Source of the DNA: an uncultured Spirochaetales bacterium
GTDB lineage: Bacteria > Spirochaetota > Spirochaetia > Sphaerochaetales > Sphaerochaetaceae
Length of the DNA: 37,024 nucleotides
Direction: 5' to 3'
Assembly (NCBI GenBank): GCA_949293335.1
Contig: CASFDA010000024.1
Location: 1 to 37,024, forward strand
Shown here: positions 1 to 37,024 of the stretch, in pieces
Layout: each line of letters begins with the position of its first letter
How positions within the stretch are numbered: the stretch's first letter is position 1
Translations under genes and position numbers: made by a program
The notes under the pieces: generated by a model
What the model saw: the letters and a program-made list of their open reading frames with translations, nothing else
Databases searched by the model: none
What the model was told of the DNA's origin: nothing

Positions 1-117
1 AGTGGCTCCATCTGATGATGGGTCCTTCACAAACTCCCTCGCATAGCCACCGGCTCCTGACTCCGTCGAGTCAAGATTACCATCGATACTGCATCTCTGT
101 AATTCAGACCTTCCTGA

Positions 118-339
118 CTTACGGGCTCAGTGTATTTTTCAAATGCGATCAAGGACAGGGCGTGTGCAATAGTCCTTGCCCACAATCATCCCTCGGGAAG
201 GCTCGAGCCGTCGAAGGAGGATATCGCGATCACAAAGAGGATAAAGAGCGCTGGCGTGATCCTAGGCATCAGCCTCCTTGATCACCTGATCATAACAGAG
301 GAGAAATATTATTCATTTCTTGAGAACGGTATGATGTGA
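118..339 (+). pseudogene. radC: RadC C-terminal remnant (JAB/MPN domain)
   Basis: The frame encodes the end of a RadC/DUF2466 JAB-type metalloprotease-fold domain. The family motif HNHPSG is present, followed by PSKEDI and the conserved LDHLII stretch, ending with the usual short tail. The same frame has stops at 13, 16, 58, 100 and 115, so the N-terminal helix-hairpin-helix part and the first half of the MPN domain are absent or destroyed. The first possible start is GTG at 130 and it has no good ribosome binding site. I read it as a decayed gene rather than a short functional protein. Gene identity is clear from the motif; the cause of the break (frameshift, insertion or window edge) cannot be seen. 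Confidence 0.7.
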
Positions 340-635
340 AGGAGAAATGGATGGACCGGCCTCAGGCTTCAAATTAATTTCTTTTCAAAAATCTGGTGAA
401 AGCTATTGCCTCCATCTTCTTCTTTGTTTTACTATCCGACTATGGCAAGGAAGAAGTTAAGCAATAGTTATTTCTTCATTAAGGCTTCACAGATGGAGTC
501 TGGCTTCTTCCTGCGACATGCTCTTCGCGAGATAATTCTAGAGGTACTTCCGCTATGACAAGAAGGGGCTTTGCGATGCGGAAAGAAGATAGAAAGCGAG
601 CCCCCGGAAATACGAGTATCATCACATCTAAATAT
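340..635. other. Intergenic stretch, no gene recognised
   Basis: Between the radC remnant and the GntR promoter region I find no convincing gene. A 60-codon frame at 555-737 overlaps the regulator start and shows no family features or ribosome binding site, so I treat it as chance. No clear terminator hairpin with a T-run follows the radC remnant. Confidence 0.4.
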
Positions 636-690
636 TTGACAATAAATGAGTTGATTTATTCTAACTTCATGTCTTATTATTATGATAATA
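636..690 (+). promoter_or_regulatory. Candidate promoter and operator of the GntR-led operon
   Basis: A perfect -35 hexamer TTGACA lies at 636-641, with weak -10 candidates TATTCT (657-662) or TTCTAA (659-664). A better -10, TATGAT at 681-686, sits inside a 16-base inverted repeat (675-690, arms TATTAT/ATAATA). A second imperfect inverted repeat with arms ACTT/AAGT spans 690-713. HutC-type GntR proteins bind short inverted repeats near their own promoters, so autoregulation is plausible. The exact start site cannot be fixed from sequence. Confidence 0.4.
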
Positions 691-723
691 CTTGTTATGT
701 TGATATGATAAGTAGGGTAGGCT

Positions 724-1488
724 ATGGCAGAGCTTGATTACTCGGAAGGTGCACTTCCTCTATATACGCAAGTCGCCTATAGGCTCTGCCGTCGGATTCA
801 GAACGGTGAATTCACGACAGGTAGCTTTCTGCCATCACAAAGCGAGCTTTCCTCCTATTATGGGGTTTCAAGGATAACCATAATCAACGCAATCAGATTT
901 CTCACCGAGAGAGGCATCCTCAGATCCCAGCAGGGGAAAGGCTCGCTTGTGTTGAAAAGTACCATTGGCATGGACTCATATGTAGAGGAGGGATTTTCCA
1001 TGCAGTTCAGGAAGCATGGATTCTCGACAACCACTTCTGTCCTTTCCTCCTCGATTGTAAAGGCGAACTACATTGTTTCTGAAAATCTCTCAGTTAGGGA
1101 AGGGGATGATGTGGTTGAGCTGAGAAGACTCAGATATATAGAGGGCGTTCCCGCCTGTTATGAGCAGGGCTACTACAGGATCATTCCTGGAATCGCAGAT
1201 GTTGCCCTGAAGCTCAAAGACAACGAATCACTTTATTCATCTATAAGAAAGAATGGAATAGAACTGGACAGGGCAGAGGAGAGGATGGAGGCCTCAGAGG
1301 CATGCGAAAATGTCGCTGAAAATCTCAATATCCCTCAGAATTCCCCGATCCTTCTAGTTCATAGGCGTACTTTCTCTCGTTTTGTACAGGGCCCGCTTGA
1401 GTATTGCATGAACTCATACAATACAGCCGTTTACGGCAGCTACGGCATTGTTACGATCAACTTGCGGCCAGAAAGAATGGCCGATTAG
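724..1488 (+). CDS. GntR-family (HutC/UTRA) transcriptional regulator
   Basis: 254 residues. The N-terminal 75 residues form a GntR winged helix: PLYTQVAYRLCRRI, then FLPSQSELSSYYGVSR, then LTERGILRSQQGKG. The remainder is a UTRA ligand-binding domain, typical of the HutC subfamily, with the usual VVELRRLRYIEGVPACYE strand. UTRA domains bind small molecules, often the substrate or an intermediate of the neighbouring pathway. The stop codon at 1486-1488 overlaps the AGGAGG ribosome binding site of the binding-protein gene, so it is almost certainly co-transcribed and likely controls the whole 1499-11049 set. Palindromes at 675-713 are candidate operators. The ligand is unknown. Confidence 0.9.
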   Translation: MAELDYSEGALPLYTQVAYRLCRRIQNGEFTTGSFLPSQSELSSYYGVSRITIINAIRFLTERGILRSQQGKGSLVLKSTIGMDSYVEEGFSMQFRKHGFSTTTSVLSSSIVKANYIVSENLSVREGDDVVELRRLRYIEGVPACYEQGYYRIIPGIADVALKLKDNESLYSSIRKNGIELDRAEERMEASEACENVAENLNIPQNSPILLVHRRTFSRFVQGPLEYCMNSYNTAVYGSYGIVTINLRPERMAD

Positions 1489-1498
1489 GAGGAATAGA

Positions 1499-2617
1499 AT
1501 GAAGAGATTTTGGCTTGTGTTGCTGGCAGTGCTGCTCGCATTTTCGCCACTATTCGCAGGCGGTTCTTCCGAGCAGTCGGAAGAGGCAAAGGCTCAGAGG
1601 ATCCAAGAGGCTGATGCAGGGCTTGATGAAAAGACCCTTGCTTTCCTTGAGGGCAAAGACTTTTCTGGCCAGACCCTTGTCGTAGGTGTCTGGGGTGGTG
1701 TCATTGAAGATATTCTCCGCGAATATGTGATTCCTCCTCTTGAGGCCAGAGGTGCGCGTGTTGAGCTTCTTCTCGGCGCGACCAGCGACAGGTTCGCAAA
1801 GATCTACCTCGAGAAGGACAATCCTACGATGGACATCTGCTACCTGAACCTTTATGAGTGCATGATGTCTATGGAGGATGGAATAACAGAGCCACCATCA
1901 GATAAGATTCCTGCTTTCGACGATCTCTACCCATGGGCACAGATCGGAGGTTACGGTGTTTCTGCTATGGGAGTTGGAATCGCATACAATCCTGACTATT
2001 TCGATGAGGCTCCGGATTGGGAAGATCTCTGGAATCCAGAATTCAAAGGTAAGATCGCAATTCCGACATACCCAGGTTCAGAGAGTGAGGCCCTCCTTGC
2101 AATCGCTGCTCGTATCGGTGGTTCTGATGAACACGATATCGATACTGCCCTCAATGAGCTGAAAAAGCTCTGCCCGGTACCTCTTGTGTACACAAATCTT
2201 GACGAGCTCTTCCTGATGATGGACAAGGGTGATGTGGTGGCTGCTCCTGTAATTTCCGGTTATGCATGGACATATGTTGACAGAGGCATGAATGTCGCAT
2301 TCTCCTGGCCACAGGATTTCGGATGTGTGAAGGCTATGGACGTCATGACAATTGTTGCAAACAACAAGCATCCTGAACTCAGCGAGGCATGGGCTCAGCT
2401 TGCACTTTGTCCGCGCACACAGCAGGCATATGCGGAACGGATCTATTTCGGACCAACCAACAGCACAGTCGTTCTTGAAGGTGAGGTTGCGGAAAGAAAC
2501 GTCTACGGAGAGAGGGCAAGCACGCTTCTTGACCTTGACTGGATGTATCTTGTTGACCACAGGTCGGAATGGACTCAGAGATACAATCAGGAAATCCTGG
2601 AATACGACGGGAATTAA
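1499..2617 (+). CDS. PotD-like ABC transporter substrate-binding protein
   Basis: 372 residues from the ATG at 1499, chosen because AGGAGG ends six bases upstream; a longer frame from 1448 lacks such a site. A signal peptide (MKRFWLVLLAVLLAFSPLFA) is followed by GGSSEQ, so there is no lipobox cysteine and signal peptidase I cleavage after LFA is likely. The mature protein resembles the spermidine/putrescine-type binding proteins (SBP_bac family): LVVGVWGGVIEDILREY near the start, GVGIAYNPDYFDEAPDWEDLW and NPEFKGKIAIPTYPGS in the middle. It probably delivers substrate to the permeases at 4701-6358 and ATPase at 7264. The substrate need not be a polyamine; neighbours suggest an N-heterocycle or nucleoside. 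Confidence 0.85.
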   Translation: MKRFWLVLLAVLLAFSPLFAGGSSEQSEEAKAQRIQEADAGLDEKTLAFLEGKDFSGQTLVVGVWGGVIEDILREYVIPPLEARGARVELLLGATSDRFAKIYLEKDNPTMDICYLNLYECMMSMEDGITEPPSDKIPAFDDLYPWAQIGGYGVSAMGVGIAYNPDYFDEAPDWEDLWNPEFKGKIAIPTYPGSESEALLAIAARIGGSDEHDIDTALNELKKLCPVPLVYTNLDELFLMMDKGDVVAAPVISGYAWTYVDRGMNVAFSWPQDFGCVKAMDVMTIVANNKHPELSEAWAQLALCPRTQQAYAERIYFGPTNSTVVLEGEVAERNVYGERASTLLDLDWMYLVDHRSEWTQRYNQEILEYDGN

Positions 2618-2618
2618 T

Positions 2619-3365
2619 ATGATAACCCTTTGGGCAGAGAAAGCTACAACAGAACTCAAAGGTGTGAAGAATGTGATCCTTCCGATAGGCTCTACGGAGC
2701 AGCATGGCCCCCATATGCCTGTCGGAACGGACACTTATCTCACCGATTGGGCTATGTCTTCCCTCGTTGGAGAGGATGTGGGTGAGGACTTTTATATCCT
2801 TCCGACAATCCCTTATGGGAAGAGTATAGAGCATTTATCATTCCCTGGTACGATAACTCTCGGCATGAATACCCTCACGATGATCATAGAGGATATTGCT
2901 TCATCACTTTCTTCAGGTGGTGTGTCTCGTCTGGTGATCATCAGTGGGCATGGCGGGAATGCAGCTCTGATCGATGCCATCACATACGACATCAGGAAAA
3001 AGTACCAGATGGAGTGTTACGGGATCAACATCGGCTCGGTATACCCAGAGAAGGAAATTCCAAAGTGTGCTTTTCCATTCAGCATGCATGCAGGGTTTGC
3101 TGAGACATCGCTGATGAAAGCCCTCCATGGAGAGAAGTTTGCACATCTTCTTGATAAAACACCAAAGAAGATCAGTGAGGAGAGCAGGGGATTCGAGCTT
3201 CTCTCCACACTCAGCCACACATCATATGGCTGGGCTACAGAGGACGTATCAGCAGAAGGCTATATCGGAGATCCTTCCGATTCGAACAAGAAAGATGGCG
3301 AGAGGATACACTTGGCTGTCAAAGAGCAGATTCTTTCCGTCTTGAGAACTATAGTCGGAAAATGA
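2619..3365 (+). CDS. Creatininase-family amidohydrolase
   Basis: 248 residues from ATG 2619, two bases after the binding-protein stop; a longer frame from 2352 lies inside that gene and is rejected. The family's metal-site motif is clear: PIGSTEQHGPHMPVGTD with E27, H29 and D38, then ISGHGGN with H111 and N114, and HAGFAETS with E162. The usual HAGE is HAGF here, while the glutamate before TS is kept. The family includes creatininase, the formamide hydrolase ArfB of archaeal flavin synthesis and mycofactocin MftE, all hydrolysing amide or peptide-like bonds with two metals. Context suggests ring-opening or deformylation of an N-heterocycle. Exact substrate unknown. Confidence 0.85.
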   Translation: MITLWAEKATTELKGVKNVILPIGSTEQHGPHMPVGTDTYLTDWAMSSLVGEDVGEDFYILPTIPYGKSIEHLSFPGTITLGMNTLTMIIEDIASSLSSGGVSRLVIISGHGGNAALIDAITYDIRKKYQMECYGINIGSVYPEKEIPKCAFPFSMHAGFAETSLMKALHGEKFAHLLDKTPKKISEESRGFELLSTLSHTSYGWATEDVSAEGYIGDPSDSNKKDGERIHLAVKEQILSVLRTIVGK

Positions 3366-3375
3366 GGAGAATAGA

Positions 3376-4647
3376 ATGCAGAACTACTTCGAGAAACCTA
3401 ACAATGGCGATATCGTAATCAAGAATATCGCGACCATTGTCAGCGGTGACTTCCATAAGGGGATCATCGAGGGTGCGGACACCATCGTATGCAGAAAGGG
3501 CAAGATTGCTCAGATCGGAAAGGAGAGTGAAGTCGACTTTTCGGATATTGAGCTTGTAGTCGACGCCAATGGCCAGGTTGCAATCCCAGGCCTCATTGAC
3601 GGACATCTGCATAATACACTGGATGACTATGCGCCTCAGCGTGGAGCTGTCGGATGCTATACAGATGCACTTCTCTATGGTACTACGACAATGATCAGCG
3701 AGGGTGAGCAGGGCCCTGGATACCCGAGATTCTATAACGATCCGATCGGAGTCAAGGCAACTGCCATAATGGCAGCCCGTGTGTTCCAGAAGTACAGGCC
3801 GGGCGGAGCTCTGAAGATGCATGGCGGTGCTGTCGTTCTCGTAGATGGCCTTACCGAAGAAGATTTCAAGGAAATGAGTGAGGCGGGAGTCTGGCTCATC
3901 GCTGAGATCGGAGGCGGCGGACTATCTGCACCAGAGAAGGTAATTCCGATGGTCACATGGGCACGAAAATACGGCTTCTTCGTCTCCTGTCATCTTGCTC
4001 CTCCTTCTATCCCTGGCTCATCCTGGGTCACAAGCGATGACATCCTCAAGATCAAGCCAGATAAGATCGCACATTTCAATGGAGGTTCGACCGGTGTCTC
4101 CTATGACCATATCGACAGGCTCATAAAGGAAAGCGATGCTGGACTTGAACTTGTTGTAAATGGCAACTTCGTCAATTTCAACAAGATCCTCAGGCAGCTT
4201 GCAGAGAGAGATGAGCTTGACAGAGTTACATTTGGAAGCGATGCCCCGACAGGACAGTCTGCCCTTCAGGCTGCCATCAATCTGGCGATAGTGAAGGCAT
4301 CCTGCCTCAATGGAATTCCTGCACATCAGGCTATAGCTATGGGAACTGGAAACACAGCAGATCTCTATGGCCTCAATACAGGAAAGATCGAGGTCGGAAG
4401 GGAAGCTGACATCTGCATCATCGACAATCCGCCGTCATCTGTAGGAACCGATGCGCTGAAGGCTATCGAGTGCGGAGATCCGTTTGGAGCTTCACTCACG
4501 ATCGTCGATGGAGAGATCGCAGGATTCCGCGGTCATGACAGCCGCCCGACATCCCGCTACTGCCTCATCAACGGAAAGGAGGCGAGGTTCGAGACGATCA
4601 CCGAACACCTCTTCTTCCCGATGGCACCTGCAAAATACAAGTATTGA
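3376..4647 (+). CDS. Enamidase-like metal-dependent amidohydrolase
   Basis: 423 residues. An amidohydrolase TIM barrel flanked by a composite beta-sandwich. The metal motif is GLIDGHLHN (H77, H79), followed by a lysine-containing LKMHGGAVV, then SCHLAPPSIPGSSW, KIAHFNGG and FGSDAPTG. The blocks GGAVVLVDGLTEEDF, SEAGVWLIAEIG and MVTWARKYGFFV closely follow the pattern I know from enamidase of nicotinate-fermenting Eubacterium barkeri, which opens a cyclic enamide. A GGAGAATAGAATG-type site precedes the start. It sits directly between the creatininase-family gene and the permeases. Likely role: hydrolysing a cyclic amide bond in a heterocycle. Substrate not deducible from sequence alone. Confidence 0.82.
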   Translation: MQNYFEKPNNGDIVIKNIATIVSGDFHKGIIEGADTIVCRKGKIAQIGKESEVDFSDIELVVDANGQVAIPGLIDGHLHNTLDDYAPQRGAVGCYTDALLYGTTTMISEGEQGPGYPRFYNDPIGVKATAIMAARVFQKYRPGGALKMHGGAVVLVDGLTEEDFKEMSEAGVWLIAEIGGGGLSAPEKVIPMVTWARKYGFFVSCHLAPPSIPGSSWVTSDDILKIKPDKIAHFNGGSTGVSYDHIDRLIKESDAGLELVVNGNFVNFNKILRQLAERDELDRVTFGSDAPTGQSALQAAINLAIVKASCLNGIPAHQAIAMGTGNTADLYGLNTGKIEVGREADICIIDNPPSSVGTDALKAIECGDPFGASLTIVDGEIAGFRGHDSRPTSRYCLINGKEARFETITEHLFFPMAPAKYKY

Positions 4648-4655
4648 TTTCATGC

Positions 4656-4684
4656 CGGCCTGGCACTACGCCGGGCCGTTTCAA
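4656..4684 (+). terminator. Intra-operon GC hairpin, possible attenuator
   Basis: A 9-bp GC-rich stem (CGGCCTGGC at 4656-4664 against GCCGGGCCG at 4670-4678, one G-T pair, loop ACTAC) is followed by TTTC. The T-run is short, so partial termination or protection of the upstream mRNA is likelier than full termination. It separates the binding-protein/hydrolase genes from the permeases. Confidence 0.5.
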
Positions 4685-4700
4685 CTGTAATGGAGAAGAG

Positions 4701-5555
4701 ATGAAGTCCCGCTATGCTTTATTGTTGATGCTACCTGCGCTTTTTATCCTGGCGTTCGTATTCATCATCCCGCTTTTCTTCCTGATAGCGAAAAGTTTCC
4801 AGCACTTTGTCCCAGGAACCCTTTTCAGCCCACCTGGGTTCACTGTCGAGAACTATGTGGAACTGATCAGTGATCCGTATTACTGGAGTGTTTATATCAG
4901 AACTCTGCGGATCTCGATAATATCGACGCTGATCATACTGGTCGTAAGCTATCCGCTTTCAATATTCCTTGCAAAGAGGAGTGACAAAGTAAGAGGGTTT
5001 TTCCTCACACTGGTAATCCTTCCGATGATCGGAGGTGCGATGATTCAGACGATGGGATGGTTCGCGACACTGATGCGTTACGGATTGTTCAATTCAGTCC
5101 TGCTCGAACTTGGAATAATTGAAAGATCCATAAACTTCCTTGGATCCGAACTAGGTGTGATCATCGGCCTAGTGCAGGCCTTCCTGCCAATGATGGTCTA
5201 CCCTCTGACATCGAGCCTTCTGCAGATCGATAAGGACGTGATCGATGCGTCGAAAACCCTTGGCGCCGGGAGATGGACGATCTTCTTCCGTTTCACACTG
5301 CCTCTTACGATTCCAGGAGTTGTTGCCGGTAGCGTACTCGTTTTCATGGCGTGCCTTACCAGTTTCGTAACTCCGTCGTCCCTCGGACAGGGAAAGATAC
5401 AGGTCTTCGGAACATATGCATACCAGCAGGCAATGCAGGTCATGAACTGGCCTCACTCGAGTGCCTTCTCGATCTTCTTTATCCTCCTCATCGGGATTGC
5501 CACATATCTTGTCGGCGTTGCCATGAAGAGACTTAATAGGAGGAGTGGCTCATGA
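4701..5555 (+). CDS. PotB-like ABC transporter permease
   Basis: 284 residues from ATG 4701, with GGAGAAGAG immediately upstream; the longer frame from 4644 covers the hairpin and is rejected. About six membrane helices: the first is LLLMLPALFILAFVFIIPLFF. The EAA loop for the ATPase contact is DASKTLGAGRWTIFFRFTLP at about residue 190-210. This is the inner-membrane subunit of a spermidine/putrescine-type importer. Its last codon overlaps the next start (ATGA), so the two permeases are translationally coupled. Confidence 0.88.
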   Translation: MKSRYALLLMLPALFILAFVFIIPLFFLIAKSFQHFVPGTLFSPPGFTVENYVELISDPYYWSVYIRTLRISIISTLIILVVSYPLSIFLAKRSDKVRGFFLTLVILPMIGGAMIQTMGWFATLMRYGLFNSVLLELGIIERSINFLGSELGVIIGLVQAFLPMMVYPLTSSLLQIDKDVIDASKTLGAGRWTIFFRFTLPLTIPGVVAGSVLVFMACLTSFVTPSSLGQGKIQVFGTYAYQQAMQVMNWPHSSAFSIFFILLIGIATYLVGVAMKRLNRRSGS

Positions 5556-6358
5556 AAGAAAAGAAGTTCTGGGGAGCATTGAACACTACAGTTGCGCTTC
5601 TTGTGCTCCTTTTCATGCTTATTCCCATCATTGTGATCTTCATCAATGCATTCAATTCAAGCAGATTCTTCTCGTTTCCTCCCGAGGGCTTTACCCTCGA
5701 GTGGTTCGAACGCTTTCTGACTAACAGGGAATACAAGACTGCGATTTTAGTTAGCCTGAAGCTGGCGACCATATCTGTGATCATCGCCCTTCTTGTCGGA
5801 ATCCCGGCATCCTATGCGCTTTACAGATGGCAAAGTCCACTCTCAAAAGCACTCTCATCGCTGTTCCTTTCCCCTCTGATGCTTCCGGGGATAATATGGG
5901 CTATTGGATTGATACAGTACTATGCAGTACTCAATCGCATCGTTCCGATCTCTGGCACTACGCTGTCTCTTATCCTTGCGCACATTATCCTCATACTTCC
6001 TTATGTGATAAGACTGGTCCTCTCGAGTCTTTCATATCTGGATTTTGACACTGTGAATGCATCGCGTACTCTTGGCGCATCTCCGCTGCGTTCATTTGTC
6101 ACGATTGTCATTCCTGCAATAAAGCCAGGGATAATAATCAGTGCGATATTCGGCTTCATGGTCTCATTCAATGATGTCACTATCAGCTCTTTCATCGCAG
6201 GGGTAAGCAACCTCACATATCCTGTGAGGATGTTCGTCGAGCTGAGGACAGAAGGTCTGGATCCCCTTGCTGTCGCAGTCAGCGCTGTGATTATGTTCGT
6301 CACTATCATAGTGGCGCTTGTTGCAGAAAAATTCTGGGCTTGGTCCAAATATCTATGA
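5552..6358 (+). CDS. PotC-like ABC transporter permease
   Basis: 268 residues. First helix TVALLVLLFMLIPIIVIFINAF, then five more hydrophobic segments. The EAA loop NASRTLGASPLRSFVTIVIP is present. It pairs with the 4701-5555 permease as the second membrane subunit; the ATGA overlap at 5552-5555 supports a 1:1 complex. Context with the PotD-like and PotA-like genes makes a complete importer. Confidence 0.88.
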   Translation: MKEKKFWGALNTTVALLVLLFMLIPIIVIFINAFNSSRFFSFPPEGFTLEWFERFLTNREYKTAILVSLKLATISVIIALLVGIPASYALYRWQSPLSKALSSLFLSPLMLPGIIWAIGLIQYYAVLNRIVPISGTTLSLILAHIILILPYVIRLVLSSLSYLDFDTVNASRTLGASPLRSFVTIVIPAIKPGIIISAIFGFMVSFNDVTISSFIAGVSNLTYPVRMFVELRTEGLDPLAVAVSAVIMFVTIIVALVAEKFWAWSKYL

Positions 6359-6370
6359 TTGGAGAAAAAT

Positions 6371-7261
6371 ATGAGAGATTGCTTTAAAGAATTACTGGAA
6401 AACTACCGACACCTTGATTACCTTCCCAAGTTCCTTACAGCAGATGGAAGGCCTTCTCTTACCGGCATAGACGGCAAGAAGATCGCCCGTTATGTGATCA
6501 TGACTGTACGCGATCCGCTTTGCGGATACAACGAGGACTCAGCAAAGGAAATTGCAGGATATCTGGACGAGAGCGAAGAGGTTGCCAGAACTGGTATGTT
6601 CGTAACATACACAGGAAAATACAAAGGGGTTGAACTCTCTATAGTCAGCGGGGGAAGCGGTGCTCCGGAAGCGGAACTTGTTCTCAATGAGTTCATGATC
6701 TTCTCTGAGGCGGATACTTTCATCCGTGTCGGCGGCTCTGGAGGATGGAACGAGAACGTACATCCGGGCGATGTTGTCATCTCTTCGGGCGCTGTCAGGG
6801 ACGAGGGAATGACAGCTTCCTATGTTGTCAGGCAATACCCTGCATTTGCCAATTACGAGGTCCTTCTTTCCCTTATTGAGGCTGCGACTGAGAACGGACA
6901 CAAGTTCCATGTCGGCATAACCCGAAGCGGGGATAGTGAATACTGCGGATGGGGAAAGCCTTCCTATGGCGGTTATATTCAGAAGGAACAGTTAGAGATA
7001 ATCGATTACTACCACAGGGCAGGGGTTCTGAATACAGACAGGGAAACTTCTGCAATATTTACTCTCACGACCCTTTTCGGTCTTCGCGGAGGTTCTATCT
7101 GCTCCATTGGGGATAATGTGGTCAACAAAGAGGGTTTCAAGGCTGGTGGCGGACATGAGAGTGCAATAGCTATTGCCCTTGAGGGAATAAGAAAACTGAA
7201 CAGCAAGGATAAAGAGAAGGAAGAGAGGGGACTCAAGTACTGGGTTCCGAATGCGAGGTGA
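6371..7261 (+). CDS. Uridine-phosphorylase-like (PNP/UDP family 1) protein
   Basis: 296 residues from ATG 6371, chosen because GGAG at 6361 is well placed; an upstream TTG at 6359 is the alternative. The fold signatures of nucleoside phosphorylases are present: VSGGSGAPEAELVLNE, FIRVGGSGGWNENVHPGDVV, and GVLNTDRETSAIFTL. In E. coli uridine phosphorylase the last block is NYEMESATLL; here Met is replaced by Arg (R224) and the first Glu by Asp (D223), while E225 is kept. The phosphate-site GTTGAIQ is GGSGGWN. These changes sit in the ribose and phosphate pocket, so the substrate may be unusual. Predicted role: cleavage of an N-glycosidic bond of a nucleoside using phosphate. Confidence 0.82.
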   Translation: MRDCFKELLENYRHLDYLPKFLTADGRPSLTGIDGKKIARYVIMTVRDPLCGYNEDSAKEIAGYLDESEEVARTGMFVTYTGKYKGVELSIVSGGSGAPEAELVLNEFMIFSEADTFIRVGGSGGWNENVHPGDVVISSGAVRDEGMTASYVVRQYPAFANYEVLLSLIEAATENGHKFHVGITRSGDSEYCGWGKPSYGGYIQKEQLEIIDYYHRAGVLNTDRETSAIFTLTTLFGLRGGSICSIGDNVVNKEGFKAGGGHESAIAIALEGIRKLNSKDKEKEERGLKYWVPNAR

Positions 7262-7263
7262 AA

Positions 7264-8337
7264 ATGCAGAATTTTCTTGAAATCGGGAATGTATCGAAAA
7301 GCTTCGGACAGACTGAGGTCCTCAGGGGGCTTGATCTTTCTGTGAAGGAAAAGGAGATACTGGTACTTCTTGGCCCTTCGGGGTGCGGGAAGACAACGTT
7401 GCTCCGGATCATCGCGGGTCTCATAGAGCCAGATGGGGGTTCTCTGACGCTTGAAGGAAAGGATCTCTTGTCTGTTCCTGTCGAGAAGAGGGAGATCGGG
7501 TTTGTATTCCAGAAATACGCGCTCTTTCCTCATATGAATGTTGAAGACAACATCACGTTCGGCCTCAAGCTCAGGAAGCTTGACAAGAATGAGATCAGAG
7601 AGAGGCTCGACTCTGTCTTGGATCTGGTGGAACTGAAAGGATACGAGAAGAGGATGATCAATGAGCTTTCGGGAGGACAGCAGCAGCGTGTGGCACTTGC
7701 GCGTGCGATAATAATCAAGCCGAAGCTGATGCTTCTTGATGAGCCTCTTTCAAACCTCGACGCAAAGCTGAGGGCATCTGTTAGGGTCAATATAGTAAGG
7801 ATTTTAAAAAAGCTTGGCATCACAGCAATAATGGTCACTCATGACCAGATAGAGGCCATGACAATGGGAGACAGGGTTGTCCTGATGAACGAAGGGAAAA
7901 TCTCTCAGGATGGAAAACCGAAAGAGATATACTTCAATCCCCGAAATCTTTTTGTCGCAGAGTTCCTCGGGACTCCGAGAATCAATGTGCTGCCTCTCAA
8001 GAAAGAGGGTACATCATTCTTCCTGGGATCAGAGAGTGTGGATGGAAGTCTCCTCTCCCTGTGGACAAAAAGCGATGCGGAAGCTCTTCCTGATGGAACC
8101 TATTCGCTTGGAGTAAGACCTGAGAACATAGTCAGGGACAGTTCCGGGTACAAGGCGACTGTCAACCTCCTTGAAGTCTCTGGGGCAGATACGAATGTCC
8201 ACCTCACATTCCTCGGATCTGATTATGTGATGCGGACTAACTCTGAAGGACAAGAACTGATGCCGGGCGATGAGATAGAAGTGTCGTTCCTGCCATCTTC
8301 CTGTTTCCTGTTTGACAAGAGCGGTGAGAGGATATGA
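7264..8337 (+). CDS. PotA-like ABC transporter ATPase
   Basis: 357 residues from ATG 7264 (GAGG upstream); GTG 7258 is possible. Walker A GPSGCGKTT, Q-loop FVFQKYALFPHMNV, signature LSGGQQQRVALARA, Walker B LMLLDEPLSNLD and switch histidine VTHDQ are all intact. The C-terminal ~110 residues form a TOBE-type domain with SLGVRPENIV. This architecture is standard for polyamine, iron and maltose importers. It powers the 4701/5552 permease pair. The stop overlaps the kinase start (ATGA at 8334-8337). Confidence 0.92.
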   Translation: MQNFLEIGNVSKSFGQTEVLRGLDLSVKEKEILVLLGPSGCGKTTLLRIIAGLIEPDGGSLTLEGKDLLSVPVEKREIGFVFQKYALFPHMNVEDNITFGLKLRKLDKNEIRERLDSVLDLVELKGYEKRMINELSGGQQQRVALARAIIIKPKLMLLDEPLSNLDAKLRASVRVNIVRILKKLGITAIMVTHDQIEAMTMGDRVVLMNEGKISQDGKPKEIYFNPRNLFVAEFLGTPRINVLPLKKEGTSFFLGSESVDGSLLSLWTKSDAEALPDGTYSLGVRPENIVRDSSGYKATVNLLEVSGADTNVHLTFLGSDYVMRTNSEGQELMPGDEIEVSFLPSSCFLFDKSGERI

Positions 8338-9242
8338 GCGGAAAGAGAATACTCGTAGTAGGGGATGCGGACATTGATTTCTATATAAACGTTGACCACA
8401 TCCCGACGCATGACGAGGGGATCCTCGCAACCTCAAGTTTCTCTCTTCCTGGAGGTAAGGCCGCTAATTCCGCATACGCGCTTTCCTCACTTGGAAGCGA
8501 TACAGCGCTCTTTGCTGTAATCGGGAGGGACAAGAGGGGAGAGGATGCTCTCGAGAGTCTGAAGAAGATAGGGACGGACCTTTCTCTTGTCAGCTACAGT
8601 GACAATGAGACGACGCTCTGCATCATGCTCCTCGATAGCACAGGAGAAAAGGCTATCGTAGTCCTTCCTTCTCCCGATATCTATCCAGGGAAGGAGTTTT
8701 CCCACGTTCTCGATGGGAAGGGAAAGGATTTTGACCATGTGCATGTCATCGCCATGAATCCGGAGAAGATCTCATGGGTATGCACCTGGGCAAAGGAGAA
8801 TGGCCTGACTCTGTCGATGGATATAGATTCTGCCAATGGAGGTATGAAGCGTTTTGAAAACATCCTCAAAAAAGCCGATATAGTATTCATGAACAGGCAG
8901 GGTCTCCATTCTCTCACTGACGATGACAGCAATGATGGCAAAAAGGGCCTTGAAGAGCTCTATGGGCAATTTGGCAACGTTATCATCTCCACTTTAGGGA
9001 AAGATGGGTCTTCCATGATTTCTGGAGAAGGTTTTTCCCATGTGGATGCTATTTTGGTGAAAGCCAAGGACACCTCAGGCTGCGGAGACGCATTCGCATC
9101 AGGTTTTCTCCATTCTTACCTGAATTTGGTGTATCCTTTAACTGAAGCTCTGAAATTCGCATCTCGCTCTGCAGCTGTAGCAGCCGTTTGCTATGGCGGA
9201 CAGGGCGGATCCTGGAGCTCTTTAGGAAAAGGAGGACAATGA
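8334..9242 (+). CDS. PfkB-family carbohydrate/nucleoside kinase
   Basis: 302 residues. The N-terminal substrate motif LPGGKAANSAYALSSLG and the C-terminal anion-hole motif DTSGCGDAFASGF mark a ribokinase-like PfkB kinase; the catalytic Asp is in GCGD. Family members phosphorylate ribose, sugars, adenosine and other nucleosides, and sequence alone does not separate these. In this operon it could phosphorylate ribose released by the phosphorylase or the imported nucleoside itself. Coupled to both neighbours by overlapping stop/start codons. Confidence 0.88.
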   Translation: MSGKRILVVGDADIDFYINVDHIPTHDEGILATSSFSLPGGKAANSAYALSSLGSDTALFAVIGRDKRGEDALESLKKIGTDLSLVSYSDNETTLCIMLLDSTGEKAIVVLPSPDIYPGKEFSHVLDGKGKDFDHVHVIAMNPEKISWVCTWAKENGLTLSMDIDSANGGMKRFENILKKADIVFMNRQGLHSLTDDDSNDGKKGLEELYGQFGNVIISTLGKDGSSMISGEGFSHVDAILVKAKDTSGCGDAFASGFLHSYLNLVYPLTEALKFASRSAAVAAVCYGGQGGSWSSLGKGGQ

Positions 9243-10594
9243 TGTCCAGCATTCTTCTCAAGAATATTTACACCTTGATGACATCGACAGATGAGAAGGA
9301 CCAAAAGAATGTGGATGTGCTTATCAAGGACAATCTGATCGAGAAGATCGGAAAGAATCTCCCTGATAAAGCTGACCGTACCATCGACTGCTCATCGTGT
9401 GTCGTTTTGCCGGGGTTCGTGAACACTCATCATCATTTCTACCAGACACTTACAAGGAACCTGCCTGAAGTACAGAACTCAAAGCTCTTCATCTGGCTCA
9501 CTTATCTTTATGAGATCTGGAAGAAGATCGATCCTGAGGCCGTGAAGTACTCATCGCTGCTTGCTATGGCAGAACTGATGAAGACCGGATGTACAGCGAC
9601 AACGGATCATCACTATCTGTATCCGAAGGGATTTGATGGGGATATCATGAGCATCCAGTTCTCTGCCGCAGATACACTCGGCATGCGCTTTTCTCCTACA
9701 AGAGGTTCGATGAGCCTCTCGAGGAAAGATGGAGGACTTCCCCCTGATTCTGTCGTCCAGAGTGAGGATGAGATCCTCTCTGACAGTGAGAGGGTTATAA
9801 AACTGTTCCATGACCCCGATCCGATGGCGATGCACAAGGTCGTACTCGCCCCTTGTTCTCCATTCAGCGTCACAAAGAGCCTGATGAGCGAGAGCGCAAG
9901 GTTGGCAAGGAAATATTCGGTAAGGCTTCATACACATCTCTGCGAGACAATTGATGAAGAAGAGACCTGCATGAAGATGTATGGGATACGTCCCGTGGAG
10001 CTCATGCAGGAGTGCTCCCTGATCGGGCCTGATGTGTTCTATGCGCATGGAATACATTTCAATGACGAGGAACTGAAGGTTCTGAAGGAGACGGGAAGCC
10101 AGGTCGCGCACTGTCCTTCAAGCAATATGAGGCTCGGAAGCGGAATCTGCAGAGTACGTGAGATGCTGGATATGGGAATTACAGTCGGAATCGGAGTTGA
10201 CGGCTCTGCGTCCAATGACAGCTCTGACATGCTCGGTGAGATGAGGATGGCCCTCCTTTTGCAGAGAGTAAAGAACGGTTCAGACAGTCTTTCTGCCCGT
10301 GACGTGATCAAGATGGCGACTGTAAACGGTGCTTCCATGCTTGGATATGGAAAGATAGGGAAGATCAAGGAAGGCTGGGGTGCTGATATCGCGATATTCG
10401 ATGTCTCCGGCATTTCCTATGCAGGTGCTCAGTCAGATCCTGTGGCTGCACTGCTCTTTACCGGGATTTCCCACGAGAGCAAGTACACGATCATAAATGG
10501 AAAGGTGACTGTAGATAATGGAAAGCTGGTCAACTTTGACGAAGAGGAGCTTTCCCGAAAGGCGAATGAGATCGCGCTGAGGTTACTCAAATGA
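9242..10594 (+). CDS. ATZ/TRZ-type amidohydrolase, 8-oxoguanine-deaminase-like
   Basis: 450 residues. ATGs at 9239 and 9242 are adjacent; 9242 gives better spacing from AGGAGG (9230-9235). Metal ligands: LPGFVNTHHHF (H63, H65), VRLHTHLCET, VFYAHGIHF and VGIGVDGSASND. The long block FYQTLTRNLPEVQNSKLF and the GVDGSASNDSSDMLGEMRMA block match the 8-oxoguanine deaminase/AtzB-like group rather than cytosine or adenosine deaminases. Reaction expected: hydrolytic deamination of an oxidised or other substituted purine or related ring. A paralogue lies at 26343-27737 beside a nucleoside importer. Overlaps the kinase stop and the NADAR start. Confidence 0.85.
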   Translation: MSSILLKNIYTLMTSTDEKDQKNVDVLIKDNLIEKIGKNLPDKADRTIDCSSCVVLPGFVNTHHHFYQTLTRNLPEVQNSKLFIWLTYLYEIWKKIDPEAVKYSSLLAMAELMKTGCTATTDHHYLYPKGFDGDIMSIQFSAADTLGMRFSPTRGSMSLSRKDGGLPPDSVVQSEDEILSDSERVIKLFHDPDPMAMHKVVLAPCSPFSVTKSLMSESARLARKYSVRLHTHLCETIDEEETCMKMYGIRPVELMQECSLIGPDVFYAHGIHFNDEELKVLKETGSQVAHCPSSNMRLGSGICRVREMLDMGITVGIGVDGSASNDSSDMLGEMRMALLLQRVKNGSDSLSARDVIKMATVNGASMLGYGKIGKIKEGWGADIAIFDVSGISYAGAQSDPVAALLFTGISHESKYTIINGKVTVDNGKLVNFDEEELSRKANEIALRLLK

Positions 10595-11049
10595 GCGAAA
10601 AGATATTTTTCTATGAACCTTGGGATGAGAATGGTTATCTGTGCAACCTTTCCCCGTATACTGTCTTTTTCGATGGCCTTCTCTGGCCTACAAGCGAACA
10701 CTGCTATCAGGCTCAGAAACATAGAGATCCTGCGTATAGGGAGAAGGTGCGCAGTGCTTCCACCTGCCAGGAGGCCATTGCTCTCGGCCGCGATGAGAAT
10801 AGCCCGTCATATCGTCATGATGACTGGATGGATGTGCGCGTTTCGCTGATGTACGACATCGTATATGCGAAGTTCTCCCAGCATGAAGATATAAGGAAGA
10901 TGCTTCTCGATACTGGGGACGCTGAAATAGCAGAGCATACTCAGAACGACCATTTCTGGGGGGATGGCATGGACGGAAGCGGAGAGAATCATCTTGGAAA
11001 AGTGCTGATGGAGGTGCGTAGCGCCTTACGTGCCAGGGAAGAAGCATAA
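10591..11049 (+). CDS. NADAR/YbiA-family N-glycosidase
   Basis: 152 residues, the usual length for a single NADAR domain. Signatures: an N-terminal YLCNLSPYTVFFDGLLWPTS, then EHCYQAQKH, and the C-terminal HFWGDGMDGSGENHLGKVLM. The known members YbiA and RibX-associated domains hydrolyse the N-glycosidic bond of early riboflavin intermediates (ring-opened guanine nucleotides); other NADAR proteins remove ADP-ribose from guanine. It overlaps the deaminase gene by ATGA, so it belongs to this operon and is made with the other purine-type enzymes. Likely role: releasing ribose phosphate from a ring-opened or modified purine nucleotide, or clearing a toxic intermediate. The role is inferred. Confidence 0.85.
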   Translation: MSEKIFFYEPWDENGYLCNLSPYTVFFDGLLWPTSEHCYQAQKHRDPAYREKVRSASTCQEAIALGRDENSPSYRHDDWMDVRVSLMYDIVYAKFSQHEDIRKMLLDTGDAEIAEHTQNDHFWGDGMDGSGENHLGKVLMEVRSALRAREEA

Positions 11050-11085
11050 TCACATGGCATTTTGCCATTACTTACAGTACAATAT

Positions 11086-11116
11086 CCTCTAGAGACAATT
11101 TCTCTGGAGGATTTTT
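11086..11116 (+). promoter_or_regulatory. Hairpin that buries the ribosome binding site and ends in a T-run
   Basis: CCTCTAGAGA (11086-11095) pairs with TCTCTGGAGG (11101-11110) across a 5-base loop, with one G-T pair. The 3' arm contains the GGAGG of the next gene, and ATTTTT follows directly before the ATG. It could be the terminator of the upstream operon, a translation switch for the nucleotidyltransferase, or both. A second small perfect hairpin (ATGGCA/TGCCAT) is at 11054-11068. Confidence 0.5.
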
Positions 11117-12028
11117 ATGAAACCGACGCTTTTGGTTCTTGCCGCAGGCATGGGATCCCGATATGGCGGGGTCAAGCAGATAGATAAAGTTGGGGCAAAC
11201 GGAGAGACTCTCCTCGACTATGGTGTATATGACGCGAAGAGAAGCGGATACGGCAAGGTAGTCTTCATCATCCGCAAGGATATCGAGAAAGATTTCAGGG
11301 AGCGCCTTTTTGACAGGATCGCGAGGAATATGGATGCCTCATATGTCTTCCAGGGAAAGGAAAGCCTCCTGACAGAAGATGAGATAAAGGCCTCAAAGGA
11401 TAGGGCAAAGCCATGGGGAACCATCCATGCGCTTTTGTGCGCAAAAGGTGAACTTGATGCGCCTTTTACTGTTGTCAATTCAGATGACTACTATGGAAGA
11501 AGCGCTTACGAGACGATGGGTTCTTATCTCAGTTCGATAACAAATGATTCTGCCGAGCATGCGATGGTCGGTTTTGTACTGGAGAATACAATGAGTCTTT
11601 ACGGTACTGTCTCCAGAGGAATCTGCAAGGTCAGGGATGGCTATCTTGTGTCAATGGAAGAGAATACGAAGATAGGTTTTGACAGCGATGGAAAAATTGT
11701 CTCCCACAAGGAAAGCGGGGATGTTTTCCTGACAGGAAAAGAGATCTGCAGCATGAATTTCTTCGGATTCTCTCCAAAGATCATCCCTGTCTTCGAGGAG
11801 TACTGGGAACAGTTCAAGAGAGATAATATTGCAGATCCCAAGAAGGAGAGTCTCCTTCCTGGAGGAGCATCCTACATGGTGGAGAACAACAAGGGGACCA
11901 TGAAAGTCATGACTTCTTCAGAGCGCTGGTTCGGAATGACTTATCCAGAGGACAAGAAGATCGTGATGGACAGCCTCAGAGAGAAGATCACATCCGGTTA
12001 CTACCCTGAAAATCTCTGGGAGCGCTGA
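11117..12028 (+). CDS. Sugar-phosphate nucleotidyltransferase family protein
   Basis: 303 residues. The N-terminal LAAGMGSRYGGVKQI is the nucleotide-binding loop of the NTP_transferase fold; TVVNSDDYYG supplies the metal-binding acidic pair. Family enzymes join a nucleotide to a sugar phosphate, for cell-surface or storage sugars. The substrate cannot be told from sequence. A terminator-like hairpin carrying its ribosome binding site precedes it and a terminator follows, so it appears to be a single-gene unit or weakly linked to the upstream operon. Confidence 0.8.
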   Translation: MKPTLLVLAAGMGSRYGGVKQIDKVGANGETLLDYGVYDAKRSGYGKVVFIIRKDIEKDFRERLFDRIARNMDASYVFQGKESLLTEDEIKASKDRAKPWGTIHALLCAKGELDAPFTVVNSDDYYGRSAYETMGSYLSSITNDSAEHAMVGFVLENTMSLYGTVSRGICKVRDGYLVSMEENTKIGFDSDGKIVSHKESGDVFLTGKEICSMNFFGFSPKIIPVFEEYWEQFKRDNIADPKKESLLPGGASYMVENNKGTMKVMTSSERWFGMTYPEDKKIVMDSLREKITSGYYPENLWER

Positions 12029-12045
12029 TACCTTGAGGAAAGTAT

Positions 12046-12090
12046 AGGGCCGCGTTTCATTCACGGCCCTTATGTTTCTTTGTATTTTTC
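12046..12090 (+). terminator. Rho-independent terminator
   Basis: AGGGCCG (12046-12052) pairs with CGGCCCT (12064-12070), followed by TATGTTTCTTTGTATTTTTC. It ends the nucleotidyltransferase transcript. Confidence 0.75.
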
Positions 12091-12140
12091 TTTTTATATT
12101 TCCAGATGACGGATGGAGTTCTGTCCATTCTAGTTTCTTA

Positions 12141-12212
12141 AAATGCATAATTATGCATTTCCATGCATTGCAAACTCCAAAGCTAATGTAATATCATCTA
12201 AACAAATTTGTT
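12141..12212 (+). promoter_or_regulatory. Palindromic operators upstream of the TrpXYZ-type importer
   Basis: A perfect 20-base palindrome (AAATGCATAATTATGCATTT, 12141-12160) is followed by a further ATGCAT at 12163-12168, and a perfect 12-base palindrome AACAAATTTGTT lies at 12201-12212. Between them a weak promoter is possible (TTGCAA 12168-12173, TAATAT 12189-12194, spacing 15). The two palindromes bracket the likely promoter, which suggests binding of a dimeric repressor. No regulator gene is adjacent. Confidence 0.45.
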
Positions 12213-12237
12213 CTAAAAGTTTTGGAGGTGGAAATCT

Positions 12238-13245
12238 ATGAGGAAGTTCATAGCTCTTTTAATACTCATCACTTTGCCACTCGGCGTAGTATTTTCTGGC
12301 GGTGCAAGTGATACATCTGGTGCAGATGACGGTACTATCCGCATTGGTGTCTCGAAGCTCCTCAGCCACGCTGCTCTCGATGCAGTAGAGGAGGGCATGC
12401 AGGAATATCTTGCAACTACAGGACTTCCTATAACATATGATTTTCAGAATGCTCAGGGAGATATATCCACAAGCGCGTCAATTGCCCAGAAGTTCAAGGA
12501 TGACAATTGCGATATCGTAGTCGGAATCGCGACTCCTACTGCCCAGGCACTTGTAAACGTGTTCCATGACATTCCAGTGCTTTTTGCAGCTGTAACAGAT
12601 CCAGTCGATGCAGGTCTTGTCGCTACTTATGATCCGGATCCAAATACGAATGTCGCGGGTGTGTCGGACATGAATCCGGTTGAGGCACAGATCAAGCTCC
12701 TGATGGATATCACTGGGGCGAAGGTGATCGGAAACATATATGCATCCGGAGAGGCAAACGGGGTTACCCTGATGAATCAGGCAAAGGCCGCGACTGAAAA
12801 GCTCGGTGGAACTTTTGTAGAGGCCGCTGTGGCAAACTCTGCTGAAGTAATGATGGCCGCACAGTCGATCATTGATCGTGTTGATGCTGTGTATATTGCT
12901 ACTGACAATACTGTAATTTCTGCATTGAGCGCAGTCGCATCTGTGACAAGCGCAAACAACAAGCCGCTTTTCGCAGCTGACCCAAGCGGTGTATACGGTC
13001 TAGATTTCCTAATCTCGTGGGGTTTTGATTACCATCAGATCGGCGTGGAGCTTGGAAAGGCTATTGAGAAGATCCTCAATGGAACTCCTGCAGGAGAGAT
13101 AGGAACCATATTCCTCACAGATCCTAGCGATTTCGAGCTCTGGTTCAATCTTGATGAAGCTGAGAAACTTGGCGTGACAATTCCTTCTGAGCTCTTGGAC
13201 AGCGCTGTTGCAATCGTTCAGAACGGTGAACTCATTAGGAAATAA
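12238..13245 (+). CDS. ABC_sub_bind (TrpX-type) substrate-binding protein
   Basis: 335 residues. Signal peptide MRKFIALLILITLPLGVVFS followed by GGASD, with no lipobox cysteine. The mature protein has the COG2984/ABC_sub_bind pattern: IGVSKLLSHAALDAVEEG, DIVVGIATPTAQAL and VLFAAVTDPVDAGLV. Characterised relatives bind tryptophan or tyrosine, but the family is wide. GGAGG precedes the ATG at 12238. Forms an importer with the permease and ATPase that follow at 13248 and 14173. Confidence 0.88.
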   Translation: MRKFIALLILITLPLGVVFSGGASDTSGADDGTIRIGVSKLLSHAALDAVEEGMQEYLATTGLPITYDFQNAQGDISTSASIAQKFKDDNCDIVVGIATPTAQALVNVFHDIPVLFAAVTDPVDAGLVATYDPDPNTNVAGVSDMNPVEAQIKLLMDITGAKVIGNIYASGEANGVTLMNQAKAATEKLGGTFVEAAVANSAEVMMAAQSIIDRVDAVYIATDNTVISALSAVASVTSANNKPLFAADPSGVYGLDFLISWGFDYHQIGVELGKAIEKILNGTPAGEIGTIFLTDPSDFELWFNLDEAEKLGVTIPSELLDSAVAIVQNGELIRK

Positions 13246-13247
13246 CG

Positions 13248-14171
13248 ATGATTGAAGGAATATTCGTTGAGGGCCTTATCTTCTCGATAATGGTCCTCGG
13301 TGTCCTTATCAGCTACAGGATATTGGATTTGCCGGATCTTACATGTGACAGTTCATTCGCCACCGGTGCTGCGGTGGCTGCTGTCGCTATCTGGGCTGGA
13401 ATATCGACAGGAGTAGCCCTCATATTTGCGTTCCTGGTAGGCATTGTCTGTGGTGGTGTAACAGCTACTATCCACAACAAGCTGAAGATTCCTGGACTAC
13501 TTGCAAGTATCCTGACTATGACGATGCTGTATTCTGTGAATCTCAGGATTCTCGGGAACAAGGCGAACCTTGCGCTTCTTAACAAAGTCACGCTCTATCG
13601 CATATTTCCCCAGATCTTCGATTTTCTCTCTTCACCTTTCGCGTCATTGCTCGGAACTCTCCTGATCGTGCTTGTGATCAAGCTCCTGATGGATCTCTTC
13701 TTCCGGTCGGATCTCGGACTTGCTATCGGCGCTCTTGGAGGAAACGAACAGGTTGTAATAAGCCAGGGAATGAATCCTGCTACACTCAAGCTTATCGGAC
13801 TTGGGCTTTCCAATGGACTGATTGCCCTCTCTGGCGGTCTTCTTGCCCAGTATCAGGGGTTTGCGGATGTGAATCTCGGGCAGGGCATGGTCGTCCAGGG
13901 ACTGGCTGCTGTCATGATCGGCGAGTTCCTCTTCTCGTCCAACCGCATCAGTCTGATAACGCTGCGTGCAATCTTCGGTGGAATCATCTACAAGGCTCTG
14001 ATGTTCTTTGGAAGGAAGTACGGCTATCTGATCGGAATCACGACAAACGACTTCAAGCTCCTTACTGGCGTGCTTGTAATCATCTCCCTTGCTGTTGCAA
14101 TGACCAGAAGCAAGGCTGCGGATGCAGGAGCGAAGAGAAAGGCGCTTACAAAGATGAGGGAGGATGCTTGA
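13248..14171 (+). CDS. ABC transporter permease (COG4120, TrpY-type)
   Basis: 307 residues, mostly hydrophobic with about eight or nine membrane segments. The pattern ISYRILDLPDLTCDSSFATGAAVAAV, split around SYRILDLPDLT near residue 25, is typical of this permease family, as is the central SNGLIALSGGLLAQYQGFADV. A ribosome binding site (AGGA) lies in the end of the binding-protein gene. Inner-membrane channel of the 12238-14961 importer. Confidence 0.87.
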   Translation: MIEGIFVEGLIFSIMVLGVLISYRILDLPDLTCDSSFATGAAVAAVAIWAGISTGVALIFAFLVGIVCGGVTATIHNKLKIPGLLASILTMTMLYSVNLRILGNKANLALLNKVTLYRIFPQIFDFLSSPFASLLGTLLIVLVIKLLMDLFFRSDLGLAIGALGGNEQVVISQGMNPATLKLIGLGLSNGLIALSGGLLAQYQGFADVNLGQGMVVQGLAAVMIGEFLFSSNRISLITLRAIFGGIIYKALMFFGRKYGYLIGITTNDFKLLTGVLVIISLAVAMTRSKAADAGAKRKALTKMREDA

Positions 14172-14172
14172 T

Positions 14173-14961
14173 ATGCTTGATATTTCTCACGTGACAAAGG
14201 TGTTCTTCCCCGGAACGATAAATGAGAAGGTCGCCTTAAGTGATATCAATCTGCATGTGAATCCTGGCGATGTTGTCTGCATAATCGGTTCAAACGGATC
14301 GGGAAAATCAACGCTTTTCAACATGATTGCGGGAACCTTTCCTGTAACAAGCGGGAAGATCGTCCTCAATGGAAAAGACATCACACATGCTCCTGAATAC
14401 AAGAGGGCTTTCCAGATCGGCAGGATCTTCCAGGATCCGACAAAAGGAACAAGTGCAAATATGTCCATTCAGGACAATATGATCCTTGCTTACACAAAGG
14501 GAATGAGGGGAATAACATTCAGCCTCAACCAGAAGAGGAGGGATCTCTTCAGAGAGATGCTGAAACCGATTGGCCTAGAGGACAGGCTGGAAGACAATGT
14601 GGGACTCCTTTCAGGCGGACAGAGACAGGCGCTTACTCTTCTGATGAGCACGATCTCTCATCCGAGCCTCCTGCTTCTCGATGAGCATACGGCTGCCCTT
14701 GATCCTAATAATGCGGACATTGTCATGAACCTGACGAAGGAATTCATCAGCAGGGACAAGCTGACGGCTATGATGGTTACCCATAATATGCAGTTTGCGA
14801 TTGATTACGGCAACCGGCTGATCATGATGGATGAGGGGCATATAATCCTCGACGTTGGTGGGGAAGAGAAGAAGAACCTCACTGTCCAGAAGCTGATCGA
14901 CATGTTCAGAAACCTCAGGAAGAAGGAATTTGCATCTGACGAGGGTCTTCTGACTGACTGA
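14173..14961 (+). CDS. ABC transporter ATPase (COG1101, TrpZ-type)
   Basis: 262 residues from ATG 14173. The earlier ATG 14164 touches GGGAGG (14158-14163) with no spacing, while 14173 has a good 9-base gap, so 14173 is chosen; it lies just after the permease stop. Walker A GSNGSGKST, Q-loop RIFQDPTKGT, signature LLSGGQRQALTLLM, Walker B LLLLDEHTAALD (DEHT instead of DEPT, normal for this subfamily) and the switch histidine VTHN are present. A strong terminator follows. Confidence 0.9.
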   Translation: MLDISHVTKVFFPGTINEKVALSDINLHVNPGDVVCIIGSNGSGKSTLFNMIAGTFPVTSGKIVLNGKDITHAPEYKRAFQIGRIFQDPTKGTSANMSIQDNMILAYTKGMRGITFSLNQKRRDLFREMLKPIGLEDRLEDNVGLLSGGQRQALTLLMSTISHPSLLLLDEHTAALDPNNADIVMNLTKEFISRDKLTAMMVTHNMQFAIDYGNRLIMMDEGHIILDVGGEEKKNLTVQKLIDMFRNLRKKEFASDEGLLTD

Positions 14962-14966
14962 AAACT

Positions 14967-15000
14967 ACCGGAGGAAAACACATTTCCTCCGGTTTTTTTT
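14967..15000 (+). terminator. Strong rho-independent terminator
   Basis: ACCGGAGGAAA (14967-14977) pairs perfectly with TTTCCTCCGGT (14983-14993) across loop ACACA, followed by a run of Ts to 15000. It ends the importer operon. Confidence 0.93.
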
Positions 15001-15016
15001 ATGATAGTTTTATAGT

Positions 15017-15610
15017 ATGAAGAAAATTTTTCTTGCAATAATGATTTTTATGCTGGCTATTCCGATGGCCTTTGCGCATCCTATGCGATACCATCATCAT
15101 CCACGTCCTCCAGTGCATCATCCAGCTCCAGGATTCATGGTTGCGGATATGTTCACGGATCTATTTGTGGCAGGTGCGGTCCTGAGTTCCCTGAGCGAAC
15201 CTGATGTTGTCTATGTGCATGATGATCCGTATAGTTACCGGAGTTCAATTGCATATGATCCGTCATACCTCTTGGATGAGATTTCTGTTTCGTCATCGTC
15301 ATCATCTTCTTCTGAGACGAGCGGCCTTGTTGAAGGATCGGTGCCTGACGGTACGTTCACATCTGGTAGTCCAATAGACCTTTCCCGTTTTGAATACGCT
15401 TATATTGACAGTTCAGGGTATTCTGAAAGGGCCACTGTGGATACAGGCCTTACTTTCAACATCTCATGGTCGACGTTCAGCGGAAAGAGGGGAAGCAGGG
15501 AGAATCTGAACAGCACGTTTGCCCTTTCAGAGCCCGGAGTCATAACCATCACTCCATGCTACCGTGGGGTTGAATGGAGTGAAATGGCCAGAAGGTATGT
15601 AGTCAATTAA
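15017..15610 (+). CDS. Exported His- and Ser-rich protein of unknown function
   Basis: 197 residues. A clear signal peptide (MKKIFLAIMIFMLAIPMAFA) is followed by a His/Pro-rich stretch starting HPMRYHHHPRPPVHHP and, at about residues 93-100, a run of eight serines. The C-terminal half has alternating beta-like segments and ends YRGVEWSEMARRYVVN. I do not recognise a family. The histidines could bind metal. There is no ribosome binding site before the ATG; TATGAT at 15000-15005 lies only 11 bases upstream, so a very short leader is possible. Its stop codon shares bases with the stop of the opposing YitT gene. Confidence 0.7.
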   Translation: MKKIFLAIMIFMLAIPMAFAHPMRYHHHPRPPVHHPAPGFMVADMFTDLFVAGAVLSSLSEPDVVYVHDDPYSYRSSIAYDPSYLLDEISVSSSSSSSSETSGLVEGSVPDGTFTSGSPIDLSRFEYAYIDSSGYSERATVDTGLTFNISWSTFSGKRGSRENLNSTFALSEPGVITITPCYRGVEWSEMARRYVVN

Positions 15611-16515
15611 GCCTTGGTGACATCGCTGTCCCTGGCCGCGCCTTCAAGCGAACCGTATCCTTCTCCGAGGACATTGTATGTCTCGTGTATGATGAGAAAT
15701 GCATCAGGATCGATTTCATGGAGGGCGCGATTCAGTCTTGAAATCTGATTTATTGGGATCACTATCATCAGGAGGGGCTTCTTCTTCATCGAATAAAGCC
15801 CCTTCGCTTCTATCAAGGTACCGCTCCTGTCCATGTCATCAAGGACGAATTTCCTGATCTCTTCAAGGTGCTCTGAGATGATGAAGACAGTTCGCGCTCT
15901 GTAGGTTCCCATCTGGAGCATCACTTTGTCGACGATCACTTGCGTGATATACGCCACAACGATTGCATAAAGTCCGCTGAGGATGCCGAAAACGAACATT
16001 GACAGGAGGATGACCACAGCATCTACGATGAAAAGGCATGTGCCGAGGGATAGGGGAGTGAAACGGGCAACTACCTGGGCGATGATGTCAGTTCCGCCTG
16101 TGTTCGATCCTGATTTCATGACTATACCCATTCCGAGACCGGAGATGACGCCGCCATAGAGACATGAGAGCCAGTAACTCATGTCATGGGTATAATCAAG
16201 AAGCCCATTGTAACCGAATATGCTTGTGAATACCTCGGTCATCAGGGAAAGCACGAATATGCCGGTTAGTGTCTTCACCCCGTATTGCTTTCCGAAGACA
16301 GCTATGCCGATTAAAAATAGCGGGATGTTCTGAATCAGGATGAGAAGTGAAAGATCCCATCCGAAAACATGATAAAGTATTGTTGCGATTCCAGAGACTC
16401 CTCCCGGAGCGATCTGGGCAGGGTTTGTGAATATCGCAAGACCGAAGGCGACGATAGTTGAGCCGATTATTATGTAGAAGTAATCAAGTATTACGTAAAG
16501 TTTTTTCTCTTTCAT
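15607..16515 (-). CDS. YitT-family membrane protein (DUF161 + DUF2179)
   Basis: 302 residues. The first ~200 residues hold five or six membrane helices of the YitT membrane family, with GLAIFTNPAQIAPGGVSGIA and the glycine-rich KSGSNTGGTDIIAQVV. The C-terminal ~80 residues form the soluble DUF2179 domain (RARTVFIISEHLEEIRKFVL through MKKKPLLMIVIP). Function in the cell is poorly known. It overlaps the upstream LOG gene by ATGA (16512-16515), so they form a two-gene operon. Confidence 0.9.
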   Translation of the reverse strand: MKEKKLYVILDYFYIIIGSTIVAFGLAIFTNPAQIAPGGVSGIATILYHVFGWDLSLLILIQNIPLFLIGIAVFGKQYGVKTLTGIFVLSLMTEVFTSIFGYNGLLDYTHDMSYWLSCLYGGVISGLGMGIVMKSGSNTGGTDIIAQVVARFTPLSLGTCLFIVDAVVILLSMFVFGILSGLYAIVVAYITQVIVDKVMLQMGTYRARTVFIISEHLEEIRKFVLDDMDRSGTLIEAKGLYSMKKKPLLMIVIPINQISRLNRALHEIDPDAFLIIHETYNVLGEGYGSLEGAARDSDVTKA

Positions 16516-17090
16516 ATTTTTTCTGGAAGCTTTTCCTCCTTGTAGCCATTGATATAGGAAAGCACATCTTCGGGCTTTTGGGCTACACAGATGGAGGAAA
16601 GGACCTCCTCTTTGAGAAAGCCATCGCTTACTGCCCTCTCAAATTGCTGGATAAGTGATGAATAGTAATTTTCAGTATTGAGAAGGACTATTCCTTTCTT
16701 GTGATAGCCAAGCTGCTTCCATGTGAATATTTCCATCAGTTCCTCGAAGGTTCCTATTCCACCTGGAAGAGCGACGAAGAAGTCACCTCTCTGGTACATC
16801 GTCCTCTTCCTTTCGTGCATATCTTTCACTATCAACAGTTCTGATTCTACGTTTTTGACTCTCACTTCCTTCTTGTTCATGCTTTCCGGGAGCACCCCGA
16901 GAACGAAAGAACCATGTTTTTTCGCCTCATCGGCAACTATTCCCATCAGTCCGATGGCCCCTCCGCCATAGACAAGATCAAAATTGTTCTCTCCTATCAG
17001 CCTTCCAAGGAGTGCTGCATCGCGCGTGTAAGCTTCCCTTTGTCCGAGGGAAGAGCCGGAGAAAGTACATATTGTTTTCTTTTTTTCCAT
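16512..17090 (-). CDS. LOG-family (TIGR00730) nucleotide phosphoribohydrolase-like protein
   Basis: 192 residues. The family motif PGGIGTFEELMEIFTWKQLG is present, with the upstream FDLVYGGGAIGLMGIVADEA Rossmann part. LOG enzymes hydrolyse nucleoside 5'-monophosphates (AMP or cytokinin nucleotides) to the base and ribose phosphate. A perfect TATAAT (17104-17099 on this strand) ends only eight bases before the ATG and there is no ribosome binding site, so the mRNA may be leaderless. Co-transcribed with the YitT gene. Confidence 0.88.
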   Translation of the reverse strand: MEKKKTICTFSGSSLGQREAYTRDAALLGRLIGENNFDLVYGGGAIGLMGIVADEAKKHGSFVLGVLPESMNKKEVRVKNVESELLIVKDMHERKRTMYQRGDFFVALPGGIGTFEELMEIFTWKQLGYHKKGIVLLNTENYYSSLIQQFERAVSDGFLKEEVLSSICVAQKPEDVLSYINGYKEEKLPEKI

Positions 17091-17142
17091 AGTAATTGAT
17101 TATATAGATTTTTCTGCTCGAAACTACTTCACCTTATTTTTC

Positions 17143-17193
17143 TTGCTTGCATAGCACGCTATAGGCTAAAATTTATTCAATCAATTGGATTGA
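17143..17193 (+). promoter_or_regulatory. Promoter of the outer-membrane-type protein gene
   Basis: TTGCTT (17143-17148) and TAAAAT (17167-17172) are 18 bases apart. An inverted repeat TCAATC/GATTGA (17177-17193) lies in the expected leader, just before the AAGGAG ribosome binding site. Confidence 0.5.
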
Positions 17194-17212
17194 GAAGGAG
17201 AGTATCCTTAAG

Positions 17213-18202
17213 ATGAAAAAACTGATTTCACTTCTTGTTGTCTCGCTTTTTGCCCTGACAACGCTTTTTTCTGCTCAGCTGATGACAGCAACATGGGAAT
17301 GGGATGGAGGCGATGAGTATGTGGCCTACTATCGCTATCAGCTGGATTCTACAGACGAGGATGGCTGGGTCGTGGTCGATAGTTCTGTCACCACATATTC
17401 ACAGGAAGATCTCGATCCATATGTTGCTCATACGCTTTATATCGAAAGTTCTTACGATGGAGAGAACTGGTCCGAGACCGCATCCGCAACAGCAGAACCA
17501 CTTCTCAGTGCTTCCGATACACCGGAAGAGGTGACAGAACCTGCAGAGGATGTAGTTGTTGTTGAAGAGCCTGCAGAAGATGTAGTAGTTGAGGAAACAC
17601 CTGTCGTTGTAGAGGCGAACACATCACCTTCACGCTTTGCATTCTCACTTCTTGTCCGTGGTGGAATCACGTCACCTGCGAACATGACTCGAATCGATCC
17701 GGCTTTCTATTCGGTAGGTAGCGAATATATTGATCCGAACATCACAGCTGGCCTTTCACTTGATTTTGCAAATATCATAACCGCTGACAATGCTCTCGGA
17801 TTTGGCCTCAGGTTCGACTTTGATTACATAGCAGATCCTAAGACTGCATATGCTGGCGGAACTGAATTCTTCAATCCGAATGGATACTACAATGATGTAT
17901 CTGCGACTGTCCTCCTTACAATGGATGCCCGTGCAGGAGTCATGAATCTCCAGTTCGGCCTTGGTGCTGGAACAACAGCATTCCTAGGACAGACGACAGC
18001 TCTGGCCACATCCGCCAATTGGGATACAAGCATGAATGGGTATGACGTTGCCTGGAACGTGTTTGGCGAGGCCCTCGTAGGTGTAAGGTTCTACATCGGG
18101 GATATCTTCTCGCTTGGTCTCGAGGGATATTACAGGATCATGATTCCGAACTACGAGGATATGGACTGGGGCGCCAACTTGGTACTTGGTTTCACATTCT
18201 GA
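17213..18202 (+). CDS. Exported protein with predicted outer-membrane barrel
   Basis: 329 residues. Signal peptide MKKLISLLVVSLFALTTLFSA; residues ~22-95 look like a fibronectin-III-like fold (TATWEWDGGDEYVAYYRYQL, YTLYIESSYDGENWSE-type strands). An acidic Pro/Glu/Val linker with repeated EPAEDVVV follows (about 100-140). The last ~190 residues alternate hydrophobic and polar positions with many glycines and end in GANLVLGFTF, a terminal Phe typical of outer-membrane barrels. Probable surface or structural protein; no specific family recognised. Confidence 0.75.
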   Translation: MKKLISLLVVSLFALTTLFSAQLMTATWEWDGGDEYVAYYRYQLDSTDEDGWVVVDSSVTTYSQEDLDPYVAHTLYIESSYDGENWSETASATAEPLLSASDTPEEVTEPAEDVVVVEEPAEDVVVEETPVVVEANTSPSRFAFSLLVRGGITSPANMTRIDPAFYSVGSEYIDPNITAGLSLDFANIITADNALGFGLRFDFDYIADPKTAYAGGTEFFNPNGYYNDVSATVLLTMDARAGVMNLQFGLGAGTTAFLGQTTALATSANWDTSMNGYDVAWNVFGEALVGVRFYIGDIFSLGLEGYYRIMIPNYEDMDWGANLVLGFTF

Positions 18203-18203
18203 C

Positions 18204-19343
18204 GTGGACACAATATTTGATTATGTCAAATGGAGGGGAGACTTGCCTTTTTCGAGTCTCCCCTTAACTTGTGAAGACCAGCTTGTTCTTGCTGATCTTG
18301 CCTATGTCAATTTCTCTTGTGTGATGAATCAGGAGGAGACGCTGACGCTATATGATGCGGCGATCAGGATGCTCTCCCGTTCTTACATCGTTGATGATTA
18401 CAGGGACAGGAAGGACTATGTTTTCCTCTCTGAGATAATCAGCAAGGTTCGCTTTTCATCTCTTTGTTTATCAGACGTTGTGAATAATTTCGATGAAGAG
18501 ATGACGAAACAGTTCTTTGCCCTCACTTTCCATCTGCCTGATGGCAGTCTTGTGATAAGTTACAGAGGAACAGACATGAGTCTCACTGGATGGAAAGAGG
18601 ACTTCAATATGTCTTTTGAAGATACAGTTCCGTCTCAGAAGGATGCATTGTCTTATCTCAATCGGATTGCAGCTAAATACAAGGGGAAGATATTTCTTAC
18701 AGGGCACAGCAAGGGAGGAAACCTTGCAGTCTATGCCACAGCAAACGCTTCCAAGAGGATACAGCAGAGGATAGTCCGGGTATTCAATAACGATGGTCCG
18801 GGATTCAATGAAGAGAGCAGGACTTATTCAATTCTTCCATCGATAGCAGATAAGGTTGTGACGATCGTTCCTTCTTCTTCAATCGTAGGTATGCTCCTTG
18901 AACATCTTCCTTCGTATCGTGTTATCGAGTCGACATCTGTGAGCATATTCCAGCATGACCCCTATACCTGGTGTTTCGATGGTCCTCATTTCGCTTACAA
19001 GGAAAATCTTTCAGATGATTCTCTGATGATGAACAGGATCCTCTCAACCTGGATAAAGAGTCTTTCAAGGGAGAAGAGGGAAACTTTTGTGGATTCGCTT
19101 TTCTCAATTTTCGGAAATGCGGGAATAAAGACATTCCGCCTCAATAGCACAGATGTAATCATGCGCGGCCCTGATTTCATACGGGCATATTTCTCCCTCG
19201 CGCGTGAAGAGAGGAAAATGCTGAAGGATGTGACGATGAGCCTTGCCAGGATTGCAGGAGAGATGTTCTTCGATCATGATGATGAGAAGGGGAATGAGAA
19301 AGGCCTTCTGGATGAAAAAGGAAAGAAAGGGGAGCTGCAATAG
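18204..19343 (+). CDS. DUF2974/Mbeg1-like lipase-fold protein
   Basis: 379 residues from GTG 18204, one base after the upstream stop; the start MDTIFDYVKWRGDLPFSS matches the usual start of this family, so I prefer it to TTG 18186. The alpha/beta-hydrolase nucleophile elbow GHSKGGNLAVYA is clear (Ser in GHSKG), preceded by LVISYRGTD. Similar to class-3 lipase-like DUF2974 proteins found widely in Firmicutes and spirochaetes; substrates unknown. No ribosome binding site is seen; translation may depend on reading through from the upstream gene end. Confidence 0.82.
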   Translation: MDTIFDYVKWRGDLPFSSLPLTCEDQLVLADLAYVNFSCVMNQEETLTLYDAAIRMLSRSYIVDDYRDRKDYVFLSEIISKVRFSSLCLSDVVNNFDEEMTKQFFALTFHLPDGSLVISYRGTDMSLTGWKEDFNMSFEDTVPSQKDALSYLNRIAAKYKGKIFLTGHSKGGNLAVYATANASKRIQQRIVRVFNNDGPGFNEESRTYSILPSIADKVVTIVPSSSIVGMLLEHLPSYRVIESTSVSIFQHDPYTWCFDGPHFAYKENLSDDSLMMNRILSTWIKSLSREKRETFVDSLFSIFGNAGIKTFRLNSTDVIMRGPDFIRAYFSLAREERKMLKDVTMSLARIAGEMFFDHDDEKGNEKGLLDEKGKKGELQ

Positions 19344-19379
19344 CCATAATGTATAGTTGCTGGAGTTGCTTCCAATGTA

Positions 19380-19408
19380 TTGTTTGCAACTCCTCGCTAT
19401 GGTACAAT
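19380..19408 (+). promoter_or_regulatory. Promoter with extended -10 ahead of the Fic gene
   Basis: TTGTTT (19380-19385), 17 bases, then TACAAT (19403-19408) preceded by TGG, an extended -10. It lies on the 3' side of an inverted repeat GGAGTTGC/GCAACTCC (19362-19369 and 19386-19393). Expected start near 19414. Confidence 0.6.
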
Positions 19409-19413
19409 AACCC

Positions 19414-19559
19414 TGCTTTTGGCCGGGGCATATTACGGCCCGCATGTGGAGTTCATGCGTGATTACAGATAGATCGTCAGATTTCCGTGACATTCGGGAA
19501 ATATGTGGTGATAAAGCTGGAAACTCCTATGAATGCTGGGAGGGCCTTGCCGCTAAATT
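19414..19559 (+). promoter_or_regulatory. Structured 5' leader of the Fic gene
   Basis: About 145 bases from the predicted start site to the ATG contain three consecutive hairpins: GGCCG/CGGCC (19421-19440), CGCATG/CATGCG (19441-19459) and ATTTCC/GGAAAT (19481-19502). GGGAGGG at 19538-19544 is 15 bases from the ATG, too far for normal initiation. I do not recognise a known riboswitch. It could be a translation-control leader. Confidence 0.45.
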
Positions 19560-20327
19560 ATGAATAGTTCAGCAGTAGATGGCTGTTTAAGTTACATTAA
19601 GTTCGGATACGATTTTGATGGAATAGATTTTTCCGTCTCCGCCGAGGATGCGCTCAAGAAGATACTTGAAGAGGAAGATGATGCTTCCTCTGTGATTTCA
19701 AGATTCATCGAGGAGAAGAGACTCGATGTTCCATATGAGGCCACGTCCTCCGAACTAGGTTTTTATCCAGGAACAAGATGCCTTGTGAATTACTTCAATA
19801 TCAAGGATAAAGGGATACTCAAGCAGATTGAGACCTGGATTTCCTCCATGCGCATCGCGGAACTCTTTGTCAGGCCTAAAGAACTTCCTTTCTCTTTTGA
19901 TTATCTGAAGGCAATACATCAGCATATTTTTGGTGATGTGTATCCTTCTGCAGGGATGATAAGGGACAAGAACCTTGAGAAGCACAGTGAGTACTGCAGG
20001 GCTGAGTATATCGAGGAGCAGGCTCAGGATATCTTCTCGAAGCTTGCCCAGCTGAATTATCTCAAGGGGATTGATGACTTCGATGATTATATAAATGAGC
20101 TTGCCTACTTCATGGGTGAGATGGAGGCTCTCCATCCGTTCAGGGATGGCAATGGGAGGACAACGAGGTTTTTCTTCACCAGACTTTCCAGAAAAGCTGG
20201 ATATGATATCATCTGGAGTTCTGTCGACGTGGACAGGTATCTGGAAGCGAACATCGCATCGATCGACGGGGATTACCAGCCTCTTTTCAGCGTTCTTGAA
20301 GAGAGCGTGATAAGGCGCATAGATTGA
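19560..20327 (+). CDS. Fic-domain protein with N-terminal antitoxin-like segment
   Basis: 255 residues. The Fic motif is intact: HPFRDGNGRTTR at 192-203, with catalytic H192. The core begins near residue 67 (FYPGTRCLVNYFNIKD). Fic enzymes attach AMP or other phosphate-containing groups to target proteins. The first ~55 residues resemble VbhA-type antitoxins (pattern FDGIDFSVSAEDALKKI, then a helix ending in SRFIEEKRL). The inhibitory motif of that family is [ST]xxxE[GN]; the nearest match here is GYDFDG (16-21), with the key Glu replaced by Asp and no Ser/Thr, so inhibition may be weak or absent. The start must be ATG 19560 or ATT 19557 because a stop precedes them. Confidence 0.85.
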   Translation: MNSSAVDGCLSYIKFGYDFDGIDFSVSAEDALKKILEEEDDASSVISRFIEEKRLDVPYEATSSELGFYPGTRCLVNYFNIKDKGILKQIETWISSMRIAELFVRPKELPFSFDYLKAIHQHIFGDVYPSAGMIRDKNLEKHSEYCRAEYIEEQAQDIFSKLAQLNYLKGIDDFDDYINELAYFMGEMEALHPFRDGNGRTTRFFFTRLSRKAGYDIIWSSVDVDRYLEANIASIDGDYQPLFSVLEESVIRRID

Positions 20328-20328
20328 A

Positions 20329-20973
20329 ATGACATTGGTTGTCATCCTTACTCTGGTTGTCATATTAGTTCATTTCCACTCGATAAAGAGCGGACAACGC
20401 ATGCTCAACTCAATCTCCAAGATATTGATCGTTCCGATGCTTTATCTCTCGTTTTCATCTTTTGCATCGTTTGTCGGGATAGACCTTGGAAACATTGAAT
20501 GCCTGATATTTGCACTCCTTTTCTATACCGTTGGGGATCTTCTGATGGAGCTGGACGGGAAATTCAAGCTCGGTTCTGCATCTTTTCTGGCCGGACATGT
20601 GCTTTACATGGCATATTTCCTTTCTCTTGGTTTTGCCATTCAGGACGCCATTTTCTGGGGTATTCTGTGGTTTTCATCGTTCTTCCTGTATTTCTCATCT
20701 TTTGTCCCTGTCAGGGGTGACAGGCTCATGACATTCTATGCGGCGGTGCTTCTTCTTTTCGGCATGATTGCAGGCGCATCTGGAGAAAGCGGATTCTATC
20801 TGCATAAGATCTATGCGTTCTTCGGCGTTGTTGCATTCACTTTCTCTGACAGCATTCTCGTTCTTCAAAAGAGGAGAGGAGATGAAAAAGATGAGATGCT
20901 GGTGATGTTCACTTATGTAAGCGCAAATGTATTGCTTCTTCTGAGCGCAATATTCGCATCGATCGGACTCTGA
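20329..20973 (+). CDS. YhhN/TMEM86-family membrane protein
   Basis: 214 residues with about eight membrane helices. The family pattern is visible: FYTVGDLLMELDGKF, then FLAGHVLYMAYF and the C-terminal VVAFTFSDSILVL. Animal relatives are lysoplasmalogenases that hydrolyse vinyl-ether lysolipids; the bacterial role is less clear. It begins one base after the Fic stop, so the two are probably co-transcribed. Confidence 0.82.
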   Translation: MTLVVILTLVVILVHFHSIKSGQRMLNSISKILIVPMLYLSFSSFASFVGIDLGNIECLIFALLFYTVGDLLMELDGKFKLGSASFLAGHVLYMAYFLSLGFAIQDAIFWGILWFSSFFLYFSSFVPVRGDRLMTFYAAVLLLFGMIAGASGESGFYLHKIYAFFGVVAFTFSDSILVLQKRRGDEKDEMLVMFTYVSANVLLLLSAIFASIGL

Positions 20974-21639
20974 TCAGAATCCCAGATAGAACATATAAAG
21001 GCCAAGGATCAGGATCAGTGTGCCGATTATATATGATGCGTATCTGGATATCCTCGTGTTCCTGATTCGTCTGATGAATGTGCTTGATGTCCCTGCTACG
21101 ACAGATAGCACACCATGTCCCAGAGAGAAGAAGAATATCAGCAACATGGAATAGAATGTGCTTTCAGAGAGGGTTATGAACGCGAGCAGGCTGATCAGCA
21201 TAGGTGTTGCGCATGGAGATGAGAATAATCCCATGAGGAAGCCTGCGATCAGTGCCCCTAGATACCCCCTTCTCTGATTTTTCTGCAAAAGGTTCGCAGA
21301 TGGCACAACAGAAATCACATTCCATGACTGGAGGGCAAGGAGAACCATCAGAATGCCCAGCAGTATGTACCACCACGATCCTGCGCCACGCATCACTTCC
21401 CCGAGCGATATTGCAATCAGGCCAAGAAGTGAAAACGTGATTGCCGTTCCGAGTGCAAAAAGTAGTGAATACAAGAATCCTTTTTTCGTCTCTGTCGTCG
21501 TTTGCGATACATAGGCTATCACAAGCGGAAGCGATGAGAGGGAACAGGGCGAGATGCTGGTCAGAACGCCCATCAGGAATGCGATGAGAGGGGAAAGGAG
21601 TGGATATGCTTCAAGCATGGAAGTGAGTGTCTCGCTCAT
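20974..21639 (-). CDS. ccdA: CcdA/DsbD-type thiol-disulfide transmembrane protein
   Basis: 221 residues with six predicted helices. The two redox cysteines of the family sit in SISPCSLSSLP (helix 1) and FSSPCATPML (helix 4). These proteins carry electrons from cytoplasmic thioredoxin across the inner membrane to periplasmic partners. The ATGA overlap (21636-21639) with the thioredoxin-like gene makes a natural electron relay. Confidence 0.88.
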   Translation of the reverse strand: MSETLTSMLEAYPLLSPLIAFLMGVLTSISPCSLSSLPLVIAYVSQTTTETKKGFLYSLLFALGTAITFSLLGLIAISLGEVMRGAGSWWYILLGILMVLLALQSWNVISVVPSANLLQKNQRRGYLGALIAGFLMGLFSSPCATPMLISLLAFITLSESTFYSMLLIFFFSLGHGVLSVVAGTSSTFIRRIRNTRISRYASYIIGTLILILGLYMFYLGF

Positions 21640-22145
21640 AACTCAACTCCCATATCAGAGAAGATCATGTACATTTCCTCTTTGCTCAGTATCCCCTGAT
21701 GGCATGTCAGCGCAAGCTCACCTGAATCTTTGTATGCGTATTGCAAGAATCGTATCTGACTGCTTACATCCTCACTCGGTTCGTATGGCTTTCCTCCCTT
21801 TTCAAAGAAGAACTGCGTGGGAACGACAGAAGCCGGAAGGCCGCCTGTCAGAGTCGGATTTGCCCATATGTCTGCATACAGGACCCTCACTTTCCCATAG
21901 CTTTCCTTCCAGAAAGCCTCTAGATCCGGTTTCATTGCATTGCAGGGAGGGCACTGCTCTGATCCGAAATCAAGCAGCAGGGGAAGGTCAAGTGAAAGGA
22001 AGCCGTCGTCCCAGGCTGTATACTCCAGAGGAATCATATCCTGAGGTGTTTCCGTCTTTTCCCAGAATGGATTTTTAAGGAAATAAACGAATACTATGAG
22101 TACCAGTACCAGAACAACGAGTATTATCTTGATCTCTCTTTTCAT
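21636..22145 (-). CDS. Membrane-anchored thioredoxin-like protein
   Basis: 169 residues if ATG 22145 is used (MKREIKIILVVLVLVLIVFVYFL, a signal anchor); the frame stays open to 22220 but the extra 25 residues look like leader. No strong ribosome binding site supports either. The domain outside the membrane has the redox motif DFGSEQCPPCNAMKPDLEAF, with CPPC, and a later PTQFFFEKGG with the cis-proline. Another Cys follows in ALTCHQG. Likely the periplasmic acceptor of electrons from the CcdA-like protein. Confidence 0.85.
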   Translation of the reverse strand: MKREIKIILVVLVLVLIVFVYFLKNPFWEKTETPQDMIPLEYTAWDDGFLSLDLPLLLDFGSEQCPPCNAMKPDLEAFWKESYGKVRVLYADIWANPTLTGGLPASVVPTQFFFEKGGKPYEPSEDVSSQIRFLQYAYKDSGELALTCHQGILSKEEMYMIFSDMGVEL

Positions 22146-22223
22146 CATTAAGAGATTACCGCAGAAATCCAGGATTGTGAATTCTCCACATTTCTCCTTT
22201 TCTGTTTGTGTTATCATCAAAGT

Positions 22224-22925
22224 ATGTTTGAAACAGAAAGATTGTTACTCAGACCATGGACAAAAGAGGATGCTGATACTCTTTTCACATATTCCAAAGA
22301 TCCTGTGATGGGTCCACGTGCTGGCTGGGCGATGGCCAAGAGTGTCGAAGAGAGCAGGAGAGTGCTGATGGATGTCCTCATGACAGATGAGACTTATGCC
22401 ATCGAACTGAAGAAGAATAAAGGCAATGTCATAATCGGCTGTGCCAGTCTGAAGAAGAGAGGGGAGAGCAGGTTCATTACAAAGGAGCATGAAGCTGAGG
22501 TAGTCATCTGGATCGCCAATAAATTCTGGAACAAGGGATATGCGACAGAGGCCCTGAAAGAGATGCTGAGGCATGCTTTCGATGATGTCGGGCTGGAGTC
22601 TGTGATCGGCATCTATTTTGAGGGGAATGACAACGGGAGACGGGTTCTGGAAAAGTGCGGATTTACATATTCCCGTATGGTCCTTGGAAAGAAATACAGC
22701 GAATACTGGGACACTTACAAAGTACATGTGATGGAGATACTCAAATCAAGATATCTCAATCTGATAGGACGCTCAGATACTGAGAAGGTGGAGCTTTATA
22801 TCAGTAAGGGAATCCTCGCGTATTTCAGGAATCAGGGGGGCGACTGGCAATCGCGGATCAATGACATACTTCTAAGAGCTGTGGACGAAGAGATAGAGAA
22901 TAGCGGGAGTAATGCAACTGACTGA
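22224..22925 (+). CDS. RimJ/RimL-type GNAT acetyltransferase with BrnA-like C-terminal tail
   Basis: 233 residues from ATG 22224 (MFETERLLLRPWTKED, the standard start of this family). Residues 1-173 are a GNAT domain with the acetyl-CoA loop ANKFWNKGYATEAL (99-111). Residues ~188-222 are not part of GNAT: KVELYISKGILAYFRNQGG followed by DWQSRINDILLRA closely follows the C-terminal ribbon-helix-helix pattern of BrnA antitoxins. TATCAT (22212-22217) ends six bases before the ATG and no ribosome binding site is seen, so a leaderless mRNA is possible. The GNAT part is sure; the tail assignment is probable. Confidence 0.83.
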   Translation: MFETERLLLRPWTKEDADTLFTYSKDPVMGPRAGWAMAKSVEESRRVLMDVLMTDETYAIELKKNKGNVIIGCASLKKRGESRFITKEHEAEVVIWIANKFWNKGYATEALKEMLRHAFDDVGLESVIGIYFEGNDNGRRVLEKCGFTYSRMVLGKKYSEYWDTYKVHVMEILKSRYLNLIGRSDTEKVELYISKGILAYFRNQGGDWQSRINDILLRAVDEEIENSGSNATD

Positions 22926-22956
22926 TCATGAGGACGTGTGGAATCTCCTCATGATC
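22924..22956. repeat. Perfect inverted repeat between convergent genes
   Basis: GATCATGAGGA (22924-22934) and TCCTCATGATC (22946-22956) form an 11-bp perfect stem with an 11-base loop. There is no T-run on either side, so it is a possible bidirectional stop or mRNA 3'-end protector for the GNAT and livF transcripts rather than a classical terminator. Confidence 0.6.
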
Positions 22957-22985
22957 TGAAAGTTGTTGGCAATACGTTGTTTCCA

Positions 22986-23684
22986 TCATGATCCCAGGTA
23001 AGCTTTCTTCACGTTTTCATCCAAAAGCAGGTCCTTTCCTTTTCCTGACAGTGTGATCGCTCCAGTTTCCATCACGTATGCCATATCTGCAATCTGGAGC
23101 GCCATGTTCGCATTCTGTTCGATCAGGAGGATCGTCACACCTTCATTGTTTATCTCCTTTATGATTCTGAAGATGTCCTTCACGACAATAGGGGCGAGAC
23201 CGAGGGAAGGTTCATCTATCATCATCAGTTTTGGCCTGCTCATCAGAGCTCTTCCTACAGCTAGCATCTGCTGTTCGCCTCCAGATAGTGTGCCTCCGAG
23301 CTGCCAGCTTCTTTCTTTCAGCCTTGGAAAGAGTTTATAGACCAGATTCAGATCATTTCCGATATTGTCATTCCTGAGGTATGCGCCTATTTTCAGGTTT
23401 TCCAGTACTGTGAGGTCAGGAAATATCCTCCTTCCTTCTGGCACTAGTGTGATTCCCTTGCTCACAATGTATGAGGGATCCTTGTCCGTGATATCATCAC
23501 CATCGAAAGAAATCGAGCCGGAATGTGCTTTTACAAGTCCTGCAATTGTCCTGAGCGTAGTGCTCTTTCCCGCTCCATTGGCACCGATCAATGTCACTAT
23601 GCTTCCTTCTGGAACCGAAAATGAAATGCCTCTCACTGCTTCGATTCCCCCGTAATTAACTTTCAGATCTTTTAGTTCAAACAT
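22986..23684 (-). CDS. livF: LivF-type branched-chain amino acid ABC ATPase (orphan)
   Basis: 232 residues from ATG 23684 (MFELKDLKVNYGGIEAV); the longer frame to 23708 runs through the livG end. Walker A GANGAGKST, TLVPEGRRIFPDLTVLENL, signature LSGGEQQMLAVGRALM and Walker B LMMIDEPSLGLAP are typical LivF features, and the C-terminus ends KKAYLGS. The ATG overlaps the end of a livG remnant by eight bases, the normal livGF arrangement. No livH, livM or complete livG/livJ is in the window, so the protein has lost its transporter here. Confidence 0.92.
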   Translation of the reverse strand: MFELKDLKVNYGGIEAVRGISFSVPEGSIVTLIGANGAGKSTTLRTIAGLVKAHSGSISFDGDDITDKDPSYIVSKGITLVPEGRRIFPDLTVLENLKIGAYLRNDNIGNDLNLVYKLFPRLKERSWQLGGTLSGGEQQMLAVGRALMSRPKLMMIDEPSLGLAPIVVKDIFRIIKEINNEGVTILLIEQNANMALQIADMAYVMETGAITLSGKGKDLLLDENVKKAYLGS

Positions 23685-23811
23685 CTTCAGACACCCCCAG
23701 ATAAGCATCTATGACCCTTTGGTTCTTCTGGATTCCCAATGTCTCCTGCTTTCTTCCCGCACCATTGTCGCCGCTTGCCGGTTCGTATACGCCGATCTTG
23801 CTGACTGCTCC
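23677..23811 (-). pseudogene. livJ-livG deletion junction remnant
   Basis: One open frame of about 44 codons joins two unrelated pieces. The first, KIGVYEPASGDNGAG followed by RKQETLGIQ, is the conserved mature N-terminus of a LivJ-type binding protein. The second, KNQRVIDAYLGVSEDV and stop, is the conserved C-terminus of LivG, in the correct phase with livF. The joint lies within about IQ/KNQ, near 23725. Everything between (rest of livJ, livH, livM, most of livG) is missing. The livJ piece is cut off upstream by the end of the IS200/IS605-type element. Confidence 0.72.
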
Positions 23812-23829
23812 CACAGGCGAGCCTGTGGG
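23810..23829 (-). repeat. Right-end hairpin of the element
   Basis: CCCACAGGC, GA, GCCTGTGGG on the plus strand; effectively an 8-bp stem with a 4-base loop. Subterminal hairpins of this kind are recognised by Y1 transposases at the right end of IS200/IS605 elements. The livJ fragment starts directly beyond it. Confidence 0.65.
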
Positions 23830-24028
23830 GTTCTAGTGGATAGGCTTGCACCATGTCCGTACACCATTCTCAGGCTTTGGGACCAGGGCTGCCGCCCAGA
23901 GCACCGGAACTGCCGGCCAAGCACCATTCTTGGCACATTAGCGACCGGCTTCTACCTTTCGTCATGGAGAGACAGTCAGCTCCCCAATTTTATATTTATC
24001 TTCTTTCTGTCTCTTCTGTTTCTCCTCC
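23810..24028 (-). ncRNA. Candidate omega RNA (TnpB guide RNA)
   Basis: The ~220 bases from the tnpB stop to the right-end hairpin are GC-rich on this strand and contain several self-complementary stretches (for example GGCCGGC near 23910-23916 and paired GGGCGGCAGCCC near 23888-23899). In this element family the RNA scaffold lies just here and its guide is read from the flank past the right end, which would be livJ sequence. Expression and structure are inferred. Confidence 0.4.
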
Positions 24029-25657
24029 TTAAACTCTTATACCACTGTTAAGCACTTTCTTCCCTGAAAGCCTTATCCTTTCTATTTCCTCTTCATGCAT
24101 CCTGTTTATGGATGTGAAACTTTTAGCACATCTCATCCCATCAATTATCAACTCTCCCGTATCATCAAATGAGGCATTGTAAAGGAGGAATGAGGAATAC
24201 AGATCCCTCTGCACTGCTGTCCCATCGGAAAGGGAGAACAGCCTCTGTGAGAGTTTCCTCTTCACATACTCTCCACTAGTGTGGTCATACTGGGAAGCCC
24301 TGTAGCCATATGGAACTTCAATGTACCTTCCTCCTGTCAGGGTGAACTTCATTTCAGCCTGGCTCTGGAAGTATCCGGGACAGCGGTTCCTTATCGACTT
24401 GCCGAATCTCTTCTTCCGATTCATCTTGCCCGTATTCTCATTGATTGTCATCTCTTTCGTCTTTGTCATAAGCCTCTTCGCATTCCTCGGCTCAGTGATG
24501 AAGACATCCCCAAGGTTCCTCATGTGGTTCACATCCTCCCTGATCGCCAGATGGCAGTTTATGGAGTTCTTCCGTCTAAGCTTCTTCAGCCTCTGTTTGT
24601 CCTCGAGGTAGTTCTTTGAGCATTTCCACTTCTTTGGACCATTCTTTACCGTTCCATCCTCATTGTAGTTGTCTGGATTCATGGCTCTCCTTGAACGGTC
24701 GAGCTTCCGTAGCAGGATCCTCTCCTTCCTCTCGCTTCCGGTGATCGCTTCACCTCTCTCGGCAAGATTCCTGAGACCGCATTCCTTGTCGGAGGTATAG
24801 GCGATCGTCTGGGTGCCGATGTCACAGCCGACAACGCCTGTTCCATACTTATGGCGGGGAGAGCCATCCATTGAGAACTTGGGCTTTGCCTTCCCTTCAA
24901 TAGTCAGATGTATGAAGACCCTCAGTCTTCCCCTTATCTCCTCGCACTTCAGAGAGGCATAGCATGGACGATACGTATCCAATATCTTATCCTTCTCATG
25001 AAAGGTTCTCACTGCTTCAGCATCTATCTCATCGCCGTGATTCAGATAATGGAGTACGGCATTTACCTCATCTTCTCCGAACCTGTCGCTTATTATCGGG
25101 GAGAAGGAGATGCTACTGCACGAGAGGACCAAGCGGCCATCAATGTTCTTGATTGTGATGCTCCTCTCAATCTGCTTGGCCCTGAGAATTGGAAGCTCTC
25201 CTCTCTTTGAGAAGCGGAGCATCTTTCCATCAGCGTAGAGGACCTTCTCGACACCCTTCCAGATATCTTCTGCTCGGGTGAGAGCGAATACGCTGGAAAG
25301 GGAATACTTCTTCCCGATCGGAATCATCGTTCTCCTGCAACAATCCCAGCTGACATCATACTCATCCTGCATCGCATTCATCTGTGCCGAAAGATGTGAC
25401 TTCAATGCCTTGTCATTATTCCTACCCGCTTTGCCATAGAGGACTTTCAACTTCCGGTACCGCTTTGTTCTCAGAAGCTGTTCCTTATTCCTCCTCATTA
25501 TGGCAATGAGCTCATTGCTGGCAAGACGGAGGCGGTTGGAGATGTTGAAGATATGCCTCTTGTCGTCTTCTCACATGTCGGCCTCGATCATGAGGACATG
25601 CCTTTCACTTTCTTTTCTAAATTCCTTGAGCAGTTTCTTTGCCTCTTCACTTTCCAT
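24029..25657 (-). pseudogene. tnpB: TnpB-family RNA-guided nuclease with an early TGA stop
   Basis: The natural start is ATG 25657 with AGGAGG just upstream (MESEEAKKLLKEFRKESERH), but an in-frame TGA at 25573-25571 ends it after 28 codons. The frame is then open to 24029 (542 residues if read through; 489 from an internal ATG at 25498). RuvC residues are kept: Asp in GVVGCDIGTQTI, Glu in DVFITEPRNAK and Asp in VQRDLYSSFLL (D226, E336 and D432 of the 489-residue part). The four cysteines normally between the Glu and last Asp are missing; the stretch reads ASQYDHTSGEYVKRKLSQRL. A restart at 25498 has no obvious ribosome binding site. It is probably inactive or strongly reduced. Confidence 0.75.
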
Positions 25658-25780
25658 GGCTTCCTCCTGTCTGCAAGTACATTCTGACAGAAGGTGCATG
25701 ACATATATTGTCATACCTTTCTAGTTTCCACTAATTCTTTGGCAGTCGGGAAGTCTTCCCTTCTTTCCCTCATCTCCCGG

Positions 25781-26168
25781 TGCCACCATCGTTGCGGCAT
25801 TGAAGAAGAGCATATCCGCCAGAACTGTTCGGAATGGACACAGGAACGGGGACTACTGCATACACTGCTATGAGAACGGTACATTCACCTGCAATCAGAA
25901 TACTATGAAGCTGCGTCCAGACCTCAAGCGATGGATGAGTAATGAGAACAAGGCTTCCTGGATCCTTGACAGATGCGGCTATGTCACACTTTCGACTATT
26001 GACGAACATGGATTCCCTCATCCAGTCGCAATGGATGTCATCTCGCATGAGGGGATAAGGGAGATATGGATGACTACATACCGCAACTCGGCAAAGGCAA
26101 GGCATCTTCTGAGCAACCAGAAAGCTAAACTATGGATTGATGGCAAGCATTCTGTCATCACATTCTGA
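25781..26168 (+). pseudogene. Remnant of a zinc-ribbon + pyridoxamine-oxidase-like protein
   Basis: The last open part (from about 25800) begins NGDYCIHCYENGTFTCNQ, the second cysteine pair of a PF12674-type zinc ribbon, then RWMSNENKASWILDRCGYVTLSTIDEHGFPHPV and EIWMTTYRNSAKARHLL, written here in pieces from a flavin-binding pyridoxamine-oxidase fold. The first cysteine pair (CHHRCG) lies at 25781-25798 in another frame, and ELFGMDTGTG at ~25821 in a third, so at least one frameshift occurred. The frame stops after HSVITF, about 40 residues short of the usual end. The element's left end abuts it. Confidence 0.65.
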
Positions 26169-26183
26169 ATCTGTTGCTTTCAT

Positions 26184-26209
26184 CCCATCGGCAAGCCAAT
26201 GGGTTTTTT
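26184..26209 (+). terminator. Rho-independent terminator
   Basis: CCCATcGG, loop CAAG, CCaATGGG followed by six Ts (26204-26209). It separates the broken oxidase gene from the second deaminase locus. Confidence 0.8.
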
Positions 26210-26273
26210 CGCAACAATTCTATAACGCAGAAAGGGCGACGTTCACATCGAGGGAATATTTTGGCAAAGTTCC

Positions 26274-26302
26274 TTTTCAGAATATCTTTCAGAGCCTATA
26301 CT
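26274..26302 (+). promoter_or_regulatory. Candidate promoter of the second deaminase/nucleoside importer locus
   Basis: TTTTCA (26274-26279) and TATACT (26297-26302) are 17 bases apart, about 40 bases before the ATG at 26343. The -10 is good, the -35 weak. Confidence 0.45.
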
Positions 26303-26342
26303 GAGGCCAGTAAGTCATAGATTTCGATTTGCGGAGGCCCCG

Positions 26343-27737
26343 ATGGAAAAACAGGTTCTGATAAAGAACGCCAAGGCAATAGTGTCGTGTGACGGTTTGG
26401 ACCGTGTCTATTTTGACTCCGATATTCTGATCGAGAAGAATGTTATCAAGAAGATCGGAAAGGCTATCGAGTGCGAGAGTAGCGAAGTTATCGATGCCAG
26501 AGGCAAGTTCATATATCCTGGACTTGTAAATACACATCACCATTTTTTCCAGACTTTCGTCAGAAATCTTGTGAGCATAGATTATCCGAACATGACTGTT
26601 CCTGAATGGCTCGACAAGATATATCGGATATTCCAGAAAGTTGATTCTGATGTGATCTTCTACTCAAGTCTCACCAGTTTCGCTGATCTTGTGAAGCATG
26701 GATGCACGACAGCCTTTGATCATCAGTACTGCTATACCAAGAGGACTGGAAAATCTCCAGTGGACAGGCAGATGGAGGCTGCTGACATGATCGGCATACG
26801 CTATCACGCGGGCCGTGGTGCGAACACTCTTCCGAGAGAACTTGGCAGTACAATTCCTGAAGATATGCTTGAAACGACAGATGAGTTCCTTTCAGATTGC
26901 GAGAGGCTTATCAAGACATATCACGATGGATCTCCATTTTCGATGCACCAGATTGTAATTTCTCCTTGCCAGCCGATGAATTCTTATAAAGAAACATTTG
27001 TTGAGTCCCTGTCCCTTGCGCGGGAGAAGAAAGTACATCTCCATACACATCTGGGAGAGGGGGAGAACGCGATAATTGAGGCAAAATACGGAAAGAGGAC
27101 ACTCGACTGGTGTGAGGAGATTGGCTTTTCGGGTCCTGATGTATGGTATGCCCATTGCTGGGAACTGAGTCGTGAGGAATTCAGGAGAATGGCAAAAGCG
27201 GGAACAGGTGTGAGCCATTGTCCTGCCCCTGCTGTTCTCGGAGGTTTCCCGATATTGAATATCAGGGAACTTCTTTCTGATGGCGTTACTGTGAGTCTCG
27301 GGGTGGATGGTTCTGCGACAAACGACAGCTCGAATCTCCTTGACGCGCTCCGTATGGCATATCTGATGCAGTGTTTCTTCAGCAAAGAGAGAGGTGGTGC
27401 CGTTTCGTCCTATGATATGCTCAAGATAGCAACAGCTGGAGGTGCGAAAACACTTGGGCGTGATGATATCGGATCGCTTGAAGTGGGCAAGGGCGCAGAC
27501 CTATTCATGATAGATGGGGAGGCGCTGGAGCTCACTGGGACAGAACATGATCCGAAGAATCTGATTGCACGTGTAGGGGTAACAGGCCCTGTTTCCCTTA
27601 CGATGATTGACGGGAAGGTCGTCTTCAGAGAGGGACAGATTACAGGAATCGATGAGCATGCGCTCAGGGAAGAGGGAGAAAAAGTATGTACAAAGGTCCT
27701 GCGCTCTGAGTCATCAGCCTTCCCAAAATACAATTGA
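26343..27737 (+). CDS. ATZ/TRZ-type amidohydrolase, 8-oxoguanine-deaminase-like (second copy)
   Basis: 464 residues; GGAGG upstream of the ATG. Metal ligands: PGLVNTHHHFFQTF (H65, H67), VHLHTHLGEGENA, VWYAHCWELS and VSLGVDGSATND. It shares the family layout with the 9242-10594 protein but differs in detail (HLGEG for HLCET, AHCWE for AHGIH), so the two may use different rings. It is the first gene of a run that continues with a BMP-type binding protein and nucleoside importer, which fits deamination of an imported purine base or nucleoside. AtzB or isocytosine-type activity remains possible. Confidence 0.85.
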   Translation: MEKQVLIKNAKAIVSCDGLDRVYFDSDILIEKNVIKKIGKAIECESSEVIDARGKFIYPGLVNTHHHFFQTFVRNLVSIDYPNMTVPEWLDKIYRIFQKVDSDVIFYSSLTSFADLVKHGCTTAFDHQYCYTKRTGKSPVDRQMEAADMIGIRYHAGRGANTLPRELGSTIPEDMLETTDEFLSDCERLIKTYHDGSPFSMHQIVISPCQPMNSYKETFVESLSLAREKKVHLHTHLGEGENAIIEAKYGKRTLDWCEEIGFSGPDVWYAHCWELSREEFRRMAKAGTGVSHCPAPAVLGGFPILNIRELLSDGVTVSLGVDGSATNDSSNLLDALRMAYLMQCFFSKERGGAVSSYDMLKIATAGGAKTLGRDDIGSLEVGKGADLFMIDGEALELTGTEHDPKNLIARVGVTGPVSLTMIDGKVVFREGQITGIDEHALREEGEKVCTKVLRSESSAFPKYN

Positions 27738-27757
27738 TTTCCATTTAGGAGGAACAT

Positions 27758-28753
27758 ATGAAGCGTATTTTACTTCTTGTATCTCTATTCGTTGTCTCAT
27801 TTGCGTTCCTTTTCGCAGGGGGCGCAAGCGATGCATCCGGCGATGAGATCGACTCAATGGCATTGATTCTTTCCGGACCTGCAAATGATCAGGGATGGAA
27901 CGCTGTCGCAGTTGCCGGTCTTCAGGCGACAAGTGAGAAGTTCGGACTCGAGACTACAATCATGGAGAATGTCTCGATCGCTGATTCGGAAGCCGCCTAC
28001 AGACAGCTTGCGGCCGATGGGTATGATATCATAATCGGACACGGCTATCAGTATGGAGAGCCTGCTGCCGCAGTGTCACACGAGTTTCCAGGTAAGTATT
28101 TCCTTGCCACAGAGTCAAATTCCTACTCTGAGAACGCAGCTTCATATGTAATGGCTTGTGAGCAGGGTGCATATATCATGGGACTTCTTGCCGCTGGAAT
28201 GTCTGAAAGCGGTACAATCGGGGTGATCGGAGGTTTCGAGCAACCATCGATAATCAAGGAACTCGAAGCTTTCAAGCTTGCTGCAAAGACAATAAATCCA
28301 GATATAAAGGTACTTGAGATCTATATCAATTCTTTTACTGATACGAATCTTGGATATGAGGCTGCGATGACAATGATCAATCAGGGTGCCGATGTCATCT
28401 ATCAGGTGGCAAACCAGGCGGGAAATGGTGCGATTATTGCCGCTTCCGAACATGGAGTATATGCCGAAGGTAATTCCTATGATCAGAATTCAATTGCTCC
28501 TGATTATGTTCTGTCATCGACTATCTATAACATGGATCAGGTGATGATCACTGCAGTATCCTCGATCATGGATGGAACGTTCCAGGGTGGGGTTTACAAT
28601 CTCGGAATGGACAGGAATGTAGTTGAGATCGCTCCTTACCATGCGCTTGAGGATAAGATTCCTCAGGAATTGAAGGACACTATCAGTCAGGCTATCAGCG
28701 ATATCACATCAGGTGCTCTTGAAGTCCCTGTCATATCGACTCCATCTCGCTGA
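27758..28753 (+). CDS. BMP/PnrA-family nucleoside-binding protein
   Basis: 331 residues. Signal peptide MKRILLLVSLFVVSFAFLFA then GGASDASG, no lipobox cysteine. The BMP (PF02608) pattern is clear: ALILSGPANDQGWNAVAVAGL at the ligand site, broken here around SGPANDQGWN, ADGYDIIIGHGYQYGEP, and the C-terminal GGVYNLGMDRNVVEIAPY. Members such as Treponema PnrA bind purine nucleosides. AGGAGG lies before the ATG. Periplasmic receptor of the 28813-32277 importer. Confidence 0.9.
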   Translation: MKRILLLVSLFVVSFAFLFAGGASDASGDEIDSMALILSGPANDQGWNAVAVAGLQATSEKFGLETTIMENVSIADSEAAYRQLAADGYDIIIGHGYQYGEPAAAVSHEFPGKYFLATESNSYSENAASYVMACEQGAYIMGLLAAGMSESGTIGVIGGFEQPSIIKELEAFKLAAKTINPDIKVLEIYINSFTDTNLGYEAAMTMINQGADVIYQVANQAGNGAIIAASEHGVYAEGNSYDQNSIAPDYVLSSTIYNMDQVMITAVSSIMDGTFQGGVYNLGMDRNVVEIAPYHALEDKIPQELKDTISQAISDITSGALEVPVISTPSR

Positions 28754-28762
28754 GCCATATCA

Positions 28763-28790
28763 GGCCCGGGCTTGTCCCGGGTCTTCTCTC
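28763..28790 (+). terminator. Intra-operon GC hairpin, possible attenuator
   Basis: GGCCCGGG (28763-28770) pairs with CCCGGGTC (28776-28783) across CTTGT, with one G-T pair, followed by TTCTCTCTTC. Like the hairpin at 4656 it falls between binding-protein and transporter genes, where partial termination would keep the binding protein in excess. Confidence 0.55.
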
Positions 28791-28812
28791 TTCAGAAAAG
28801 GATAACTATACG

Positions 28813-30324
28813 ATGGATTACATTCTCAAGATGGAGAACATCTTTAAATCATTCTTCGGTGTTTATGCCAATGAGGATGTCTCTCTCTTTGTGAAGAAAG
28901 GGGAGATACATGCTTTGCTTGGGGAGAATGGTGCGGGAAAGACGACTTTGATGAACATCCTTTACGGGATATACCCAAAAGATTCGGGAAAAGTATTCTG
29001 GAAAGGGGAGGAAGTGGAGTTCCATTCTCCTAAAGATGCAATTGACAGGAAGATCGGAATGGTGCATCAGCATTTCAATCTCGTCGGAAAGCTCACTGTC
29101 TCTGAGAATATAACCCTTGGCCTGAAGATGAATGGATATCCTTTTGTAAAGAGAGCAGAAATTGACAGGAAGATAGAGGAGATCTCATCTCTTTATGGCC
29201 TTCCTCTTGACGTCAGGAAGAAAGTCTCCCAGCTCTCTGTCGGCGAAGAGCAGAGGGTGGAGATCATGAAACTCCTTTTCCGAGATGTTGAACTCCTTAT
29301 TCTCGATGAACCTACTGCTGTTCTCACGCCAGGAGAGACAAAGGATTTCTTCCGTGTGCTAAAGAAGCTCAAAGATGACGGAAAGAGCATAATAATCATC
29401 ACTCACCGGATTCCAGAAGTAATGGAGATAGCAGACATGGTTACCGTTCTCAGGGACGGAAAAGTGATCCGCAGCGTTTCCAGAAACGAACTTTCTGAAA
29501 CTCTACTTTCTTCTCTTATGATAGGAAGGGCCTTGAAGGAAACAGAAAGGGGAGCAAGTCCAGGAAAGGGCGATGTTGAGCTCCTGATGGACAATGTGAC
29601 AGTGAAGGAAGGAAACAGGACTACATTGTCATTGTCCTTGTCGCTTTCATCGGGAGAGATCCTTGGTGTTGCAGGAGTTGATGGAAACGGACAGAAAGAG
29701 CTTTCAGAGGCTATTGTAGGAATCAGGAAGATCTCTTCTGGCTCAATAAGGATAAAAGGCGAGGATGTGACAGATCTGCCTGTACAGAAGAGGAAAGAGA
29801 GGGGGATAGGGTATATTTCTGATGACAGGCACAGGGATGGTCTTGTCCTCGATATGAGCCTCGAAGAGAACATGCTCCTCGGAAGCGGGCGGAAAGACCT
29901 TATTCACAATGGATTCATAGATTTCAGGAAACTCAGAGAAGAGACAGAAGAGAAGATAGATGAGTTTGCGATCAAGACAAATTCTCCTGAGATGCCCGTA
30001 CGTTATCTCTCCGGAGGAAACCAGCAGAAACTTATTCTTTCAAGAGAGATTTATGATGGTGTCGGCCTCATTGTCGCATTCCAGCCGACAAGAGGTCTCG
30101 ACATAGGGGCCAGTGAAAGTGTACGGAATCTGCTTTTGAAGTGGAGAGAAAAAGGGTGTGCCATTCTTCTCATCTCAGCGGATCTGGATGAGATTTTTTC
30201 CCTCAGCGACAGGATAATAGTCCTCCATGGTGGAAGGATAATGGGTGAAATTGAGAATGACGGGAATCCTGATATCGCAAAACTCGGCCTCATGATGGCG
30301 GGAAAGGGGATGGAAAATGAGTGA
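28813..30324 (+). CDS. Nucleoside ABC importer ATPase (two fused ABC domains)
   Basis: 503 residues, the normal length for fused ATPases of the COG3845 type. The first domain has Walker A GENGAGKTT, signature LSVGEEQRVEIMKLL and Walker B LLILDEPTAVLTP. The second has a weaker Walker A (GVDGNGQKE, without the usual GKS/T), signature YLSGGNQQKLILSRE and VAFQPTRGLD in place of a Walker B glutamate. This asymmetry is standard for the family. It powers the permeases at 30317 and 31342. Confidence 0.92.
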   Translation: MDYILKMENIFKSFFGVYANEDVSLFVKKGEIHALLGENGAGKTTLMNILYGIYPKDSGKVFWKGEEVEFHSPKDAIDRKIGMVHQHFNLVGKLTVSENITLGLKMNGYPFVKRAEIDRKIEEISSLYGLPLDVRKKVSQLSVGEEQRVEIMKLLFRDVELLILDEPTAVLTPGETKDFFRVLKKLKDDGKSIIIITHRIPEVMEIADMVTVLRDGKVIRSVSRNELSETLLSSLMIGRALKETERGASPGKGDVELLMDNVTVKEGNRTTLSLSLSLSSGEILGVAGVDGNGQKELSEAIVGIRKISSGSIRIKGEDVTDLPVQKRKERGIGYISDDRHRDGLVLDMSLEENMLLGSGRKDLIHNGFIDFRKLREETEEKIDEFAIKTNSPEMPVRYLSGGNQQKLILSREIYDGVGLIVAFQPTRGLDIGASESVRNLLLKWREKGCAILLISADLDEIFSLSDRIIVLHGGRIMGEIENDGNPDIAKLGLMMAGKGMENE

Positions 30325-31342
30325 AAAGAAAATAAATGCATTATCTACTCTGATAGTCATCTTTGTCTCATTGGCCCTCTCCCTTTTCCTTATAGCGGTC
30401 TCCAGTTCAAGCTTTTCATCAGCCCTTTATGGCTTTTTCCGTGGAAGTCTCGGAAGTGCCTACTCGTTCGCAGAGGTGCTCGTAAAGGCGATTCCCCTGA
30501 TTCTCTGTGGCTTGTCGGTTGCAGTTGGAGCATACGCTGGCTTTACCAATATTGGAGCTGAGGGACAGTTCTACATGGGTGCAGTTGCAACTACTGTAGT
30601 CGGGATGTACCTCGATCTTCCAGGGCCGCTGTTGATGTTGGTTGCCTTCCTCTTCAGCTTCCTTCTGGGTGGAATCTGGGCAGCCGTCCCGGGTATTCTG
30701 AAGGCACGCTATGGGATATCTGAAGTTATCAACACGCTGATGTTCAACTACATCGCGATTGCGCTTGTCGGTATCCTTCTCCAGACATCACTTAAAGCTC
30801 CGGATGCATATTTCCCGGTATCCTCATATATGCCTGAGGACATGTGGTTCTTCAAGATCATTCAGGGAACAAGGCTTCACGCGGGACTCTTTCTGGCGAT
30901 CTTGCTGGCGGTAGTCCTGTATGTGATCATTTACCGTACCTGGCTCGGTTTTGAGATAAGGGCGGCCGGACTTAATAGCAGGGCATCTTTCTGCTCAGGA
31001 ATCAATGTATCCAAGAGCATCGTCATCTCATCCCTTCTCTCTGGAGGTTTTGCCGCCATCGCGGGGTATTCCGAAATTCTCGGCCTCCAGCACAGGCTTC
31101 TCGATGGAATGTCCCCTGGCTATGGCTACTTGGCAATTGTCGCGTCCCTCCTTGGCCGCAACAATCCATTCCTGATCATATTCTCATCGATTCTCATTGC
31201 ACTCATCCAGGTCGGCTCGCAGGGCATGCAGCGCTCTGCTGGAGTTCCTACTGCGATATCCAATATAATCCTCGGTCTGGTAGTGCTGCTTGTCCTGATC
31301 AGACCATTCATAAAGAAATTGCTTGAAAAGGTAGGTGCCTGA
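30317..31342 (+). CDS. Nucleoside ABC importer permease (COG4603 type)
   Basis: 341 residues with about eight to ten helices. Signatures: VGAYAGFTNIGAEGQFYMGA, GISEVINTLMFNYIAI and ISSLLSGGFAAIAGYSEILG. It overlaps the ATPase end by eight bases. Together with the next gene it forms a heterodimeric membrane channel of the purine nucleoside importer class (RbsC-like fold). Confidence 0.9.
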   Translation: MSEKKINALSTLIVIFVSLALSLFLIAVSSSSFSSALYGFFRGSLGSAYSFAEVLVKAIPLILCGLSVAVGAYAGFTNIGAEGQFYMGAVATTVVGMYLDLPGPLLMLVAFLFSFLLGGIWAAVPGILKARYGISEVINTLMFNYIAIALVGILLQTSLKAPDAYFPVSSYMPEDMWFFKIIQGTRLHAGLFLAILLAVVLYVIIYRTWLGFEIRAAGLNSRASFCSGINVSKSIVISSLLSGGFAAIAGYSEILGLQHRLLDGMSPGYGYLAIVASLLGRNNPFLIIFSSILIALIQVGSQGMQRSAGVPTAISNIILGLVVLLVLIRPFIKKLLEKVGA

Positions 31343-32277
31343 TGGAAGACTTTCTCTTTACACTGACAACATTTCTCTCATCTGCGCTCCGCCAGGCCGC
31401 TCCTCTCTCGCTTGCAGGCCTCGGGGTGGCATATGCAGAGAAGGCAGGGATATTGAATATCGGAGAAGAGGGGATAATGCTCTCTGGCGCCTTTTCTGGA
31501 TTTATTGTCGCGTTCTTCACACATAACCTGTTTCTTGGAATTCTGGGAGGTATTCTAGGGGGTATCTTCATATCGATAATCCACGCCTTTTTCTCAATAC
31601 ATGCGAGAGCTAATCAGACGATAGTCGGTCTTGCCCTCAACTTCTTCACGCTAGGATTGACAAGTTTCCTCTTCCTTCTGGCATTTGGCAGCGGCTCTTC
31701 ACTTCCCAGCATAGATCGGCTTCATGCGATCCCGATACCTCTTCTTTCTTCAATTCCTGTAATCGGTCCTGTATTTTTCTCACAGAACATACTTGTATAC
31801 ATACTCTATATCGCGATTGCGGTCATGTCCGTGATCTTTTACAGGACTGAATGGGGAATCCGGCTGACAGCAGTAGGAGAGAATCCGAGGGCGTCTGATA
31901 CGGCTGGGATAAATGTCTATGCAACAAGGTATGTCGCATGCCTGATCAATGGAATCCTCGGTGGCCTTGGCGGCTGCTATATAACGCTTGGCCAGCTCGG
32001 GTATTTCCAGGAGGACATCATATCAGGAAAAGGGTATATCGCCCTTGTTGTTGTGATACTCGGGCGTCATAATCCTGTATTCATTCTCCTTTCTGCGATG
32101 ATTATAGGTTTTGCCGAGTCAATGCAGTTCACGCTCCAGACTTGGGGAATTCCTCTTCCTTCCCAAGCCTTCTCGATCATTCCATATCTCATCGCAGTCA
32201 TTGTCCTGCTCTTCTCGATCGGCAAGAGCAGTTCTCCTCTGTCACTCGGCCGGCCGTACGAAAGAGAAACGAGATAA
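31342..32277 (+). CDS. Nucleoside ABC importer permease (COG1079 type)
   Basis: 311 residues, mainly hydrophobic. The starting block AAPLSLAGLGVAYAEKAGIL with NIGEEGIMLSGAF is typical of the partner permease, as is GGCYITLGQLGYFQEDIISG. Its start shares a base with the previous stop. It is the last gene of the 26343-32277 unit and converges on the HdeD-like gene at once, with no clear terminator. Confidence 0.9.
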   Translation: MEDFLFTLTTFLSSALRQAAPLSLAGLGVAYAEKAGILNIGEEGIMLSGAFSGFIVAFFTHNLFLGILGGILGGIFISIIHAFFSIHARANQTIVGLALNFFTLGLTSFLFLLAFGSGSSLPSIDRLHAIPIPLLSSIPVIGPVFFSQNILVYILYIAIAVMSVIFYRTEWGIRLTAVGENPRASDTAGINVYATRYVACLINGILGGLGGCYITLGQLGYFQEDIISGKGYIALVVVILGRHNPVFILLSAMIIGFAESMQFTLQTWGIPLPSQAFSIIPYLIAVIVLLFSIGKSSSPLSLGRPYERETR

Positions 32278-32814
32278 TCAGTTCTTCAGCATCCTGATCG
32301 CTGTTGCAATCGTGTTGCTTCCGATCAGGATCGAATATATTCCGATGAAGTACGAGACTGGCACTATCGCGATTACAGGATCAAACAGCATCATCAGCCC
32401 CAGGATAAGACCTAGGATATTCAATATCAGAGAGAGGACGAACATCCCATTTCCCTGGAAATATTTCACATCATCAAGTCTCGTGAGTCCTGAGACAGAG
32501 TGGGCGATGAACCAGATCGGGAATAAAATCAGGAAGCCTGCAATACCTGTGTTCGGATAGATTACGAGCATTATTCCAGCCATCACGCTCAGGATTCCTG
32601 AAATCAGGGAGAGCATAGGCGCGAATGCCGTATAGCGCTCAAGTCTGATATAGACTATTACATCGGTCACCCCGTAAAGGATCACGATGATGCCGAAGAG
32701 TACAGAGAAGAAATAGAGGGAATCGACTGGAGTTATGAAAGACATGACTCCTGCTATAAAGAGGATTATTCCTAAAAGAAGCTCGAAATATATGAAAAGC
32801 GAATGCTTTCTCAT
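32278..32814 (-). CDS. HdeD-like (DUF308) membrane protein
   Basis: 178 residues with about six helices, repeated in a pattern typical of DUF308: FELLLGIILFIAGVMSFITP, then ISGILSVMAGIMLVIYPNTG and LNILGLILGLMMLFDPVIA. HdeD of E. coli helps acid tolerance, but the family is broad. It overlaps the FtsH gene (ATGA) and is likely co-expressed with it, suggesting a membrane-stress link. Confidence 0.8.
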   Translation of the reverse strand: MRKHSLFIYFELLLGIILFIAGVMSFITPVDSLYFFSVLFGIIVILYGVTDVIVYIRLERYTAFAPMLSLISGILSVMAGIMLVIYPNTGIAGFLILFPIWFIAHSVSGLTRLDDVKYFQGNGMFVLSLILNILGLILGLMMLFDPVIAIVPVSYFIGIYSILIGSNTIATAIRMLKN

Positions 32815-34637
32815 CTCTCTTCCTCCTTGTTGAGTATTTCCATGAATTCTTCCCCTGTGATAGTCTCCTTCTCGTAGAGGAAACGCGCAATCTCATCGAG
32901 CTTTGTCCTGTTTTCGGTAAGTATTTTTCTTGCTTTGTCATGCGCTCTCTTTACAATTGCAACTGTCTCTTCATCGATTTTCTTTTCCGTCTCTGCAGAG
33001 CATCTGGATACTGTGTCTCCTCCGAGATACTGGTTCTGTACACTCTCCAGGCATACCATGTCGAAATCCTCACTCATGCCATATTGTGTGATCATCGCAC
33101 GTGCAAGTTTCGTTGCCTGTTCTATATCGTTCGAGGCTCCTGTGGTTATCTCGTTGAAGACAACTTCCTCTGCGGCCCTTCCTCCTGTAATGGTCGCAAT
33201 CTTGTTCTCGATCTCCTCTTTTGTCAGGAGATACTTCTCTCCGCTATCTACCTGCATCGTATATCCAAGTGCTCCGGATGTGCGGGGAATGATTGTGATC
33301 TTCTCTACAGGTGCTGAATTCGATTGCTTTGCAGCAACGAGGGCATGACCTACTTCATGATAGGAAACTACCAGTTTTTCTTTGTCAGAAAGGACACTGT
33401 TCTTCTTCTGATAGCCCGCAATTACAACTTCTATGCTCTCCTGGAGATCTTCTTCCGTCACTTCTTTCCTTCCAGATCTCACAGCTCTCAATGCAGCTTC
33501 ATTCACTATGTTCTTGAGTTCAGCACCAGATGCTCCTGAGGACATCCTTGCTATCGTATGCAGATTGATGTCTCCTTTGGTACGGACTTTGTTCACATAG
33601 ACTCTCAGAATCTCCTCTCTTCCCTTCAGGTCAGGAAGTTCCACAGGGATGCGTCTGTCAAAACGTCCAGGTCTCGTAAGCGCAGGATCGAGTGATTCTG
33701 GCCTGTTCGTGGCCGCAAGGATGATCACGCCGTTGTTGCTTTCGAATCCATCCATTTCAGTCAGGAGCTGATTTAATGTCTGCTCCCTTTCGTCATTCGC
33801 ACCAAAACCGGATGTGTTCCTCTTCTGCCCGATTGCATCAATTTCATCAATGAAGACGATGCATGGAGATTTCTCTTTTGCCTGCTTGAAAAGATCTCTT
33901 ACCTTAGATGCTCCCATTCCGACGAACATTTCTACGAATTCTGAACCGGAAATAGAGAAGAAAGGTACATTAGCTTCTCCTGCCACGGCCTTTGCGAGCA
34001 TCGTTTTTCCTGTCCCCGGAGGACCGACTAGCAATAACCCTTTCGGCATTGATGCTCCGATTTCTGTGTATTTCTTCGGATCGTGCAGGTAAGAGACGAT
34101 CTCGCTCAGGCTTTCCTTTGCCTCATCTTCTCCTGCGACATCAGAAAAATGTATGCCATCGGAAGATGGGACATATATCTTCGCATTGCTCTTTCCCATA
34201 CCGAATGCAAGAGAGTTCTTTCCACCTGCGTTGTCCATCAGTTTCTTCCCAAAGTACTGGCCGATGCTTATGAATATCAACAGAGGAACCAGGAATGAGA
34301 GGAAGAAACTCAGAATAGGGGACATAGGTTCTTCTATTACTTTCTCGAACTTCGCACCTGCATCATAGAGGCTTCTCGTCAGATCCGGGTCATCCATCAC
34401 TCCTGTACGATAGACAATGTTGCTGTCATTCTTCGTGAAGAGTATCTTTGAGTCATCCATCTCCACCATAGAGATGGTCTTGTCATCTATGCTGGAAAGG
34501 AATGTTCCGTAATCCACATCGACTATGCGTCCGTTCTGGAGCATAGGAGAGAGGATTGAATTGAAAAGGAATATCACCAGGAGGACTATTACATAGTAAT
34601 AGATCAGAGGTTTTTTCGGCGATTTTACTTCTTCCAT
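32811..34637 (-). CDS. ftsH: ATP-dependent zinc metalloprotease FtsH
   Basis: 608 residues from ATG 34637 with AAGGAG eight bases upstream; the frame continues to 34658 but has no better start. Two membrane helices (about 11-30 and 107-126) enclose a periplasmic domain. The AAA module has Walker A GPPGTGKT (205-212), Walker [11 protein letters not shown] and the second-region TRPGRFDRR. The protease has the zinc motif HEVGH (427-431) and the third ligand region ASNDIEQAT. It degrades misfolded membrane proteins and regulatory proteins. Slightly short compared with some homologues but complete. Confidence 0.97.
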
Positions 34638-34658
34638 GAATTTATCTCCTTGTATCAC

Positions 34659-34883
34659 GCTCTTTCTTATCTATTGCCATCATAGAGATCGGGAGATCCT
34701 TTCTGGCATAAGATGTTGCAGAAACTGATTATTCATTCAAATAGGAGGATATACCACTTGCTTTCGTTTCCCTCAGTCTCGCTGTACTTTTCGAAAAACA
34801 ATTCTTTTCATTCCCTGTTTTTTTGTATGCCTCTTTGGGAAAGAAAATAGGTTCGCATCTGGAACTGCAGAGTTTATTTTGCA
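34659..34883. other. Intergenic region upstream of FtsH
   Basis: About 225 bases without a recognised gene. On the minus strand a TATGAT (34684-34679) could be an FtsH -10, with a poor -35. An AGGAGG at 34742-34747 (plus strand) has no usable downstream frame. Confidence 0.35.
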
Positions 34884-35036
34884 TCAGATTATCCTTCTTG
34901 ATTTCGTTCCATGGCGACTGATCTCATTTTCTTGCATGGCTTTATCATTCTTCTCAAAGCGAAAGAAATCAGATTCGGGTTTTCTTGTCCGTTTCATCAT
35001 CTTTCCAAGTCTCATCTGAAGTAAACTAATAGCCAT
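34884..35036 (-). CDS. Possible small basic protein (50 residues)
   Basis: An ATG at 35036 follows AGGAG with 9-base spacing and opens 50 codons (MAISLLQMRLGKMMKRTRKP at the start) rich in Arg and Lys. A promoter-like pair TTGCGC (35088-35083) and TATCTT (35066-35061), 16 bases apart, lies just upstream on the same strand. No family is recognised. The good initiation site is the main support; it may also be chance or a decayed gene. Confidence 0.4.
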   Translation of the reverse strand: MAISLLQMRLGKMMKRTRKPESDFFRFEKNDKAMQENEISRHGTKSRRII

Positions 35037-35107
35037 TGTGGATATCTCCTCTTTTACAGAAAGATAAGAAGAGAAAAAGCAAGCGCAAATTGTCAGTATT
35101 TCCAGGC

Positions 35108-35117
35108 TGTCTAGACA
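35108..35117. repeat. Short palindrome downstream of TetR
   Basis: TGTCTAGACA is a perfect 10-base palindrome, 20 bases from the promoter-like pair of the small frame. It could be an operator half-pair for the adjacent TetR protein, though such short palindromes also occur by chance. Confidence 0.3.
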
Positions 35118-35137
35118 AAATCGGGAAAGTGTAAAGA

Positions 35138-35668
35138 TCAGAGTGCGATCACCTTGGCGGAGAGAAGGAGGAAAGTATTGTGCACTACATCGTCAATATT
35201 ATTCATATCTTCTTTGCCCCATGTTTTCAGAAGCCCGAGTATGGCCTGACTGTGATAACGTACGATGAATCTGATCTCTTTTCTCGAATACCCTTTATAA
35301 AGGTTCATCTCATCAATTATGTAAGTACATAGTTTTTCAACACAGGATGAGACAATGATCTCCACCTCTTCCCTGTAGGAGCTCTCAAGGCTGCGTCTCG
35401 CATATGGAAGTGTTCTGACAGCAAGGAGGAAAAAACGTTTCAAGCCGGCCTCTATATCCTTGGTTTTATCAATTTCAGCAAGTAGTTTGTCGCTCTCTTT
35501 TTCGAGTATCCATTCCATCATCTTCGGTATGTTCTCGAAATGATAGTAGAATGCCTGCCGTGTTATGTTGCATCTTTCGACAATGTCTGTAACTGTCAGT
35601 TTCCTGACAGTCCCTTCACTCATCAGTGCTTTTGCCGCAGCTGCTATATCTTCCTTGATGTCATCCAT
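35138..35668 (-). CDS. TetR-family transcriptional regulator
   Basis: 176 residues. The N-terminal helix-turn-helix is typical: IAAAAKALMSEGTVRKLTVT, DIVERCNITRQAFYYHFENI. The rest is an all-helical ligand domain without a recognisable subfamily. It follows the DMT transporter gene by 13 bases on the same strand, so it probably regulates export of a compound by that protein. Confidence 0.9.
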   Translation of the reverse strand: MDDIKEDIAAAAKALMSEGTVRKLTVTDIVERCNITRQAFYYHFENIPKMMEWILEKESDKLLAEIDKTKDIEAGLKRFFLLAVRTLPYARRSLESSYREEVEIIVSSCVEKLCTYIIDEMNLYKGYSRKEIRFIVRYHSQAILGLLKTWGKEDMNNIDDVVHNTFLLLSAKVIAL

Positions 35669-35681
35669 GGAGAATATATTA

Positions 35682-36605
35682 TCAGAAAAGTCTGATTGCA
35701 GAAGAGCCTGCGATCATAAGTATCACACCCATGATCTTCATGAGGTTCACAGGATTCTTCCTGGTTCCAAGAAAACCGAACTGGTCTACAAGAAGGCCAC
35801 ATATCGTTGTTCCTACGAGAAGTGCAATAACAGTCATTCCCGTTCCGATTATCCTGGAAAGATATACGTTTGCGAGATTGTATGTACCGCCAAGGATTCC
35901 TCCAAGCCAGATCCACCATGGATATTTGCTGATATCCCTCTCAAAAGTGAATTTCCCATCCCTTTTCCGAATTATGAGAATAATGACTAGAAGTATTCCT
36001 ATTCCTGTCAGGAATGACATTATCGAGGCCTTTACCGGAGAGGATGCGACTCTTCCGAAATGTCCGTTGATCGCAACCTGGATTGCGAGCAGCATTCCGA
36101 TTGCAATTCCTAAAAGGCGCCATAACCATATGATATTGTCCTTTTTTAATTCCTTTTTGCCTTTGCCTTTTGCAAGTGCGATGATCATCACTCCCGCAAA
36201 TACAAGTAATGCCCCGATTGCCCTGATAGGATTAAGAGGAATTTCAAGGGATCTGAAAAGGCCGAAAGAATCGATGAAGAGACCCATGAGGATCTGCCCG
36301 AGAACGGGAAGGACCGCGGTTTCTATGCTTCCGAGATGAGAAAAGACTATTATGTTGCCAGTAAGGAAAACAACACCACATAATCCGCCCAGCCAGATCC
36401 AGAACGGTTCTTGCAGAAGTTTCTCCATTGGATAGGATATGTCATCTTCCAGCAGGAAAAGAAGCGCAAAAAGAAAGATGAACGCGACAAGGAAAGATAT
36501 GAAAGACGCTATGTATGGCGAATTGACTTTTTCACGTAGCTTGTTGTTGATTGAAGTCTGGATCGGTAATCCGAATCCTATGATTATCCCGATGAATATT
36601 GGCAT
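35682..36605 (-). CDS. DMT-superfamily transporter (DUF606/YdcZ-like, duplicated)
   Basis: 307 residues with about ten helices arranged as two DUF606-type halves: IGFGLPIQTSINNKLREKV with FWIWLGGLCGVVFLTGNIIV in the first, and LLAIQVAINGHFGRVASSPV with WWIWLGGILGGTYNLANVYL in the second. Many bacteria have the halves as separate genes; the fused form is common. Likely exporter of small molecules. GGGAGG precedes the ATG. Confidence 0.88.
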   Translation of the reverse strand: MPIFIGIIIGFGLPIQTSINNKLREKVNSPYIASFISFLVAFIFLFALLFLLEDDISYPMEKLLQEPFWIWLGGLCGVVFLTGNIIVFSHLGSIETAVLPVLGQILMGLFIDSFGLFRSLEIPLNPIRAIGALLVFAGVMIIALAKGKGKKELKKDNIIWLWRLLGIAIGMLLAIQVAINGHFGRVASSPVKASIMSFLTGIGILLVIILIIRKRDGKFTFERDISKYPWWIWLGGILGGTYNLANVYLSRIIGTGMTVIALLVGTTICGLLVDQFGFLGTRKNPVNLMKIMGVILMIAGSSAIRLF

Positions 36606-36623
36606 TGTCCCTCCCCGGAAATT

Positions 36624-36652
36624 ATTCTAAGAGGGTTTTTGCCCAAGTGAAA
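36624..36652 (-). promoter_or_regulatory. Promoter of the DMT-TetR operon
   Basis: On the minus strand TTTCAC (36652-36647) and TAGAAT (36629-36624) are 17 bases apart, with GGG/CCC inverted bases in the spacer. About 20 bases precede the start codon. Confidence 0.55.
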
Positions 36653-36867
36653 TCAGTTTCTTGCAAAAATATAGAGGTGGAACTTTCCTATCTGAAGATG
36701 AGAATTTTTCGCTATTGATCGGTAATGTTTCCGATGCAGAAAATATCATTACAGGAAGTTTTGCTGCAATGAAGAGATTTTTTGCTCTTGATAGAGGTGC
36801 AAACTATATTGATGGCTACTGGTTTTTAGTAAGGGAGAATATGCCAGAAGTTTGGTTTTTAATATGA
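36631..36867 (+). pseudogene. Short unidentified frame, possible gene fragment
   Basis: The frame is open from 36631, with TTG 36661 as the first usable start, and ends at 36867. The 68 residues (with DAENIITGSFAAMKRFFALD and GYWFLVREN) look protein-like, but there is no ribosome binding site and no family is recognised. It overlaps the DMT promoter. I lean to a remnant of a longer gene. Confidence 0.35.
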
Positions 36868-36890
36868 TGGGACATGATCCTTATGTTGAC

Positions 36891-37024
36891 CAACAACTCT
36901 TCTCGTTATGATTTCCCGTTCTTCATACCCTTTCTTGAGCATGACTTTACAACTCTTGTCGTTATTCCGTACATCTCCGAGCATTTATCCGTTTACAACT
37001 CTGTCGTTATTCCTGTTTCTGAAA
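36891..37024 (+). repeat. Three related repeat copies at the window edge
   Basis: The core ACAACTCT(t)(g)TCGTTAT occurs at 36893, 36949 and 36995. The last two copies share TTTACAACTCT and GTCGTTATTCC almost exactly; the first is degenerate. Spacings are 56 and 46 bases. The last copy is preceded by G and continues into CTGTTTCTGAAA at the edge. This could be the start of a CRISPR-like array or another repeat set; it cannot be decided inside the window. Confidence 0.5.

Follow-up and report, generated by a model that had tools for sequence, protein, structure and literature searches.

An enamidase-like amidohydrolase and a creatininase-family metal hydrolase, encoded side by side in an operon of an uncultured Spirochaete, belong to a real, transferable gene module that is co-conserved across phyla and that mostly includes an 8-oxoguanine-deaminase-type amidohydrolase. 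The enamidase homologue is not the enzyme of nicotinate fermentation but a member of a distinct subfamily. We regard the proposal that the operon serves to break down a guanine-type purine, probably oxidised or otherwise modified, as evenly balanced between right and wrong; gene context and family assignment suggest the link to purines, and the substrate, the order of the steps and the assignment of the rings are what we infer.

The window, i.e. the whole stretch of 37,024 nucleotides that was analysed, is contig C24 of a 1.92-Mb genome that is 99% complete and whose near relatives are uncultured Spirochaetes. An operon of 11 genes, all on the + strand, occupies positions 724-11049, with computed gaps of -4 to 56 bases. 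Once the PotB start is corrected to 4701, the gaps reach at most 53 bases; the gaps ahead of the creatininase gene and the enamidase-like gene are 1 and 10 bases, respectively. The genes follow one another in this order:

724-1488, + strand: GntR/UTRA-type regulator, with which the operon starts (PF07702, 86.8 bits; PF00392, 54.2 bits)
1499-2617, + strand: PotD-like solute-binding protein of the importer (PF13343/PF13416; ATG at 1499 taken from the sequence)
2619-3365, + strand: creatininase-family metal hydrolase (PF02633, 187 bits, cut-off 31.3)
3376-4647, + strand: enamidase-like amidohydrolase of a subfamily apart from nicotinate enamidase (2VUN, 310 bits)
4701-5555, + strand: PotB-like permease (PF00528; PotB model 176 bits, under the cut-off of 348)
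5552-6358, + strand: PotC-like permease (PF00528; PotC model 136 bits, under the cut-off of 326)
6359-7261, + strand: nucleoside phosphorylase of the NP-I (uridine-phosphorylase-like) family (PF01048, 97.3 bits; 3qpb, 110 bits; no NCBIfam cut-off reached among the models shown)
7264-8337, + strand: PotA-like ABC ATPase (PF00005, PF08402)
8334-9242, + strand: PfkB-family kinase, ribose-1-phosphate-kinase/ribokinase-like (PF00294, 137 bits; best NCBIfam model NF053626, 123 bits, under the cut-off of 330)
9242-10594, + strand: 8-oxoguanine-deaminase-type amidohydrolase (NF006055, 589.6 bits, cut-off 532)
10591-11049, + strand: NADAR / riboflavin-intermediate N-glycosidase-type protein, last gene (PF08719, 128.6 bits; TIGR02464, 117.9 bits, cut-off 73.7)
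11084-11112, + strand: terminator-like hairpin 3' of the last gene (12-pair stem, T-rich tail)

The region holds 14 terminator-like sites against 9.1 (sd 3.4) in shuffled sequences, so that the hairpin counts as a pattern match only. The inverted repeats upstream of the operon are short. Among solved structures the nearest to the PotD-like protein is 4edp, followed by spermidine/putrescine binders. The original prediction had placed the creatininase-family gene and the enamidase-like gene next to each other between the gene of a transporter's binding protein and those of its permeases, and this arrangement is confirmed; the genes at 6359-7261, 8334-9242, 9242-10594 and 10591-11049 were absent from it.

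The creatininase homologue belongs to the PF02633 superfamily by its profile match and by the conserved E, H, D, HGGN and E positions; E27, H29, D38, H111-N114 and E162 are invariant in eight module members. Its predicted fold matched only creatininase entries at E <= 0.001, whereas the top relative of the enamidase-like protein is 2VUN, which bears out the earlier claim that the two hydrolases have unrelated folds. The structure models are modest (mean pLDDT 73 for the creatininase homologue and 74) and were used for the fold only. Fold and family profile are common to the operon protein and the creatininase family (creatininase, MftE, IolN, ArfB), but its scores lie under the cut-offs of all the named functions: 118.2 against 172 bits for MftE, 89.5 against 235 for true creatininase (TIGR04448), 57.7 against 245 for IolN and 24.6 against 180 for ArfB. 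Creatinine is an imidazolone, and relatives of creatininase also act on formamides (ArfB) and peptides (MftE). The missed creatininase cut-off speaks against a catabolic route for creatinine or hydantoins, in which creatinine would be deaminated, the methylhydantoin opened and the carbamoyl amino acid hydrolysed. Such a route would account for a creatininase-family protein next to a member of the hydantoinase-like superfamily, and chemically creatinine, too, should present a 2-amino-4-oxo motif. It is nevertheless highly improbable, as the operon contains nucleoside genes and the related clusters have purine-type importers. In phylogenetic analysis the three creatininases from the PotD-type clusters of Spirochaetes group together with support (100/99). 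Whether these three join the five from other clusters is not settled by the tree, and the two sets may be separate recruitments. The genome has a second creatininase-family gene (L025, 4837-5631 of contig C19), the product of which is 28% identical and whose neighbours look, by eye, TRAP-transporter-like and peptidase-like.

By far the best solved relative of the enamidase homologue is 2VUN (E 2.3e-91, residues 13-395), which also came first in a Foldseek search with the structure model (43% identity). 2VUN, presumably from Eubacterium barkeri, is the enamidase of nicotinate fermentation and has the fold, the length and the metal-site residues in common with the operon protein, but the identity is about 40% and the gene partners are wholly different. 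H77, H79, E177, H206, H233 and D289, which we take to be the metal ligands, fit the metal site of amidohydrolases; they are kept in 11/11 subfamily members and in 70/70 canonical relatives, the one exception being a single K at position 177. Members of the subfamily are 47-98% identical; ten of the loci, at 48-98%, came from a genome scan in which a sharp break separated them from seventy others at 38-42%. The subfamily (n = 11) and the canonical proteins (n = 70) differ at 58 positions or indels that are at least 90% fixed inside each group. Relative to the canonical proteins, the differences include the replacement of R88 by Q, of A109 by E and of H112 by Q, an F-Y insertion (119-120) and the C-terminal stretch 408-415. 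The combination of R88, A109 and H112, each fixed in 70/70 canonical proteins, was not found in the 11 subfamily members, which have Q (10) or I (1) at position 88, E (11) at 109 and Q (10) or H (1) at 112.

These differences at canonically fixed residues, such as R88, argue against nicotinate fermentation, for which the homology to enamidase would speak. In addition, 6-hydroxynicotinate reductase was found in none of ten module genomes (the window's and nine others, a set that leaves out G907 and the genome of locus L035), and the same search was positive in the control Desulfatitalea, where the reductase lies next to a canonical enamidase, and in the query's own record. Nicotinate fermentation was rejected on this ground and is, in our view, barely conceivable. 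The original prediction had stated that the other genes of this pathway are absent; as far as the single marker searched shows, nicotinate is excluded. That part of the earlier interpretation stands, and the substrate is likely to be another cyclic amide. The candidates listed at the time, i.e. ureides, hydantoins, dihydropyrimidines and creatinine, are not supported as stated, as the neighbouring genes indicate a purine-type base.

The window aside, gene partners were sought within about 10 kb at 11 loci of the subfamily (L032-L041 and L178), which come from Spirochaetes, Firmicutes, Chloroflexi and one archaeon. The deaminase is encoded at nine of them, the creatininase at eight and an importer at nine (six BMP, three PotD-like); the reductase and Amino_synth occur at 0/11. 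All three hydrolases are present in seven (L032, L034, L035, L037, L038, L039 and L178). L033 has no deaminase locally, and a 67% homologue lies elsewhere in its genome. L036 is on a 5.2-kb contig, and the creatininase gene of that genome adjoins a BMP permease gene on another contig (L168). No creatininase gene was found near L040 or near the archaeal L041, and in the latter case the deaminase was found neither at the locus nor in the genome (E <= 1e-60). L179 (45% identity, 4.5-kb contig, no partner seen) was excluded, being truncated and of unsure subfamily; with it the counts become 9/12 for the deaminase and 8/12 for the creatininase. When 396 genomes were searched with nothing but the enamidase homologue, nine matches were obtained, only two of which exceeded 50%, G502 (the known L040) and G907. 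The locus in G907 (L178) encodes a BMP importer, the creatininase, the deaminase and the enamidase homologue on one strand and thereby tests the association, since it was found by the enamidase alone yet holds the whole set. The pairing of the two hydrolases goes beyond chance, being conserved in two further Spirochaete genomes and, next to different importers, in other phyla. A literature search in partly accessible sources found no paper that deals with a cluster of enamidase, creatininase and deaminase genes.

Canonical enamidases have other neighbours. At 70 canonical loci the reductase is encoded in 62 and Amino_synth in 64, whereas creatininase, deaminase and BMP genes occur in 0/70 each. 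As 52 of these loci are from Bradyrhizobium they are not independent, and Fisher tests, which assume independence, were not relied on. Broken down by group, the reductase is present at every locus in 9 of 13 named groups, at 47/52 loci in Bradyrhizobium and at none in three single-locus groups. Six plasmid loci, two of which are the source of two reference proteins, have the reductase in 2/6, Amino_synth in 5/6, and creatininase and deaminase in 0/6 each. The corresponding values for seven further loci are 1/7, 5/7 and 0/7 for both hydrolases, with a BMP gene in 2/7. Enamidase homologues without nicotinate partner genes should thus not be annotated as nicotinate genes. In L026, L030, L031 and L186 the canonical enamidase gene directly adjoins that of the 'amino acid synthesis family' protein (Amino_synth), its steady partner.

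The enamidase homologue was found in 3/139 genomes of the family and in 3/392 of the phylum sample. In a sample of the class Clostridia the subfamily occurs in 1/391 genomes, that of L039, around which the sample was centred; the only other match (2/391 in total) is 43% identical, canonical, and accompanied by Amino_synth and the reductase. The protein of the window is 80% identical to the copy on a Peptococcaceae contig. This patchy occurrence, together with the high identity across phyla, suggests that the module was spread by horizontal transfer. A comparison with the Spirochaete genome G048 (L032, 3945-5216) revealed 98% identity of the enamidase homologues, although their four-fold sites are saturated (34%). 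The other operon proteins of this pair are 53% (creatininase), 82% (deaminase), 83% (phosphorylase) and 59% (PfkB) identical, and outside the operon the values are 62% for SsnA, 64% for YgfK and 90% for YgeY. Among the operon products, constraint is thus strongest, by a wide margin, in the enamidase homologue and weakest in the creatininase homologue. The one explanation that we offer is a sharply fixed function of the former and a looser function of the latter.

The operon deaminase passes the curated cut-off for 8-oxoguanine deaminase, and its best solved relative is 3hpa (431 bits), which we take to be the Sargasso Sea 8-oxoguanine deaminase; the PDB label reads only 'amidohydrolase'. The operon protein contains APCSPFSV and RGSMS where 3hpa has APCSPFSV and RGAM, and [AG]PCSPFSV with RGSM occurs in 9/9 module deaminases aligned, a set that leaves out the one of L178. 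The protein also shows the motifs THHHxYQ, DHHY and PCS; work from 2010 reportedly assigned active-site roles in 8-oxoguanine deaminase to Gln, Tyr and Cys. According to the accessible part of PMC6186785, related enzymes produce urate from 8-oxoguanine, xanthine from guanine and uracil from isocytosine. Passing the cut-off and the CSPFS motif place the module deaminase with the 8-oxoguanine deaminase / AtzB-NdmH group, but unlike members of that group it is clustered with two ring-opening-type hydrolases and lacks the C-Q-N-N residues of NdmH.

PotD-like importers often carry cations, and a methylated guanine (e.g. N7- or N2-methyl) from RNA turnover, imported as a cationic nucleoside, might therefore be the substrate. 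Among the members of the AtzB cluster are N2,N2-dimethylguanine hydrolases, which have C-Q-x-x-N followed by N at a spacing of 48 residues (PMC13054789, as far as its text was available). The module deaminases keep the spacing but have C-S-x-x-S and M at these positions, and the two residue sets probably separate the activities; a methylated guanine is unlikely on this account. The C-Q-x-x-N and N set, with the 48-residue spacing, is present exactly in a second deaminase homologue of the window (26343-27737; 394 bits, under the 8-oxoguanine cut-off of 532), the gene of which adjoins a BMP-type nucleoside/base ABC importer (27758-32277).

In two module loci the nearest solved relatives of the BMP proteins are 7x0r, 3s99, 4p98 and AtzT (6pi5), ahead of PnrA-type proteins; the ligand of 3s99 is presumably adenine. 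AtzT binds guanine with a KD of about 110 nM (PMC6834077, in the portion available). The aromatic sandwich of AtzT seems to be kept in the module proteins (Y to W, W to F), whereas the polar contacts to guanine are mostly lost, so that a ligand similar but not identical to guanine is possible. The BMP frame of L178 (7286-9277, 663 aa) seems to consist of two binding-protein copies in tandem, for which an assembly error may be responsible.

The phosphorylase, this PfkB kinase and NADAR are confined to the three Spirochaete PotD-type clusters, where the phosphorylase gene lies between permease and ATPase genes and the PfkB and NADAR genes come after. In L033 (14964-16364) PfkB kinase and NADAR are fused in one frame, which suggests that kinase and N-glycosidase act successively on one nucleoside. 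As described in the accessible sections of PMC11125620, NADAR/YbiA proteins detach ADP-ribose from guanine and also cleave N-glycosides of the riboflavin pathway. Together with the 8-oxoguanine-type deaminase and the base-type BMP importers of the relatives, these genes point to a purine-type base. According to the proposed pathway, a nucleoside would be imported by the PotABCD-like importer or, in the relatives, a base by the base-binding-type BMP importer. Either the nucleoside phosphorylase would then free the base, or PfkB would phosphorylate the nucleoside and the NADAR N-glycosidase would cleave the product. Removal of the 2-amino group by the deaminase would yield a urate- or xanthine-type base, in which the enamidase homologue would hydrolyse a lactam/enamide C-N bond, most likely of the six-membered ring. 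In the last step the creatininase homologue would hydrolyse either the five-membered, imidazolone-like ring that is left or a ureido/formamido group. Enamidase chemistry is the hydrolysis of a cyclic enamide; it is from this and the known chemistries of the creatininase family that, with low confidence, the six-membered ring is assigned to the former and the five-membered ring or ureide to the latter.

To our knowledge, few ways of opening the purine ring without oxygen are known. In its most specific form the proposal is a purely hydrolytic, anaerobic opening of 8-oxopurines, from 8-oxoguanine via urate to open-ring products, by the enamidase and creatininase homologues, spread horizontally between anaerobes from at least three phyla, to which the Spirochaetes would add the release of the base from oxidised nucleosides, either by kinase plus NADAR or by the phosphorylase; this form is possible but more likely wrong than right. 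If true, a compact, transferable set of three hydrolases with its own importer would constitute a new anaerobic route of purine ring opening. Alternatively, the module would reveal an as yet undescribed use of oxidised or modified bases. For the NADAR family a metabolic role beside that of an antitoxin is possible.

Hydrolytic purine opening, as proposed here, is also found in the xanthinase pathway of purinolytic clostridia (PMC3519856, PMC12507026, both partly accessible). The operon might encode a variant of it in which the deaminase converts guanine, on which enzymes of its group also act, to xanthine and the enamidase homologue serves as xanthinase. That pathway involves formimino transfer to folate, however, and the formiminotransferase (PF02971) occurs in only 3/10 module genomes and not in the window's; a formiminoglycine route was rejected for this reason. 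No decarboxylase was seen in the clusters, and members of the AtzB/8-oxoguanine cluster deaminate guanine poorly (available text of PMC13054789). A xanthinase variant is thus improbable, about as much as a methylated guanine.

The hydrolytic 8-oxopurine route must also be weighed against the reductive urate pathway (XdhD-YgfK-SsnA-HyuA-YgeW-YgeY-YgeX), another anaerobic purine breakdown with amidohydrolases (PMC12507026, in the part available), of which the enamidase and creatininase homologues could be components replacing HyuA or SsnA. YgfK is above the cut-off in 9/10 module genomes, but this co-occurrence was rejected as a signal because YgfK is present in 123/139 genomes of the family, as against the 3/139 with the enamidase homologue; the near-universal presence of the pathway explains nothing by itself. 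The module has no reductase and uses other hydrolase families, and the pathway genes lie elsewhere in the same genome, which encodes its own SsnA, YgfK (on contig C12, outside the operon) and YgeY. Urate could thus take the known reductive route, which would leave the two hydrolases unexplained, and their membership in that pathway is very unlikely.

Some further observations concern other loci. In L167 (contig C105 of G122) molybdenum hydroxylase genes flank the gene of a protein 67% identical to the operon deaminase, and an adenine deaminase gene is close by, a setting that speaks for the link to purines. In the window, by eye only, the frame at 19560-20327 has the Fic-type motif HPFRDGNGR and that at 24029-25498 looks TnpB-like.
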